This document shows positions 1 through 51,056 of a stretch of DNA of 51,056 nucleotides, one piece after another. Origin of the DNA: a virus; the IMG/VR virus record IMGVR_UViG_3300025898_000008, positions 1-51,056 of that record. One strand, 5' to 3'. Below the pieces are notes generated by a model. That model was not told the origin of the DNA. It saw nothing but the letters and a program-made list of their open reading frames with translations, and did not search any database. The position numbers and the translations under genes were made by a program. How positions within the stretch are numbered: position 1 is the stretch's first letter; each line of letters begins with the position of its first letter.

Positions 1-144
1 TGTTAATGTTCCCGACTAAATCTCAGATGAAAAATGGAAACGATCCGACACTTTGTTGCGAGCCGTACTGCCGGAACCGAAGGCGCAAGGATCGCCGCAG
101 ATGCTTCAAGCATGACGCGAGACGCAAGCGGGCCGCGAATCCAA
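1..144. repeat. Terminal redundancy of the contig, left copy
   Basis: The first 144 bases recur at 50912..51056. From 19 and from 50931 to the ends the two copies are identical over 126 bases. Left of that, 18 more bases match, but the right copy has one extra C at 50930. This is what a circular or circularly permuted genome looks like after assembly. The missing C in the left copy would turn the end of the helicase-loader frame into an early stop (GAC TAA) and remove its last four residues. The difference is either a contig-end error or a real strain variant. Headful packaging, as in P22-like phages, would fit a permuted molecule. Confidence 0.9.
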
Positions 145-422
145 TGTGGGCGGCATGGCGGGCACTCAAGGATCATGCAAGGGCGCGCGGCATTTCGTTC
201 CGGCTCTCGCTTTTCCATTTCAGAAAGTTCGCGCTCGTGACTGATTACCTGAATCGTACCGGCAACAACGGCCATTGCCTGACCGTGGATCGCATCGACA
301 ATCGCTTTGGCTATTACCCCAAAAACATTCAACCCCTCACCCGTGCAGAAAACGCCACGAAAAAAGCGCGGCAAGACGCAATCAGGATGAAGGCGGGTTA
401 CGCCTGGAAAGAAAACCAATGA
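27..422 (+). CDS. Small HNH-type endonuclease-like protein
   Basis: The product is 131 aa. The N-terminal part is very basic and has Cys and His residues (CCEPYC, then CFKH) that may bind zinc. The C-terminal part carries the core seen in short phage HNH proteins: LTVDRIDNRFGYYPKNIQ followed by LTRAEN. The start at 27 is chosen because in the circular genome it overlaps the stop of the upstream helicase loader by ATGA (seen at 50939..50942). An upstream in-frame ATG at 6 lies inside that loader gene. The stop overlaps the sliding-clamp start by ATGA. It sits between loader and clamp genes, so it is either a homing-type passenger or a processing nuclease. Family assignment is fairly safe; the role is inference. 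Confidence 0.75.
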   Translation: MKNGNDPTLCCEPYCRNRRRKDRRRCFKHDARRKRAANPMWAAWRALKDHARARGISFRLSLFHFRKFALVTDYLNRTGNNGHCLTVDRIDNRFGYYPKNIQPLTRAENATKKARQDAIRMKAGYAWKENQ

Positions 423-1474
423 AATTTACAACCGAAACAAAATTACTGGCCGAGGCTCTGAAAATAGCGGCAGTCGCAGCGATGGACGCGCGATCCATTC
501 CAATTTTAGGCAACGTGAAAATCGAGGTGAGCGACGATCAAATCGTTATCTCGACAACTAATCTCGACCTTTACGTTATCCAAAAAGTTCCGGCCAAAGT
601 ATCGGAGCCGGGCGCGGTCACTGCTTCGTTTTCAATTCTTTCGCAACTCATAAACCGACTCCAATCCAGCGAAACAAAAATCGAGTCGGGCGAGAACCAG
701 ATTGAAGTTGAATCGGGCGAAGTGCTGGCGAGTCTTGAAACGCTGGACGCTGACGACTTCCCTCTTCCGCTCAAAGTCGCCGCCGAAGGCGTGAAGTGCG
801 ATGCGGGCGATCTACTGAAACCGTTCACGGCTTTGATCCATGCCATTTCAACCGACACATCGAGCTATTATCTGATGGGAATTAACGTGGCTGGTAAAGA
901 GCTGGCCGCATCCGATAGGCGGCGCGTCGCGAGTTATCGCGGCGACGTGGAACTATCCAGTGACAGCGTTATTCTTTCCGATGTGTTCGTTCGTGCCGTT
1001 CTGAAAATCCAGCCGCAAGGGGAAATTCGATTCGTTATTACGGAAGGCAATGCGATCCTCGTTGGAGAGAACATCGAAATTCAATCGAAGCTCATTGAGG
1101 GCAATTATCCGAATTGGAAGCAAAACGTGCCGCAGAAAAACGGCAAGGCGTTCGCTTGCGACAAAAAAGCGCTAGTCGATGCCCTGCAAACCTGCTCGAT
1201 CTTCGCCGGTCGGCAGAATCAACCTGGATTAGTTTTGACCGGCAAAGGAAAAGAGATTGAAGTTGCCATGCCCGGTAAAGCTCGCGCGATGGTGCTTGGA
1301 AACGAATTGTGCGGCCAGCCGAAAGTCTCGGTCAGGATCAATGAACGATATTTGCTCGATGCGCTAAACGTAGTCGAAAAAGAGGATGTGCGAATCAACG
1401 TAATTGACGGGCATTCGCCAGTTCTGATTGAGGACGGCGCATTTCAGAGTGTGATAATGATAATGCGCCAATGA
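419..1474 (+). CDS. dnaN: DNA polymerase III beta subunit-like sliding clamp
   Basis: The 351-aa product is close to the usual DnaN length of about 366 and resembles bacterial DnaN along its whole length: an N-terminal block MKFTTETKLLAEALKIA, a middle domain with YYLMGINV and AASDRRRVASYRG (compare the ATDGHRLA motif of DnaN), GNYPNWKQNVP (compare the FPDYRRVIP region) and a C-terminal VIMIMRQ resembling VMPMR. DnaN dimers encircle DNA and tether polymerases. The start at 419 overlaps the HNH stop by ATGA; a longer frame extends to 275 but runs into the HNH gene. It is the last intact replication gene of the operon. No polymerase is encoded here, so it presumably serves or diverts a host polymerase. 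Confidence 0.9.
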   Translation: MKFTTETKLLAEALKIAAVAAMDARSIPILGNVKIEVSDDQIVISTTNLDLYVIQKVPAKVSEPGAVTASFSILSQLINRLQSSETKIESGENQIEVESGEVLASLETLDADDFPLPLKVAAEGVKCDAGDLLKPFTALIHAISTDTSSYYLMGINVAGKELAASDRRRVASYRGDVELSSDSVILSDVFVRAVLKIQPQGEIRFVITEGNAILVGENIEIQSKLIEGNYPNWKQNVPQKNGKAFACDKKALVDALQTCSIFAGRQNQPGLVLTGKGKEIEVAMPGKARAMVLGNELCGQPKVSVRINERYLLDALNVVEKEDVRINVIDGHSPVLIEDGAFQSVIMIMRQ

Positions 1475-1533
1475 GCGCCATGACGTACGAGCAGCGAGTT
1501 AGGAGTGGAGCGTCACCCGCCGTGACAACTTAA
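1471..1533 (+). CDS. Possible 20-aa peptide overlapping the clamp stop
   Basis: An ATG overlaps the clamp stop codon (ATGA, 1471..1474) and opens a 20-codon frame, MSAMTYEQRVRSGASPAVTT. Translational coupling is possible, and many real genes of this genome use this junction. At this length the frame could be chance or the stub of a lost gene. Another short frame beginning MTYIQR lies at 6251, so short MTY-type frames occur twice. Confidence 0.25.
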   Translation: MSAMTYEQRVRSGASPAVTT

Positions 1534-1543
1534 AAAAGAATTT

Positions 1544-1783
1544 ATGAGCAACACAATGAACGAAAGAAAACTTCAAGGCCCGATCCGACATCAACTGGAA
1601 AGCCATCACGCGGAATCGAATGAACTTGAGGACGTGATCTGGCGGGAGAAGCGAGTCCGGTGTAGCGTCAGAGTCACTCCTGAACTGGTGAAGATTCGGG
1701 CGCAATCGTACCCTGATTACCTGCTGGCCAAGTCGGCTATTGCCGGGCGAGTTTCGCAACCGATTGCGTGGAATCTCGCATGA
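1544..1783 (+). CDS. Small hypothetical protein
   Basis: The 79-aa product starts MSNTMNERKLQGP and is hydrophilic, with a mixed-charge helix-like middle and no zinc, membrane or HTH motif that I recognise. It lies between the clamp gene and the broken methyltransferase copy. Its stop (1781..1783) is followed at once by the strong ribosome binding site GGAGG of the next frame. The A-rich sequence before its own start is only a weak binding site. It may be the remnant of a larger gene. Confidence 0.5.
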   Translation: MSNTMNERKLQGPIRHQLESHHAESNELEDVIWREKRVRCSVRVTPELVKIRAQSYPDYLLAKSAIAGRVSQPIAWNLA

Positions 1784-1795
1784 CTACGGAGGAAA

Positions 1796-2225
1796 ATGCG
1801 TGAGCTTCACCTTTTTGCAGGAGCAGGGGGAGGAATCCTCGGCGGCATCCTTCTCGGACATACCTGCGTATGTGCTGTCGAGATTGAACCTTACTGCCGC
1901 AACGTGCTACTCCAACGATCACGCCGAGTCAGATACGCGAGGACAGGAATCCGAATCTGGAAACGGTTCTCGGGCGGTTAATGCTGCCGACATTGGGGTT
2001 CAACGAGTTCAAAGGAAGCTCGTCAAAAAGGTTTTCAGGTTCACCCCATTTCCGTGGGGCGAAGATGTCAGAGGGATTGAGGACTTGCTCAAGCGATCCG
2101 ATATACCTGAACCCCTTATTCGCAGAATTGGTGATGATGTGGCCCGTGGGGTGGACCGACTTAAATCCATTGGCAGCGGACAAGTTCCGCGCGTGGTCGC
2201 AGTCGCATGGAAAACGTTAGCATGA
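1796..2225 (+). pseudogene. Degraded copy of the overlapping C5 methyltransferase locus
   Basis: Frame 1796..1981 begins MRELHLFAGAGGG (motif I of C5 cytosine methyltransferases) and continues to EIEPYCRNVLLQR before leaving homology and stopping. The motif X end, SIGSGQVPRVVAVAW, is found in another frame ending at 2225. The second, +1 gene known from the intact locus (44067) is also broken. Its start (GTG 1800, SFTFLQEQGEESS) is in the frame of 1800..2225. Its end (WPVGWTDLNPLAADKF then SHGKR) is in the frame ending at 2220. So both overlapping genes kept their ends, lost the middle, and the 3' part is shifted by one frame, while the +1 offset between the two genes stays the same at both ends. 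A strong ribosome binding site (GGAGGAAA) is retained. The 141-aa chimeric frame 1800..2225 could still be expressed. Confidence 0.85.
1801..1917. repeat. Direct repeat DR-L, 5' end of the methyltransferase locus
   Basis: Bases 1801..1899 match 44068..44166 with a single mismatch at 1807, and similarity continues with four further mismatches to 1917/44184. After that the two loci diverge strongly. In the circular genome the two copies are in the same orientation about 8.6 kb apart and bracket the whole replication and recombination module. The region is read in two frames in both copies, which restricts silent changes and may by itself explain part of the identity. Confidence 0.9.
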
Positions 2226-2615
2226 CGCAGGGTTGCGTCCTTTCGCTCTGCGACATTGAGCGCCGACATCGTGCTCGGTTGATTCGATGCGGTGATATTT
2301 CCCGTCGCTGACCATCTCGGCCAAGGTGCAAGGCACGCCGGTTGTGTTCGGGCTGCACAGAAGTTGCGCCCATTGCGTTTCGGCCATTGCCACCGTGATA
2401 ATCATGTTGCCCTGGTGGTACCAATCGTTGCTTAGCCCGCGCATGTGCGACGAGTGCGAGATTTTCAATTCCATGAAATGCCCTTGCGGAAAATCCGCAC
2501 CGTAAAGCGTGCGGTGGCCGGTGATTCGGTGAAGCGAGATTTGCCCGAAAGAGGGATGCTCCGTTTGTGTTCCGAACGTACGATCGCGCGTTACTTTTTT
2601 GTTGGTTGAGTTCAT
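2217..2615 (-). CDS. Phage hypothetical protein, probably C-terminally truncated
   Basis: The 132-aa product starts MNSTNKKVTRDRTFG. It has the features of a phage family I recall without a name: EHPSFGQISLHRITG, TLYGADFPQGHFMELKIS, LSNDWYHQGN and GVPCTLAEM. Family members usually run on well past the GVPCT segment. Here only a short low-complexity tail follows, and it ends 9 bp inside the 3' edge of the broken methyltransferase copy. A rearrangement at that edge probably replaced the C-terminus. The start at 2615 is preceded by GAGGAC. It is the last gene of the minus-strand block, and function is unknown. Confidence 0.65.
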   Translation of the reverse strand: MNSTNKKVTRDRTFGTQTEHPSFGQISLHRITGHRTLYGADFPQGHFMELKISHSSHMRGLSNDWYHQGNMIITVAMAETQWAQLLCSPNTTGVPCTLAEMVSDGKYHRIESTEHDVGAQCRRAKGRNPASC

Positions 2616-2641
2616 ATTTGTGTCGTCTGTCCTCGGGTGGT

Positions 2642-3484
2642 TTATTTTGCCGCGCGGAGCAGGCACAAGAGTTTCTCGGCTTGGATTTTGCGAGCCTGTT
2701 GGCGAGCATCAGCAGCAACAGCAGCATAAGCAACAACAGCAGCAGCATAAGCAACAACAGCAGCAGCAGCAGCAGCAGCATAAGCAGCAGCATAAGCAGC
2801 AGCATAAGCAGCAGCATCAGCAACAACAGCAGCAGCAGCAGCAGCAGCATAAGCAGCAGCATAAGCAGCAGCATAAGCAGCAGCATCAGCATCAGCAGCA
2901 TCAGCAGCAGCATCAGCAACAGCAGCAGCAGCAGCAGCAGCATAAGCAGCATCAGCAGCAGCATAAGCAACAGCAGCAGCATCAGCAGCATCAGCATCAG
3001 CATCAGCATCAGCAGCATCCTTCCATTCCTCGCGCGTTATCGTCTCCCCGCGAATCTTTCGTCGGTAAAGGTTGCCGACTTTTTGGATTGCCGTGCGCGA
3101 GCGATCCGTTTTCGCGAATCGAATCACGCCGTCTTTCGGGTCAACGAGCAGCCAAAGCAGAAACTTATCGGCGACTCGCGACAAATCCGCGCCGGGCTTG
3201 ATTGCTTGCAGGAAACGTTCGGGCCATAGAAGCGCCGAACCGTTATTCATGCCCTCAAAAATGCCATCTTCAATTCGGGCCAATTTTTGCGGTATTCCTA
3301 GTTCGGTTTCATACCTCGCGTGATTGGCCGAATGAACGGTGCATCCGACCGCACAGCCTTTGCCATTTTCCCAATAAACGCCGTGGATGATTTGATCGGC
3401 GAGCCGATGCGCTCGGACTCGCGAGAGATACTTGTCTTTGATTGCCTGCTTGCCGTGATAGGCCAGCATTGGTTTTGTTTTCAT
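2642..3484 (-). CDS. Ala/Tyr/Asp-repeat protein
   Basis: The product is 280 aa. Residues 1 to about 155 form a globular domain (MKTKPMLAYHGKQAIKDKY, GCAVGCTVHS, YETELGIPQKLARIEDGIF, WPERFLQAIKPGADLS) that I recall from phage and bacterial hypothetical proteins. Residues from about 157 to 255 are almost only Ala interrupted by Asp, Tyr and Val in short periods (DAADAAAYAAAYAA style), ending in a basic segment (RQQARKIQAEK). The repeat is encoded by a trinucleotide tract. A long Ala-rich helix is likely. Length variants are expected because such tracts slip in replication. It lies 26 bp upstream of the 2615 gene. The biochemical role is unknown. Confidence 0.8.
   Translation of the reverse strand: MKTKPMLAYHGKQAIKDKYLSRVRAHRLADQIIHGVYWENGKGCAVGCTVHSANHARYETELGIPQKLARIEDGIFEGMNNGSALLWPERFLQAIKPGADLSRVADKFLLWLLVDPKDGVIRFAKTDRSRTAIQKVGNLYRRKIRGETITREEWKDAADADADADAADAAAVAYAAADAAYAAAAAAAVADAAADAADADAAAYAAAYAAAYAAAAAAAVVADAAAYAAAYAAAYAAAAAAAVVAYAAAVVAYAAVAADARQQARKIQAEKLLCLLRAAK
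2704..3017. repeat. Trinucleotide microsatellite (CAG/CAT/AAG-type units)
   Basis: About 310 bp consist almost only of GCA-phase triplets such as CAGCAG, CAGCAT and CATAAG, with longer runs of pure CAG near 2760 and 2830. On the minus strand it encodes the Ala/Asp/Tyr repeat of the 280-aa protein. The plus-strand readings (poly-Gln/His, poly-Ser) are by-products. A larger period is visible: blocks with three AGCATAA units followed by a CAG run occur at about 2780..2830 and 2840..2890, suggesting internal segmental duplication. Confidence 0.95.
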
Positions 3485-3527
3485 GGTGTTTTGTGTTTGT
3501 GGTTAATCTGTCATTGAATGGTGTTAA

Positions 3528-3812
3528 TTATTTTGCTTCTTTTTTTCCTAAACTCTTGTTGTTGTTACGTTTCTTTTTAGGCGAACTGCCTGCTTTTTTG
3601 GCTATGGCGATCCGCTCTTTCTTGCTCAGGCTACAAGAGTTCTTTTTAGAAACCCTCATTGCCTTATCGGACTTCGGGCGCTTGGAGACAGATGAGGCTT
3701 TCCGTGCCTTCCGTGGCAGCTTCGCATTGGCCCTTGCCGCTCGTTTCTTGGCGGGGCTGGTGCGCTTCCCGAGGGCTGACATGGCTTTGCGGATTAGTTC
3801 GGCTTCGTTCAT
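3528..3812 (-). CDS. Small Lys/Arg-rich protein
   Basis: The 94-aa product starts MNEAELIRKAMSALGKRTS and is about one third Lys plus Arg, with patches such as SPAKKRAARANAKLPRKARK and SPKKKRNNNK. It has no Cys motif and no membrane segment. The start overlaps the stop of the upstream zinc-ribbon gene by ATGA (3809..3812), so I prefer it to the upstream in-frame ATG at 3893. Composition suggests nucleic-acid binding or a histone-tail-like protein; that is inference. Other very basic small proteins are encoded at 31447 and 42227. Confidence 0.7.
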   Translation of the reverse strand: MNEAELIRKAMSALGKRTSPAKKRAARANAKLPRKARKASSVSKRPKSDKAMRVSKKNSCSLSKKERIAIAKKAGSSPKKKRNNNKSLGKKEAK

Positions 3813-4738
3813 GAGATTGTGTTGCAGACGGTGCACCGCTTTCCGAAGCCGTGATAATCGACTTTGCTTTGGGTGTTCCCGCATGTTGGGCATTTCTCCG
3901 GCCTGCGCGCTCGCTGCTCCATCTCTTCATCTGGCAGTTCATTGTGGGCTTCCTTCCATCCGATATTCCATGCGCGCCATTGCTCGGAATCGGCCTTGTG
4001 TGGATTTGCTTCTAACGCCATTCCGCCAAGGCAGGCGTGCAAGCCATCTTCCCATTCTGGCAGGTTCGAGAGACGATCGTAATCATCGGCTTCTTTTGGC
4101 GCTTCGTATTTGTGATCGCCGCCTAATTTTTCAATGTGTTTTGATTCGGGATAGCCGCATGTGGTTTGTCCCACCTTGTGAACACATGGCGCCGGATTCG
4201 AGGCGTCATAGACGCCCGTCTCGCTTTGTTCTGCTTTCCGGCGACCCTCGTTCATTAAGGCGCGTATCTCCGGTGTGATTTCGCTTTGATCGAAGGTGGC
4301 GCACTTGAAGTCTTTTGGCTGCTCTGCCGCTTTTGAGCTACGCGAACTAAATGCTGCGATGAAGTTTTGTAGCCGCACCCCGATGCTATTCTTCACCCCG
4401 GCGACTACAAGCCCTATCTCCAGCCTGTCCATAATCATTTTGTCGTCCGATGCCGCTATCGTGCGAAAACATGCCGCGATGCACTCGCGGCTTTCCTTGA
4501 GCAGAGCAATTGCCAAAGTATCGGAAAAATAGTATCTTTGGTTCCATTGTGTTTCCGTTGCGATCTGGCTATCGTCACTGCAAGTCCCCGATCCGCATGA
4601 TTCGCATTGCGTCATCCAGGTTCCCTTAGTTTCGTCATATTCCGTCACTGCTTCTCCGCCACAAAAAGGGCAGGGCAGCAACACACTTATCGGCCCTTCA
4701 TCGCCCATCCGTACCGTCCAGTCTGTTATTTTACCCAT
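3809..4738 (-). CDS. Lar-like double zinc-ribbon protein
   Basis: The 309-aa product has an N-terminal Lar-type segment: LLPCPFCGGEA (Cys 23 and 26), then CESCGS (Cys 45 and 48) and a WNQR that ends such domains. The middle is mostly hydrophilic. Near the C-terminus is a second ribbon, CPTCG and CTVCN, about 20 residues apart. Lar of the Rac prophage alleviates type I restriction, and the family name rests on this zinc ribbon; whether this protein does so is inference. The start at 4738 lies one base after the stop of the neighbouring Lar-like gene. It may have arisen by tandem duplication plus extension. Confidence 0.75.
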   Translation of the reverse strand: MGKITDWTVRMGDEGPISVLLPCPFCGGEAVTEYDETKGTWMTQCESCGSGTCSDDSQIATETQWNQRYYFSDTLAIALLKESRECIAACFRTIAASDDKMIMDRLEIGLVVAGVKNSIGVRLQNFIAAFSSRSSKAAEQPKDFKCATFDQSEITPEIRALMNEGRRKAEQSETGVYDASNPAPCVHKVGQTTCGYPESKHIEKLGGDHKYEAPKEADDYDRLSNLPEWEDGLHACLGGMALEANPHKADSEQWRAWNIGWKEAHNELPDEEMEQRARRPEKCPTCGNTQSKVDYHGFGKRCTVCNTIS

Positions 4739-4739
4739 A

Positions 4740-5297
4740 TTAAGGTTCAGGAGTTGACTCCCATTTCGAAATTGTATTAACGATGTCATTAATTCGTTGT
4801 TCTTCGCTCAACCATGTTCGCAGCGCGTATCGAAGACATGTAGTGGCCGTATCCTTAATGGCTTGTGCCCTCGCGACTGCTATTTGCATTTTCGATTGCG
4901 AGTCATGATCGTATCCTTTTGGGAAACACACTGGGCAATCAGCACCCATCTCAAGGCAGGTTTTTTCCCTGCTTGTGTGGATCGTCGATCCGGTCGTCAC
5001 ATGGCCCGCTCGCTTATCCCAAGCCTCGGCAGCAAAAGTTTCTTCCGAATGCGTGCCAGTGCTCGCGCCACAATCGAAACACTGAGCAACGAAATCATGA
5101 TATTTCGGGTCGCCGGTATCCAGTCGATCAATCGAAATGGACGTTCCGCCACAGAAAGGACATGGTAAAAGATCATTCATGGCTGGTCCTTTCTCTTTTG
5201 ACGCTTCGCTCGTGTCCTTGCCGGACACGAGACGATGCCCTTCTCTGTAAATTGCAGGATGTTCGTTGGTCGCATGAAGGATGAGTTTGCGTTTCAT
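4740..5297 (-). CDS. Lar-like zinc-ribbon protein
   Basis: The 185-aa product contains LLPCPFCGGTS (Cys 46 and 49), then AQCFDCGAS (Cys 73 and 76) and EAWDKR, the pattern of Lar-type restriction-alleviation proteins. A further CPVC follows, and the C-terminal half looks helical. The start at 5297 overlaps the upstream stop by ATGA. An internal ATG at residue 40, just before the zinc ribbon, is an alternative start, but the first 39 residues are retained by coupling. It pairs with the next Lar-like gene one base downstream. An anti-restriction role is inference from the family. Confidence 0.75.
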   Translation of the reverse strand: MKRKLILHATNEHPAIYREGHRLVSGKDTSEASKEKGPAMNDLLPCPFCGGTSISIDRLDTGDPKYHDFVAQCFDCGASTGTHSEETFAAEAWDKRAGHVTTGSTIHTSREKTCLEMGADCPVCFPKGYDHDSQSKMQIAVARAQAIKDTATTCLRYALRTWLSEEQRINDIVNTISKWESTPEP

Positions 5298-5500
5298 GTT
5301 CCAAGTGCTGCTAACAATTCATCATCGCTAAGGTCTGGCATGTCTTGCGTGCCAAGCTTGAGCAGTTCGCGCTCCTGTTTAATCTCGCGCTCAATTTGAG
5401 CAATCCAGACGTGTCTCAATTTGTTTTGCGGGTCGTAGAGCATACGCTCTCGCTCATTAGAGAGTCTTAATTCCAGTGCCGATAGGTGGGACGTGTCCAT
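5294..5500 (-). CDS. Small hypothetical protein
   Basis: The 68-aa product, MDTSHLSALELRLSNERER and onward, is charged and probably all helical, ending in an acidic DLSDDELLAALGT. The frame is coupled on both sides: one base after the upstream stop and ATGA-overlapping the Lar-like gene downstream. Function not recognised. Confidence 0.7.
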   Translation of the reverse strand: MDTSHLSALELRLSNERERMLYDPQNKLRHVWIAQIEREIKQERELLKLGTQDMPDLSDDELLAALGT

Positions 5501-5501
5501 A

Positions 5502-5714
5502 TCAGTTCGCCATGTATTCGCGCAGCCATTTTTTAGCTACCGTGATCTTCCGGGTATTAAACTCCACGACCCTTTTGCCCTCTTCGTCCGTCACAAGGTA
5601 GTTGCGACCATTGAATGTTAGAGCGTATGTCTGATCTGCTAGCTTGAGGGTATCAATCCGTTTAGCCGTAGCGTGGAGCCTTTCGACTTCGTTTAGGATT
5701 GCGGCTGTGTTCAT
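5502..5714 (-). CDS. Small hypothetical protein
   Basis: The 70-aa product starts MNTAAILNEVERLHATAKR. It alternates a helix with a small beta-rich part (YALTFNGRNYLVTDEEGKRVVEFNT by composition) and ends with KKWLREYMAN. ATGA overlap with the upstream 54-aa gene fixes the start. Family not recognised. Confidence 0.7.
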   Translation of the reverse strand: MNTAAILNEVERLHATAKRIDTLKLADQTYALTFNGRNYLVTDEEGKRVVEFNTRKITVAKKWLREYMAN

Positions 5715-5875
5715 ATAAACATTAAACCAGAAACGCGAAAAGCGTAGTTCCCGCAGAGTGAAACAACATCTACCGTCCCAAGCGGACGTACTTTAACGAT
5801 GCGGCAGAAAAGGCCGCGCACTTTCATTGTCTGACCGGCGATTGGTTTGTTCATGGTATTCTTGTGACTGTTCAT
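5711..5875 (-). CDS. Small beta-barrel-like protein
   Basis: The 54-aa product contains KPIAGQTMKVRGL, FCRIVKVRPLGTVDVVS and FRVSGL. This pattern of short strands resembles small KOW/SH3-like phage proteins that I recall beginning with a glycine-valine hairpin. The start at 5875 is 5 bp after the upstream stop; an internal ATG at 5854 is an alternative and would give 47 aa. A longer open frame upstream overlaps the neighbouring gene and is not used. Function unknown. Confidence 0.65.
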   Translation of the reverse strand: MNSHKNTMNKPIAGQTMKVRGLFCRIVKVRPLGTVDVVSLCGNYAFRVSGLMFI

Positions 5876-5880
5876 TGAAG

Positions 5881-6168
5881 TTAAACTATTGAGGTTGCTG
5901 TCAGCGTGTATCCAGAAAAAAACGTGCGAAATTCCGCGCGAGCCTTGGCGAAAGCTTCCGAATAATTCGCACACTGGTAAGAAAATTCAGTTGATCCCGT
6001 TCCACTTTGCGTGCGCCAGAATAATCTTACGCTGTATGTTCGATTGCTCGTTTCGGACTCCCTCGTGAGTCCATGTTTCCGCAAATCTTCTTGCGCTGTA
6101 GGACAGCCATCGTACGCGTCAAAAGCCGCATCCAATTCCGCTTCGCTCGCTGCAATAATTTGTTTCAT
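5881..6168 (-). CDS. Small hypothetical protein, first gene of the minus block
   Basis: The 95-aa product starts MKQIIAASEAELDAAFDAYDG and has a central aromatic stretch (TYSVRLFWRTQSGTGSTEFSY). No cofactor motif is seen. It is the promoter-proximal gene of the nine-gene minus-strand block, and the inverted repeat at 6187..6233 lies just upstream of it. Control at that site is therefore likely to affect the whole block. Confidence 0.7.
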   Translation of the reverse strand: MKQIIAASEAELDAAFDAYDGCPTAQEDLRKHGLTRESETSNRTYSVRLFWRTQSGTGSTEFSYQCANYSEAFAKARAEFRTFFSGYTLTATSIV

Positions 6169-6186
6169 GCCTCTGAGATTAGCGAG

Positions 6187-6233
6187 CCGTTGGCTAATGG
6201 CAAGAACTATTTGCGATTATTTTTAGCCAACGG
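6187..6233. promoter_or_regulatory. Inverted repeat between divergent gene blocks, candidate operator
   Basis: CCGTTGGCTAA at 6187..6197 is repeated exactly in inverse orientation at 6223..6233, with a 25-bp AT-rich spacer. It lies between the minus-strand block (first gene starts 6168) and the plus-strand genes after 6251. Two 11-bp arms about three and a half helical turns apart (centre to centre) are typical of sites for a dimeric repressor acting on divergent promoters. No convincing promoter hexamers could be assigned. The cognate protein is unknown; the small HTH protein at 10516 is one candidate. Confidence 0.5.
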
Positions 6234-6250
6234 ATAGCAAGGGCCGTGCC

Positions 6251-6346
6251 ATGACGTACATTCAGCGTTGCAGCAAAGGGGCATTGGACGCCGGTGGCAA
6301 CTTCCCCAAAAGGGGCAGAGAAAACTCTTGCAATTCTTGCTTTTAG
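6251..6346 (+). CDS. Possible small Cys-containing peptide
   Basis: An ATG-initiated frame of 31 codons reads MTYIQRCSKGALDAGG, then a basic KRGREN and CNSCF. It is the first frame after the inverted repeat on the plus strand and stops 18 bp before the next small membrane protein. Coding status rests only on position and composition. Confidence 0.3.
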   Translation: MTYIQRCSKGALDAGGNFPKRGRENSCNSCF

Positions 6347-6364
6347 GTAACAAGCTACAGAGCC

Positions 6365-6484
6365 ATGAAACATATTTTGTCGGCGGTCGCACTTTTGCTT
6401 GGCGTCTGTTCTTTGATCTGGCCGAACTACCCATTATGCGGGGTTGCGGTCGTGCTCCTGGCGGTTGCCAATTTCCTGCCGTGA
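6365..6484 (+). CDS. Small membrane protein, 39 aa
   Basis: The product starts MKHILSAVALLLGVCSLIWPN and continues PLCGVAVVLLAVANFLP: two short hydrophobic helices joined by a WPNYP turn, with almost no other content. The stop overlaps the GTG start of the next gene (GTGA, 6481..6484), which supports both. It probably inserts in the inner membrane. Function unknown. Confidence 0.6.
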   Translation: MKHILSAVALLLGVCSLIWPNYPLCGVAVVLLAVANFLP

Positions 6485-6804
6485 AAACACTCGAAACCGA
6501 GTTTTCGTTCAAGGGGTTTAATTACCGGCAGATCAGCCGAGACGGAGACGTTGCGGTTTACGAGCAACGCTGGGGCCGAAACGGATCTGTGGCGTACGAG
6601 ACGATTATCGTTCAGAGCCATAATGGGCGCGAGATCGCAGGTAAACAAATCCCACCATCCGAGTTTTTCCCGTCAACGTCGAGCTGGGGCGTAAAAGGTT
6701 GGAGTTTTACGGATCGGGAGTTGGCGCTCGCCAAGGCAAACGCCTTAACGCAAGACCGAAAATCCGCTGTCCTACCGCGCAAACCGGATCAGGACGATTC
6801 CTAG
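6481..6804 (+). CDS. Phage hypothetical protein
   Basis: From the GTG at 6481 the 107-aa product begins MKTLETEFSFKGFNYRQIS. It contains RDGDVAVYEQRWG, a short beta-rich segment, then SEFFPSTSSWGVKGWSFTD and ALAKANAL, which I recall as a conserved pattern of a small phage family without known function. The in-frame extension upstream to 6268 overlaps the small membrane protein and looks non-coding. The GTGA coupling supports this start. Confidence 0.65.
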   Translation: MKTLETEFSFKGFNYRQISRDGDVAVYEQRWGRNGSVAYETIIVQSHNGREIAGKQIPPSEFFPSTSSWGVKGWSFTDRELALAKANALTQDRKSAVLPRKPDQDDS

Positions 6805-6810
6805 CGCGAT

Positions 6811-7050
6811 ATGCGTACACGGCAAACGGGCAAATTGAGCTTTACGAGGCTATCAATACCCGGCCAAGCCTGCGTTCATTGCGGGACCATAATCACGGAA
6901 CGTCTTGATTGTCCCGGCTGCTACTGGATTGATCCTGTAACGCGAAAGCCTAGAACCTTTCAAGACGTACGAGAAGCTCCCGTAACTCAGGAGCACGGAA
7001 CGCCGACGACAGTTTCCCAGAGTCGCAACTCTGTGCGCCACGAGAGTTAG
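6811..7050 (+). CDS. Small zinc-knuckle-like hypothetical protein
   Basis: The 79-aa frame starts 6 bp after the previous stop. It has a Cys pair CVHC and a second CPGC separated by eight residues, a plausible treble-clef or ribbon zinc site, followed by a polar tail. A competing frame over the same bases lacks such structure. Coding status is likely but not certain. Confidence 0.5.
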   Translation: MRTRQTGKLSFTRLSIPGQACVHCGTIITERLDCPGCYWIDPVTRKPRTFQDVREAPVTQEHGTPTTVSQSRNSVRHES

Positions 7051-7056
7051 CCAAAG

Positions 7057-7548
7057 ATGGGCCAAAACCCTCAACAAGTCGATTGGAGCGGCCTAAAGGC
7101 TGCCGCAATAGCCCTAAACAGCGTCCAGGAAGCTGCTAGACGTGCTTCAAACAGCCTTCCCGCACCAGAACAGCAACGCTTCATCGAACGCGTAAATAAA
7201 CGCGCCTATCGTGAACGTTGGCTAGATCAAGCCAAAGCCCTTTCCCTCTCAGCTCCTACCAACGCAAAGCCTCTGTCCAACTCTGTCCAAACAGGTTCCG
7301 AGCTTCTCCTAAGCAAGCTCAAACAGCACGGAGACAACACAAAACAGAACTTAGCGGAGGTCGCAGAGAACGCTTCCATCGCCCTGAAACAGAAAAAGGG
7401 CAATGCCTTACTAAAACAGCATAAGGCATTTAGGGATTTTGTCAGTGGATCAGGACAGCTCCACGATTGGGGAAACGGCACGCTCGGCGGATCGGTGTCG
7501 GTGAACATCCTGACGAACCAAGCTGCGGTTCAGGTCGTGGAGAAGTAG
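7057..7548 (+). CDS. Phage protein, possible terminase small subunit or DNA-binding protein
   Basis: The 163-aa product is mostly helical and basic at its N-terminus (RVNKRAYRERWLDQA). The C-terminal part, with ELLLSKLKQHGDNTKQNLAEV, then AIALKQKKGNALLKQ, FRDFVSGSGQLHDWGN and SVSVNILTNQAAVQV, resembles phage proteins I recall near packaging genes. It precedes the packaging block, so a small terminase role is possible, but two genes and a non-coding stretch lie between it and the large subunit and no HTH is clear. No strong ribosome binding site precedes its ATG. Confidence 0.6.
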   Translation: MGQNPQQVDWSGLKAAAIALNSVQEAARRASNSLPAPEQQRFIERVNKRAYRERWLDQAKALSLSAPTNAKPLSNSVQTGSELLLSKLKQHGDNTKQNLAEVAENASIALKQKKGNALLKQHKAFRDFVSGSGQLHDWGNGTLGGSVSVNILTNQAAVQVVEK

Positions 7549-7814
7549 CACGGTTGTGGCTACTTAGCTGGTATTCCCGGGCAATAACTGCCCAACAATA
7601 CAGGTCATATGAAATCGCTGCTATAACCTGTTCAAGATCAACATAAACCAAGAGTAAATCCGATCCTGAACCGGCCCTGTTCTAATTACTGGAATGGATT
7701 AAGCATGCTTTTTCTTGGGCTGAGGGTAGCCGCCCCTACCCCGGTATGCCCTGCCTATTAGGTTGGGCGGTGGGTCGATATACCCCTTCTGAGAAATTTG
7801 GGTAAAACGGGGGC
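7549..7814. other. Gene-free interval with GC-rich hairpins upstream of the packaging genes
   Basis: No good plus-strand gene is present in this 266-bp stretch. It contains GGGCA-ATAAC-TGCCC at 7579..7593, GGGTAG/CTACCC near 7725..7742, and CCGCCC near 7731 complementary to GGGCGG near 7764. These could form alternative RNA or cruciform structures. There is no T-run typical of an intrinsic terminator. On the minus strand a 41-codon open stretch (7824 down to 7699) reads like protein but has no start codon. A packaging (pac) signal is a possible role because terminase genes follow; that is speculation. Confidence 0.4.
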
Positions 7815-7845
7815 TTGACGAAGTTTACATAAAACATTTTACATA
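7815..7845 (+). promoter_or_regulatory. Candidate promoter upstream of the packaging operon
   Basis: TTGACG at 7815..7820 is a near-consensus -35 element. TACATA at 7840..7845 could be the -10 element, but the 19-bp spacing is longer than ideal. The same TTGACG and TACATA pair, with ideal 17-bp spacing, occurs before the capsid gene (15880). The first gene with a strong ribosome binding site starts at 7894. Confidence 0.4.
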
Positions 7846-7893
7846 AACCAAATCGTGATAGCGCAGTTTGACGTAAAACGGGTCAGGGAGGAC

Positions 7894-8274
7894 ATGAAGC
7901 GCCGGTATCAATCCGTTGGCGTGATGTCGGGGCTGACTTTTTATGATTGGGTGGCAAGGATGTTCCCGAAGAATCTGAGTGCGCTGGGCGAGGAAGATCG
8001 CCCGAACCGAATTTTGCCCGTGCCTGTACTGGCCGACAGTGATCGCGGCGGTGCGAATCCGCAAGACGACCAAATCGAAACATCTGGTCACGAAGCGCGA
8101 GAGAGTACATCGGAACGCCGTAAAGCCAAGACAATGGCAGACTCTCGCGGCGGGCAAGAACCTTTCGACAGAAAAGCCTACATCAAGGAATACATGAAGG
8201 GGTACCGGAAAAAGCCGGTGATATGTCCAGCGTGCGGACATGAGTTTACGAAGTTGAAAAGGGCGAAACAATGA
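7894..8274 (+). CDS. Hypothetical protein with a C-terminal Cys pair
   Basis: The 126-aa product starts MKRRYQSVGVMSGLTFYDW. The middle is polar and low in complexity; the end is basic with one CPACGHEF half zinc ribbon. I chose the ATG at 7894 because AGGGAGG lies just upstream. The longer frame from a GTG at 7855 would begin almost at the transcription start predicted from the candidate promoter. Its stop overlaps the next gene by ATGA. It may be a small terminase or regulator; not recognised. Confidence 0.6.
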   Translation: MKRRYQSVGVMSGLTFYDWVARMFPKNLSALGEEDRPNRILPVPVLADSDRGGANPQDDQIETSGHEARESTSERRKAKTMADSRGGQEPFDRKAYIKEYMKGYRKKPVICPACGHEFTKLKRAKQ

Positions 8275-8459
8275 ACGAATTAGAAGAACATGATGCGGCA
8301 TATTCTCGCGAGATTGAGGCGGCAAGAGTTCGGTACGCCGGGATGACCCGTCAACAGCTTTTGGACCGTCAACGAGAGTTGAGGACAAAGTATGCAATGC
8401 CAACACACGCCGACATTGCTTCATTGGAAGTTCTTTGGCATTTGCTGAAACCGAAATGA
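8271..8459 (+). CDS. Small helical hypothetical protein
   Basis: The 62-aa product, MNELEEHDAAYSREIEAAR and onward, is charged and helical. It is coupled by ATGA at both ends, with the preceding gene and with the terminase large subunit. Its position directly before the large subunit makes a packaging accessory role possible, but no motif supports it. Confidence 0.65.
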   Translation: MNELEEHDAAYSREIEAARVRYAGMTRQQLLDRQRELRTKYAMPTHADIASLEVLWHLLKPK

Positions 8460-10228
8460 TCCAAGCGTACGGCTTATCGTTCCCTGACGGGACAACCCCG
8501 GCAACGGTTGAGCTTTTCTGTTTTGCGCATGGCTGGGCGCGAGAACAGAGCGGGCTGACCCGGTACCAGCATTACCGGCAGGCGGTGGATTTGTTGTGGA
8601 ACGTGCCACGAAGGGAGTATGCGATTGCGCGGAAGATGGCGTACGATCCAGACAAGCACGATTTATTTATCTGGAACGAGTGGACCGAACTCGTCAGCGA
8701 ACAGCTTTGCATCGAGAAAGAAGTGCTGATTTCGGGGCCGGGGGCATCTTGGAAAAGTACGGCGGTCGCTGTTTACGGAAATGTGCTTTGGTATTCGTCA
8801 CCGCACAATACGCGGGTAGTTTGCACCTCGACAACGAGTGATGCGCTGCGGGCGAAGTTCTGGAAAGAGATTCAACATTTCTACCGAGCCGCGAATACAG
8901 GAATCGGTAATCCTGTTCCGAGCCGGACGATTATTCAGTACCAGAAAGGCGACGATGGGGCGGGGATTTACGGAGTAGCGGTTGAATCGGATGGGAGCGT
9001 TGAACGGGCAGTGAACAAGATCGTTGGCCGGCACAACACGAATGTCTTTGTCGCGGTGGACGAGTTGGCTACGGTGAGCGAGGCGATTGTCGAGGCCAGC
9101 GTGAACTTGGAAACCGGCGCTGAACATTTCCAATTTGCAGGCATGGCAAACCCGGATAGCAAATTCGATCCGCACGGGAGAATGTCCGAACCCGAGAATG
9201 GGTGGAACTCGATTACGGATGAAACCCAGATGTGGCGCACCAAACGGGGCGGGGTGGCGATTCATCTGGACGGCAGGCGAAGCCCAAGAATACGGGATGA
9301 CGACAAGTTTCCTGGCATGATTCGGCAACGTGACTTGGATCGGACAGCCGAAATTTACGGTGAAAACAGCCCTCAATTTTGGAAACAGCGTGTCGGGTTC
9401 TGGTGCCCGGAAGGAATTACCAAAACAGTGTTGTCTGAGACGATGATCCAGAAGTTTCGGGCAATGGAAAAGATCGGGGCGGGCGGCGTGTTAAGTTGGG
9501 TCAGCGGATTTGTTCAAGCCGCCGTACTCGATCCTTCGTTTGAAGGTCAGGACAGAAAAGTATTGCGGTTCCCGAAATGGGGCGACGTGTTTGATAGCCT
9601 GACGGGACAGACGCGAAAAGCGATTGATCTTGGCGAGTACATCATCCTGAAAGTCGATGTCACATTGCCCGAGCCAATCCATTACCAGATCGTCAGACAG
9701 GTCAAACAGGCGTGTATTGAGCGGGGCATATCACCGGAACTGTTTGCTTTGGATTCCACTGGTGAGGGTGGCGGGCTGGCGTCAATTTTCGCGCGGGAAT
9801 GGTCGCCAGCGATTGTGACAGTGGAGTTTGGCGGCAGACCATCAGATCGGCCCGTTAGCGAAATCAATCCGCGTACGTGCCGAGAAGAATACGTTAACCG
9901 GGTTACAGAACTTTGGTTCGCCGTCCGAACCATGATGCAAAATTTTCAGGTGTACGGCCTAGACAAAGATACCGCGATTGAGTTTTGTAAACGGCTTTGG
10001 GAACCGCACGGGAACATGATAATCGTGGAATCCAAAACCGTAATGAAAACCCGCACAGGCAAAAGTCCTGACTTGGCGGATTCGGCGGTGATCGCGACTG
10101 AATTGTTCCGGCAAAAAGAAGATGTGTCGATTACCAGCATGCCGACGCAAGATGATGCGTGGAACAAATTTCATCGGGAGCAAGCGGCGTTGCTTGACGC
10201 GGATCACTCTTATTTGGTCGAAACGTAA
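8456..10228 (+). CDS. terL: Terminase large subunit (packaging ATPase and nuclease)
   Basis: The 590-aa product carries an ATPase domain with a Walker A variant GPGASWKS at residues 94-101 and a Walker B VFVAVDEL at 197-204. The C-terminal nuclease domain has LKVDVTLPEP, LDSTGEGGGL and the late acidic motif DLADSAVIATELF. It drives DNA into the prohead at the portal and cuts the concatemer. The start at 8456 overlaps the preceding stop by ATGA; an in-frame ATG 21 bp upstream lies inside that gene. The Walker A motif has Ser-Trp before the Lys instead of the usual Gly-Lys, a variation seen in other terminases. Confidence 0.93.
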   Translation: MIQAYGLSFPDGTTPATVELFCFAHGWAREQSGLTRYQHYRQAVDLLWNVPRREYAIARKMAYDPDKHDLFIWNEWTELVSEQLCIEKEVLISGPGASWKSTAVAVYGNVLWYSSPHNTRVVCTSTTSDALRAKFWKEIQHFYRAANTGIGNPVPSRTIIQYQKGDDGAGIYGVAVESDGSVERAVNKIVGRHNTNVFVAVDELATVSEAIVEASVNLETGAEHFQFAGMANPDSKFDPHGRMSEPENGWNSITDETQMWRTKRGGVAIHLDGRRSPRIRDDDKFPGMIRQRDLDRTAEIYGENSPQFWKQRVGFWCPEGITKTVLSETMIQKFRAMEKIGAGGVLSWVSGFVQAAVLDPSFEGQDRKVLRFPKWGDVFDSLTGQTRKAIDLGEYIILKVDVTLPEPIHYQIVRQVKQACIERGISPELFALDSTGEGGGLASIFAREWSPAIVTVEFGGRPSDRPVSEINPRTCREEYVNRVTELWFAVRTMMQNFQVYGLDKDTAIEFCKRLWEPHGNMIIVESKTVMKTRTGKSPDLADSAVIATELFRQKEDVSITSMPTQDDAWNKFHREQAALLDADHSYLVET

Positions 10229-10229
10229 G

Positions 10230-10568
10230 CCAGATTTATACAAAGTCCTTTTCGTCACGCTGACCGATGGGCAGGAAAACTGTTCATCCGAATGGAACGA
10301 TCAGACGATTAAAGAACTCATCAAAGAAAAAGAGAGCAAGGATCATTGGACGTTTGTTCACATCGGCGTCGGCGCAAATGGATGGGACGCCGTGCATCGC
10401 ATGTCGAAAGGCACGCTTTCCGCGAGCAACGTTCTGAACATCGACCCGAAGGATACGAAAAAAACTTATGCTCGCATGAGTGCAATGACTGTGAGTTATT
10501 GTGCGGATTCAAGCAATGTCCAACGCAGCGCGCAAAACATCTGGAAAACGAGCGACGACACGCAATAA
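10230..10568 (+). pseudogene. Truncated vWA-domain protein remnant
   Basis: The frame reads VLFVTLTDGQENCSSEW (third MIDAS motif of von Willebrand A domains), then DHWTFVHIGVGANGWD and a C-terminal half typical of phage vWA proteins. The N-terminal half with the metal-binding DxSxS motif is absent. Homology starts right at the terminase stop, and no ATG, GTG or TTG is available between the terminase end and the vWA core. In-frame ATGs exist only inside terL (10122 and 10152), giving a non-homologous leader. The likely history is a deletion that joined the terminase 3' end to the middle of a vWA gene. Its end overlaps the HTH gene. Confidence 0.65.
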
Positions 10569-10734
10569 ATTCGCTTCGCAACTCGTTCAATGGCGTGGCA
10601 GCCGACCTCAACCCTTGGCTGCCAACGCTCTCGATGTTTCTCTGGCGACATACAGGAATTGGGAACAGGGGCGCAACGCGCCTAATCCGCTGACTCAATC
10701 AGCGTTGTTACGGTCAATGGATAAACTTTCTTAA
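10516..10734 (+). CDS. Small XRE-like helix-turn-helix protein
   Basis: The 72-aa product starts MSNAARKTSGKRATTR and contains LAANALDVSLATYRNWEQGRNAP, the turn and recognition helix of XRE/Cro-type DNA-binding domains, with little else. It overlaps the end of the vWA remnant in another frame. An upstream in-frame ATG at 10501 gives five more residues. It could be the regulator that binds the inverted repeat at 6187 or act on packaging; neither is shown. Confidence 0.7.
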   Translation: MSNAARKTSGKRATTRNKFASQLVQWRGSRPQPLAANALDVSLATYRNWEQGRNAPNPLTQSALLRSMDKLS

Positions 10735-11355
10735 ATGCTTCGACTCAAAGACAGATCGCTCGGCGTCCCAGATCAGTTCAGGTACACCCACGCCGAGAGC
10801 GGGTTCGTAAGTACCGGAGTAAACTGGTGGGACTGGTGGGATTCGATTGTCAAACACCGGACTGCTAATGGTTATCCGCCTATCACCGAAACAGAAGCGG
10901 AAGATCAGCTTTGCAAACAGATCGGCCCCGAGTTTTGCGAGCAGGAACAGCCCGGTGATTTTCGTTTCGTGAATACAAGATTGCGATTCGGTGACATCGT
11001 TCGCGGGGCCAAAGCGTACATCGCTCTCATCACATCGGGCTTTCGGACTGTCAGCCAAGAAGAAGCCGACCGCAGAGCAAGAGTGTGCTCGGGTTGTTAC
11101 CTGCGCATCATTCCGCAAGGTTGCGGCAGTTGCGTGAAGCTCGGGAGCCTGATTGTTGGAGATATTGCAGGAAAGAAAACTGCGTATGACGATCAACTTG
11201 AAAACCGGGCGTGCGCTGCGTGTCAGTGTCCATTGCAACCCTTGGTACATTTCCCTCTTGCTCTTTTGGAGCAGACGGATAATGATGCGCTTCAAGAATC
11301 TCTGCCGGAGTTTTGTTGGAGAAAACGCGGCGGCGAAAATTATGTTCGCGAATAA
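10735..11355 (+). CDS. Cys-rich phage hypothetical protein
   Basis: The 206-aa product starts MLRLKDRSLGVPDQFRY. It has CSGCYLR, then GCGSCVKLG, then CAACQCPL and a final EFCWRK, suggesting one or two zinc sites in the C-terminal half. I recall this layout (proline-containing N-terminus, ARVC-CGC pattern and PExCW end) from proteins next to phage packaging genes. The ATG directly follows the preceding stop codon. A structural or packaging accessory role is inferred from position. Confidence 0.7.
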   Translation: MLRLKDRSLGVPDQFRYTHAESGFVSTGVNWWDWWDSIVKHRTANGYPPITETEAEDQLCKQIGPEFCEQEQPGDFRFVNTRLRFGDIVRGAKAYIALITSGFRTVSQEEADRRARVCSGCYLRIIPQGCGSCVKLGSLIVGDIAGKKTAYDDQLENRACAACQCPLQPLVHFPLALLEQTDNDALQESLPEFCWRKRGGENYVRE

Positions 11356-11554
11356 TACCGTTGGTTATACTGAACGAACTTATCGGCTTCATCGCAGGCG
11401 TAATGGATCAACAGACGAATTTGCTTGGATATACAGCGATACCAGGGAAGCAGCTTCCCCAATTTTCTATTCTGCCAGAGAGGCTCTGACATGGGCTGAA
11501 AAACGAGCAGGCGATACTCATGTGGAGATCACGTCCATGAAATACTCCGGGTGA
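11342..11554 (+). CDS. Small hypothetical protein
   Basis: The 70-aa product starts MFANNTVGYTERTYRLHRR and ends VEITSMKYSG, a small alpha/beta composition. The start overlaps the previous gene by 14 bp; the in-frame extension upstream to 11153 is out-of-frame shadow of that gene. Its stop overlaps the GTG start of the next gene (GTGA). Confidence 0.55.
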   Translation: MFANNTVGYTERTYRLHRRRNGSTDEFAWIYSDTREAASPIFYSAREALTWAEKRAGDTHVEITSMKYSG

Positions 11555-11805
11555 AAAGACTATTCGATCTTGGCATCGGGTACGATGAAGAAACCGAAAC
11601 GTATTGCGCCATCGTAAACTCGTTGACCGATAGAAAAACGGTGACAGTGCGCGATCAAAACATCCGCGTCGTCATGTCGAAAGTGTCTCGCCGGATTCGC
11701 CAAAAGACGAAAGAGATCAAGCTTTTTCCAATTCGCGATAAACCGCCGATGCTGGCCGGAGTTCGCAATGGTTCTCTTGAATTAGTCTCCCCAGAAGCAA
11801 ACTGA
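11551..11805 (+). CDS. Small basic hypothetical protein
   Basis: The 84-aa product, MKRLFDLGIGYDEETETYC and onward, uses a GTG start coupled by GTGA to the previous gene. It is rich in Arg/Lys in the middle (SKVSRRIRQKTKEIKLF). It ends one base before the portal gene. Function not recognised. Confidence 0.6.
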   Translation: MKRLFDLGIGYDEETETYCAIVNSLTDRKTVTVRDQNIRVVMSKVSRRIRQKTKEIKLFPIRDKPPMLAGVRNGSLELVSPEAN

Positions 11806-11806
11806 A

Positions 11807-14143
11807 ATGCAGGCCGTCGCCACAATCACTTCTGACGATGAAGGGAAAACGTACGAAGTACCCGAGTCGTGTATCGGCAGCGCCAAAGATGCGCGCACGA
11901 CAATCTCGACTCTTGTAAAAGCCGAGAGCATCAGGGCCAAGCGCAGGGCAAAATTCAACGGGATGCTGAACGGCAACCCTCCCTGGCCTGGATTGCTTCG
12001 CGACAAAGGACAAGGCGACAGAGCCAATTTCACTTTACGCGAGGCAGAAGGATTCATTGCCGCCGCCAAAACTCCGTACTATGCGCTCGCCTTTAAAGCC
12101 GACAGATTCATTCAGTTGACCCTCGATTACGGGAGTGCCGACCCCGGTTTACTCGCGGAATGGGCCGGGAAGATCGCGACTCGATACCAGTACGCGAACG
12201 AGGATGACGACAGTCTGGATATGCACATGCAGCGGTCGCAATTCCAGATGGTCGCGCACGGCAGCGGGCCGATGGTTTGGGAAGATACCGAGGACTGGCG
12301 CGCGAAATCGAGAATGGCAGGGCAAATTCTTGTTCCCGACGATGCTTCCGCTGACATTGACGAATGGGACACAGCAGCCTGTCAACGGTCGTACACCCCA
12401 ACGCAACTTTGGTCCAAGATCAAAAACGAAGCGGCAGCGACCGCAAGAAAATGGAACGTGCCAGCTTGCAAAAAGGCGATCATGGACGCGGCCCCAGAGA
12501 ATTTGAAAGGCACATACGGCCTGAATTTCGAGTACTACGAGGCTGAGATGCGCAAGGGTGCGACAGGTTGGGATTCAAAGTCAAAACGGATTTTCGTGAC
12601 CGATCTTTTCCAGAAAGAGTTCACCAACCGAATCAGCTACTTCATTGTCTTACAGATTGAAGAAGCGACTCTCGAAACAGATGTTGAAGGCGATCCGAAT
12701 ACCGGATTTTTGTTTCGCAAAATTGGCCGGTACGAAAGCTGGAGTCAGATCATTTGCCCGTTCCTTTACGATGTCGGCCCGGATGGGCAATGGCATTCCG
12801 TGAAAGGTGCTGGTCCGAAGATATTCGATTTTTGCAGCGCATCCGACCGGCTCTTTTGCCGTGGACTAGACGGCGCAATGAAAGCGAGCGGCGTGATTGT
12901 TCAGGCAAAAGATGCCAACGCCTTGCAGGAAGCCGCATTTACCGACATTTCTGGCGGAACAGTGATCGGGCCGAAGTACGAAGTGATGCAGCAACGGATT
13001 GCGCCCAATCTCGAATCGCCGCTCCTGATGAAGCGCGAGCTTGGGAAAACGTTGGCGGAAAATACCGGGCAATACAGACAACGATGGGAGTCCGAACCTG
13101 AACCGACTTTGGGGCAGCAACAAATCAAAGAGACACGCGAATCTGTTCTGGGCGATTTCGACGCCAGTCGGTACCTGAAATATCTCGACCGTTTTCATAG
13201 AGAGCGTTTCCGGCGCATATTGGCGATGGGAAAGAAACTGTATGCGAGCCGGAAAGACGTTGCCCCGGTTGACATCGAAAACGAAACCGCGTTGACGCCG
13301 AGCGAGCAGGGCGCGCTGAAATTTTATCGTGGCTGCGTCGCTACGGACGGGATTCCAGAGGAGATCATGGAGTTCGAGAATTTCTGCCGTATCAAAGCAA
13401 CCCGGCTGGTTGGCAACGGGAGTATTCAGATGCGCCAGATGATCGGCGACAAAATGCTTGGACTGATTCCCGCGATGGATGAGCGCGGGCGGAACTTCAC
13501 TTTGCGATCAGTTGTTTCTTCGTATGCAGGCGAGACATGGGCTGACGCAACATTTCCGGCGTACGACAAGCCGCCAGTTGTTGACCAGAACATTTCCGTG
13601 GCGACGATGGAAAACAATTTCCTGGCACTGCCGAATGCTCAACTAAAAGTCTCGCCCGAACAGGACGACGCAACCCATTTTGGGATTCATTTACAGTTCG
13701 TCGGCCAGATGGCGCAAGCTACCCAAGCCGGTCAGGTTGATCCGCATCAACTGTTGCTCGTTTTGGAACAGGCCGGGCCGCATACCCATGAGCATTTGCA
13801 GAACATCGCTGGTGATCCGACTCGGAAGGTGCAGGTAAAACAAATGACCGAAGCGTGGCTGAATATGTCGAAGATGGCCGACCAACTTGGGCAACAAGTT
13901 GCCGAAATGGACAAGGCCGCCGCAGCTCAACAGCCACAGCAAGCGCCCGATCCCGAGCTGATCGCGGCTCTGGCAAAGGTGCATGGAGAATTGGCAATTA
14001 AGCGTGACAAAATGCAGGGCGATTTGATTTTGAAAAAGGATAAGCAGGACGCCACGATGCGCTTGAAAGATGTGCAGGCAGCGCACGGACTCAGGCTTGA
14101 CCGCTGGAAGGCGGCAGCGCAACCGCAGGCACAAGCCGCGTGA
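11807..14143 (+). CDS. Portal protein
   Basis: The 778-aa product sits between terminase and scaffold/capsid genes, in the size class of P22-type portals. Features include an N-terminal segment with NGNPPWPG, a glycine/tryptophan core (GSGPMVWEDTEDW), HSVKGAGPKIFDFCSASDR, and a long C-terminal helical barrel-like tail (LAIKRDKMQGDLILKKDK) ending in a Gln/Ala-rich segment. Portals form the dodecameric ring through which terminase loads DNA. Assignment rests on position, length and overall pattern rather than a single motif. Confidence 0.85.
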   Translation: MQAVATITSDDEGKTYEVPESCIGSAKDARTTISTLVKAESIRAKRRAKFNGMLNGNPPWPGLLRDKGQGDRANFTLREAEGFIAAAKTPYYALAFKADRFIQLTLDYGSADPGLLAEWAGKIATRYQYANEDDDSLDMHMQRSQFQMVAHGSGPMVWEDTEDWRAKSRMAGQILVPDDASADIDEWDTAACQRSYTPTQLWSKIKNEAAATARKWNVPACKKAIMDAAPENLKGTYGLNFEYYEAEMRKGATGWDSKSKRIFVTDLFQKEFTNRISYFIVLQIEEATLETDVEGDPNTGFLFRKIGRYESWSQIICPFLYDVGPDGQWHSVKGAGPKIFDFCSASDRLFCRGLDGAMKASGVIVQAKDANALQEAAFTDISGGTVIGPKYEVMQQRIAPNLESPLLMKRELGKTLAENTGQYRQRWESEPEPTLGQQQIKETRESVLGDFDASRYLKYLDRFHRERFRRILAMGKKLYASRKDVAPVDIENETALTPSEQGALKFYRGCVATDGIPEEIMEFENFCRIKATRLVGNGSIQMRQMIGDKMLGLIPAMDERGRNFTLRSVVSSYAGETWADATFPAYDKPPVVDQNISVATMENNFLALPNAQLKVSPEQDDATHFGIHLQFVGQMAQATQAGQVDPHQLLLVLEQAGPHTHEHLQNIAGDPTRKVQVKQMTEAWLNMSKMADQLGQQVAEMDKAAAAQQPQQAPDPELIAALAKVHGELAIKRDKMQGDLILKKDKQDATMRLKDVQAAHGLRLDRWKAAAQPQAQAA

Positions 14144-14430
14144 CGACACAGGAATTTCGATCAACGCCAGAACTTGTCGCTGAGATGCGTAAGATTTTCG
14201 AGATTCCAGCGTTCAAGTTCTGGCTTGAGGCTTTCAGCGAGAGCGATAATCCGATGAATAGGGTTGCGCCACCATCAATTACACCGCACGGAGCTTATAT
14301 TTTGCTTGGAGAGCAGACGGGTTGGCGACAGTGCCTGACTCGTTTCATGCTCGGAGCCGTGCCGCTTGAGCAGCCGCCAAAAAAGGAAGAACAAACGTAC
14401 GCAGAACCACCGCCAGAACCGGAAGAATAA
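14140..14430 (+). CDS. Small hypothetical protein with Pro/Glu-rich tail
   Basis: The 96-aa product starts with GTG overlapping the portal stop (GTGA). It has a folded part (AFKFWLEAFSESDNPMNR, GAYILLGEQTGWRQCL) and a tail QPPKKEEQTYAEPPPEPEE. It lies between portal and scaffold, so a head-assembly role is possible. Confidence 0.65.
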   Translation: MTTQEFRSTPELVAEMRKIFEIPAFKFWLEAFSESDNPMNRVAPPSITPHGAYILLGEQTGWRQCLTRFMLGAVPLEQPPKKEEQTYAEPPPEPEE

Positions 14431-14434
14431 AACC

Positions 14435-15640
14435 ATGCCTGAAATAGCAGAAGCACCGCCGCAAACCGAATCGACAGCAAAGGAAGCGCATCTCAAGTCT
14501 CTTTTCGAGATTCCGAGCAATCTGGTTGATGAACCACCGGCCAATCCCGATGTGTCAGGAACTCCTCCTGTAAAGCCCAAGGTTGAGCCGGAAACCCCTC
14601 CGGTCACTCCCGCTAAGGAAGCAGACGATCTGACGACTCGTTTAGCGCCTGATTTTGCCGCTCTTGAAACTCCTCCGGTTGTTCCCGCCGTTCCAGACGA
14701 GGATTTGGTTGCGCTCGACGCCGAAATTGAAGCAGCGCCTTCCGCGAAAAAGAAGGCCGACTTGAAGAAGCTCAGGGATCAGTTGGCGACCCTCAAGACT
14801 GAAAATCAAACCCTGAAATCTCGCCCAGCCGCGCCGACTGACGATCCTGACATCAAATCGTTGTTGGAAATGACGACCAAGCAACGTGACGAAGCTTTGT
14901 CGCGGCTTGAGCGGTACGATTTGGCTGCGCATCCAGCGTTCCAAGAAAAATACCTGAAACCGCGTCAGCAAAAGTTTGATGACGCCTACAATCTCGTGAA
15001 AGAAGTTGGCGGCAATCCCGAGGCGTTGCGTCGGGCAATGTTGTTAGTCGGGGAACCAAGGATCGAGGCGTTAGAGGAAATTGCGAACGCGATTCCTCAC
15101 CAGATGATGCGCGGACGTTTCGAGCGATTGATTGAAGGAATTGACGCCGATTCCAAAGTGATAAACGAAAAACTCGCCAACGCCAAGCTCGCCGCCCAAG
15201 AGGAGGCCAAGCAAGAAACGATTCGTCGCCACGAAAACAACGAAAAAGCGGCGAAGGAATGGAAGTCGCTGCTCGGCGCGGCCCGAACCGATCTGGTTGA
15301 AAACATCAAGCTCGAAACGCTGATGAAAACCGGCAAACCGGAACATGAGTGGTGGGACAAACAGGTGGACGAGATTGATGAAGTTGCCGAGGAAATCCTG
15401 CTCAAAAGCACTCCGCAAAAGGCGGCGATAGCAGCGTACCTTGCTGCGTCAGCCGGAGCGTTTCGTTCCATGTATCAGGCCGAACGCGCGGCGCGGCTCG
15501 CTACTGAGAAAGAAGTCCGCGAATTAAAGGGAGCCGAACCGAATCTGAATCAGGATCGTCGCCCGGCCAAAGTTGATGGTGACGCAACCGAACCAGATGC
15601 GATCATTTCGAGATTGCGTTCAGGAGCATACAAGAAATGA
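14435..15640 (+). CDS. Probable scaffold / capsid assembly protein
   Basis: The 401-aa product has a Pro/Thr/Val-rich N-terminal third (PPVTPAKEADDL), then coiled-coil segments (KKADLKKLRDQLATLKTENQTLKS), Glu/Lys-rich helices and a basic C-terminus (SRLRSGAYKK). This is the usual make-up of scaffolding proteins, and it lies between portal and major capsid genes. The start at 14435 follows the previous stop by 4 bp; the upstream frame to 14366 overlaps that gene. A basic end that contacts capsid protein is typical of P22-like scaffolds. Confidence 0.75.
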   Translation: MPEIAEAPPQTESTAKEAHLKSLFEIPSNLVDEPPANPDVSGTPPVKPKVEPETPPVTPAKEADDLTTRLAPDFAALETPPVVPAVPDEDLVALDAEIEAAPSAKKKADLKKLRDQLATLKTENQTLKSRPAAPTDDPDIKSLLEMTTKQRDEALSRLERYDLAAHPAFQEKYLKPRQQKFDDAYNLVKEVGGNPEALRRAMLLVGEPRIEALEEIANAIPHQMMRGRFERLIEGIDADSKVINEKLANAKLAAQEEAKQETIRRHENNEKAAKEWKSLLGAARTDLVENIKLETLMKTGKPEHEWWDKQVDEIDEVAEEILLKSTPQKAAIAAYLAASAGAFRSMYQAERAARLATEKEVRELKGAEPNLNQDRRPAKVDGDATEPDAIISRLRSGAYKK

Positions 15641-15873
15641 AGCTGATTCGCCTGACAGAAATTACGAAAAAAGGGGAGATCACAAAGCTACAATCCATGC
15701 TGATAAACCCCGACATAATCGCCACCGTCACAACCGGAGAACTGAAAGCAGAAACGGTGCATATCATCGGGCAAACCCAGACCGATGCCGTGACGTTCAT
15801 TCTGTTCAAAAACAACAGCGGAACCTTCGTGCAAGAGACAGTCGAGGAGATCGAAAAACTGGTTGCCGAATAA
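15637..15873 (+). CDS. Small FlbD-like fold protein
   Basis: The 78-aa product has MLINPDIIATV, HIIGQTQTDAVTFILFKN and ETVEEIEKLV. The pattern of strand, strand and terminal helix with a TVEEI end recalls small FlbD-family proteins. ATGA overlap with the scaffold gene fixes the start. It is the last gene before the capsid promoter region. Function unknown. Confidence 0.6.
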   Translation: MKLIRLTEITKKGEITKLQSMLINPDIIATVTTGELKAETVHIIGQTQTDAVTFILFKNNSGTFVQETVEEIEKLVAE

Positions 15874-15879
15874 TTTGTG

Positions 15880-15908
15880 TTGACGGCAACGTAAAACGTC
15901 TCTACATA
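15880..15908 (+). promoter_or_regulatory. Candidate promoter for the major capsid transcript
   Basis: TTGACG (15880..15885) and TACATA (15903..15908) are separated by exactly 17 bp. Transcription would start near 15914, which is the first base of the first of two tandem leader repeats. The -35 matches the sigma-70 consensus in five of six bases; the -10 is weaker. Placement between the small FlbD-like gene and the capsid leader supports a dedicated strong late promoter. Confidence 0.55.
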
Positions 15909-15913
15909 CATTT

Positions 15914-16078
15914 TCAGGCGTAAGCGTGTTGGTCCGAGCCTGCCAACAAAACCATCAGGCGTAAGGGTATAGCGGACCGAGCCTGCCGCAAACTGGATCG
16001 TACCGGATTTCATCACCGGAAAAAACAGGTGCCCGTGGAAATTGCTCCACGTGGAGCATCACCCGTTAACAGTTTGCA
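15914..16078 (+). promoter_or_regulatory. Structured 5' leader of the capsid mRNA with tandem hairpins
   Basis: Two units start with TCAGGCGTAAG (15914 and 15955). Each is followed by a hairpin with the same loop CCGAGCCTG but different arms: GTTGG/CCAAC (15928..15932 with 15943..15947) and GCGG/CCGC (15972..15975 with 15986..15989). Different but still complementary arms are evidence for selection on structure. The upstream CAGGC can also pair with GCCTG in the loop, giving a possible pseudoknot. Next, GCAAACTG (15988..15995) pairs with CAGTTTGC (16070..16077), enclosing CCGG/CCGG and CGTGGA/TCCACG hairpins. This closes just before AGAAAGG, the capsid ribosome binding site. A 16-bp perfect palindrome at 16043..16058 offers a competing fold. 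No known riboswitch class was recognised. Confidence 0.6.
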
Positions 16079-16090
16079 AGAAAGGCATTT

Positions 16091-17320
16091 ATGCCAGCTT
16101 ACGATTACACGTGCGAGGAAATTGATAACATGCTCCTCGCTGAAACAGGTCGCTACATGCAGGGCGCATTAGCGACTCGTCTCTCCCCGCGCGGGAGATG
16201 GCGCAACGCCATTCCCTTTGAAAAATGGGAAGATGGCATGGGCGTAGTCCACAACTCAATCATCTGGGAGCGAACAGTCCCTTCCAATGACGGGGATGAA
16301 TGGACAGAGAACACACCGTCAACCGGCACAGCAGACAGCCAGTGCGATCTTGACCCTGAACTCGTCGAGTTCGGTCAGAGCACACGTTCCTGGCGCAAAT
16401 CGAGCCGCAATATCCGAACACCCTGGTTTTGTTTGGAAGATTTGCGGGACGATCATCGCGTCAAAGACATGCTCGCGGCCTTGGATAAAAACCTTGGCTG
16501 GGTTACGCATTACGTCTGGGAAAATCGTATTCAGGATGAGTACGAGCGGCTATCCGAGCACAAGATTACCGAAAACGGCAGCTTCGACATCAACGGCACT
16601 TCGTTCAGCGGCGCTAACCCGCCAACGTCGAAGTTGCTACAAGGCACGCTCCGGCAAATCTACGAGTACCTGATGGGCGATGGCGCGGGAGAAGAAGGCG
16701 GCGTTGGATTGACCTCCAGCGGCGCGCCGGTTCTTCAACTCTTTACCGATCTCAACACGATTGACGACCTCGTTCGTCAAGACCCCGAGTTGCGGATGGA
16801 TTTCCGGTACGACCCTGACAAGGTGAAGGTTCTCACCAAGGCGTACGGACAAGAACGGGCATGGGACAACTACCAACTCGTGTACAATCCGTTCCAGCCT
16901 CGGTACGAGATTGTCGGTGGCAATATCGTTCGGGTGCAGCCGTACTCCGATCCTGTTGCAGCCGTGAAGGGCAAGAAACAGACGTTCCAAAAGGCGTATC
17001 TGTACGCGTCGTACGCGAAATCGTACGTCGTGATGAAACAGGTATTCACGATGGAAACGCCAAACCAAATCACCAGCCCCGGTGGGCGACTGGAGTTTGC
17101 TCCGGTTGATTACATGGGCGACTTCGCGTGGTTGAACCTGCGTGACGCTAAATGCAATCCGCGTGGGCAAAAGGGGTTCTTCGATGCCGTCTTTTCATCC
17201 GCTGCAAGGCCGATGGATACGTGGTTCGGATTCACCATCTTCCATAAGCGTTGTGCGCCACTTCGCACTCTGAAAACGTCGTGCTACGAACCGAGCTATG
17301 AGTTGGTTCACAGCATCTAA
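16091..17320 (+). CDS. Major capsid protein
   Basis: The 409-aa product starts MPAYDYTCEEIDNMLLAET. It follows the scaffold gene, has a strong AGAAAGG ribosome binding site, a dedicated candidate promoter and leader, and a following hairpin, all expected of the most abundant virion protein. Segments such as RYMQGALATRLSPRG, GMGVVHNSIIWERTVP and RSWRKSSRNIRTPWFCLEDL match a phage coat family I recall. C-terminal FGFTIFHKRCAPLRT also fits. HK97-type fold is presumed but not shown. Confidence 0.85.
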   Translation: MPAYDYTCEEIDNMLLAETGRYMQGALATRLSPRGRWRNAIPFEKWEDGMGVVHNSIIWERTVPSNDGDEWTENTPSTGTADSQCDLDPELVEFGQSTRSWRKSSRNIRTPWFCLEDLRDDHRVKDMLAALDKNLGWVTHYVWENRIQDEYERLSEHKITENGSFDINGTSFSGANPPTSKLLQGTLRQIYEYLMGDGAGEEGGVGLTSSGAPVLQLFTDLNTIDDLVRQDPELRMDFRYDPDKVKVLTKAYGQERAWDNYQLVYNPFQPRYEIVGGNIVRVQPYSDPVAAVKGKKQTFQKAYLYASYAKSYVVMKQVFTMETPNQITSPGGRLEFAPVDYMGDFAWLNLRDAKCNPRGQKGFFDAVFSSAARPMDTWFGFTIFHKRCAPLRTLKTSCYEPSYELVHSI

Positions 17321-17322
17321 TT

Positions 17323-17365
17323 AACTCAAACCCTGCGCATCCTTTGCGGTGCGCAGACTTGAGTT
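17323..17365 (+). terminator. Long hairpin directly after the capsid gene
   Basis: AACTCAA (17323..17329) pairs with TTGAGTT (17359..17365), and inside it CTGCGCA (17333..17339) pairs with TGCGCAG (17350..17356). The whole stem begins 2 bp after the capsid stop. It lacks a following T-run, so it may act as an RNA-processing or mRNA-stabilising element, or as a partial terminator that keeps capsid expression above that of the downstream genes. Confidence 0.6.
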
Positions 17366-17406
17366 GGTTATTGCAAGTTGAAACGGAAACGATAAGCTCG
17401 GCGGAT

Positions 17407-17832
17407 ATGGCAACCATCAAAACCAGTTATCGCGACATCATCAACTTCGTTAATGCAGCGTCCCGCTGGCAATCCATTCAGGAACGGGACAAACTTCCTC
17501 AGACAAAACTCAGTTACGCCGTGGCGCGGATGTTGAAGCGTTGCCAGCGCCCCCTGGAAGATTACAACGGCAAGATCGAAGATTTACGCCTCGAACAGGC
17601 TTTGGAGGACGAAAAAACCAAGGCCGTTCTTCGCGATGAACAGCAACAGTACAAGTTTTCCAAGGCCGGACTAAAGAAAGTTCTGGAAGATCAACGAGGA
17701 CTATTGAGTCAGGAAATCGAGATCGAGCCGTACACCGCAACGGCATTGCCAGAAGATTTGAGCGATGACGTGAGGATCGCTTTCGAGGGCTTCGTTATTA
17801 AGGCCGAACCCGAACCAGATGCCGCAACGTAA
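17407..17832 (+). CDS. Hypothetical structural-region protein
   Basis: The 141-aa product starts MATIKTSYRDIINFVNAAS. It is helical and charged (LRLEQALEDEKTKAVLRDEQQQYKF), with DQRGLLSQEIEIEPYTATALPEDL near the end. Its place right after the capsid gene suggests a head-completion or accessory protein. The frame extends upstream to 17344 but runs into the hairpin, so the ATG at 17407 is preferred. Confidence 0.65.
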   Translation: MATIKTSYRDIINFVNAASRWQSIQERDKLPQTKLSYAVARMLKRCQRPLEDYNGKIEDLRLEQALEDEKTKAVLRDEQQQYKFSKAGLKKVLEDQRGLLSQEIEIEPYTATALPEDLSDDVRIAFEGFVIKAEPEPDAAT

Positions 17833-19060
17833 CATACCGAGATTCACGGGAGGCTTTGGCGGGTTTTGGTCTTTACCGCCGCCAGATTTACCGCCTATCG
17901 GAGATTACGAAGCGCCAACTGTTCCGCAACCATCACTAACGGTTTTTCCGGGTGGTGGTAGAACCTCTGGTGTTAGCACAACAGCGCCAGTCACCCGAAC
18001 TCCGGCGTCTAATGCCGGGTATGAATCAGTCAGCCCAACTCTGTTTGCTGATGACAGCTATAGTCCGAGGGCATGGTCTCCCGGCAGAGAGCCGCCGACC
18101 GCAAATCCGCCGCAACTTCCAACCCATTCGTCGCCGCCAGACCCGGTTGTATCCTTTACATCCGAAGGGCCAACAGTTGATGTAAGCGGAGCAGGAGGAG
18201 GATTGCCGACTCCGTATTGGAACCAGCCCGCGACTCCGCGTTACACTCCCGGTGGACACGACATTGCCGGATTTGGCGGGAACATGACGCTGGGCCAGTT
18301 CCTAAGCACTCCGCTTGCGCTGATGCGGTTCGGCGGGGACCGTTTTCAACCCGGAGGGCAAATTACAAGCCCTTCGCAATCTGCCGACTCGCTTCCACCA
18401 GAGCTTGCGGCATTGCCAGAAGCCACATTTTCACCAACGGACGTTCCTCCGGCAGATGCGCCAACATCAGCTTTGTCCGATCCTGGCAGTGGCGCGCCAC
18501 AACCGACTTCGCAACCTTTTCGTAGCGGTCAAGGAAATCAGCCTGCGGCTCAACCGACAAATCGGCTCAATCAAATCCTCCAAACTTTTCCGAGTTTGAA
18601 CAATCCGGCAGCAATCCGCGCCATCAATTCAGGTGCAAGTCCTACAGATTTGGTTGGACACGCCCAGTTCGATAGTCACGCGGCTGGACTAATGGAAATG
18701 GGGTTCCAATCTTTCGGGGGAAGCCCGAACGATACTGGCAGTACTTCGGACGCGGGACATACCATGTTTACTCCAACCCCAGGCACTCCAATGGGTCAAT
18801 TTGATCCTGAAACGGGAACGGTAGGGCCAAGCGATCAGATGTTTGGATCGGGCCGTGATCCTAGATGGATATTCCCGTCTCAAGCTGAGTCTGCGCGATT
18901 AGGACTTAGCATGACAACGAACGCCGGGAAATATAACGATTGGCTAGCGGCGCACAATCCTTGGTTTCAAAACCCCGCACCATCGAATAATCTTTATGGT
19001 CAAGCGACGGCAGGCAAATCCACTACTAGACCAAGGCCGTCAACAACTCCGTCAAAATGA
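17819..19060 (+). CDS. Pro/Gly/Ser/Thr-rich structural protein
   Basis: The 413-aa product begins MPQRNIPRFTGGFGGFWS and is largely low complexity (PPDLPPIGDYEAPTVP, TPTPGTPMGQFDPETG). Short folded parts are likely around MTLGQFLSTPLALMRFGG and KYNDWLAAHNPWFQ. It overlaps the previous gene by 14 bp and the next by ATGA, and lies among virion genes, so a flexible structural or head-tail linker protein is likely. Family not recognised. Confidence 0.65.
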   Translation: MPQRNIPRFTGGFGGFWSLPPPDLPPIGDYEAPTVPQPSLTVFPGGGRTSGVSTTAPVTRTPASNAGYESVSPTLFADDSYSPRAWSPGREPPTANPPQLPTHSSPPDPVVSFTSEGPTVDVSGAGGGLPTPYWNQPATPRYTPGGHDIAGFGGNMTLGQFLSTPLALMRFGGDRFQPGGQITSPSQSADSLPPELAALPEATFSPTDVPPADAPTSALSDPGSGAPQPTSQPFRSGQGNQPAAQPTNRLNQILQTFPSLNNPAAIRAINSGASPTDLVGHAQFDSHAAGLMEMGFQSFGGSPNDTGSTSDAGHTMFTPTPGTPMGQFDPETGTVGPSDQMFGSGRDPRWIFPSQAESARLGLSMTTNAGKYNDWLAAHNPWFQNPAPSNNLYGQATAGKSTTRPRPSTTPSK

Positions 19061-20889
19061 TTCTCGATAAGAACAGATCGTATGACGGATTCTCCAATCT
19101 CGCAGACGGGATGGATGCCGGCCGGAATCCGTCTCTGATTTATCCGACCCAGTGCGCCAGTGCCGAGAACTTGGTTTTCCGTGGTGGCGTGCCGACGACC
19201 AGACCCGGATTTGCAACTTGCACAATCAATTTTAGTGATGTTGGTGTTCACTACGATAACAACGGATATTTCGTTGGCTTGAGCGGCCCCGAAGGTGAGG
19301 CCGCATTTTACGGCGGGATTTTTCAAGGCGCTTGTTACTATTCGCCAGGTTCCGGAAAACCGGAGTGCATAATGGTAATGACCGAAGGCCGCTTGTTCCA
19401 AATGACGCCACAGTTCGGAATGAGTTTCGGCGTAGTTACGAACATGGACGTGAAAGAGATAGCTTTGGATAAGCGGAATTTCTCTGGCTACGGCTTTTTG
19501 GGTTCAGGTTCCCGCGCACTCCCGGTTTACATGGTGCAAGCCGACCGTTTTTGCGTGATTCAAGACGGTCAATCCAAACCGATAATCTACGATGGAGTTG
19601 TAGCGCGGAGAGCAGCGGCTAATGAAGTTCCTGTAGGCACGATCATGGCTTACGGAATGGGGCGACTGATCGTAGTTGTTAATGATTCGAGAGAATTGGA
19701 GTTCAGCGACCTTTACGGGAGTAACACTGATCCAAACGATCCGGGCGCGGCGGTTCTGAAATTCACGGAAACGACATTCCTGAGCGAAGGCGGAACAGCG
19801 GCCATTTCGTTTTCGCTTGGACGGATTACCGGACTACATTTCTTGCCGCAACAAGATTCAAGCGTTGGCGACGGCGAACTTCTGGCGTTTTCAGAGCGCG
19901 GAATTACATCGTTCCAGTTGGCTATTCCACGCGATCAATGGAAACAATCTGCTTTTCAGCGTGTGCTTTTGTACAACACGGGGGCGCGTGGATCGCGTTC
20001 GATCATTTCGATTGTGGAAGATGTTTGGTTTCGGAGCGAGGACGGCTGGCGAAGTTACCGTCAGGCCAGAGCGGAAGCCGGAAGCTGGTCGCATCTTCCG
20101 ATGAGCACGAATGTAAAAACGTGGACCGATAACGACACGATTCAATGGCTCGACTACGGTTCAGCGATCAATTTCGATAACCGGCTGATCTGTACGTGTA
20201 CTCCGCAACCGAATAATTGGCGGGTGTTCCACAACGGACTATTAGCTCTCGATTTCAACGTGCTTTCGACCTTCGGACAGACAACCAAGCCGGCCTGGGA
20301 CGGGCATTGGACCGAAAGCCGAACACAACAGCTTATTGGAGGACAATTCGGCGGTATTCAGCGGGCGTATTCTCTTGGTCTTTCGTTGACCAATGATGTG
20401 TTAACCGGATTTCCGTATTTCATTGTGCAAGAAATTACCAAGGGAGATACGACCGATGGGGGAGTTGGTATCCCGTGGCAAATCGTTACGAAATCACATG
20501 ATTTCCAAAGCCCGTTCAACGAAAAGGAATTGTTCGGAGCGGATTTATGGATTGATGACGTGCAAGACCTGGTAACGATTTCAACCGAATACCGCCCAGA
20601 CCAACATCCGATTTGGACTGACTGGCAAACATTGCCTTCCATTTCTCCGGTTGGAACCGCGCAGGCCATTACTCCGGGCGGTGTGCCGACTTTGATCGAG
20701 AATTTCTTTCCGCGCCGGACAGTCGAGAAACCCGATAACGACGTGGATCAAGCCGCGTTTACGGGGCGCAACATGAGACGTGGATTTGAATTTCAAGCCA
20801 GGATCCGTGGAACCGGGCATTGCGCAATTCGCAAACTTCGGTTACACGCGAAACAACTTGTGGAAGATGATAAAGCAAAGGTGCCGTAA
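19057..20889 (+). CDS. Tail hub / packaged-DNA stabilization protein, P22 gp10-like
   Basis: The 610-aa product starts MILDKNRSYDGFSNLADGM. The opening with an N-terminal NLADGMDAG, CASAENLVFRGGVPTTRPGF, is the hallmark of P22 gp10-like beta-propeller tail proteins (nucleation by a conserved N...RGG...RPGF block). The body is beta-rich, with blade-like repeats (GRLIVVVNDSRELEFSD, LAFSERGITSFQL). In P22 this protein plugs the portal channel below gp4. The call is by similarity of pattern and gene order. ATGA coupling supports the start. Confidence 0.7.
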   Translation: MILDKNRSYDGFSNLADGMDAGRNPSLIYPTQCASAENLVFRGGVPTTRPGFATCTINFSDVGVHYDNNGYFVGLSGPEGEAAFYGGIFQGACYYSPGSGKPECIMVMTEGRLFQMTPQFGMSFGVVTNMDVKEIALDKRNFSGYGFLGSGSRALPVYMVQADRFCVIQDGQSKPIIYDGVVARRAAANEVPVGTIMAYGMGRLIVVVNDSRELEFSDLYGSNTDPNDPGAAVLKFTETTFLSEGGTAAISFSLGRITGLHFLPQQDSSVGDGELLAFSERGITSFQLAIPRDQWKQSAFQRVLLYNTGARGSRSIISIVEDVWFRSEDGWRSYRQARAEAGSWSHLPMSTNVKTWTDNDTIQWLDYGSAINFDNRLICTCTPQPNNWRVFHNGLLALDFNVLSTFGQTTKPAWDGHWTESRTQQLIGGQFGGIQRAYSLGLSLTNDVLTGFPYFIVQEITKGDTTDGGVGIPWQIVTKSHDFQSPFNEKELFGADLWIDDVQDLVTISTEYRPDQHPIWTDWQTLPSISPVGTAQAITPGGVPTLIENFFPRRTVEKPDNDVDQAAFTGRNMRRGFEFQARIRGTGHCAIRKLRLHAKQLVEDDKAKVP

Positions 20890-20892
20890 AAA

Positions 20893-21627
20893 TTGAGCCT
20901 TCCCGTCGAAATTTCGATTGCGAATCCCGATCCTTCGGCGGCGCCGACAACGCTGACCCAACTGATTGTCATTCTCCGCACCCTGATAACGGCAGTTGTG
21001 ACGGGTAGCTACAAGCCCTATGTCCAAGGCTCTGGCACGCCTTCTATTTCCGATCAAGACAAGGTTTGGCATCGAACCGACAATGGCGGCAGGCCGATGG
21101 GAACCTATGTCTATTACAACGGAGGTTGGCGGCGACAGTACACGCATCGGCTGAACGAAGTTGTAATGTATCGTGGCAGTCCGGTACTGGATTTTGATGG
21201 GTCTGGACTCGGAATTGTCGGTGGCGAATGGGATGGGTTTGCGTTAATGAACGGCAGTAACGGAACCGAAGATTGGTCGGACAGATTTATTGTGGCATCG
21301 CATACCACAGATTTATCAATCGGTTATCCCGGCGCGTATCCGGGTGGTCCACCTTCAAGTAACGTGAGCGGCGCGACAACTCATACCGGAGGTGCAAACT
21401 CAATTACATTGGACGGAACAAATACCTACCGGCCAGCAAGGGCCGCGGTCCAAGTTTCAAAATGGAAGGCAGACGGGAACGCGCCTGATGCCGGAAGCGG
21501 CCTTATCGGAGCGGGATCGACGGTTGATCTTGTTCCGGCAGACGCGGGCAACGAAACGCCTCCGGCTATACCCACCTTGCCGCCTTACATCGTAACGGGG
21601 TTCTGCCAGTGGGTGGGCTACGCTTAA
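20893..21627 (+). CDS. Tail collar or short fibre-like protein
   Basis: The 244-aa product initiates at TTG (20893), giving MSLPVEISIANPDPSAAPT. The C-terminal part contains LNGS-type segments seen in collar domains (WDGFALMNGSNGTEDWSDRF, GGPPSSNVSGATTHTGG, PYIVTGFCQWVGYA). The WDGFALMNG...DRF block is typical of tail-collar proteins (compare WALCDG...DLRGRF). No good upstream ATG or GTG exists, and the gap to the previous stop is 3 bp. Confidence 0.65.
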   Translation: MSLPVEISIANPDPSAAPTTLTQLIVILRTLITAVVTGSYKPYVQGSGTPSISDQDKVWHRTDNGGRPMGTYVYYNGGWRRQYTHRLNEVVMYRGSPVLDFDGSGLGIVGGEWDGFALMNGSNGTEDWSDRFIVASHTTDLSIGYPGAYPGGPPSSNVSGATTHTGGANSITLDGTNTYRPARAAVQVSKWKADGNAPDAGSGLIGAGSTVDLVPADAGNETPPAIPTLPPYIVTGFCQWVGYA

Positions 21628-21628
21628 T

Positions 21629-23368
21629 ATGGGCGGAATAGCATATGGCGTGGTTAAGGATCAACTGGCAACAGTTGTAGCTAACGGTGTAGGCAGTTCC
21701 GACCCGCGCGTATTGATGCGGACCAACGAGGCGACGAAGCTGATCCTAGATGAAATGATTCCGGTAAACGGAATGGCTGTTTATGATGTTGTTGCAACCC
21801 TCGATTCAGGCAACCAAGTTTTGTTGCTCCCCAAAGAGTTGGAGAACGCCATTGAAGTTCAAGTCTTGAGCGGTGCAACGGTCAACGGTCAAACCGATGT
21901 GACGCAGGGATGGAATTTGGTAACGAATTTTACCTACGTTGATCCGGCGAGCGCGCATGATAACCCGCTGATAGACCTTGGGCTTGTTCCTGACGGTATT
22001 GACCCGACCATTCTCCGCAGGAAATACATTTATCCCGGTCTGCAATCGGGCGCGACGGTACGGGTAACGGGGGCGAAGCGGTACGTGCCGATTACGGGTG
22101 ACGGAGATTATCTCATCGTCCAGAACATTCGGGCGTTGAAGCTGGCGATTCTCTCGATTGAACGGGACGAAAACAGCGCACAAGCCGAAGGCGACGGCTA
22201 CCTGCAAAAAGCTCTGAGGGTTTTACAGGCCGAAGTCAAAAAGCATCAGCTTGACCCGACCAATTCCATCAAGCGCAAAGCCAGTTACCAGCACGATCTG
22301 GTAACGTACGATGAGGGAACGCTAGGCCGTACACGGGCAAGGCTGGCATTGGAAGTGGCCGGATTTCTTCAACGCGGTAAATCCGAGATTACCTATCTCG
22401 TCAATCGCGCCGTGCAAATGTTAGTGGACAACCGCAATCAGATTGCCATTTCCGGCAGAATCAGCGTGCATGGCGGCGTGACAGAATTGGTTTACGAACC
22501 GGCAACAGCGGCAACTGACGTGCTGTTGTGGAACGACTACAACGATATTCGTTTGATGGTGCAAAGTTTCATTACCGAAAGCGGCGATCCACAGACGTTG
22601 CCCGTAGCCGAGGAATACCAGAGAAAGGCTTTTGAGTCGCAACGGGCAAAGCTGATTGAGGAAACCGAATACGAGCGGCACACGACTTACACGACCGCGC
22701 TTGGAGTTTATTTGCCTGGCTCATTCGGATACGCTGTCACTAGACTCGCTTTGGAATTGGACGGCGGATTAAGGCTTACCACGACCGAACTGGAACGAGT
22801 TGCGAGCATGGCTGAGATGCGTTTGATGGAACAGGGCATTTTCAAAGGATGCTTGCGCGAAGTTAATGCAACCGTTACTGGCGGCGAGATTCTTTTTCCG
22901 CGCGATATCGAAGCCGTGCTGATTACGGACATCGAAGGGCAACCCGTGGATATTCGATCGATCTATTTTGAATATCAGCAAAACGGGCCCGGGAAATTTT
23001 CGGGTTGCACGCAAAGATTCGTGGATCGCGGCGAAGTCTATTTTCCGCAGACTGGATTCAAACGCCGGAAATACTTTTTCAACGGCTCGTTGACCAATTC
23101 TGTTCAGTTCACTGCAATTTGTAAAATCCGCTGGATTCAAAAGGTGAGCGGAGACGAGCTTGTAATCAAGAATTTCGAGGGACTTCGCTTGATGTCGCAG
23201 GCCATCTTACTTGAACGCGCGGAGAAATGGTCTGATGCGCAGGTCGCACAAGCAAACGCCATTGCAGTTTTGGAAAAGGAATTGCGCGAGCATCTTTCAG
23301 GGATTCAACACACGGCGAATGTTCAGATGAGCGGATACAGTCTGGGGGATTTGGGAAATCCACTTTAG
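21629..23368 (+). CDS. Tail tubular / accessory protein with an internal duplication
   Basis: The 579-aa product starts MGGIAYGVVKDQLATVVAN. The N-terminal half (SDPRVLMRTNEATKLILDEM to ALKLAILSIERDENSAQAEG, about residues 25-200) and the C-terminal half (VTRLALELDGGLRLTTTEL to AILLERAEKWSDAQVAQA, about 370-560) look like two versions of one module: a helical start, a beta-rich centre and a closing helix of LERxxx type. The position next to the gp10-like gene suggests a head-tail connector. Duplication is my reading of the pattern and not an alignment. Confidence 0.6.
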   Translation: MGGIAYGVVKDQLATVVANGVGSSDPRVLMRTNEATKLILDEMIPVNGMAVYDVVATLDSGNQVLLLPKELENAIEVQVLSGATVNGQTDVTQGWNLVTNFTYVDPASAHDNPLIDLGLVPDGIDPTILRRKYIYPGLQSGATVRVTGAKRYVPITGDGDYLIVQNIRALKLAILSIERDENSAQAEGDGYLQKALRVLQAEVKKHQLDPTNSIKRKASYQHDLVTYDEGTLGRTRARLALEVAGFLQRGKSEITYLVNRAVQMLVDNRNQIAISGRISVHGGVTELVYEPATAATDVLLWNDYNDIRLMVQSFITESGDPQTLPVAEEYQRKAFESQRAKLIEETEYERHTTYTTALGVYLPGSFGYAVTRLALELDGGLRLTTTELERVASMAEMRLMEQGIFKGCLREVNATVTGGEILFPRDIEAVLITDIEGQPVDIRSIYFEYQQNGPGKFSGCTQRFVDRGEVYFPQTGFKRRKYFFNGSLTNSVQFTAICKIRWIQKVSGDELVIKNFEGLRLMSQAILLERAEKWSDAQVAQANAIAVLEKELREHLSGIQHTANVQMSGYSLGDLGNPL

Positions 23369-23373
23369 AGTTT

Positions 23374-23484
23374 ATGCCACTTAAAGACCCAATCGCACGG
23401 CGTGCCTATCAAAGAGAATGGGAGCGCAAAACTCGTTCACGAGTGGATGTGGCAGGAGGCCGCATAATATGGCTGGATCATTAG
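23374..23484 (+). CDS. Small 36-aa basic peptide
   Basis: The frame reads MPLKDPIARRAYQREWERK, then a short basic tail. The opening MPxKDPxxRRAYQR is a common start of small phage proteins, many HNH-related, in my memory. It begins 6 bp after the tail gene and overlaps the next gene by 16 bp. Coding status is likely because of the pattern, but no function can be given. Confidence 0.5.
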   Translation: MPLKDPIARRAYQREWERKTRSRVDVAGGRIIWLDH

Positions 23485-24284
23485 GCTTAGATTTTTTCGG
23501 CAATCTCCTAAGTGGAGGGGACATTGGCGCGGGCATCCTTGGCGATCTCGGAGGTGCCGAAGGTATTTTTGGACGGAAACCCCAGGTCGCAGAATATTCT
23601 CCGACCGATCTTGGGGCAGAAGCCAAAAAGGCGGCAGCTTCAAATATTTCCAATATGCCGGAAATCGAAGCCCTCCTAAACCGCATATTGCCGGGATATA
23701 CTTCCCAAGTAGCTCAAGGCTCTAAAAACACGCTTTCATTGTTGCGTGGTGAAATACCGCAGGACGTACAAGACAGAATCCGACGCAATTCTGCTTTCCA
23801 ATCTCTTTCTTCTGGTTTCGGTGGAAGCGGAATGGCGAAGGCATTAACTGCGCGAGATTTGGGATTAACCAGTCTTGATTTAATGGATCGCGGAACGAAC
23901 AGTGCTCAGCGCTGGGCGGGACTTACCGAAGGTGCGGTGTCGCCATTTTCGGTAACAGCGAAAGAACAAGCCGATCAGACCAGTAAAAATAATTTATATC
24001 AGCAGGCCGTAAAACAGTTTGAATTCAATGTGGCGGCGGCACCTTCGCCCGCTGCTGCTGGATTATTCAATCTGGACAACGCGATTGGTTCTCAATTCAT
24101 GTCGTTCGGACTTGGAAGCGCAATGGGCGCGATGGGCGGAGGCGGTAACGCCGGACGAGTAAACGCGCCGTCTGGACAATATTACACTAATCCATACAGC
24201 ACCGGCACAGGATTCGGTGCTGGCTTAGCATCAGCAGGTGGCACGTCACCGGGATGGAATCCTTACAGCGGATGGGGCGGATAA
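23469..24284 (+). CDS. Gly/Ala-rich virion protein, ejection-type
   Basis: The 271-aa product starts MAGSLGLDFFGNLLSGGDI. It contains LRGEIPQDVQDRIRRNSAF and GFGGSGMAKALTARDLGLTS, a block I recall from P22-like internal virion proteins, and a Gly/Tyr-rich end (TNPYSTGTGFGAGLASAGG). The hydrophobic glycine-rich start suits membrane interaction during DNA ejection. Start at 23469 by ATG; the frame upstream belongs to other genes. Confidence 0.6.
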   Translation: MAGSLGLDFFGNLLSGGDIGAGILGDLGGAEGIFGRKPQVAEYSPTDLGAEAKKAAASNISNMPEIEALLNRILPGYTSQVAQGSKNTLSLLRGEIPQDVQDRIRRNSAFQSLSSGFGGSGMAKALTARDLGLTSLDLMDRGTNSAQRWAGLTEGAVSPFSVTAKEQADQTSKNNLYQQAVKQFEFNVAAAPSPAAAGLFNLDNAIGSQFMSFGLGSAMGAMGGGGNAGRVNAPSGQYYTNPYSTGTGFGAGLASAGGTSPGWNPYSGWGG

Positions 24285-24285
24285 T

Positions 24286-25344
24286 ATGGCCTTGGATTTA
24301 ATTGCCCCGGAAGTACCAGACGCTCAAAAAAATCTCGGTCCACATCTATTGCTACAGGGCTTGGGGCAAGGGCTGTCCGCTTTCGCCAAGTTTGCGGAGA
24401 TGCGGCGTCAGAGCGAGGATGAGGTTTTGAAGTTAGCTGCGCAAGAACGGATTGCGCAGGATCAACACGACTTCGAGCGCGAGAAACTGTACAAGGACAG
24501 CGAAGTACAGGACGCAATGACAAAGGCGCACGCAGACTATTACAAATCAATGGGGGACGCGGCCATTATCAGAGCTAACGCCTTTGCGGGGGGCGCAAAA
24601 AACGCTGTGGCATTTAATCAGCAAAAACAGGATTTGATAAACGACGTAAACGATCAGGCTACCAAGCTGAAATTGAATGATCCTGCGTTTGCCACAAAGG
24701 AGCCAGTTCAGTTTGCCGCGAATGTGGCGCAATTTGAGGATATGTTTCAACTCTCGCCGTTGCCGGAAGTTAAAAACGCGATCACGCAATTTCGTACAAT
24801 AGCGGATCAACAAAAAATCGAGCTAAGAACCGGCCTAGTCGGAGAGGACGGGAAACTTCGGCCCTCGGGGTTTCCCAAGATGGTTCCTATTTGGCAAATC
24901 GTTCGGAACCTGCAAGACCCAACGCTTCAAGACCAAACGATGAATGATTTGCAGGCAAGCGGGCAAACAACGATCATCAGGGGCTTCCAAGACATCGGCG
25001 GAACCAAGGTGCCGGAGACGAAAATCGGCTTATCGCCAGCAATAAATGATTACGTTGAAAAGGGGAAAGATGTCAGGTTCCAACGTGTCCGAAGCCGAGT
25101 TCCGCCTGTCATGCTGAAAAGAACCGACGCGCAAGGAACAAGCCCAACCGATTTATCAACGACAGATTTACCGACTGATTCTTCGCCTCCTGACACGCAA
25201 GACGTAACTGTTCCGCCAGCTTACGCCCCGACCGATACGGATAAATCTTTGGAGCACGCAAGGGCCGCGATAACTGCTGGCGCACCAAGAGACGGTGTAG
25301 TGAAACGATTGCAAGAAATGGGAATTGATCCATCACAGCTTTAG
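24286..25344 (+). CDS. Virion protein, ejection-type, coiled-coil
   Basis: The 352-aa product, MALDLIAPEVPDAQKNLGP and onward, has a helical Gln/Lys/Asp-rich body (RRQSEDEVLKLAAQERIAQD) and a Pro/Thr/Ser linker near residue 300. It ends with a short helix (AAITAGAPRDGVVKRLQEMG). One base separates it from the previous gene. Position between two other ejection-type genes suggests an internal virion protein. Confidence 0.6.
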   Translation: MALDLIAPEVPDAQKNLGPHLLLQGLGQGLSAFAKFAEMRRQSEDEVLKLAAQERIAQDQHDFEREKLYKDSEVQDAMTKAHADYYKSMGDAAIIRANAFAGGAKNAVAFNQQKQDLINDVNDQATKLKLNDPAFATKEPVQFAANVAQFEDMFQLSPLPEVKNAITQFRTIADQQKIELRTGLVGEDGKLRPSGFPKMVPIWQIVRNLQDPTLQDQTMNDLQASGQTTIIRGFQDIGGTKVPETKIGLSPAINDYVEKGKDVRFQRVRSRVPPVMLKRTDAQGTSPTDLSTTDLPTDSSPPDTQDVTVPPAYAPTDTDKSLEHARAAITAGAPRDGVVKRLQEMGIDPSQL

Positions 25345-25353
25345 CATTGTGAG

Positions 25354-27393
25354 ATGCCAGCCACGCTTGAAGCGCCGAATCCCTTTGCAGACCTGATTCC
25401 ACAGAGTCAGACGTACGGTGCGTTTTCCGATCTCGTTCCTGCCGGTTCACTAACGCAAGGAGCGCAGATTGCCGGAACAGAAGATTACGGATTATTCCAT
25501 GATCTAGTTCCTCAATCTCCCGTTGCCGAAACAGAAAAGGCCGTTGCCGAGATGCCCGAACCAACCGCCGTGTTGGATAAAATGGCGATGAACGTTGAGA
25601 AAAGTATTCCACCGTTTCATCAAGCCATGAACGCGGCCCGAAGTCTTGCTGCCGGAGCTGGGAAATACATTTTTGCAGGGTTGCAAGGCTTTGAATTTAA
25701 TCGGGCGGAACTGTTGGCAAATCCTGTTCCTGAAATGGTGCGACCGCAGGGAGATGAACTGGTTTTGCCAGATGGTTCCGTGATGTCCAAAGAACAACAG
25801 GACGCACTTGAAAAACAGTATCACGATAATTTGATTGCCCAGATTCCAGATGCGAAAGCAAAGGCTGAATACTTTCGGCAAGCGGCAGAGAACGTGGACA
25901 CGGCACTGTATGTTGATCCTAAGTTAGCGCAGACAATTCCGGCAAGAATTGCGCATGCGGCGGGATCGGCGGGCGTTATGGCGGCGGAAAGCCTGATTCC
26001 GTACGCGGGGGTTCCGTTGATGGTTTATCACGGCGCACTGGCGACCGAAGCTGAGGCCAAAAACGCGGGGCAAACGGATGAGCAAGCCGAGGCTGCCGGA
26101 GTACGATCGGCTATTGGATTGGCTTTGTTCGGCGGGGCAAGCAAATTGGCCGCCCTCGGGGTTGCAAAGTTGTTGCCAGAAGGCGCATCAACCCTGACCA
26201 AGTTCCTGAGTCAATTCACTGGGCAAGAAGTCGCCAACGAAACTAGTAGCCGGGCAATTACGGGATGGGAAGCAGCGGTAAATGCGCCTCCGGGGAAGAA
26301 AATTGAGGCGGCATTGAACGCGATGAAGGACGAGACGTTGGAGCAGGGGACGTTGAACACGGTTTACGCCTTGGCGCACGCAACCAGAGCGGCCAAGGAA
26401 GCGCCCGCAAAGCCCGTGAGCGAGTCGCAACCGCAAATCTCGCACGAGACGCCTGAAATTGCTCCAGCAACCGCTAGCGAGCCAATAGAGCAAAAGCCAG
26501 CGGCAGAAGTTTTACAGCCAGAACAGCAACCACAAGGAGAACCAAATGTTCCAGAGTCAACATCAATGGGATTGGGCGCACACGCCGGAGGGGACGAAAG
26601 CCTTGGGCGGCCCGGACAAAGTGAAAGAGTGGGTAGCGAGCAGCCCGCCGTACAGCAAACTCCCGAAGAAGCTCCACAAGTCCTGCAAGAACCAATCGGG
26701 GTCGCGGACGCGATAGCAGAGCAGAGCATTGACGAAAACGGTCAATCCACGACAGGAATTGCGCAACGAGTACATGAATCGAGAGCGGCAGAAGGCAGGC
26801 AGGGACCGATTCAGCCGGGTGAAGGCGTAACGGCTGAGGACATGGTTCAGCGCGGACGCGAATTGCTAAATGCCGGTGCTGATCCCGAAAAGATCATTGC
26901 GGGTGTGAGCGCAGGCAAGGCCGTTACCGGAGACGAAATGGCTGTACTGCGGGCGCGACACGAGCAATTCAGTAACGCCACGGATAAAGCTGCCGACGCC
27001 TTGCGAAAATCTCCGAATGATTCTGTTGCGAAACAGGCATACGAAGATGCGTTCAAGAACGAGACCGAATTTGCTCAACGTATCAAGCCCGCCGCAACCG
27101 AATGGCATAAAGTCGGGCAGAGTATGCAAGGCGAAACCCAGATTGAAACGGGTACGTTTACCGGATTGCGCAGAGCATTCCATGCGATGACTGGACGCGA
27201 CGTAACCCCGAAAGAGGCAGTGAAACTCGACAAGACCGCAACAAAGGTGCAAAAAGCCAATAGCGCGGTAGAAAAAGCCAAGTCTGATTTCAATGAGGTT
27301 GTGAAAATCGCTACCAAAAACACTTTGCCCAAAACTGCCGATGAATTGAGGGCGCACTTCGCCGCCAAGTTCAAAGAAATGTTGCCCTGCTGA
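25354..27393 (+). CDS. Large ejection-type virion protein, part 1
   Basis: The 679-aa product has an N-terminal repeat (FADLIPQSQTYGAFSDLVP, then YGLFHDLVPQSP), a hydrophobic central stretch (GVRSAIGLALFGGASKLAALGV), a Glu/Pro/Gln-rich linker of about 150 residues from about 350 and a helical end (KVQKANSAVEKAKSDFNEV). The FxDLVP/FADLIP repeats are typical of the starts of giant internal virion proteins. It ends 2 bp before the 520-aa gene, which looks like the second half of such a protein in other phages. Confidence 0.65.
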   Translation: MPATLEAPNPFADLIPQSQTYGAFSDLVPAGSLTQGAQIAGTEDYGLFHDLVPQSPVAETEKAVAEMPEPTAVLDKMAMNVEKSIPPFHQAMNAARSLAAGAGKYIFAGLQGFEFNRAELLANPVPEMVRPQGDELVLPDGSVMSKEQQDALEKQYHDNLIAQIPDAKAKAEYFRQAAENVDTALYVDPKLAQTIPARIAHAAGSAGVMAAESLIPYAGVPLMVYHGALATEAEAKNAGQTDEQAEAAGVRSAIGLALFGGASKLAALGVAKLLPEGASTLTKFLSQFTGQEVANETSSRAITGWEAAVNAPPGKKIEAALNAMKDETLEQGTLNTVYALAHATRAAKEAPAKPVSESQPQISHETPEIAPATASEPIEQKPAAEVLQPEQQPQGEPNVPESTSMGLGAHAGGDESLGRPGQSERVGSEQPAVQQTPEEAPQVLQEPIGVADAIAEQSIDENGQSTTGIAQRVHESRAAEGRQGPIQPGEGVTAEDMVQRGRELLNAGADPEKIIAGVSAGKAVTGDEMAVLRARHEQFSNATDKAADALRKSPNDSVAKQAYEDAFKNETEFAQRIKPAATEWHKVGQSMQGETQIETGTFTGLRRAFHAMTGRDVTPKEAVKLDKTATKVQKANSAVEKAKSDFNEVVKIATKNTLPKTADELRAHFAAKFKEMLPC

Positions 27394-27395
27394 TT

Positions 27396-28958
27396 ATGCC
27401 AAGCGGACCATGCTATCCAGCGCAGTTGAAAGACCCGAAATTCACGAGGGATGAAACCGCAGCCATCTGGCGATTTGCGCGGGATAATTACATTGATCGT
27501 GGAGCCGAACTTTCGGAAACGATTCAGGGCGTTGCGAAAGATTTGGGACTGAAACCGGAGTGGATTACTCGCGCGCTGACTGAACCGAAAGCCGTTCGCA
27601 ACATTACGAACGAGATGTACAAAAAAATGTCTGACCGGCGCGCGGCTGTTCAGGAAGCGAAAGACATTGTTCGCGGGCTTGATACCCCGATGATGAAGAA
27701 GGTTTTCCAGACCGTATGGCGAACACCGTTTGCAATCGCGGTTGCAGGACATGGCACTGTTGGGATGCAAACCCATGCGGGCGCGGCTCTGTTTCGCCCC
27801 TCGACGTGGAATATCTATTTCAAGAATTTCGCCAGACAATACAGTTTTTCATTCCAAAAAGCTGCGCACGAGGCGGCCATGCAGGAATTGGTTAGTCGCC
27901 CGAATTTCATCACGGCCAAAAGAGCAGGATTAGCGAATGATCCATCCAAGACGTACACCGATTACGGAACGTACGCGCAATGGATTCCGAAGGTTCTGGG
28001 GAAAGCCATCGGGCAACGCGGATTCGATGTTCTGAAAATGTATCGGCAGGATGCTTTTGACCACGAATGGAGTCGGCTACCCGCGTCAATTAAATCCGAT
28101 CCTGCGGCGGCAAAAGAAGCGGCAATCAATCTTTCCGAGATGATAAACCATTCCAGCGGGGTTGCAGACATTGGGCATGGTCCGGTCTCAACCGGAATCC
28201 AGACTCTTTCGTTTGCGGCTAGACTTGAAGCGTCACGGTGGGCAAGAATTATTGGCGACCCGCTCAAGACAATCGCAACGTTTGCCAACTGGAAAAACGC
28301 GAGCGCAGCGGATCGTCATATTGCCACGATCCGGTTGATGCACGCCGCTGAGTTCACCGGATTCTATTTCGCAACCCTGTTGGCAAACAATGCCATGCTC
28401 GCGGCATCAGGAAGTGATGACAGAGTAAATCTGACAGACCCGACACGGAGTGATTGGTTGGCGCATAAAATTGCTGGTCGCAACGTGAAACTTGAAGGCG
28501 CGATCTTGGCTCCGGTGCGATTGATTGCACAGCTTGTTTACGCAGGATTGGGAGAGCGCAAGCCGTATCAGAAAATGGAATCCCGATTTGAAACGGCGGG
28601 AAAGGCCGTTACGGATTACGCCAGAGGAAAAGCTTCGCCTGCTTTTGGAATAGGCATAGACGCATTTTCCAAGTCCGATTTTACAGGGAACGTAATGCCA
28701 TTTTCCTCTGACACGCCAAAACACGGACGGCATAAACTAACCGTTTCAGAATACGCCCTCCAACATGGCCCGATTCCGCTTTCGGGCGCAACACGAGAAG
28801 TGTACGACGATTTTCGCAGTCAGGGAATGGACGCTGCGACGATCACGAATTTGCTAAGAGGATTGGCGGTATTCGGAGCGGAAACAACCGGGGTGAAGGT
28901 CGGACATGAATCCAAGCCTAATGCTTCACGTCCCAATTCCTACAGGCCGCCGCGTTGA
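27396..28958 (+). CDS. Large ejection-type virion protein, part 2
   Basis: The 520-aa product contains IWRFARDNYIDRGAELSET, LGLKPEWITRALTEPKAVR, RNITNEMYKKMSDRR, a hydrophobic patch (AAEFTGFYFATLLANNAM) and HGTVGMQTHAGAALF. In other phages I recall these segments in the C-terminal half of very large polyvalent virion proteins. Here it is a separate gene in a different frame 2 bp after the 679-aa gene, so the pair looks like a split giant protein with re-initiation. Convergent with the minus-strand gene that ends 20 bp away. Confidence 0.65.
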   Translation: MPSGPCYPAQLKDPKFTRDETAAIWRFARDNYIDRGAELSETIQGVAKDLGLKPEWITRALTEPKAVRNITNEMYKKMSDRRAAVQEAKDIVRGLDTPMMKKVFQTVWRTPFAIAVAGHGTVGMQTHAGAALFRPSTWNIYFKNFARQYSFSFQKAAHEAAMQELVSRPNFITAKRAGLANDPSKTYTDYGTYAQWIPKVLGKAIGQRGFDVLKMYRQDAFDHEWSRLPASIKSDPAAAKEAAINLSEMINHSSGVADIGHGPVSTGIQTLSFAARLEASRWARIIGDPLKTIATFANWKNASAADRHIATIRLMHAAEFTGFYFATLLANNAMLAASGSDDRVNLTDPTRSDWLAHKIAGRNVKLEGAILAPVRLIAQLVYAGLGERKPYQKMESRFETAGKAVTDYARGKASPAFGIGIDAFSKSDFTGNVMPFSSDTPKHGRHKLTVSEYALQHGPIPLSGATREVYDDFRSQGMDAATITNLLRGLAVFGAETTGVKVGHESKPNASRPNSYRPPR

Positions 28959-28978
28959 GCGTTACGGCAAAGCGTGAT

Positions 28979-31459
28979 TTACCTAATTACGCCCTGCGCC
29001 TTCAACTCTTTTCTCACCTGAGAAATATATCTCGGTGCGGTGCAAAGCCGTTTAAGCACGGCCACGGCATCGCGGACAATCGCTTCCCTCGAATCGTTTG
29101 ACGGCGGGGAAGTAAATCTGGCGTCTGTCTCAAATTTTGCCCAATCTACAATGCTCGAACTGGCCGTAGAACAGGATTCGGTTTTCTTCGTAATGTAGGT
29201 GCAAAAAATGTCGTACTGTGGCGAACTGGCTGTGATATTTGATTGAAGCGGTTGCCATTTGTAACCGTGTTTGGACAGCCAGTGCGATATTTCTTCGGCA
29301 GACGATCCTTGCCGAGCCAGAGCAGCTTCGTTTATCTCGATTACGAGTTTGGGATGGAAGCGGTTGATGGTTTGTTCTGCGCCTCGAAGAACCGACAATT
29401 CCATTCCTTCGACATCAATTTTAATGAGGTCGCATCGTTTGAGGTTGTCGCTATCCAAGCTGGCAACTTGAACTGAGTCGCCCTTTTCTTTGTCGAAGCC
29501 GAATTTTCTGAGATGTCGCGCTCCGGCATTTTCAGAAGGGACGAGTTCTAAAAATACCGCATCGGATGGGCCTGCCACCCCGAGAGCGTACGGCAGGCAA
29601 TGCGCCTTCGGGCAATTTCGCCTGAGACACTCCCAAGCGTCCATGTTCGGCTCGTAAGCGAATACTTCACCTTCCGACCCGACACGTTCAAGAAATGAAG
29701 CGGTCGTATCTCCAATGAAAGCCCCGACATCAATAACCGTGTCGCCCGGTTGAATCTCAGCGAGAATTTGCGGCAGGGTTTCGTAATCGTGCTGTAGCGA
29801 TCCTTTTTCTTCGACCCATCGTGAAATATGCGAATCATTTACAAGCACCCAAATTCCCTCTTTGGTCTGTTTGATATTCGGATTCTCAATTGGCGTGCTC
29901 AAAATGTTTTCGAGTTCGGCCTCGATTGCATCGGTTAATCCACCTGGTGACCACTTCTGTAAAATCGTTGCTGACGGAACTTCATCTGTCTCGGTATTGA
30001 GCCATGAAAATCTGTCCCTGAAATGTTCGTAAGCCAAGAATCCCGCGCAGTTAAATTCACTGAATGCGCGGCCCGGCTGTCTCATTATGTAGCCGTCAAG
30101 AGCTTGGTTGTGTTGCTGGGCGCAAAAGCCGCGAATCTTGTCAAAGAACCAGTGCGGGAACATGAACGGATGCCTGCGCATGAACTCGTATTCAGGAACC
30201 TTGTTCATCCACTTGGTCATTACTGGAACCCAGGCTTCGCGCTGGTCTCGCCGTGCCTTGTCTAGTGGCGTCATTAACCAGATTGGTTTACCGTTGCGCA
30301 TGAATGTTTCGGGCGTGACGGGCCGGGTAAACACGCAATCCGAGTCCATAAAGAGAACAAAGTCTGCGTCTGTATATTTATCGGCGTTAAGTTTGCAGAC
30401 TTGTTGGAACAGGTAGCCATTTTCAGGTTCCCGCACATCCTTCACGTTTAATGGCGCGTTAAGAGGAATTGACAGAAGATTGCCCATTCCTGGCTGGCAC
30501 ATCCAAGCTTCGTTCACTTGCGGAACAATGAGAACAATTCGTCTGAATCCGGTCGCGAGTTTGTCAATCGAGCGCAGGCAATATTTCAGCCATTCGTAGT
30601 CGCCGGGGTATGACTTTATGAATATGTCACAAGCCGGACGCTTTTGGGCGATTGGAATTTCAGGACAATCGGGATGCGGAATGAACTGTCCCAAGGGAAA
30701 TTTTTTATTATGTGCGATGGCTTCTTCTGAAAGCTCGAACGTTTCAGAGAAAAACCCACTATCAGCTTTCTTGGCAAGTCTTTCTCTCAACAATGGAACC
30801 AAACTTCCGCGTTTGTCGGAATGAAACAAAACGCATTCTGGCTTGACCTGAAAAATCCTTTTCTCGACTTGTTCCCAATTCTCAAAGGCCGGATATTTCC
30901 AACGGTGCAAAATCGACTTGGACTTGTGCATTTTGGGAATAATCTGGCCCGCTCCCGTCACGTCCCACGCGAGGTCATGCGCCAGTAGTGCGTCTCCGGC
31001 ATGGTCCGACATGACGCCGGGATAGACGGCAATTCCAGAACAGTGATCTACGAAACCGGGTTCGTTTATATGAACAAAGTCTCCAAGGAAAACTTTCCCG
31101 TTATCAAGTGCGGTTTTGTATTCAGCTTCGATTTGGTCAAGCCATCCTTTTTTCAACGGTACCGCATCGGCTTCGAGCCAAAGCCACGGCTCCTTTGATC
31201 CGTACTCGATGTATTTCGCGATTTGTCGGAATGCGTTGTTACAAGATTCAGGCCAATGATTCCACGCATCGCCAATGATCGTGATTTCCTCGACACTGGA
31301 AAATCCGCTGTTAGCAAACAGATTCGGTTCCGCTCGTTCATCTCTGCCGACCAGTAAACGGTGATTCGGGTACGGCCCAAGTTCGGCCATCCACGAGGCA
31401 AGTTGTTTTGCCTGCGCGTTTTCTTTCTGGCAATGGCAAATCGCGACTAGCACTTGCAA
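28979..31459 (-). CDS. Two glycosyltransferase-like domains fused to an FkbM-type methyltransferase
   Basis: The 826-aa product has three parts. Residues 1 to about 250 resemble a GT-A domain (WLWLEADAVPLKKGWLDQI, acid pair at 97-98). Residues about 275-520 are a second GT-A-like domain with DFVLFMDSDCVFTRPV (DSD at 372-374). Residues about 560-740 are an FkbM-type SAM methyltransferase: VIDVGAFIGDTTASF near 576, YEPN near 602 and LIKIDVEGMELSVLRGAE near 679. The start is TTG at 31459 and overlaps the small basic gene upstream. It sits on the opposite strand between ejection and fibre genes, a typical place for cargo. Glycan building and O-methylation of host surface or virion sugars is the likely job. 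Confidence 0.8.
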   Translation of the reverse strand: MQVLVAICHCQKENAQAKQLASWMAELGPYPNHRLLVGRDERAEPNLFANSGFSSVEEITIIGDAWNHWPESCNNAFRQIAKYIEYGSKEPWLWLEADAVPLKKGWLDQIEAEYKTALDNGKVFLGDFVHINEPGFVDHCSGIAVYPGVMSDHAGDALLAHDLAWDVTGAGQIIPKMHKSKSILHRWKYPAFENWEQVEKRIFQVKPECVLFHSDKRGSLVPLLRERLAKKADSGFFSETFELSEEAIAHNKKFPLGQFIPHPDCPEIPIAQKRPACDIFIKSYPGDYEWLKYCLRSIDKLATGFRRIVLIVPQVNEAWMCQPGMGNLLSIPLNAPLNVKDVREPENGYLFQQVCKLNADKYTDADFVLFMDSDCVFTRPVTPETFMRNGKPIWLMTPLDKARRDQREAWVPVMTKWMNKVPEYEFMRRHPFMFPHWFFDKIRGFCAQQHNQALDGYIMRQPGRAFSEFNCAGFLAYEHFRDRFSWLNTETDEVPSATILQKWSPGGLTDAIEAELENILSTPIENPNIKQTKEGIWVLVNDSHISRWVEEKGSLQHDYETLPQILAEIQPGDTVIDVGAFIGDTTASFLERVGSEGEVFAYEPNMDAWECLRRNCPKAHCLPYALGVAGPSDAVFLELVPSENAGARHLRKFGFDKEKGDSVQVASLDSDNLKRCDLIKIDVEGMELSVLRGAEQTINRFHPKLVIEINEAALARQGSSAEEISHWLSKHGYKWQPLQSNITASSPQYDIFCTYITKKTESCSTASSSIVDWAKFETDARFTSPPSNDSREAIVRDAVAVLKRLCTAPRYISQVRKELKAQGVIR

Positions 31460-31602
31460 GCCTTTCTGAGATTGGCCTTCACGGATTTTGATTTAGCTGC
31501 ATCCCGGCGCTGTTTCAGTGCCGCCTCAGACATTGTTTTCTTATGGCCCCTCGCCATCTTTCCGAGTGCGACCGCAGCAGGGCACTTATTTTTCGCGGGC
31601 AT
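31447..31602 (-). CDS. Small basic peptide, 51 aa
   Basis: The frame reads MPAKNKCPAAVALGKMARG, then KKTMSEAALKQRRD and a Lys-rich end KANLRKACKC. It overlaps the stop of the 109-aa gene by 17 bp and the TTG start of the 826-aa gene by 13 bp, forming a three-gene minus-strand operon. Similar small KCPAAxALGxM proteins are familiar to me from phages, function unknown. It is below common length cut-offs and easily missed. Confidence 0.6.
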   Translation of the reverse strand: MPAKNKCPAAVALGKMARGHKKTMSEAALKQRRDAAKSKSVKANLRKACKC

Positions 31603-31915
31603 AGATCGTAATGCTTGGCTTTTGATCGTCCAGATTAGCCGTAAGGTTGGTGTACATCTGCGTTCCGTCCATCCATCTGCGATCTGTTCCCGGCGACCAC
31701 TGCTGATGAATGAGCAACGCTACCGAACAGAGGATCATTGCAACGCCAACGCCAAACGCAATTAGATGGTTGCGGGCTGTGTGATTTGTGGGATGCGATT
31801 TTCTGTAGCGCGCTAATTCAATCCGGTTAATTCTGGCGATTTGGACTGCGCTTAATCCGTCACGATCTGTGATAATCATGCCGGGAAGGAAACCGCTTTC
31901 GTCTTTGAGTGTCAA
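31586..31915 (-). CDS. Small single-pass membrane protein
   Basis: The 109-aa product has an N-terminal cytoplasmic-like part (MTLKDESGFLPGMIITDRD), one clear transmembrane helix (LIAFGVGVAMILCSVALLI, about residues 50-70) and a polar C-terminal domain. It opens the minus-strand cargo operon and diverges from the fibre gene 63 bp away. Function unknown; it could anchor or assist the surface-glycan enzymes. Confidence 0.6.
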   Translation of the reverse strand: MTLKDESGFLPGMIITDRDGLSAVQIARINRIELARYRKSHPTNHTARNHLIAFGVGVAMILCSVALLIHQQWSPGTDRRWMDGTQMYTNLTANLDDQKPSITIYAREK

Positions 31916-31978
31916 CAGAAATAATTCTTGTAAAATTTCCCTGCGCGCAGAAGATGGCGAGATGGTTCCTTTTCGCTA

Positions 31979-34534
31979 GTGCCTGACCAATTAACAACGC
32001 AAATTCTTGACCCCGACCCGACCGATGCTGCGGTTGTCGGGCAAGTTCTCGGCGCGAGAGGCGATATTCAGTTTGAGGAGGACGGTTCGGTTTCCACGAT
32101 CACGGACGGGCAGACCGAAATTGATGTAACGTTTCTCTACGAAAAGGTTCTGGACGATTATCGGTTCATCGAAAATTACGTCGAGAGCCCGATTGCCGAT
32201 CTGCGGGACGTTCAGTGCATCGTCCGGAAAGAGGATCGAAAAACGACGGGGTTCAAAGTTCAGCTTTCGTCCATGCACGTCCCGGCTGGATCAATTTATC
32301 GGTGGCACATCAAAGTCAGAGACGCGCTACAGGTAACACAGCCACCCGACAGTCAGCCGAGATACATTCTTGCAAATCAGTTTCAGCCGGTCAGCGCGCA
32401 ACTGACGATGTTCTCCACATTGCCCGTGCAAGATTTTGGTTTGGGCGCGCTCAACATTGCTGACGGTCCATCGTTCCTGACGTATATCGGGGCGGCGGCA
32501 TCCGGTTCATTCGGCGGACCGTACGTGCCGACAACCAGAACGATCACGGAAGGCGCGGGACTAGCCGGGCACACGTACGATCTGTCCACAAATCGAACAC
32601 TGGCGCTCGGAACACCGTCTGCGCTCACGGTTGCCACAACCAATTCTGTCAGTGGGACGACGCATGCCCATGCAGTCACATCGAGTTCTAATCCAGGCGC
32701 GGCGGCATCGCTTTTGGCAACGGACGCGTCGGGATTTCTGACGGTGGTAAAATTAACGGCTACGGATTCATTGTTCGTAAATAACGCCACAGCCAATCTG
32801 TACCTAAAAGATACGTCAACCGGGATTCAGGCCGCTTCCACGACTGTTCTGAGCTTACTTCCCAATAATTCATTGCGTTCGACCAGTTTCACTTCGGGTT
32901 TGGTCGGGTGGAATATTGATGCTCCCGGCGATGCCGAGTTTAACAATGTCCGGGTGCGCGGAGAGATTCTGGCGTCGGTTTTCAAAGTCAGCGAATTATC
33001 GGCCACGGCGGGAACGTTCGGGGTATTCTTTTCAGCGGCTAATCTATCGGCAGATTTCACGACCCCGGCTGTTTTGTCTTTGGCATTCACGTTTCACGCC
33101 AAAAACTCAGATGCAGGGGCGATGATGTTCGGGGTTGGCGATATTGTCCGGTTCAAAAGCTATACTGGTTCGGGAGTGGCGGATGCATGGGCCACGATTG
33201 CATCTAGAACGAACAACGGAACGACTTCAACGTACTCGGCAACCCTCAATTACGGGAGCACCAACGTAACCTTCAACGCAGGCTCGGCAGTGGTGGATTA
33301 CGGGCCGAGCGGCACGGGGTTTATTACGCTTTCCACGGATGGAACAGTTGGGAGCAGTCCGAACCTGACAATGGCGACCCACTCAGGTTCCCCGTGGAGC
33401 GGGTTTACCACTTTGATGCGGTCGGGGAACTTGAACGGCAGCTACGGCTATAACACGGCTGTTTACGGCGTCGGAATCGGGCAGTACGGGACGAGTGATT
33501 CGTGGCTGACGTTTGACACGACCAATGGAATCAGGATCGGGAACAATACCACGATCTTGGGGCAGTGGGATACAAGCGGTAACATTTTGGTCGGACAACT
33601 CGGGGTGAGTCAGAGCAATGTTTATATTACTGGCGGGGCGATCCAGTTACGGCAAAACACCATCCCGATACTCGGATTGGATACGACAAATGGATTACGC
33701 ATTTTCGATCCTACTAGTGGCGGAACCATTGCGTTAGCTCAATGGGATAACTCAGGAAACATTCTGATCGGTCAGACCGGAGCGGGAGAGGGGAATGTTT
33801 TTATCACTTCGGGTTCAATCAAAATGCGGGTTGGAACTACCGTATTTGGGCAATGGGATACGAGCGGCAACGCCACCTTCGGGAATGTCGCTACGAATCA
33901 GGCCAACGTTTATTGGAACAACTCGAATAAACGTCTCCAATTTCGCGGTTCAACAAGTGGAACAGTCGTCCAAAGCTACATTGACACGGATGGTTCGTTC
34001 ACGAGCGGCAGCGGAAACGTTGTTCTAAATGCTACGGGCCTGAATTTGGCAGCCCCTGCTTCATTAACGGAGAGCGCGTCGGTAAATTTCAAAAGTGGCG
34101 CGAATACGGTCGGACTTGTGACTGATTATTTCGACGGCACAATCAATTTCTTTCAACTCATTGGCTATCTGCCAGCTTCCGATACCACCGGCTGGTGTTA
34201 CTCGGATATTATCGCGACAAATAACACGTCTGGACATTGGGCAGGCTTGCGATGTGTGTCAGTCGGCACGTCGCAACCAGATGTTCCCGACAAGGGTTGG
34301 TTGGCGGCGATTTATTCTGGCGTGACATTTGTCGGCATGTCTATTGGATCGAATAGCCTTTCCCTAAGTGGAACTCTGCCTACGAATATGCTGGATGTTT
34401 ATGGCAGAGTGTCTCTGCAAAATACATCCGCTCCCGGTTCGTCTCCGGCAGGATTGGGACAGCTTTGGGTTGAGAGCGGAGCACTTAAGTACCGGGGTTC
34501 GAGCGGAACCGTTACCACCGTGGCTGTCGCATGA
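31979..34534 (+). CDS. Tail fibre protein with QWD repeats
   Basis: The 851-aa product starts with GTG (MPDQLTTQILDPDPTDAAV). The first about 160 residues form a distinct head-binding-like domain; the rest is Gly/Ser/Thr/Asn-rich beta structure. Repeats of the type GQWDTSGNILVGQ occur three times around residues 525-640. The end (PAGLGQLWVESGALKYRGS) is common at fibre C-termini. Fibres bind host receptors. Its stop overlaps the next fibre gene by ATGA, so the two are probably co-translated. Confidence 0.8.
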   Translation: MPDQLTTQILDPDPTDAAVVGQVLGARGDIQFEEDGSVSTITDGQTEIDVTFLYEKVLDDYRFIENYVESPIADLRDVQCIVRKEDRKTTGFKVQLSSMHVPAGSIYRWHIKVRDALQVTQPPDSQPRYILANQFQPVSAQLTMFSTLPVQDFGLGALNIADGPSFLTYIGAAASGSFGGPYVPTTRTITEGAGLAGHTYDLSTNRTLALGTPSALTVATTNSVSGTTHAHAVTSSSNPGAAASLLATDASGFLTVVKLTATDSLFVNNATANLYLKDTSTGIQAASTTVLSLLPNNSLRSTSFTSGLVGWNIDAPGDAEFNNVRVRGEILASVFKVSELSATAGTFGVFFSAANLSADFTTPAVLSLAFTFHAKNSDAGAMMFGVGDIVRFKSYTGSGVADAWATIASRTNNGTTSTYSATLNYGSTNVTFNAGSAVVDYGPSGTGFITLSTDGTVGSSPNLTMATHSGSPWSGFTTLMRSGNLNGSYGYNTAVYGVGIGQYGTSDSWLTFDTTNGIRIGNNTTILGQWDTSGNILVGQLGVSQSNVYITGGAIQLRQNTIPILGLDTTNGLRIFDPTSGGTIALAQWDNSGNILIGQTGAGEGNVFITSGSIKMRVGTTVFGQWDTSGNATFGNVATNQANVYWNNSNKRLQFRGSTSGTVVQSYIDTDGSFTSGSGNVVLNATGLNLAAPASLTESASVNFKSGANTVGLVTDYFDGTINFFQLIGYLPASDTTGWCYSDIIATNNTSGHWAGLRCVSVGTSQPDVPDKGWLAAIYSGVTFVGMSIGSNSLSLSGTLPTNMLDVYGRVSLQNTSAPGSSPAGLGQLWVESGALKYRGSSGTVTTVAVA
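33556..33915 (+). repeat. Imperfect coding repeats in the first fibre gene
   Basis: Three units begin with CAGTGGGATAC or CAATGGGATAA/C-type sequence at about 33562, 33740 and 33850, encoding GQWDTSGN, AQWDNSGN and GQWDTSGN. Each is followed by GQ...NVYI/NVFI and a beta segment. They are fibre building blocks and may recombine to vary fibre length. Confidence 0.7.
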
Positions 34535-37500
34535 AACAACCAATCCTAAACGGCATCCTAGAATCCCCTCTGGATTGTAATGGGTTTCCGCTGGTCAATC
34601 CAGCCGGGGGCGAATTTGAAGTTCCGTTAACATTCTCGTCGCCGTTACTGCGAACGGTAAACACAATTTCAATTCCTGCTGCTACAGGTTCGGTTGACGG
34701 ATATTTGGCGCACGCAGATTGGAACACGTTCAATAACAAAGTTTCTACGTCCCGTCACGTTAATACGGCTTCACCTTTGGATGGTGGCGGAGCTTTGTCG
34801 GGCGACCTTACTTTATCAATTAGCGTAGCCGGACAATTCAACGACGGCTACCTTTCAGCCGCCGATTGGAACATATTTACCGGGAAACAAGCAGGTAGCG
34901 CCAACCTGACTTCATGGGCGGCGATTACACGGGCAAGTGGATTTGACACGTTTACCGCAACGCCGTCCGTAGCCAATCTCAAAAGCCTGCTGACGAACGA
35001 AACAGATGCGGGATGGGCATTGTTTTCGTTGGCTAACCCTAGCGCAATTACCTTTTTGCGGGTGAACGCTGATAATTCAGTTTCGGCATTGGATGCTACA
35101 ACGTTCCGAACGGCAATAGGGGCTGGGACTGGAGCTGGAAGTGTAACGAGTGTTGGATTGGCGATGCCGAATATTTTTTCGGTATCGAACTCTCCCGTAA
35201 CAACTACTGGAACTCTGACTGTCTCGCTACAGGTTCAAAATCCGCATCTGGTTTTTGCATCAGGTACGGGCGCAGGATCAGTTACACCAACATTTCGTGC
35301 GTTAGTCTCTAGCGATCTGCCGTTAGGGGCGCAGTTGTATGATAATGCAGGAACGCCGAAGTTGGCTGCGGACTTTGGAACTCGCTCATTGTGCGCGAAC
35401 GACGCTTCACAGGTCATATCGTGGAATAACCCAAGTGAAGTGGATTTCTTTGGCGGAAATGCGTCTATTTCAAGTGATGGGAGCGCAGTTTTCGCAATCG
35501 GAACCGCGACGATAGATGCCGATGGATTTCATGGAACATTTTACGGCAATGGTTCCAATTTGACTGGACTTTATGACCTTATTCTGACCGCAAACCAAAG
35601 CGTGCGCCGTAACGCAGGGAACACGGCGTATGAGGCGTTCCAAGCACAACCATATAGTGGAGGGACGCTAAGTATAGCCTCCGGCAAAACCCTCACCGCT
35701 TCTAATACACTCACTCTCTCGGGGACCGATGGATCAACTCTTGCAATCGGTACAGGCGGGACATTAGGGACAGCGGCTTACACATCTTCGGGGGCGTATC
35801 AGCCGATAGACTCTGACCTGACTTCGTGGGCTTCTGTGACGCGGGCCAGCGGCTTCGATACGTTTGTTGCAACTCCCACTAGCGCCAATCTTGCGGCACT
35901 TGTCACTGACGAAAACGGCTCAGGTAAGGTGCTTTTTGCAGCCGGAACGATCAATATAACTAGCGGCAAGACGGTTGCTTTCGGTAATTCCATGACGCTC
36001 AACGGCTTTGATGGAAGCCTGTTTACTTTTCCTAATTTCGGAAGCGATACCGTGGCAGTTCTTGGAGGCGCACAAACTCTAAGCAATAAAACTCTTGCCA
36101 GCCCCACCTTTACCGGGACTGTTACAACGCCGAATCTCACCCTTTCCGGCGACCAAAGTGCAGCGGCATGGACAACGAGTGGTCTGCGAATCGTGGGCGT
36201 GGCGGGCACACTCACAGATACCACATCCAGCGGGACGGTGGCGGCAGCTTACACGAACAAGCTAGGCGGGAACACTATTGCGGCCAGTAGCGCCACCACG
36301 TTCACGGATTACATTTCAAGCTATTTCTCTGAGCCGGTAGCGGGAACCAACGTTACCTTGACGAACAAATACGCCTTGGGCGCGGACAGCTTGAAGGTCG
36401 GGACGAGTAATGCCTTCAAGGTCACGAGCGAAGGTAATGTCACGGTAGCTGGAACCCTGACGCTTCCGGGTGCTTCCATCGCTGACGCTGCGCTCTCGGC
36501 CAACGTGCCGCTGCTGAATGCCGCGAATGTGTTTAGCGCAGCGGGGAACGCTTTCATTTCCCCAAAGATCACGACCGGGATAAATGACGCCAACAACAAC
36601 TCCATGCTCGCTTTCACGGCCACGGGGAGCGCGGTGGAAAAAGCGACTCTTGCGAATGCGGCTAGTGGCGGGTCTCCGCTTTTAACCCTCGGGAGTGCAA
36701 CTATAGCCGCCAATACCGTCGTAAACAGCTTGTTGCTTACGAATACGAATACTGCATCAAGCGGGAACCAAATGTATTCTAGCGCGCTCGTTCTTAGAGG
36801 GAACGGTTGGAGTAGTTCTGGAGGACTTAATAGCACTCCGGTTGATTTCCGAATCTATACCAAGCCGGTGCAAGGCGGCACGGCATCGGCAAATCTGGTA
36901 ATCGAAAGTTCTGTAAATGGCGGGGCATACAACACAGGGGGATTTCTTTACAATTCGGATGGCGCCACTCTGAGCATAACCAATTTGCGACCTAGCACCT
37001 TGCAATTTCAAAGCAGCACAAAGCTTGCAAACGACGCTGATGGAACTTTGCGAATTATTACTAGCTCTAACGGCGATGGAACTATTAGGGTTAATTCCGC
37101 GATAGGTCTGACGAGCAACAGCGGGGGATGGGAAGCCAATAATGGAAATACCAGTCAGTGGATTCCGTTCAAGCTCGGCACCCACGACAGCGGCACGAAC
37201 ACGATCACCAACGGCCTGACTCACGGGCACCAATACAGTAGCGCGCTCACAAATATAGTTGCCGGATTTGGGATAGGTGAATTGTTTAATGCTGACTCGA
37301 CCACAACTCCCGACACGAACATTGGGCGATTTACGTTTGAGTGGGTCGATCCGACGCACGCAACTCGTAAAGCTAGAGGAAAACTTTGGGCCTATGACAC
37401 AGCGGCTCGCGAGTGTATCCGATTCGAGGCGTCTGGTTCTGCTCCGATGGTGGGATTTTATGGACACGCTGCGGCGGCTCAATCTTCGGCATACACGCCA

Positions 37501-37614
37501 ACGAATGTCAGCACGGATCGTTCATGGGATTGTTCGTCCACGAGTTTAAATGAGATCGCCAATGTTCTCGCGACTGTAGTTCAAGACTTGCAGGCAGTTG
37601 GATTGATTGGATAA
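34531..37614 (+). CDS. Large tail fibre protein
   Basis: The 1027-aa product starts MKQPILNGILESPLDCNGF. It carries fibre motifs such as GYLSAADWNIFTGKQ and two copies of a TSWAxxTRASGFDTFxATPxxANL unit (about residues 127 and 431). A VTTPNLTLSG/FTGTVTT-type segment follows in the second half. The C-terminal region ends NEIANVLATVVQDLQAVGL, a short helix typical of trimer ends, after a HAAAAQS segment. Presumably it binds the host receptor. ATGA coupling to the first fibre gene. Confidence 0.8.
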   Translation: MKQPILNGILESPLDCNGFPLVNPAGGEFEVPLTFSSPLLRTVNTISIPAATGSVDGYLAHADWNTFNNKVSTSRHVNTASPLDGGGALSGDLTLSISVAGQFNDGYLSAADWNIFTGKQAGSANLTSWAAITRASGFDTFTATPSVANLKSLLTNETDAGWALFSLANPSAITFLRVNADNSVSALDATTFRTAIGAGTGAGSVTSVGLAMPNIFSVSNSPVTTTGTLTVSLQVQNPHLVFASGTGAGSVTPTFRALVSSDLPLGAQLYDNAGTPKLAADFGTRSLCANDASQVISWNNPSEVDFFGGNASISSDGSAVFAIGTATIDADGFHGTFYGNGSNLTGLYDLILTANQSVRRNAGNTAYEAFQAQPYSGGTLSIASGKTLTASNTLTLSGTDGSTLAIGTGGTLGTAAYTSSGAYQPIDSDLTSWASVTRASGFDTFVATPTSANLAALVTDENGSGKVLFAAGTINITSGKTVAFGNSMTLNGFDGSLFTFPNFGSDTVAVLGGAQTLSNKTLASPTFTGTVTTPNLTLSGDQSAAAWTTSGLRIVGVAGTLTDTTSSGTVAAAYTNKLGGNTIAASSATTFTDYISSYFSEPVAGTNVTLTNKYALGADSLKVGTSNAFKVTSEGNVTVAGTLTLPGASIADAALSANVPLLNAANVFSAAGNAFISPKITTGINDANNNSMLAFTATGSAVEKATLANAASGGSPLLTLGSATIAANTVVNSLLLTNTNTASSGNQMYSSALVLRGNGWSSSGGLNSTPVDFRIYTKPVQGGTASANLVIESSVNGGAYNTGGFLYNSDGATLSITNLRPSTLQFQSSTKLANDADGTLRIITSSNGDGTIRVNSAIGLTSNSGGWEANNGNTSQWIPFKLGTHDSGTNTITNGLTHGHQYSSALTNIVAGFGIGELFNADSTTTPDTNIGRFTFEWVDPTHATRKARGKLWAYDTAARECIRFEASGSAPMVGFYGHAAAAQSSAYTPTNVSTDRSWDCSSTSLNEIANVLATVVQDLQAVGLIG
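34904..34987 (+). repeat. Fibre repeat unit, copy 1
   Basis: Encodes LTSWAAITRASGFDTFTATP and following residues. It matches the unit at 35817..35900 at most amino acids with many synonymous changes. Such units recur in phage fibres. Confidence 0.7.
35817..35900 (+). repeat. Fibre repeat unit, copy 2
   Basis: Encodes LTSWASVTRASGFDTFVATP and following residues, about 0.9 kb after copy 1. It could serve as a site for intragenic recombination. Confidence 0.7.
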
Positions 37615-37620
37615 AAAATT

Positions 37621-37866
37621 ATGGCAACTCTAGGCGCGACTGGTTCGACCGTAACACTCAATTTAATCACGGCAGATACCGGATGGACGGGTAATTCTGA
37701 TGCTGGTGACAAAACGAAAGTCATAGCCAATGCTGCCAGTATCATAACCATCGCGGCGGCGCTTGACCTTGCGGTGACTGGCGCAGGAACGCTATTGCTT
37801 AACACTGCCGAAAAATGTAAGGCCCTTGAGACAGCGTTGGCCGCGCTTAAAGTTCCAAATACATAA
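37621..37866 (+). CDS. Small fibre-associated protein
   Basis: The 81-aa product, MATLGATGSTVTLNLITAD and onward, is small and rich in Ala/Thr/Leu with a helix near the C-terminus (KCKALETALAALKVP). It follows the large fibre gene by 6 bp. A fibre chaperone or cap role is possible but not shown. Confidence 0.6.
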   Translation: MATLGATGSTVTLNLITADTGWTGNSDAGDKTKVIANAASIITIAAALDLAVTGAGTLLLNTAEKCKALETALAALKVPNT

Positions 37867-37883
37867 ACGAATTGGGCCTAATT

Positions 37884-38360
37884 ATGAAATCAATAGTGTT
37901 CGCATTTCTGATCTCATTCACTTCTTGCGCCGGTCCCGCCTACAAAACCGCCGATGCAATCGCCCCTACTTGTCCAGGTTTTCATCAGTACAACCAATGC
38001 GAGCCGTGGGCGCGAGCGTTCAAGACACGAATGGAATCATGGGGCGTGCCTGTTACATTGGTTGGCTACCAATGGTCGCATCATAACGAAACCGTGAACC
38101 ATTTGGCTGCGTTCTGGCGCGATTCTGACGGCTGGTACGCTAGGGACAATTTTAATGGCCCGGTACAAGTGGATTCGTTTAACCGCTACGATTGGAAAAC
38201 AAGGGTGGAGAACTTTGTTTACCCCATGCCAGGAGCAGGATTTGAAGTAGTACCAACGGGAGATTGGCACGTAACGAATGTTCGCATTGTTGATGGAAAC
38301 TGGCGTGGCGTTCAGAGTGCCAGAACTAAGACGGTTCTCGTGCGTCATGGAAGCTTCTAA
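37884..38360 (+). CDS. Putative lipoprotein with a Cys-His-Asp arrangement
   Basis: The 158-aa product starts MKSIVFAFLISFTSCAGPA, a lipoprotein-like signal with Cys15 (FTSC, a weak lipobox). The mature part has CEPWARAFKTRMESWG, then NHLAAFWRDSDGWYARDNF and a beta-rich end. A Cys on a helix followed by His and Asp recalls transglutaminase-like cysteine proteases (BTLCP type); this is inference. A periplasm- or outer-membrane-facing protein near fibre genes could act in lysis or in superinfection exclusion. The ATG at 37884 is preferred over a TTG at 37872. Confidence 0.55.
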   Translation: MKSIVFAFLISFTSCAGPAYKTADAIAPTCPGFHQYNQCEPWARAFKTRMESWGVPVTLVGYQWSHHNETVNHLAAFWRDSDGWYARDNFNGPVQVDSFNRYDWKTRVENFVYPMPGAGFEVVPTGDWHVTNVRIVDGNWRGVQSARTKTVLVRHGSF

Positions 38361-38364
38361 GTCA

Positions 38365-38733
38365 ATGAACGACCGGGACGTTCCGCAACGCGTTCCAATA
38401 AAGGAGCACTTTGAAGCAATTCTGGCAGAAAAGGACAGGAGCTATAAGCAGCGATTTAAGGCACAAGAAAAGGCCGTCCATGCCGCTCTTACCGCAGCCA
38501 AAGAGGCAGTTTCTAAAGCAGAGATCGCGGCTGAAAAACGTTTCGATTCCGTCAACGAGTTTAGGCGCACTCTAGCCGACCAAACGAGCACTTTCATTCC
38601 TAGACCGGAATATACGCAGCGACTCAATTCCATAGATGAAAAGATAAACGCCATTACCCGGATTTGTGTCGGGGCGGTCATGTTAGGGATTGCTGTAATA
38701 ACGGTTGTGCTGTTAATTCTAAGGCATCCATGA
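38365..38733 (+). CDS. Tail-anchored membrane protein
   Basis: The 122-aa product starts MNDRDVPQRVPIKEHFEAI. A long helical coiled-coil part (AHAALTAAKEAVSKAEIAAE style) follows, then a C-terminal transmembrane helix (VGAVMLGIAVITVVLLIL). This layout resembles lysis-region proteins annotated as holin-associated. An alternative ATG at 38347 would add six residues and overlap the previous gene. Its stop is overlapped by ATGA. Confidence 0.65.
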   Translation: MNDRDVPQRVPIKEHFEAILAEKDRSYKQRFKAQEKAVHAALTAAKEAVSKAEIAAEKRFDSVNEFRRTLADQTSTFIPRPEYTQRLNSIDEKINAITRICVGAVMLGIAVITVVLLILRHP

Positions 38734-38792
38734 GTCTGCCCGTAACGAATCCAATTTTGGAAACAATGAAAGCCTCCCAAAATGGCGGATGA
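38730..38792 (+). CDS. Possible 20-aa coupled peptide
   Basis: An ATG overlapping the previous stop (ATGA) opens MSLPVTNPILETMKASQNGG, which itself ends inside the start of the next gene (ATGGCGGATGA). It could act as a translational bridge between the two membrane-protein genes. Too short to be sure. Confidence 0.3.
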   Translation: MSLPVTNPILETMKASQNGG

Positions 38793-39093
38793 AACCGAAG
38801 TGAAGGGGCGCGGCCTAAATCTCAATTCGCTTATCATCACGATAGGCACGTTCGCGATTTGCTACGCGCTGAAATGGATCGGTGGCGTCGTCCTCGACAG
38901 CCAGGCCGATGTGCAGAAGATGAACATGACGTTCACTTCGCTAACGGAAAAAATCACTGACATTAAAGAGCAGATGAAAACCTTTGCGACGAAACAAGAC
39001 TTGGAGGCCGCCCAAAAAGAGCTTGAGAAAAAGCAACTCCAATTTCAAATCGACTCGATGAAAACAAACCAGCCCCCGACAACCAAGAGGTAA
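38782..39093 (+). CDS. Membrane protein with coiled coil
   Basis: The 103-aa product, MADETEVKGRGLNLNSLII and onward, has a transmembrane helix at about residues 16-38 (LIITIGTFAICYALKWIGGVV) followed by a coiled-coil (KEQMKTFATKQDLEAAQKEL). It belongs to the small-membrane-protein cluster before the endolysin. A holin or spanin-like role is possible. Confidence 0.6.
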   Translation: MADETEVKGRGLNLNSLIITIGTFAICYALKWIGGVVLDSQADVQKMNMTFTSLTEKITDIKEQMKTFATKQDLEAAQKELEKKQLQFQIDSMKTNQPPTTKR

Positions 39094-39095
39094 AT

Positions 39096-39230
39096 ATGCT
39101 AAACCACATCATTCAGAACGAGAACGGGACGCCGTCGCCGACGCCTTCGCCTACGCCGCAACCCGTTAGACCGAACGCGCCCGATCCAGCTCCGACACCT
39201 GAGCCGACGCCAGAACCAGCCACGGAATAA
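39096..39230 (+). CDS. Pro/Thr-rich peptide, 44 aa
   Basis: The frame MLNHIIQNENGTPSPTPSP continues with repeated PxP and PEPTPEP units and ends at a TAA. It begins 2 bp after the previous stop. The repetitive composition indicates coding rather than chance. No function recognised. Confidence 0.5.
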   Translation: MLNHIIQNENGTPSPTPSPTPQPVRPNAPDPAPTPEPTPEPATE

Positions 39231-39269
39231 GCTTGCGCGCCGTCTCGTTAGGCGGCATACTCGTTTCCG

Positions 39270-39440
39270 ATGGCAGCAAAACGGAAACGCAGGCCCGTTA
39301 AATTGGACAAGCTGGCGATTCGAGAAGCCGTCAGGGAAGGGATTTTGGAGGCCGTCCAATTCATCAACGTCCGTACCTTATGGGATGCGAAACGGACTTC
39401 GGGCCACACTGACTACCAATTTGAGGTCAAACCAAGATGA
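39270..39440 (+). CDS. Small basic protein, 56 aa
   Basis: The frame reads MAAKRKRRPVKLDKLAIRE, then REGILEAVQFINVRTLWDAK, a short helix-rich basic protein. Its stop overlaps the ATG of the next gene (ATGA, 39437..39440). Family not recognised. Confidence 0.55.
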   Translation: MAAKRKRRPVKLDKLAIREAVREGILEAVQFINVRTLWDAKRTSGHTDYQFEVKPR

Positions 39441-39643
39441 GTTTACCGCGCGCTCAATTCCTGCCTCCTAAACCCCGTCCAATGGTTTTGCCTCAGTCCA
39501 GCAGGCAACGGAGAGAAAAAGAGGTTTTACAGCCATCTACGCTCTCTAAATGGGTTGATGCGCTCTTTATCTCGGGGATTGTGATTGGGGTTTTGGCTTT
39601 GGTAATAGCGGCAATGGTTTTGATCGGGAGTTTTGGGAAATAA
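39437..39643 (+). CDS. Small single-pass membrane protein
   Basis: The 68-aa product starts MSLPRAQFLPPKPRPMVLP. The basic/polar N-terminus precedes one transmembrane helix (ALFISGIVIGVLALVIAAMVL) at about residues 43-63. Coupled by ATGA to the gene before. Part of the lysis-region set of small membrane proteins. Confidence 0.6.
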   Translation: MSLPRAQFLPPKPRPMVLPQSSRQRREKEVLQPSTLSKWVDALFISGIVIGVLALVIAAMVLIGSFGK

Positions 39644-39701
39644 GATGTCACCCGCGAGTCCAGCCCTTCCATTCTACAGATGAGCACTTCCTAGGCGAAT
39701 T

Positions 39702-40025
39702 ATGGAAGCGCACACCGCAAAATTTATCAGCGAAATGAAAGCTTATGCCGCGATGGAAGCGCGCGAGGCGGTCCGTTGCCGAAAGGAATGGCGCGCGTTG
39801 GCAAGTGTGGCGTTTTTGGGCAGTATTGTTTGCCTACCGATTTCGATATTCATGCATTTATGGATTCCTAAATTGTGCGTTATCACAATCGGAATTGCTT
39901 GGTTTTTTGTTGGCAAATCAACTTGGAAACAGGGCGACTTTTTCGCGCGAAAATGGATGGAGCTTCGCGAAGAAGCTTTGCGCTTTGCAAAGGAAGCAGA
40001 GGAACGGTCGAGAACTTCGTGGTGA
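39702..40025 (+). CDS. Two-helix membrane protein
   Basis: The 107-aa product has an N-terminal amphipathic helix, two neighbouring hydrophobic segments (ASVAFLGSIVCLPISIFMHL and LCVITIGIAWFFVG) and a charged C-terminal helix (WMELREEALRFAKEAEERS). Two TM spans with charged ends fit a class II holin-like layout. Its stop overlaps the GTG of the lipoprotein gene (GTGA). Confidence 0.6.
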   Translation: MEAHTAKFISEMKAYAAMEAREAVRCRKEWRALASVAFLGSIVCLPISIFMHLWIPKLCVITIGIAWFFVGKSTWKQGDFFARKWMELREEALRFAKEAEERSRTSW

Positions 40026-40678
40026 ACAAGCTCTGCGCTATCCCAGTAATCTGTTGCTGCTTCCTTTTAGGAGCGTGCGTAACGACTCATAAAACGTACC
40101 AGCCGCCGTCTAACGCCAAGGTTGAAGCGTCCACCAAACAGGTAAAAACCGACATTGCGGCGGCACATCAGCTTGCGACTGATTCACGTAAATCTGTCGT
40201 AGAAGCACAAAAGAACGCGGACACGTTGACGGTGACTTCGGCAACTTTGGAAGGCAAAGCAACGGAACTTGAGGCGGCGGTTCCCGATGCATTCAAACCT
40301 GCCATGCATGAGATTGTGAGCGGAATATCGGAGATGCAAGCCACGGAAGGAACGCTCACGATGAATCTGGCGCAATCGAATACGAAGAACGACGCGCTTG
40401 AGGCTAAACTCGTCCAGTTGGAAACGCATGAGTCGCAGTTGGAACAAAACCAGTCCGAGTATTATGCGAACGCGCAAAAGCTGGCTAACAATGCCACTGC
40501 CGAAAGAGAATTTAGAATTAAGGCCGAGGATCAGTTGGTAAAAGAGAAATGGATTCGGATTCTCTGGAAGATCGGGGGCGGGTTTGTCGTGCTCGTGATT
40601 ATCGCTTTGGTGATTTTGTATTTCACGGGTAATCTGGGAGTCGTTCTGGCGAAAGTTGGGATCAAAGCAGGGGTATAG
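40022..40678 (+). CDS. Candidate unimolecular spanin (lipoprotein with C-terminal TM helix)
   Basis: From GTG 40022 the 218-aa product begins MNKLCAIPVICCCFLLGAC, a lipoprotein signal with lipobox LGAC and lipidated Cys19. The body is a long charged coiled coil (KVEASTKQVKTDIAAAHQL and similar). Near the end is a transmembrane helix (IGGGFVVLVIIALVILYF). Outer-membrane lipid anchor, periplasmic rod and inner-membrane helix in one chain is the definition of a u-spanin, which fuses the two membranes at lysis. It precedes the endolysin by two genes. The upstream in-frame extension to 39875 overlaps the previous gene. Confidence 0.7.
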   Translation: MNKLCAIPVICCCFLLGACVTTHKTYQPPSNAKVEASTKQVKTDIAAAHQLATDSRKSVVEAQKNADTLTVTSATLEGKATELEAAVPDAFKPAMHEIVSGISEMQATEGTLTMNLAQSNTKNDALEAKLVQLETHESQLEQNQSEYYANAQKLANNATAEREFRIKAEDQLVKEKWIRILWKIGGGFVVLVIIALVILYFTGNLGVVLAKVGIKAGV

Positions 40679-40689
40679 GAAAGGAAATT

Positions 40690-40806
40690 ATGTTTCTTGG
40701 ATTACTGATTGGGATAGTACTCGGATTCGGCGGCGGATATTACGTCTGCGCGCGGTTCGGGGTTTTGCACATCAACAACCCGAACTGGAAAGGGAAATTG
40801 CCGTGA
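40690..40806 (+). CDS. Small membrane protein, 38 aa
   Basis: The frame MFLGLLIGIVLGFGGGYYV, then CARFGVLHINNPNWKGKLP, is a single Gly-rich hydrophobic helix with a polar tail. It has a good AAGGAA ribosome binding site, and its stop overlaps the GTG of the endolysin (GTGA). It may assist endolysin export as a small holin or antiholin-like protein. Confidence 0.6.
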   Translation: MFLGLLIGIVLGFGGGYYVCARFGVLHINNPNWKGKLP

Positions 40807-41420
40807 TTCCACAGGAAGCGATTGACCTGATTCTCGAATCGGAAGGTTTGGATCAACCCGTACGTTGGCCGGGCGGCGGATCAGGAATTACTTTGGGGAT
40901 AGGTTGCGATATTGGGGCTGACCCTGCCTCATTGGATTTTTGGAGTGGCGTCTTAACCGACGATCAGATTCAACGGCTATCAGCGGCAAAAGGAATTACT
41001 GGCCGAGCCGCAGCGCAGATTGCATCCCGATTCGCTGACATTAAGGTTACGGAAGCGCAGGCGCGTGATGTGTTTCTGCGTCAATCATTGCCCCGTGAGG
41101 AAACGGCAACTGCAAATGCGTTCCCAGGTTCCAAGAATCTTCCCGGCCCGGCTTTCGGAGCTTTGGTTTCCCTCGTGTACAATCGCGGCACGAGTCTTGA
41201 CGGGGATCGCCGCCGAGAGATGAAAGCGATTCACGACGCAATTATTGCCTCACAACAGAACGCGGAAGGCGAGAATCCGCAAGTGCGACAGAACAATCTT
41301 CTCCGATTCATTTCAGGCCAGTTCCGATCTATGAAACGGCTTTGGCAAGGGCAGGGACTCGATGGATTACTCACGCGCAGGGACGCAGAGGCCGATCTTG
41401 TGGCATCGGCTATTAAGTAG
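40803..41420 (+). CDS. Endolysin, lysozyme-like
   Basis: The 205-aa product starts with GTG (MIPQEAIDLILESEGLDQP). It carries the lysozyme-like active-site arrangement: a catalytic-type Glu in LESEG and GGSGITLGIGCDIG, as in phage lysozymes with the WPGGASGITLGxGYDLG signature. FGALVSLVYNRG in the middle also fits GH24-like enzymes. It cleaves peptidoglycan at lysis. The longer upstream frame is not used because of the GTGA coupling. Confidence 0.8.
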   Translation: MIPQEAIDLILESEGLDQPVRWPGGGSGITLGIGCDIGADPASLDFWSGVLTDDQIQRLSAAKGITGRAAAQIASRFADIKVTEAQARDVFLRQSLPREETATANAFPGSKNLPGPAFGALVSLVYNRGTSLDGDRRREMKAIHDAIIASQQNAEGENPQVRQNNLLRFISGQFRSMKRLWQGQGLDGLLTRRDAEADLVASAIK

Positions 41421-41714
41421 ATGGCGACAGCGGTCAGTCCCGAACCTGTTCCTGATTCGCCTTTGGCAAATCAGCCACGGAGTCACACGCTCTTCGTCGT
41501 CCTATGCATTTCAGGCTTGGGCGCACTATCTATTGTGGCAGGGGCATATCTCATCATGCACAACCATGAGAGCGGGGGCACCCTCTTAATTTCAACGGGC
41601 GGCACGGGTACGATCACGGGGTTAATCGGACTGTTGTCCATGTCCAAACAGACACCGCCCACGGCTTCCACAGCGACCGCTACGGCAACAGCGCCTAAGC
41701 CGGATAAGAAGTAG
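41421..41714 (+). CDS. Holin-like two-helix membrane protein
   Basis: The 97-aa product starts MATAVSPEPVPDSPLANQP. It has two hydrophobic spans (LFVVLCISGLGALSIVAGAYL and LISTGGTGTITGLIGLLSM) and a Thr/Ala/Pro/Lys tail. It starts directly after the endolysin stop. A class II holin is the best guess from position and topology. Confidence 0.65.
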   Translation: MATAVSPEPVPDSPLANQPRSHTLFVVLCISGLGALSIVAGAYLIMHNHESGGTLLISTGGTGTITGLIGLLSMSKQTPPTASTATATATAPKPDKK

Positions 41715-41801
41715 AGCCGCTTCCCAGAGGGAAAAGCAGCCCTGAAAAAATAATTAAAGATTTTGCTTGCTTGTCTGCTTGCTCCTTGCTTACATAGGTG
41801 C

Positions 41802-42230
41802 ATGAAGAAAAAGGCTGGCCCGAAATTGAACGTGCGGTTGCTGCGTAAAGTTCAGAAACATATTCTTGCTGAGCCGAAGCGATTGAAAATGCGACAATGG
41901 GTTGATCGCAAAAACACGGACCGCCCCGTGGATATGGTTCCTCCTTGCGGCACAACGGCGTGTATAGCCGGATGGGCGCTTTTGATTTCAGGGACTCGAA
42001 CAAGGGGCGGCGACGGCACGATGGATAAAGCTGCCGATCTACTAGGGCTTACGAGAATAGGCGCATACCGTCTGTTTCTGCTCAGTGATTGGCCTGCAAG
42101 ATTCAGCAAACGGTATAATCGGCAAATAGAAGGATACTCGTTAAACGAGCAAGCAAGTGACTCATCCCTTCGGCATAATGCAAAAGTTGCCGCTTCTCGT
42201 ATTGAGTACTTCATCAAAACCGGCAAGTGA
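41802..42230 (+). CDS. Phage hypothetical protein with CGTxACIAGWA motif
   Basis: The 142-aa product contains RKVQKHILAEPKRLKMRQW, PPCGTTACIAGWALL, AADLLGLT and a Trp-containing LFLLSDWP. I recall this CGT-ACIAGWA family as small phage and bacterial proteins of unknown function. A GCTT-rich stretch and TACATA lie just upstream, but a promoter there would start at or inside the ATG. The GTGA overlap with the next gene supports the end. Confidence 0.65.
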   Translation: MKKKAGPKLNVRLLRKVQKHILAEPKRLKMRQWVDRKNTDRPVDMVPPCGTTACIAGWALLISGTRTRGGDGTMDKAADLLGLTRIGAYRLFLLSDWPARFSKRYNRQIEGYSLNEQASDSSLRHNAKVAASRIEYFIKTGK

Positions 42231-42466
42231 ACAAACGCCAACGAAAAGAGCGGGCGCGAAAGGCTGGGTTGGCTCGGGCCAAAAAGCTGAGCCGTAAGCG
42301 CCGAATCGAGATTGCGATAATGGGCGGAAAGCAACGACAAAAAAACTGGCGCAACGGAGCAGGAAACAGCCATGATCGACGGAAAGCGCGCAGGGTTGCC
42401 TTATCTGTCCGAAACGGGAACGAAAAACAGGGTGCGGCTCCGGTTTCCCAAAACTCCACGCCATGA
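42227..42466 (+). CDS. Small Lys/Arg-rich protein
   Basis: The 79-aa product, MNKRQRKERARKAGLARAK and onward, is very basic, with KKLSRKRRIEIAIMGGK and NSHDRRKARRVAL. GTGA coupling to the preceding gene and ATGA to the following one support it. The pattern of ARKAGLARAKKLS resembles small nucleic-acid-binding phage peptides. Function unknown. Confidence 0.6.
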   Translation: MNKRQRKERARKAGLARAKKLSRKRRIEIAIMGGKQRQKNWRNGAGNSHDRRKARRVALSVRNGNEKQGAAPVSQNSTP

Positions 42467-42621
42467 TCTACCTCATCCTCGCCTTACTACTTGGCCTCCT
42501 CCTGGGCTTTGTTGGAGGGATGGTGTTCACGATGCGGAAATTCATGACTGCGATTAAAGAGGCGGATATTTGCTCGGATGATCGCAGATTCGTAAACGAT
42601 ATTTTGGGCATTCCAAACTGA
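42463..42621 (+). CDS. Small single-pass membrane protein, 52 aa
   Basis: The frame MIYLILALLLGLLLGFVGG continues to a polar C-terminus (RKFMTAIKEADICSDD). One N-terminal transmembrane helix is clear. Coupled by ATGA to the preceding basic-protein gene. Confidence 0.6.
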   Translation: MIYLILALLLGLLLGFVGGMVFTMRKFMTAIKEADICSDDRRFVNDILGIPN

Positions 42622-42626
42622 TTAGG

Positions 42627-42902
42627 ATGAAAAAGAGACGCAATCAGACTTCCACCGTTTCGGGACAGACGACGCAAACCGTGGAGTCCACCAAAACGCT
42701 CAACGTCAAGATTCACGGCGACCTTCGCACCGTTCTCCGCGCCGATTACGTTAGGGCTAAGACCAAAGACCTTCGCGAGTTCGGCTATCCCGACGTGACC
42801 GAAAAGGAAGTCGATGAGCAGATAACGGCGATTCAAGAGGGCCGGAAGTTCGGGAATGGGTTGACCGTGATCGGCAAATTTATTGAGGATGACATTCGAT
42901 GA
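42627..42902 (+). CDS. Small phage hypothetical protein
   Basis: The 91-aa product contains VKIHGDLRTVLRADYVRAK, TEKEVDEQITAIQEGRKF and ends GLTVIGKFIEDDIR. The end pattern (L/TVIGKFxExxI) is one I recall from small phage proteins. Begins 5 bp after the previous stop. Function unknown. Confidence 0.6.
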   Translation: MKKRRNQTSTVSGQTTQTVESTKTLNVKIHGDLRTVLRADYVRAKTKDLREFGYPDVTEKEVDEQITAIQEGRKFGNGLTVIGKFIEDDIR

Positions 42903-42957
42903 GACTTCCTCCTTTGGATTAAAAGATGCGTCATAACTTTCAACCTCAACAGGACAG

Positions 42958-43317
42958 ATGAAGCGTCATAACATGAACGAACAGACTACAAAACTCATTG
43001 AAGAATTGGCCGCGAAACTCGGAACCACAGCCGAACATTTGTGGGGCGTGTTGGTTCGCCAAGCTCCGATAACCGCCACGATTGATTTGGTTCAACTTGT
43101 CGGAATGTGGGTCTTGGTCTTCCTGCTCGCGAAATACGCTGTGAAAAAATGGCAAGACGCGGATACCGAAGATTGTGAAGGGCGGGCGATGTTCGCGACG
43201 ATTGCAACGGGTATATGCACACTCGTCGCCATTATCGCATTCTTTACCGCGCCCGAGAGCATCGTCGCCGGATTCTTCAACCCTGAGTATTGGGCGCTCC
43301 GGCAGATTATCAAGTGA
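42958..43317 (+). CDS. Two-helix membrane protein, holin-like
   Basis: The 119-aa product has an N-terminal amphipathic part (TTKLIEELAAKLGTTAEHLW), a first TM span (VQLVGMWVLVFLLAKYAVKKW) and a second (MFATIATGICTLVAIIAFF). A second in-frame ATG at 42973 gives MNEQTTKL and could be the true start. A 55-bp gap precedes it. It is another of several small membrane proteins of the lysis region. Confidence 0.6.
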   Translation: MKRHNMNEQTTKLIEELAAKLGTTAEHLWGVLVRQAPITATIDLVQLVGMWVLVFLLAKYAVKKWQDADTEDCEGRAMFATIATGICTLVAIIAFFTAPESIVAGFFNPEYWALRQIIK

Positions 43318-43374
43318 GGTGCCATCTTTGTAATGGAAGGTAACGAAAACATCTAGCGCCTCTTATTTCCCCAA

Positions 43375-43539
43375 ATGAGAACCAAGCCCGACTACCGCCA
43401 AAAGTTGCCCGCAAAATACAACCGCCGCGTCGGGTTCCGTGAGAGACGGGAGCCGGTGATAGGAAATGCAGAAATGACGGCAGCGTTTCGGGTGTGGCTG
43501 AAAAAGCAAGGACTGACTCCTCTAAATTTATTCAAATGA
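43375..43539 (+). CDS. Small basic protein, 54 aa
   Basis: The frame MRTKPDYRQKLPAKYNRRV continues FRERREPVIGNAEMTAAFR and ends LTPLNLFK. Its stop overlaps the next ATG (ATGA, 43536..43539). No family recognised. Confidence 0.55.
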   Translation: MRTKPDYRQKLPAKYNRRVGFRERREPVIGNAEMTAAFRVWLKKQGLTPLNLFK

Positions 43540-43874
43540 AAAAAGAACCTGAATCAGAAGCAACGGTCGAGACACAGAACGAGCGTAAGAAGCTCTCGTT
43601 AGAAGAAGCCACGCTTATACTCCCAGAGGGTAAATACATTCACACCTTTCGCAACAATCACGTAAACATGATGATTGGCGCGGACTGGGAGCGCAATAAA
43701 ATCCTGGCGCTGGTTTTAGATCATGGCGCGTGGTTAACCGGCCCGATAGCAACGTCGATGGGGCATGGTCTTTGGATTGACGATGGCGCGGGACGCGGAC
43801 TGTTTGTGGAAACACGGAAAGCTCCGTCTGTCCCCGACGTGTTGAAGTCCGATCCAGCGACGGGGGCTTCGTAA
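43536..43874 (+). CDS. Hypothetical protein
   Basis: The 112-aa product, MKKEPESEATVETQNERKK and onward, has a globular part with LEEATLILPEGKYIHTFRN, NMMIGADWERNKILALVLD and SMGHGLWIDDGAGRGLFVE. ATGA coupling fixes the start. Family not recognised. Confidence 0.6.
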   Translation: MKKEPESEATVETQNERKKLSLEEATLILPEGKYIHTFRNNHVNMMIGADWERNKILALVLDHGAWLTGPIATSMGHGLWIDDGAGRGLFVETRKAPSVPDVLKSDPATGAS

Positions 43875-44066
43875 ATGAATTTTCCCCTTTCTATGGAAGA
43901 TGCAAAGCGGGCGCTGGGGCAGATACCGGAGGCCATGAAGGAGAATTTAGGGAACCCAGAGCCGCAGGCTGAAAAGGAAGCAACAGGACAGATTGAGCTT
44001 TCCGAGACTTCAACCAATTTGCCCGAACCTCGCGACGGGCAAAACTTTTCCAAAGAGGGTGCGTGA
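43875..44066 (+). CDS. Small acidic hypothetical protein
   Basis: The 63-aa product, MNFPLSMEDAKRALGQIPE and onward, is acidic and polar. It starts directly after the previous stop, and its stop overlaps the GTG start of the methyltransferase (GTGA). It carries the ribosome binding site (GAGGG) for the two overlapping genes that follow. Confidence 0.55.
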   Translation: MNFPLSMEDAKRALGQIPEAMKENLGNPEPQAEKEATGQIELSETSTNLPEPRDGQNFSKEGA

Positions 44067-45358
44067 ATGAGCTACACCTTTTTGCAGGAGCAGGGGGAGG
44101 AATCCTCGGCGGCATCCTTCTCGGACATACCTGCGTATGTGCTGTCGAGATTGAACCTTACTGCCGAAAAGTCCTGCTCCAACGGCAGCGGGACGGCATC
44201 CTGCCAAAGTTCCCGATCTGGGACGATGTTCGAACCTTCGACGGGAAGCCGTGGCGAGGGCTCGTTGATGTTGTGTGCGGCGGCTTTCCGTGCACCGAAA
44301 TTTGCGTTGCCAACAATAGCCCAACGGGAACGACTGGAATCGACGGGAAATTTAGTGGATTATGGTCTGAGCAATTCAGACTGGTTTGCGAAATTCGACC
44401 ACGCTTCGTGTTCGTGGAGAACTCCCCAGCCCTTGTTATTCGAGGACTTGGGAGAGTCCTTAGTGATTTGGCCTCGGTCGGGTATGATGCACGATGGAGA
44501 ATGTTTCGAGCTTCCGAAATTGGCGCACCTATCGTTCGGGAGCGCATCTTCATTCTTGCGATCCCCAATGGCGAGCGATGGGTCAGCATGGAACAAAACC
44601 AACAAGCGGGATGTTCAGACTTCAATAGAGAAAACTTTAGACCGTGGAGGGACTTACAGGACAAGCTACAGATTCCAATGGGCCTCGCTTACGATCCTGC
44701 AATACGCGGAGTATTGCGAAACGATGATGGACTGGCCGTTGGCGTGGACAGAGTTAGGGCCATTGGCAACGGACAAGTTCCGGCAGTGGTTAAGCTCGCA
44801 TGGGAAACACTCATCGGAGGACAACGGGTGAAGCCACGAGAGAAAATGGAGACCGATGTTAAAAACGTGCTTCGCTACATCGCGGGGAAACATCCATCTG
44901 TCCCCGAGGAAACAAAGTCCGATAGCGCAGTTAGTGTTTCGTCAGAAAATCCCGCTTCGTCACTCCTTGAACAAGACGAACCCGAGGACCACGACGGCGA
45001 TTGCACCGACTCTAGCCGGGGTAGCGACCGGCCCGCTCAAACTCTTTCCGAACTATCCGAGGCATTACGCAACCCGCTCCCTCCGTCACCGCCAAAGGCA
45101 AAATGCTACAGCGCGCTGGAAGCTTTCAAATCGTACAAGCCGCTGACGGTCGAAATGGTTCGAGATATTCTCGCCAAAGAAAGAGCAGCCAGGGACGCGA
45201 TCCTGAAAGAATACTCCGAACGCACCGGGGAATCGGTTGATTACTGCGATGAGTGCGACATGGGCGTTGTCGAGGAAGAAGTTGAGGGGGCTTGGGGAAC
45301 AAGAGTTGAAACTCATCCATGCGGGGGCTGTGACGGGCTGGGTGTCGTAAAACTTTGA
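44063..45358 (+). CDS. dcm: C5-cytosine DNA methyltransferase with C-terminal zinc-finger extension
   Basis: The 431-aa product starts with GTG and has motif I FAGAGGG (7-13), motif IV GGFPC with catalytic Cys77, motif VI ENSP (119-122), motif VIII VRERIF (158-163) and motif X GNGQVP (235-240). The segment between VIII and X, where target recognition usually lies, is only about 70 residues. After about residue 255 follow a polar Ser/Glu/Asp-rich linker and CDEC (395-398) plus CGGC (420-423), like half of a DnaJ zinc finger. It probably protects phage DNA from host restriction. The first 770 bp also encode a second protein in the +1 frame. Confidence 0.9.
   Translation: MNELHLFAGAGGGILGGILLGHTCVCAVEIEPYCRKVLLQRQRDGILPKFPIWDDVRTFDGKPWRGLVDVVCGGFPCTEICVANNSPTGTTGIDGKFSGLWSEQFRLVCEIRPRFVFVENSPALVIRGLGRVLSDLASVGYDARWRMFRASEIGAPIVRERIFILAIPNGERWVSMEQNQQAGCSDFNRENFRPWRDLQDKLQIPMGLAYDPAIRGVLRNDDGLAVGVDRVRAIGNGQVPAVVKLAWETLIGGQRVKPREKMETDVKNVLRYIAGKHPSVPEETKSDSAVSVSSENPASSLLEQDEPEDHDGDCTDSSRGSDRPAQTLSELSEALRNPLPPSPPKAKCYSALEAFKSYKPLTVEMVRDILAKERAARDAILKEYSERTGESVDYCDECDMGVVEEEVEGAWGTRVETHPCGGCDGLGVVKL
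44067..44831 (+). CDS. Conserved-looking protein encoded entirely within the methyltransferase gene, +1 frame
   Basis: A 254-codon frame starts at ATG 44067, four bases after the methyltransferase GTG, and runs without a stop to 44831, just past motif X. The N-terminus is MSYTFLQEQGEESSAASFSD and the C-terminus has DWPLAWTELGPLATDKFRQW then SHGK. I recall phage proteins with these two ends as hypothetical or methyltransferase-annotated entries; not checked. The degraded locus near 1800 keeps both ends in the same +1 relation to the methyltransferase frame. Both genes share the GAGGG site. No function can be given; a partner of the enzyme or a C-terminal segment related to target-recognition regions of other phage methyltransferases is possible. 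Confidence 0.75.
   Translation: MSYTFLQEQGEESSAASFSDIPAYVLSRLNLTAEKSCSNGSGTASCQSSRSGTMFEPSTGSRGEGSLMLCAAAFRAPKFALPTIAQRERLESTGNLVDYGLSNSDWFAKFDHASCSWRTPQPLLFEDLGESLVIWPRSGMMHDGECFELPKLAHLSFGSASSFLRSPMASDGSAWNKTNKRDVQTSIEKTLDRGGTYRTSYRFQWASLTILQYAEYCETMMDWPLAWTELGPLATDKFRQWLSSHGKHSSEDNG
44068..44184. repeat. Direct repeat DR-R, 5' end of the methyltransferase locus
   Basis: Partner of 1801..1917, in the same orientation. Identity is 98 of 99 bases for the first part. Together they bracket the replication and recombination genes across the contig junction. Confidence 0.9.
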
Positions 45359-45384
45359 ACAAATTTCAACGAGTAAAAGCAATT

Positions 45385-46236
45385 ATGAAATCAGAAAAGA
45401 CAAACGGCGACAGGCAACTCGCAGTCCAAGAGCCATCAGTGGCGATGATGCTGCAAAACGCCCTTAACAGCATTCAAGCAGGGGAAATCACCGGGCAGCA
45501 TGTCGAAGTGCTTTCCCGAATGATGGATTTATACGAGCGCAACGAGAAACGGGAGGCCGAAAAAGCGTTTGCCTCCGCGCTGGTCGATTTACAGGCCGAG
45601 ACGATCCGTGTCCAGGCGACCAAAGCAGTTGACGTAAAAAACGGGGTTCCGCGCTACACGTTCGCTCCGTACGAGGAGATTATGGCAACTGTTCAGCCAA
45701 TGCTGACCCGGCATGGATTCAGCATTACCTTCGACACCGACGAGGGCGAAAGCCGGTTGACGAGCACTTGCACGCTTACCCACAAAGGCGGCCACTCGCG
45801 AGCGAATAAGTTTGCGGTTCGATACACAAAGCCGCCCGGATCGAGTGACGCGCAGGGCGACATGAGCACCAAGAGCTACGCAAAGCGCGGGGCATTGTGC
45901 GATGCGCTGAACATTACAATAGAGCATGACGACGACGCCAGGATGATCGGAAAGCCAATCGGAAAGGCGTTCGCCATTGATCTGCAACAGCGCGTCCAAG
46001 ACTGCAAAGCGAACGAGCAAGCGTTTTTGAAATTCGCGGGAGTCGCCTGCCATAATCCGGCGACATTGGAGGATTACGAGCAAATCCCTGATGACCGCTA
46101 CGACGCCCTCGACGCGATGCTCAAGCGCAAGGAAATGGGCAAGCCAACGAACGGCTGCGACCGCTGGCACGAGCCGCCTGTTTGCAAAGACCCGAATTGC
46201 TACATGCTGAAACAGCGAGAGGAATTGCCGCTTTGA
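45385..46236 (+). CDS. erf: ERF-family single-strand annealing protein
   Basis: The 283-aa product has the ERF pattern: EKAFASALVDLQAETIRVQ, YTFAPYEEIMATVQPMLTRHGFS (a 'Y..Y..I...V.P.L..HGL' block), a beta segment with LTSTCTLTHKGGHS and STKSYAKRGALCDALNI before a C-terminal CxxxC-containing end (KDPNCYMLK). ERF proteins anneal homologous single strands and pair with an exonuclease, here at 47008. The ATG at 45385 is preferred; a TTG at 45355 overlapping the methyltransferase stop would add ten residues. The operon supports its role in circularisation or in phage recombination. Confidence 0.85.
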   Translation: MKSEKTNGDRQLAVQEPSVAMMLQNALNSIQAGEITGQHVEVLSRMMDLYERNEKREAEKAFASALVDLQAETIRVQATKAVDVKNGVPRYTFAPYEEIMATVQPMLTRHGFSITFDTDEGESRLTSTCTLTHKGGHSRANKFAVRYTKPPGSSDAQGDMSTKSYAKRGALCDALNITIEHDDDARMIGKPIGKAFAIDLQQRVQDCKANEQAFLKFAGVACHNPATLEDYEQIPDDRYDALDAMLKRKEMGKPTNGCDRWHEPPVCKDPNCYMLKQREELPL

Positions 46237-46421
46237 AGAAAACAGTTTTTTGCCTTCGCGTCCGAGATAATGACTTGGAATCATGGAGCCATCCGACCTA
46301 CTATCGTTCACGAAAGGATCGTGACTCGGACGAGCGCATGAATCGCTGCCTCGGTGGAATCAGAACGCACTCTTACGAGGAAAAGAAAACGCCCGAAGAA
46401 ATTGAGGAGCTTTGCGACTGA
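46233..46421 (+). CDS. Small hypothetical protein
   Basis: From a TTG overlapping the ERF stop (TTGA) the 62-aa product reads MKKTVFCLRVRDNDLESWS, then YYRSRKDRDSDERMNRCLG and an acidic end KTPEEIEELCD. The longer upstream frame overlaps ERF. The polar, charged composition and the tight coupling (TGATG to the HNH gene) support coding. Confidence 0.55.
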   Translation: MKKTVFCLRVRDNDLESWSHPTYYRSRKDRDSDERMNRCLGGIRTHSYEEKKTPEEIEELCD

Positions 46422-47011
46422 TGAGAAACGCGATTGGACAACGATTCGGGCGTTTAGTGGCTATTTCTCAGCACGGGAAATATGTCGCGTGCATTTGTGA
46501 TTGCGGACAAAACAAAAGCGTCCGCGTCGATCATCTGTTTACTGGCCGAACAAGATCGTGCGGCTGCCTTGGTCGTGAATTAAGGACAAGACACGGCGGG
46601 TCAAAGACCTTGGAATACCGAAGTTGGCGCGGCATGATGCGCCGCTGCTATGATCCTTCGACAGACAATTTCAATTTGTACGGAGGGCGTGGAATTGTTG
46701 TCTGCGAAAGATGGCAGTCATTCCCGATGTTTCTCTTGGATATGGGCACAAGGCCAACGCCGAGTCATTCAATCGAAAGAATAGATAATGACGGCGATTA
46801 CGAGCCGGGCAACTGTCGGTGGGCGACCACGAAAGAACAGGCAAACAATCGGAGAAGTAATCGGTTTTTAGAATTTGATGGGCAGCGCCTCACGCTGAAA
46901 CAATGGTCGGAAAAAACGGGCCTGGGCGAATGCACGATTGCTCACAGAATCGACATTTGTGGTTGGGACGCTAGCGATGCTTTGCGACTGGCGAAGGGAG
47001 AGAGGCGATGA
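46421..47011 (+). CDS. HNH endonuclease with zinc-knuckle N-terminus and DNA-binding tail
   Basis: The 196-aa product begins MRNAIGQRFGRLVAISQHG. Next is CICDCGQ...SCGCLG, a likely zinc-binding part; then the HNH core (SHSIERIDNDGDYEPGNCRW, ATTKEQANNRRSN) and a C-terminal segment (FDGQRLTLKQWSEKTGLGE) resembling the NUMOD/AP2-like end of homing nucleases. This is a common mobile gene in phages. TGATG links it to the previous gene. A homing role is inferred from family. Confidence 0.85.
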   Translation: MRNAIGQRFGRLVAISQHGKYVACICDCGQNKSVRVDHLFTGRTRSCGCLGRELRTRHGGSKTLEYRSWRGMMRRCYDPSTDNFNLYGGRGIVVCERWQSFPMFLLDMGTRPTPSHSIERIDNDGDYEPGNCRWATTKEQANNRRSNRFLEFDGQRLTLKQWSEKTGLGECTIAHRIDICGWDASDALRLAKGERR

Positions 47012-47643
47012 AATATCATCGCGTCGAACAGGGCCATTTGAATTGGTTCAAGTTGCGAATGGGCAGGGTTACGGCATCAGAGGCTAAAAACTTACTGACG
47101 CCTCAGTTCGCTCCGCGTGACGGAGAAATGATGCGGACCTATTTGTATTCAAAGCTCGCGGAACAATGGCGCGGGAAACCCCTGATTCACACCGGATCGT
47201 GGGCCACTGAACAAGGAGAGGTCAGGCAGGACGAGGCCGTGCCTTGGCTAGCTCTTGAAAAGGAGTGGAAAATTGAAGAGGGGGGATTTATCGAAACTGA
47301 CGATGGCCTTGCCGGGTGTTCGCCTGACGGAATTGTAGGGAATCCCGATTTGTTTCCGAGAGACGCTTTCGGCGTAGAGGTCAAGTGCGCCGAGCCTGTG
47401 AGTCACGTTCGTTGGTTGATCGAGGGCACAGTCCCGAAGGATTACATCGTTCAGGTTCACTTTTCGCTTTTTGTTAGCGGTTTTCGGAGATGGATTTTTT
47501 TGTCATATCACAGGGATTTTCCCAAGCTGATTCTCGTAGTTGAGCGCGACGAAGCGATCATCGCGAAAATTGACGAAGCGGTGAAGCAATTCCATAAGCA
47601 GCTTTCCGAGGCGAGAGAGAAAATAGAACGGTGGGCGCAATGA
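47008..47643 (+). CDS. YqaJ/lambda-type exonuclease
   Basis: The 211-aa product starts MKYHRVEQGHLNWFKLRMG. Key pieces are GRVTASEAKNLL, AGCSPDGIVG (active-site Asp) and FGVEVKCAEPV (the E-x-K motif), followed by YIVQVHFSLFVSG as the QxQ-type helix region. Such enzymes resect DNA 5' ends and work with an annealing protein, here ERF. ATGA coupling on both sides places it firmly in the recombination operon. Confidence 0.85.
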   Translation: MKYHRVEQGHLNWFKLRMGRVTASEAKNLLTPQFAPRDGEMMRTYLYSKLAEQWRGKPLIHTGSWATEQGEVRQDEAVPWLALEKEWKIEEGGFIETDDGLAGCSPDGIVGNPDLFPRDAFGVEVKCAEPVSHVRWLIEGTVPKDYIVQVHFSLFVSGFRRWIFLSYHRDFPKLILVVERDEAIIAKIDEAVKQFHKQLSEAREKIERWAQ

Positions 47644-47837
47644 GGGGGCAACGCAATCCCGATTCCAATATCGACCTTGGCCTTGCCGTGTCCGCTCTTT
47701 CTTTGCGGTACGGCCAAGCCCGAAGCGCGAGAGAACTTGCGGCATTCTGCGGGTGTCGCCACGGCACGATACAATTCATTGAGCGCAGGGCGTTGCGGAA
47801 GCTCCGCATCAAATTACAGGGCATCGAGGCAAGATGA
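47640..47837 (+). CDS. Sigma-70 region-4-like small HTH protein
   Basis: The 65-aa product includes ARELAAFCGCRHGTIQFIE and RALRKLR. The pattern (ARSxxELAAFCG..xGTIQxIExRALRKLR) is that of the helix-turn-helix of sigma region 4 proteins of phages. It may act as a transcription regulator. The ATG at 47640 overlaps the exonuclease stop; an in-frame GTG at 47631 is an alternative. Confidence 0.7.
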   Translation: MRGQRNPDSNIDLGLAVSALSLRYGQARSARELAAFCGCRHGTIQFIERRALRKLRIKLQGIEAR

Positions 47838-48322
47838 ACGAGCTTCGCTTTTTCGTTCCCGGCCATCCGGCCCCAGGTGGATCAAAGTCCGCGTTTGTGC
47901 CGACCAACCGACAGACCGGCGAACCATACCGGAAGAATGGCCGGATCATCGTGAACGTGACTGATGCCGGGGGAAAGAAAACAAAGGCATGGCGACAGGA
48001 AGTGGCGAAGGCCGCTTTTATCGCAATGAAGAACGCGGACCTTGCCCCGTTTACCGGCCCCGTGGAAATGGAGTTGTTGTTTCACATGCCAAGGCCGAAG
48101 TCTCATTACCGCTCAGATGGGGTCACGCTGCGTCCAGGATGCCCGCTACAGCACGTTTTCAAGCCGGACGCACTCAAGCTAGGACGGGCCGTTGAAGACG
48201 GTTTAACGGGAATCTGCTTCGCCGATGATTCTCAGGTCGTGAAAGAAAGCCTGGAGAAATTCTACAGCGACCAGCCCGGCGCATGGGTTTGCATAAAGGA
48301 GGCGGAAAAATGTTCTCGGTAA
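47834..48322 (+). CDS. rusA: RusA-type Holliday junction resolvase
   Basis: The 162-aa product begins MNELRFFVPGHPAPGGSKS, with PGHPAPGGSK as in RusA openings. The catalytic Asp-rich block is KPDALKLGRAVEDGLTGICF followed by DDSQVV, the KPD..L..AVxDALTG...DD pattern. It cleaves four-way junctions and branches in replicated phage DNA before packaging. ATGA coupling supports the start. Length is slightly above the ~120-aa E. coli enzyme. Confidence 0.87.
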   Translation: MNELRFFVPGHPAPGGSKSAFVPTNRQTGEPYRKNGRIIVNVTDAGGKKTKAWRQEVAKAAFIAMKNADLAPFTGPVEMELLFHMPRPKSHYRSDGVTLRPGCPLQHVFKPDALKLGRAVEDGLTGICFADDSQVVKESLEKFYSDQPGAWVCIKEAEKCSR

Positions 48323-48678
48323 GACAAAAGCGCGAAATAGCAGACAAGGTTCAGGCAATCTTGCGAGCGACGAATCACCCTGAATTGCCCGAGGGCGAGA
48401 TTCGGTTTCATCTGCACGTTGATGGCGCGGCCTCGTGGTCGTGGGCCGACATTCAAAACAATAGCGCGGTGCTGGTTCCAGAGATCAACCCGCACCCGAT
48501 TGGTTTTGGGCCGCGCGTCATTGCCGGTCAAGCGCCTCGTTGTTCCAAAATAGCGCGCACCATTGGGGCGCTGAAAATCATGGAGGCGCTCCGGGCGCAA
48601 GACGCAGACGCGGCGGATTGTGAAAAAGCAGTTCAGCGGGCTTATCCCAAACAACTGGGTCAACAAGATTCTAGATGA
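48310..48678 (+). CDS. Phage hypothetical protein
   Basis: The 122-aa product starts MFSVRQKREIADKVQAILR. I recall the block KREIADKVQxILRxTxHPELPEGEIxFxLHVxG and WSWADIxNN from many phages, function unknown. It overlaps the end of the RusA gene by 13 bp and carries a GGAGG ribosome binding site. Its C-terminal 59 bp overlap the next gene. Confidence 0.7.
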   Translation: MFSVRQKREIADKVQAILRATNHPELPEGEIRFHLHVDGAASWSWADIQNNSAVLVPEINPHPIGFGPRVIAGQAPRCSKIARTIGALKIMEALRAQDADAADCEKAVQRAYPKQLGQQDSR

Positions 48679-48982
48679 GATAGAGCTGCGAGCCTCTAAA
48701 GTGCCTTCGGCGCCTTGGATTTACGGAATAACTTCGCGTGAGCAGAGCGATAAATTCTGGGTTCGCGAGAAGGGGAAGTCCGGTATTGGGCAGCACATTT
48801 GTTTTGTCCATTACGGCAACGCGTTTCAAAATGAGGACCGCGCCGAATTTATCTCCGCCGCCCGTACAGACGTTCCAAAGCTCGTAAAGGCGCTACGAAG
48901 GGCTGTCAAGGGTCTAACGATTTTAGATGCCAAAGGGACGCTTGACGACATAACCGCCATCCTCAATGGAGAAAACCTATGA
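48620..48982 (+). CDS. Ead/Ea22-like phage protein
   Basis: The 120-aa product uses GTG at 48620. It has an opening ILDEIELRASKVPSAPWIY (compare EIxxRAxxATPGPW), a middle with KFWVREKGKSGIGQH and an end AEFISAARTDVPKLVKALRR (compare AxFIAxARxDVPxLLxxL). This is the pattern of lambda Ead/Ea22-like early proteins, of unknown function. It overlaps the previous gene by 59 bp and the next by ATGA. Confidence 0.65.
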   Translation: MKKQFSGLIPNNWVNKILDEIELRASKVPSAPWIYGITSREQSDKFWVREKGKSGIGQHICFVHYGNAFQNEDRAEFISAARTDVPKLVKALRRAVKGLTILDAKGTLDDITAILNGENL

Positions 48983-49626
48983 ACGAGAACCGTAAAGACG
49001 CACGAGAAGCATCCGAAGCCGTAGAAAGGGAAGATTTAGGGGAAACCGGAGCCGTCATAACTAACAACCCGTGTAAGGGACAGATGGAGTCAATTATGAA
49101 ATCAACAAATCCTTCGCAAGTCGCCAATCGCACCGCGCATCACTCATCGCCAATACGATGGACCTTAAGGGAGATCAGGTTGCGTCGCATCATTACGAAT
49201 AGCCGAGTGGCATTACATAAGGCGGACTTAGCGTTGGGGCATAGCCCGCCGCGACAGCTATCCAAGGGAGCGCCGCCGTCAGAGGATACGAAGCGATTAG
49301 ATTGGCTACTCGCGCAAGGCAACAAGGAAGGGCATCACGGATGGAGCGTAATGCTTCGTTACGACAACTATCAGGACGGCGCTCAAATTCTGGACGCTGA
49401 CGGGAAAGTTGTCGCGGACTGCTACGAATTACTGGTCGAAGGCGACGGAGACGCGAACCCGATTGCGCAATTTCGAGCCGCCATCGACGCAGCTATGGTG
49501 CGTGACGACGCAGGGAAAGCGTCCGCAGTTCTGCCGCCTGAAGCGCCACGCGAGTTTTCCAAAGGAGAAGAAAGTGCCGCGCCGCCATCCGCGACCACAA
49601 AAGACAAGACGGATTCAGGAAAATAA
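48979..49626 (+). CDS. Hypothetical phage protein
   Basis: The 215-aa product has a polar N-terminus with NPCKGQMESIMKSTNPSQV, a basic middle (RRIITNSRVALHKADLALG) and a domain with DTKRLDWLLAQGNKEGHHG, YEL...DANPIAQFRAAIDAAM. The DTKRLDWL...FRxAIDAAM pattern occurs in small phage early proteins. It ends with a Ser/Lys/Pro-rich tail. Function unknown. Confidence 0.6.
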   Translation: MNENRKDAREASEAVEREDLGETGAVITNNPCKGQMESIMKSTNPSQVANRTAHHSSPIRWTLREIRLRRIITNSRVALHKADLALGHSPPRQLSKGAPPSEDTKRLDWLLAQGNKEGHHGWSVMLRYDNYQDGAQILDADGKVVADCYELLVEGDGDANPIAQFRAAIDAAMVRDDAGKASAVLPPEAPREFSKGEESAAPPSATTKDKTDSGK

Positions 49627-49652
49627 TTGCTTGTCATAATTCCCTGTAAAGT

Positions 49653-49670
49653 TCACGTTTGTTTACGTGA
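49653..49670 (+). promoter_or_regulatory. Inverted repeat covering the initiator start codon
   Basis: TCACGT (49653..49658) pairs with ACGTGA (49665..49670), with a 6-base TTGTTT loop. The start codon GTG of the DnaD-like gene (49667..49669) lies in the 3' arm, so the hairpin could hide it, or the DNA palindrome could bind a repressor. No clear ribosome binding site is visible upstream. A TTGTCA at 49631 could be a -35 box, but no good -10 follows. Confidence 0.4.
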
Positions 49671-50383
49671 GTTACGCCAAGCTGTTTTCCTCGATCACTG
49701 AATCTTCGCTGTGGTCGGAACCGAAAGAAGTGCGGCTGCTCTTTGTGACGATGCTTGCGAAGGCCAATTCCGTGGGATTCGTGGAAGCGTCGATTCCTGG
49801 CCTGGCTCGCGTAGCAAATCTTTCTCCGCAAGAAGTTGAAACGGCGATTCCGATTCTGGAAGGGCCAGACCCGTTTTCAAAGAATCCCGAATGCGAAGGC
49901 AGGCGGATCGTGAAAGCGCCGGGCGGCTGGATGGTGCTGAATTACGAAGATTACCGGAACCGAACTTCTGACGAGGAGCGCCGGGAATACATGCGCGAAT
50001 ACATGCGTAACTACCGCAAGGAGAAGGAGTGTAAACAGGATGTAAACAATGTTAAGAAAAGTAAAAAATCTCCCTCTGCTTCTTCTTCTGTATCTGCCTG
50101 TTCTTGTACGCAGAGTGAAGTCGAAGATTTTTGCGAGTCTTTAGGGCTTCCCCGATCCGATGGTGAAGCCATGTTCTTGCACTGGCAGGAAAAAGGGCCA
50201 GCGAAGGTGAAGGATTGGCGGGCGACGATCCGCAAATGGAAATCGTTCGGGTATATGCCGAGTCAGAAAAGGAAAAATGGAACACATCAAGGAAATACTA
50301 CCGAAAGCCGTCGAAACGTTGGAACAGCCAACGAAGGGAAATCCGCGCAATACAAAGGCGTGGGGCGACTTCCAGGCGTTTGA
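49667..50383 (+). CDS. DnaD-like replication initiator protein
   Basis: The 238-aa product starts (GTG) MSYAKLFSSITESSLWSEP, followed by RLLFVTMLAKANSVGFVEA, IPGLARVANLSPQEVETAI: the winged-helix opening (compare FxxxDWxxLxxxxR) of DnaD-like initiators. Residues about 115-155 are a basic and Ser-rich linker (NVKKSKKSPSASSSV). The C-terminal part WQEKGPAKVKDWRATIRKW resembles the region linking initiators to helicase loaders. It overlaps the loader gene by 107 bp. Its likely job is to open the origin and recruit the loader; I place the origin in or near this region only as a guess. Confidence 0.75.
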   Translation: MSYAKLFSSITESSLWSEPKEVRLLFVTMLAKANSVGFVEASIPGLARVANLSPQEVETAIPILEGPDPFSKNPECEGRRIVKAPGGWMVLNYEDYRNRTSDEERREYMREYMRNYRKEKECKQDVNNVKKSKKSPSASSSVSACSCTQSEVEDFCESLGLPRSDGEAMFLHWQEKGPAKVKDWRATIRKWKSFGYMPSQKRKNGTHQGNTTESRRNVGTANEGKSAQYKGVGRLPGV

Positions 50384-50942
50384 AACCTTTGACGATCCGC
50401 AACTGGACCGCATGAAAGTGGCGGCTGCCGGATTTGTTGATGACATGCTTTGCGCCCGGCATCCGTATTGGCTCTCGCTTCTCGGCACGAGCGGGGCCGG
50501 GAAAACAATGCTCGCGAAGATAATCTGGCGAAAGTTCCGAGACACGCTTGACCGCGAAATTGATTGGCCTTCAACGAAACGGACGCAAGGTCCGAATTGT
50601 CCGCACGGAAGAATTATTCGGTACCACGGCGGCTACATCAACTGGGGCGATGCGATCAACAACCGAATGCTCAAGGGCGAGTATGATTTTCTTGAGGACA
50701 TGCGCGAGTACAGTTTTTTCGCGATTGATGACATCGCGAGCGAGTACGAGCGGCATCGTGAACTATCTGCCAGCAAACTTTACAACGTCTTGGAAGCGCG
50801 TCTTAGGAAATGGACCGTGATAACGGCGAATCTTTCGCTCGATCAAATCGGGAATAATCTCGACGCTCGGATTGCGTCACGAATGCTGCGAAATGAGAGC
50901 GTTGTCGTTGATGTTAATGTTCCCGACTACAATCTCAGATGA
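50277..50942 (+). CDS. DnaC-like helicase loader / AAA+ ATPase
   Basis: The 221-aa product has Walker A GTSGAGKT (70-77), Walker B FFAIDDI (147-153) and a TVITANLSLDQI sensor strand with LDARIASRMLR, an arginine-rich end as in DnaC/IstB ATPases. It would load the host DnaB helicase, since no phage helicase is encoded. Its ATG lies 107 bp inside the initiator gene. The last residues (PDYNLR) are lost in the left-end copy of the terminal repeat because of a one-base deletion. Confidence 0.85.
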   Translation: MEHIKEILPKAVETLEQPTKGNPRNTKAWGDFQAFETFDDPQLDRMKVAAAGFVDDMLCARHPYWLSLLGTSGAGKTMLAKIIWRKFRDTLDREIDWPSTKRTQGPNCPHGRIIRYHGGYINWGDAINNRMLKGEYDFLEDMREYSFFAIDDIASEYERHRELSASKLYNVLEARLRKWTVITANLSLDQIGNNLDARIASRMLRNESVVVDVNVPDYNLR

Positions 50943-51056
50943 AAAATGGAAACGATCCGACACTTTGTTGCGAGCCGTACTGCCGGAACCGAAGGCGCAA
51001 GGATCGCCGCAGATGCTTCAAGCATGACGCGAGACGCAAGCGGGCCGCGAATCCAA
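50912..51056. repeat. Terminal redundancy of the contig, right copy
   Basis: Right copy of 1..144, with one extra C at 50930. The loader reading frame is intact here, so this version is probably the correct one. Confidence 0.9.
50939..51056 (+). CDS. 5' part of the HNH gene (same gene as 27..422, continued across the junction)
   Basis: The ATG at 50939 overlaps the loader stop by ATGA. The frame continues in the same way as 27..144 and is cut by the contig end. It should be counted once with 27..422 when the circle is closed. Confidence 0.8.
   Translation, partial: MKNGNDPTLCCEPYCRNRRRKDRRRCFKHDARRKRAANP

Follow-up and report, generated by a model that had tools for sequence, protein, structure and literature searches.

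Structured regulatory leaders of the structural genes of dsDNA phages are poorly known. The scaffolding protein of P22, a phage with portal-scaffold-coat gene order, is a structural protein that lowers its own synthesis post-transcriptionally. Several described systems come close in the architecture of the RNA. The leader of gene 32 in T4, T2, and RB69 carries a pseudoknot upstream of the gene that it controls; in T4, the operator lies 67 nt upstream of the start codon, comprises a single pseudoknot together with an unstructured, A+U-rich stretch that covers the ribosome-binding site, and serves translational autoregulation (PMC3014915). The put RNAs of HK022 are ∼70 nt long, consist of two plain stem-loops at early promoters (putL lies just after its promoter), and involve no dedicated protein (PMC9378689). 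The type III antitoxins (ToxI, CptI, and TenpI) are tandem pseudoknot repeats of 36–45 nt that are processed by a toxin encoded downstream (PMC4627078, PMC5086642), and small leader pseudoknots of the preQ1 family bind metabolites (PMC11625349).

The leader that we describe here resembles each of them in part. It lies in a stretch of virus DNA of 51,056 bases (IMG/VR record IMGVR_UViG_3300025898_000008; hereafter, the window) that encodes a terminase (23% identity to the Pseudomonas phage HU1 enzyme), along with sliding clamp, ERF, and YqaJ recombination genes. The leader falls within the 217 bases that separate a 78-aa ORF (ending at 15873) from a 409-aa ORF (starting at 16091). As in gene 32, candidate pseudoknots precede the gene that they putatively control, but here there are two units plus a three-way junction, and the gene is another one. 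As with the put RNAs, two structured elements lie near a probable phage transcript start, although those of HK022 are simple in fold. In its candidate tandem pseudoknots the leader resembles the type III antitoxins, which have a different loop order, and as a leader with small candidate pseudoknots it resembles the preQ1 class I riboswitches, from which this leader differs in pairing order and in the lack of an Rfam match. The predicted order is unusual in that the 3′ side of the loop would pair with an upstream strand and no loop separates the last two strands. The RNA element is real, selected, and narrowly distributed; it is new to the collections searched, and its broad kind is already known. 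Judged by a comparison of only three lineages, it appears to be a cis-acting structured mRNA leader in the broad sense, i.e., one with conserved structure and compensatory changes.

Relatives of the 409-aa protein in IMG/VR occur on three contigs, two of which (G001 and G003) encode proteins 91% identical to that of the window and the third (G002) a protein 80% identical. G001 and G003 come from one sample and their leaders are identical; the lineages counted are thus the window, G001/G003, and G002. The terminases of the relatives are 53% and 48% identical to that of the window and the scaffold-like proteins 68% and 43%, so that the viruses are well apart and can be counted as three lineages. 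The leader core (15914–16023) is identical to that of G002 at 97 of 107 aligned bases and to that of G001 at 100 of 110 (91%). The corresponding values for third codon positions of the 409-aa gene are 196/390 (first 1170 bases) and 272/409, that is, 50–67%. Among the gaps of the window as drawn, the leader is the sole noncoding stretch that matches G002. A search of IMG/VR with the pattern of the repeated unit, which is independent of the protein, returned exactly three contigs, the same as the protein search, and in all three the unit occurs twice, immediately before the homologue of the 409-aa gene.

The unit, of ∼34 nt, is present in two copies (R1 and R2) placed 41 nt apart within 15914–16077 of the window (Table 1). 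The sequence TCAGGCGTAAG occurs at 15914 and 15955 and the loop CCGAGCCTG at 15934 and 15977, with the T at 15955 serving both as the first base of R2 and as the last base of the linker. A gapped pattern of the unit has two matches in the window and none in 100 dinucleotide shuffles, so the repeats are not due to chance. The pieces listed in the preliminary description of this DNA (both copies of each of these sequences, the stems GTTGG/CCAAC and GCGG/CCGC, the closing stem of a third domain, and a palindrome) are all present.

Table 1. Features of the leader and the adjoining gene (window coordinates)
Feature	Position	Strand	Details
Promoter-like TTGACG - 17 nt - TACATA	15880–15908	+	TTGACG 15880–15885, TACATA 15903–15908
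Pseudoknot unit R1	15914–15947	+	P1a 15915–15919, L1 GTAAGCGT, P2a 15928–15932
R1, 3′ part		+	L2 TCCGA, P1b 15938–15942, P2b 15943–15947
A-rich linker AAAACCAT	15948–15955	+	Versions across lineages: AAAACCAT / AAAACAAT / AAAGTAT
Pseudoknot unit R2	15955–15989	+	P1a 15956–15960, L1 GTAAGGGTATA, P2a 15972–15975
R2, 3′ part		+	L2 ACCGA, P1b 15981–15985, P2b 15986–15989
Third domain, three-way junction	15988–16077	+	P3 GCAAACTG 15988–15995 / CAGTTTGC 16070–16077
P4 CCGG	16003–16006/16016–16019	+	Conserved loop AYTTCATCA
P5 variable hairpin	16024–16067	+	
Ribosome-binding site AAGAAAGG	16078–16085	+	Directly after P3
Weak start-codon hairpin	16084–16095	+	GGCA 16084–16087 / TGCC 16092–16095; possible in all three lineages
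409-aa gene	16091–17320	+	Probable major coat (capsid) protein, judged from gene order; without family match

The evidence that carries most weight comes from P2. Its arms in the window, G001, and G002, respectively, are GTTGG/CCAAC, GTGAG/CTCAC, and GTCGAG/CTCGAC in R1 and GCGG/CCGC, GCTCG/CGAGC, and GTCGGG/CCCGGC in R2. These stems differ in both sequence and length among the lineages, yet they are complementary at 31 of 31 pairs; the covarying stems that had been proposed from the window are thereby borne out for P2, with compensatory changes found in the homologs. When the arms are re-assigned among the six units, only the true assignment of the 720 possible gives 31 pairs (the mean is 18.2). 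Loop lengths are constant in the three lineages (L1 is 8 nt in R1 and 11 nt in R2, L2 is 5 nt, and L3 is 0 nt), and L1 of R2 stays the same length while P2 there grows from 4 to 6 pairs. Based on these comparisons, we consider the covariation of the P2 stems to be real and well supported. It should be noted that MAFFT alignments misplace the variable stems and an insert (see below), so pairs were counted on arms set by hand, a procedure that leans toward the drawn structure. Counted in this way, 105 of the 107 cells of P1–P5 as drawn are Watson-Crick, one is G-U, and one is A-C.

P1 joins an upstream CAGGC to GCCTG in the loop and is nearly invariant. The complementarity between the two, which had been pointed out earlier, is kept in the relatives and includes one matched indel: in R2 of G002, one base is missing from each side (CGGC/GCCG) and pairing is kept. 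Overall, P1 is paired in 28 of 29 cells, with five of six units fully paired and the sixth at four of five pairs; R1 of G001 carries a C-A cell that is readable as a base pair moved to P2. The predicted pseudoknot pairing is thus supported by one event, and because P1, P3, and P4 hardly vary, covariation is no test of these helices. The order of the strands, with 0 nt between P1b and P2b, differs from that of a classical H-type pseudoknot. Two or more pseudoknots of these stem sizes can be drawn in 174 of 3000 shuffles of the leader and in 154 of 926 window tiles of 165 bases. Such geometry is common by chance, and the evidence is therefore comparative and not derived from the fold of a single sequence. 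RNAfold on the window leader alone prefers other folds, and RNAalifold, which cannot draw pseudoknots, yields a different nested consensus (2 pairs changed on both sides, covariation term +1.11). A pairing of the R2 CAGGC with the R1 loop, which would follow the classical order with the A-rich linker as a loop, was considered and set aside. It is equal to the unit-internal pairing in the window and G001, but G002 offers 3 contiguous pairs for it versus 4 or 5 within the units, so that the unit-internal pairing is preferred, on one event.

It is also conceivable, although rather unlikely, that no pseudoknot forms, and that plain P2 hairpins display the conserved loops as a protein-binding sequence, with P1 as a by-product or an alternative to P2. 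This proposal is about the fold and is compatible with any of the functions discussed below. It draws on the support for P2, which far exceeds that for any other helix, on the near invariance of P1, and on the behavior of isolated units, which adopt P1-like or P2-like folds of similar energy (−9.0 to −12.0 kcal/mol). The paired deletion in R2 of G002, which preserves P1, and the near-complete pairing of the P1 arms across the six units argue for the pseudoknot.

The third domain, described earlier as closing right before the ribosome-binding site, does so through P3. Its first part (15988–16023) is identical in the alignment at 36 of 36 bases to G002 and at 34 of 36 to G001. P5 changes among the lineages yet stays paired (GGTG/CACC, AGTA/TACT, GGT/ACC), which gives this predicted helix moderate support; for P3 and P4 the argument is invariance only. 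In each of the three lineages, the GC closing P2b of R2 doubles as the outer end of P3 (15986–15995, 16070–16077), and R2 P2 and P3 compete for two base pairs. The competing folds that had been suggested around a perfect 16-bp palindrome (TGCTCCACGTGGAGCA, 16043–16058, inside P5) are another matter, as the palindrome is missing from the relatives and these folds are not conserved. In G001/G003, an insert of ∼350 nt occupies the apical loop of P5, owing to which P3 closes across >400 nt, and all of the conserved helices are intact. The insert contains a 99-aa ORF (L002:2649-2948) that matches the endonuclease family phrog_2340 (E 1.7e-16) and that neither the window nor G002 has; it is a mobile gene whose presence leaves the conserved RNA undamaged. 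The possibility that the element works as DNA was considered as well, and the balance of G-U versus A-C cells in the core (1 to 1 of 107) is uninformative on strand; the longer P5 of G001 has 3 G-U cells, which leans to the plus strand.

Upstream of R1, the TTGACG-17-TACATA match is the only one of its kind among the intergenic gaps of the window as drawn, and the distance from TTGACG to the first repeat is exactly equal in all three lineages. In the 34 bases ahead of 15914, it is mainly TTGACG that is kept relative to G002, and the block conserved with this 80% relative begins at 15914 (both as the blastn start and in the alignment). A transcript that starts with the first base of R1 would agree with this boundary. 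The candidate promoter proposed at 15880 is consistent with the kept spacing and with the onset of conservation at 15914, but the pair at 15880–15908 is no more than a match to the consensus, and the promoter scan did not list it. As a separate observation, the spacer that separates the 78-aa-like gene from the promoter is ∼230 bases longer in G002 (L003:214-440) than in the window and G001.

With a start at this position, pairing would begin one base after the 5′ end, where the conserved block also begins, and the pseudoknots (nucleotides 2–34 and 43–76) could act as a 5′-terminal shield that blocks 5′-end-dependent decay. No partner would be needed, and an abundant structural mRNA would be made long-lived, as is expected of a coat mRNA. 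The titles cited in a review (PMC3997798) include work in E. coli on stabilization through the ompA 5′ region and on how 5′-terminal base pairing controls RNase E. We consider a shield unlikely, as it has no need for invariant loops, fixed loop lengths, distinct R1 and R2 copies, or a conserved third domain. The same position, with R1 and R2 covering 76 nt at the transcript start, invites comparison with processive antitermination of the HK022 put kind, in which the nascent leader would bind RNA polymerase and allow read-through of the long late operon. We find this quite improbable, given that put RNAs have two stem-loops (the word “pseudoknot” is absent from PMC9378689), that there is one locus per genome here versus several promoters, and that the 22 terminator-like sites on 8000–26000 do not exceed the 24.5 expected by chance.

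The identity of the downstream gene bears directly on function. The 409-aa protein has no match in Pfam, PHROGs, or the PDB, an hhalign comparison with HU1 genes arranged in the same order gave no match, and an AlphaFold model from 3 sequences was unusable (pLDDT 29) and was discarded. The gene follows those for the terminase, a 778-aa portal-like protein, and a 424-aa scaffold-like protein (names assigned from size and order), an arrangement that we take to resemble that of P22-like phages, and its product is the best conserved among the proteins compared across records. That it is the capsid protein, as claimed earlier, is plausible from this order and conservation, but the profile and structure searches did not confirm the assignment. 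The likeness to P22 comes from gene order and from the possible involvement of a structural protein; autoregulation in P22 concerns the scaffold gene, versus the probable coat gene here.

From the conservation, stem covariation, fixed loop lengths, and place of the leader, we infer the binding of a partner and control of the gene, and we tentatively favor a translational operator in the 5′ UTR of the probable coat-protein mRNA, to which a factor of phage or host origin would bind; the gene 32 leader of T4 provides a precedent (PMC3014915). A transcript starting at ∼15914 would encode the probable coat protein, with the leader as its structured 5′ untranslated region, i.e., tandem small pseudoknots at the extreme 5′ end followed by a three-way junction in which P3 ends at the ribosome-binding sequence. 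The invariant loops GTAAG, WCCGA, and AYTTCATCA would together be the site at which a specific partner docks; the likeliest candidates are a structural protein of the phage (coat or scaffold) and an RNA-binding protein of the host. Occupancy by the partner would govern initiation at the adjoining ribosome-binding site, and coat synthesis would thereby be matched to assembly or timing. Because the loops are invariant and their lengths fixed, the aligned leaders suggest a specific partner rather than a passive shield. Two features could serve as hinges. One is the 2-bp overlap of R2 P2 with P3; the other is the weak hairpin that spans the ribosome-binding site and the start codon. The latter region has low unpaired probabilities, but the start codon and ribosome-binding site in themselves account for most of the four pairs of the hairpin.

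A more specific proposal, possible but on the unlikely side, is that this is a new RNA class, with unusual-order tandem pseudoknots coupled to a three-way junction, by means of which a dsDNA phage senses a partner such as its own unassembled coat or scaffold and sets coat synthesis in response. A cis-acting leader that sets the expression of the downstream gene is the most economical reading. The cis-acting regulator of the preliminary description is partly supported overall: the RNA is structured, selected, and always found before this gene, and it is regulation itself that is reached by inference; binding of the coat protein, of an FlbD-like protein, or of a ligand is hypothetical. A compact selected element before a probable coat gene would be a test case for how a phage meters its most abundant protein, and the leader is perhaps a new RNA-protein or RNA-ligand module.

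A ligand would take the place of a protein partner if the leader were a tandem riboswitch of an undescribed class, for which a 5′ UTR holding two pseudoknots that resemble each other and have invariant loops would be suitable. This is very unlikely, as there is no Rfam riboswitch match, and neither a terminator nor a strand complementary to AAGAAAGG (an anti-Shine-Dalgarno platform) is seen in the leader. Moreover, metabolite riboswitches are usually found again in other hosts and before other genes, whereas this element is confined to a single gene of a single virus group. The tandem pseudoknots, with each unit here followed by AAA, also bring to mind a type III toxin-antitoxin decoy, in which the RNA would neutralize a host ToxN-like ribonuclease in the manner of the PhiTE pseudo-ToxI. 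We regard this as highly improbable. The two units differ in their stems, and each of the three lineages has two copies. In CptI the first loop is 1 nt and the second is long, versus 8–11 nt for the first and 0 nt for the last here. Type III repeats lie upstream of a ToxN, CptN, or TenpN gene, and the downstream gene here encodes the 409-aa protein without a family match. A ToxN-like gene (PF13958) was found in 0 of 3 records, although the control genomes were silent too.

The distribution of the leader was followed using the 409-aa protein and the terminase (each alone and as a profile, the former of 3 sequences), a portal-like profile, unit and third-domain DNA patterns, and tblastn/blastn in phages and plasmids. 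Among the matches listed, the leader occurs only in the same three contigs. The unit patterns matched 37 viral stretches and at least 119 genome stretches; among the best 40 from a filter over 161 records, single-copy matches such as L034 and L086 have a 6-bp P2 without a second copy and were read as chance. The third-domain pattern matched 12 stretches, of which L004, L005, and L006 are the known three and the other nine are missing the context. One further terminase relative (L166) showed no match to the 409-aa gene, but the record is just 4.6 kb and hence carries little weight. Within the four records, no further copies of the unit were found with the exact pattern, or with a relaxed pattern at 0 or 1 mismatch. 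The complements of the loops (GGCTCGG and TGATGAA), sought as the target of a phage small RNA, gave nothing consistent.

The original statement that the leader belongs to no recognized class agrees with Rfam 15, which has 0 matches for the window and 0 at E≤1 for the stretches of the relatives (L004 and L006); on 15850–16110, there are just sub-threshold matches on the minus strand (E 0.53–4.9). Among open-licence PMC papers on capsid-leader pseudoknots, structured phage RNAs, and structural-gene leaders, we found nothing like it, which does not by itself establish that it is unpublished.

Two other regions of the window deserve mention. An 826-aa ORF (28979–31459, minus strand) lies on the opposite strand amid the structural genes, and only ∼227 of its residues match G002. 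Adjoining genes at 3809–4789 and 4740–5297 (both minus strand) encode proteins with Lar restriction-alleviation domains, the first of which has a weak RMF-like C-terminus that falls under the Pfam cut-off.

Follow-up and report, generated by a model that had tools for sequence, protein, structure and literature searches.

The locus studied here raises the question of whether one stretch of phage DNA encodes two proteins over nearly the same nucleotides and, if so, what the second protein does. The window (the whole stretch of viral DNA analysed, 51,056 nucleotides, IMG/VR record IMGVR_UViG_3300025898_000008) contains a gene for a C5 cytosine methyltransferase, ORF A. A second open reading frame, ORF B, lies in its +1 frame. 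The ATG of ORF B is 4 nt after the GTG of ORF A, and ORF B ends just past motif X of A. An earlier note, made from the sequence alone, had described this frame of 254 codons, and its coordinates proved exact. The features of the locus and of a related remnant are as follows (TRD, target-recognition region).

44052..44062, plus strand: Shine-Dalgarno-like site AAAGAGGG, upstream of GTG 44063 and ATG 44067, read from the sequence
44063..45358, plus strand: ORF A, GTG start, C5 cytosine methyltransferase
44063..44830, plus strand: catalytic part of ORF A, from PF00145, phrog_363, alignment A1 and motif positions
44072..44101, plus strand: motif I of ORF A, LHLFAGAGGG
within 44267..44302, plus strand: motif IV of ORF A, GGFPC
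within 44396..44428, plus strand: motif VI of ORF A, VENS
within 44525..44560, plus strand: motif VIII of ORF A, RERIFIL
44744..44791, plus strand: motif X of ORF A, GNGQVP (GNGQVPAVV), conserved in alignment A1
44832..45358, plus strand: C-terminal extension of ORF A past motif X, outside the overlap, from the ORF list
44067..44831, plus strand: ORF B, +1 frame, ATG start, 254 aa and TGA, proposed recognition subunit (TRD and motif IX)
44382..44531, plus strand: core of ORF B, WFAKFDHASCSWRTPQ...WPRSGMMHDGECFELPKLAHL, overlapping motifs VI-VIII of A and matching phrog_1008 positions 59-155
44532..44693, plus strand: variable TRD-like segment of ORF B between the core and motif IX, where the B wobble base changes fastest
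44694..44789, plus strand: motif-IX-like end of ORF B, ILQYAEYCETMMDWPLAWTEL...DKFRQW, overlapping motif X of A, from the profile match and census
1796..2225, plus strand: remnant of another A/B pair, its TRD of a different type; an A N-terminus is followed, past an internal loss, by TRD and motif IX in the B frame (YLNPLFAELVMMWPVGWTDL) over an A-frame motif X

ORF A has the catalytic motifs of a C5 methyltransferase. PF00145 matches it at 1.5e-26, only over profile positions 3-173 of 324, which correspond to motifs I-VIII, and phrog_363 matches at 2.4e-53. The motifs that we took as the criterion for such an enzyme are present: I, IV (Pro-Cys), VI and VIII, with GFPC and EN invariant in the alignment of A proteins (A1), and also motif X. 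Motif IX is absent from frame 0 of ORF A and no TRD is recognisable there, the Pfam match ending at profile position 173. Between motifs VIII and X, alignment A1 contains only a poorly conserved linker. Beyond motif X, ORF A continues for about 175 aa without a stop and has a cysteine-rich end (YCDECDMGVV...HPCGGCDGLG). This extension is perhaps a fusion with a downstream gene. A 168-aa open frame (44158..44664, minus strand) lies antisense to the overlap. Elsewhere in the window, an ORF at 2642..3484 on the minus strand contains a long alanine-rich repetitive tract (AADAAAYAAAYAAAYAAAA...), and the region 275..1474 has, by eye only, the look of a sliding clamp (DNA polymerase III beta subunit).

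For the window gene alone, 20,000 synonymous shuffles of A gave a mean of 5.0 stops in the +1 frame, and a fully open frame had P = 0.0006; the +2 frame of the gene has 14 stops. Relatives were then fetched with the A protein only, in order to avoid bias (80 each from viral contigs and from the genomes of bacteria and archaea), and removal of near-duplicates left 145 distinct relatives of A. A +1 frame was called open when it had no stop between codon 2 and a point 20 codons short of the end of A, and the shuffles preserved both the A protein and its codon usage. The +1 frame is open in 139 of the 145 relatives, against 1.8 expected from the shuffles. The mean number of +1 stops per gene is 0.06 (4.34 when shuffled), and that of +2 stops is 14.3 (11.9 when shuffled). 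Methyltransferases of Streptococcus and Lactococcus phages were dropped as a negative control, since they themselves have a constrained +1 ORF, and host enzymes therefore served instead. Among 59 full-length ordinary C5 methyltransferases from bacterial genomes of two phyla, no depletion of +1 stops was found (12.34 versus 12.43 shuffled). The relatives are not independent; joint probabilities are therefore overstated, and none of the individual probabilities is to be read literally. The hidden ORF B is nonetheless real and under selection. The earlier note had argued that the open frame was not due to chance, which these counts bear out, and had named regular interruption of the +1 frame in homologous methyltransferases as the observation that would refute it. 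Such interruption is not seen.

The start codon of B is conserved as well. It lies exactly at A+4 in 153 loci (ATG in 142, GTG in 11), and in several loci with a differing A start region the ATG of B lies further upstream. The ATG arises from AAT followed by GAG in A. Where residue 2 of A is Asn, it is encoded by AAT in 131 of 132 cases, against 55.4 expected; elsewhere in the same genes, AAC is commoner than AAT (608 versus 409). The near-invariance of AAT at Asn2 is thus explained by preservation of the B start.

Selection acts on B as a protein. With the A protein held fixed, B-frame similarity between divergent pairs was 1.50 versus 0.38 for shuffled sequences (BLOSUM62 units per column); the third frame, a control for shared ancestry, gave 0.89 versus 0.27. 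In the B core (SSWKTHQCSLLEDL..TWPRWGMMRNG) the excess beyond what the A protein imposes was dB 1.7-1.8 versus dC 0.75-1.0, and the strongest B-frame excess was at the end of B, LNPxWVEWLMGWPIGW (dB 3.25). Divergence by codon position was calculated over 953 pairs with an alignment guided by nucleotides only. In motifs I-IV, divergence at A positions 1/2/3 was 0.144/0.077/0.365, the normal signature of A, and in the variable/TRD segment it was 0.394/0.250/0.260. Position 1 of A is the wobble base of B, and it is the fastest-changing position in the TRD segment across the relatives; B, not A, is therefore the constrained frame there. At motifs IX/X both frames are constrained. A B-guided alignment agrees that the constraint moves from frame A to frame B. 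An A-guided alignment of all pairs was set aside for this result and the nucleotide-guided one taken instead, because TRD segments hardly align and the A-guided alignment blurs the result. Extra constraint on synonymous sites of the methyltransferase frame, which the earlier note had predicted, is thus strong and specific to the B frame.

Searches of ORF B against Pfam and PDB sequences gave nothing significant. The window B protein matches phrog_1008 (2.1e-7) and also phrog_26627 and phrog_35493, and phrog_1008 matches 133 of 135 B proteins of the relatives. The same family matches the second ORF of the split pair of actinophage Wile (5.6e-95) and residues 258-447, the C-terminal half, of the fused McProf protein (9.9e-50). 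Mycobacterium prophage McProf gp6 and Gordonia phage Sanjuju gp4 are fused, single-ORF relatives with the order motifs I-VIII, LLPTPxxxD-like segments, motif-IX sequence and motif X; in McProf the motif-IX sequence between VIII and X is LNPRFAEWMMGWP. The A family profile aligns to motifs I-VIII of the fused relatives (E 5.8e-31). The B family profile aligns to motif IX of fused C5 methyltransferases (96.7%, E 4.6e-10; 95.0%, E 3.8e-8 with a larger set), and the profile match between nested B and the fused enzymes spans only 24 columns around this motif. An AlphaFold2 model of a fused relative (pLDDT 81) matches M.HhaI (Foldseek E 5e-15). The model of B alone has a pLDDT of 58, is confident only at the motif-IX end and in two short hairpins, and was left out of the fold search because of its low confidence. 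A poor model of the lone protein might be expected if B is a part that folds against a partner; it fits this idea and does not prove it.

A census with a motif-IX profile built from B placed the motif exclusively in the +1 frame in 154 of the 157 nested loci. One nested locus, L069, has it in frame 0 and is a frame fusion. In the actinophage set, motif IX is in frame 0 in 21 cases and in +1 in 5. In one locus, L146, A ends after motif VIII and B carries both IX and X. Motif IX is therefore complementary between the frames, present in B where A lacks it and in A when the two are fused. We conclude that ORF B very probably supplies the motif IX and the target-recognition part that ORF A lacks. 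The earlier suggestion that the second product has no known function thus needs refining; a PHROGs family that it matches is itself described as "DNA methyltransferase". The loci include natural rearrangements, with motif X moved into B in L146 and the frames joined at motif IX in L069. In L152 and L167, A is interrupted and B is intact, which could reflect sequencing errors. In L392 (E. coli PCP07014 prophage), an internal stop breaks A according to the annotation, and B is interrupted at nearly the same place.

We consider it likely that the locus encodes a split C5 methyltransferase similar to M.EcoHK31I, with A as its catalytic and B as its recognition subunit; expression and activity are inferred. 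Frame 0 would give the catalytic subunit, with AdoMet binding, the catalytic Cys and motifs I-VIII and X. Frame +1 would give a separate polypeptide from the ATG 4 nt past the GTG of A, its C-terminal half being the putative target-recognition region and motif IX. The two would be translated from adjacent starts behind the one Shine-Dalgarno-like site and, by inference from M.EcoHK31I, would assemble into one active enzyme. The assembled enzyme may methylate the phage DNA, probably, on our assumption, against host restriction. Phage methyltransferases of this sort usually serve to protect against host restriction. That B is open, under selection as a protein, conserved in its start and complementary to A in motif IX is observed; its translation, its assembly with A, methylation and protection are inferences for which there are no expression, binding or activity data.

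The small polypeptide of M.EcoHK31I is reportedly read from another frame inside the gene of the large one. The larger polypeptide contains motifs I-VIII and X and the smaller one motif IX, and the predicted TRD is in the larger subunit (PMC3404938). The pair described here is like M.EcoHK31I (and M.EaeI) in that A has motifs I-VIII and X without IX and B has IX. Two features set it apart: the constrained variable segment belongs to B and not to the large polypeptide, and B, which starts 4 nt past the start of A, covers nearly the whole of A. In M.AquI, the catalytic motifs are on one polypeptide and the distal variable region and later motifs are on another (PMC3404938). The actinophage pairs Wile 75/74, Familton 7/6 and RemusLoopin 34/35 and the locus L146 have a split of similar form, whereas in the window A retains motif X and the genes overlap almost completely. 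Monomeric enzymes of the M.HhaI type have the same catalytic motifs as A, and the fused relative shares the M.HhaI fold, but they carry all ten motifs in one chain, and the host enzymes tested have no hidden +1 ORF. The ShiLan element encodes an HNH endonuclease that lies hidden, out of frame, within a phage methylase (PMC11855218). Unlike B, this mobile insertion, with its homing endonuclease in the third frame, is not a part of the methylase.

B-like frames are also found beside complete methyltransferases. In Streptococcus and Lactococcus phages, enzymes with their own TRD and motifs IX and X contain a +1 ORF spanning codons 60-180, which is open in 51 of 51 genes (1.04 expected). It has sharp boundaries, with B-frame conservation up to the terminal SLSDILEENVPEKYFLS. 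In fused actinophage enzymes there are no +1 stops over columns 120-180, the B core, where about 14 are expected, and LPTPxxxD segments are often in +1. As side observations, the hidden constrained +1 ORF of loci of the Streptococcus/Lactococcus type (L233-L312) is about 140 aa long and matches phrog_16143; in the fused actinophage enzymes of L197-L232, L191 and L194 the B core is open and conserved in +1, and the LPTPxxxD repeats vary in number and lie in either frame; and Arthrobacter phage Linus gp81 has many such repeats.

The persistence of a constrained B core beside complete A, in both the Streptococcus/Lactococcus and the fused actinophage sets, means that B is not merely a supplier of motif IX, and it is mainly for this reason that we call the two-subunit enzyme no more than likely. 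It also keeps alive, as a minor possibility, the proposal that B is a separate protein with its own role (a regulator, a chaperone or a methyltransferase partner), whose core overlaps motifs VI-VIII and for which motif IX is secondary. Against this, A in the window's family has neither motif IX nor a TRD and the constraint on B is strongest at IX, motif IX alternates between the frames, and phrog_1008 takes in both B and the C-terminal halves of fused enzymes. Programmed frameshifting from A (motifs I-VIII) into the B frame (TRD and IX), giving a single polypeptide with B not translated alone, is judged unlikely from the layout and conservation of the frames, and we give it little weight. It would link I-VIII to TRD-IX in one chain, like the fused relatives, and the second ORF of the actinophage pairs does start near the end of the first. 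However, the start codon of B, 4 nt past that of A, is conserved in its own right. The B frame also stays open and conserved far ahead of motif VIII, which frameshifting would not require, and nested loci keep motif X in frame 0, so that it would be lost from the shifted product. That the open frame is a mere by-product of the protein sequence of A and of base composition, with no second product, is scarcely credible: much of the apparent B conservation in motifs I-IV does follow from A (the third base of A changes fastest), but chance and composition are ruled out as a general explanation by the synonymous shuffles (4.3 stops per gene versus 0.06 seen), by the +2 frame and by the undepleted ordinary C5 methyltransferases, and the constraint reverses to B in the TRD segment.

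Returning to the two-subunit enzyme, we suggest only tentatively, and with less than even confidence, that phage C5 methyltransferases as a group (hosts in the Firmicutes, Actinobacteria, Proteobacteria and Verrucomicrobia) carry an ancient +1 overlapping gene. This gene would encode a specificity partner in which the core is conserved and the recognition segments (LPTPxxxD-type repeats) can be exchanged. Even complete enzymes would have kept it, and there it might add or change specificity.

The degraded second copy in the window had been offered as support for B, on the grounds that it keeps N- and C-terminal pieces of the same protein. Both pieces are indeed present in the B frame, but the N-terminal one is weak evidence. 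The first 120 nt of the remnant are identical to the functional copy at 112 positions, so the match is trivial and was rejected as proof. The rest is of a different TRD type and is most like B of locus L008, with which it shares 50 of 77 residues in the B frame and 39 of 77 in the A frame. The proof of B rests on the survey of homologues, not on this copy.

The pair is as widespread as the earlier note had supposed. The phages or prophages that carry it come from Vibrio, Acinetobacter, Pseudomonas, E. coli and Burkholderia, and also from Akkermansia, Lactobacillus, Paenibacillus, Mycobacterium and others. In most of the database records examined, only one of the two frames is annotated. Only B is annotated, as hypothetical, in Vibrio phage 1.236 (L012) and Pseudomonas phage phPA-G (L393), where the methyltransferase frame is unannotated; only A is annotated in E. 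coli PT62 (L391). Both overlapping ORFs are labelled methylases in Likha (51/52), Familton (7/6) and Phanphagia (65/66), and in Wile (75/74) the second ORF is annotated as hypothetical. PHROG 1008, 16143, 26627 and 35493 contain B-like proteins; the first two are described as "DNA methyltransferase" and the other two are of unknown function, and all four entries are silent on the overlap with a catalytic gene. In the literature searched, which mostly did not cover subscription papers, only M.EcoHK31I and the unrelated ShiLan element were found, and a prior description of the nested phage pair elsewhere is not excluded. The nested A/B phage pair is widespread and, as far as these searches go, new; the two-polypeptide principle was already known from M.EcoHK31I.

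Annotation suffers at present, as some records keep one frame only and few label both. Cloning A alone to learn the methylation specificity of a phage would probably fail. The natural frame fusions and frame swaps show that split and single-chain enzymes interconvert. As an example of dual coding beyond the small viruses, a fully nested same-strand pair in double-stranded DNA phages, with clear selection on both frames and a likely function, would be unusually well supported, and it would make a single reported oddity, M.EcoHK31I, a common phage design.
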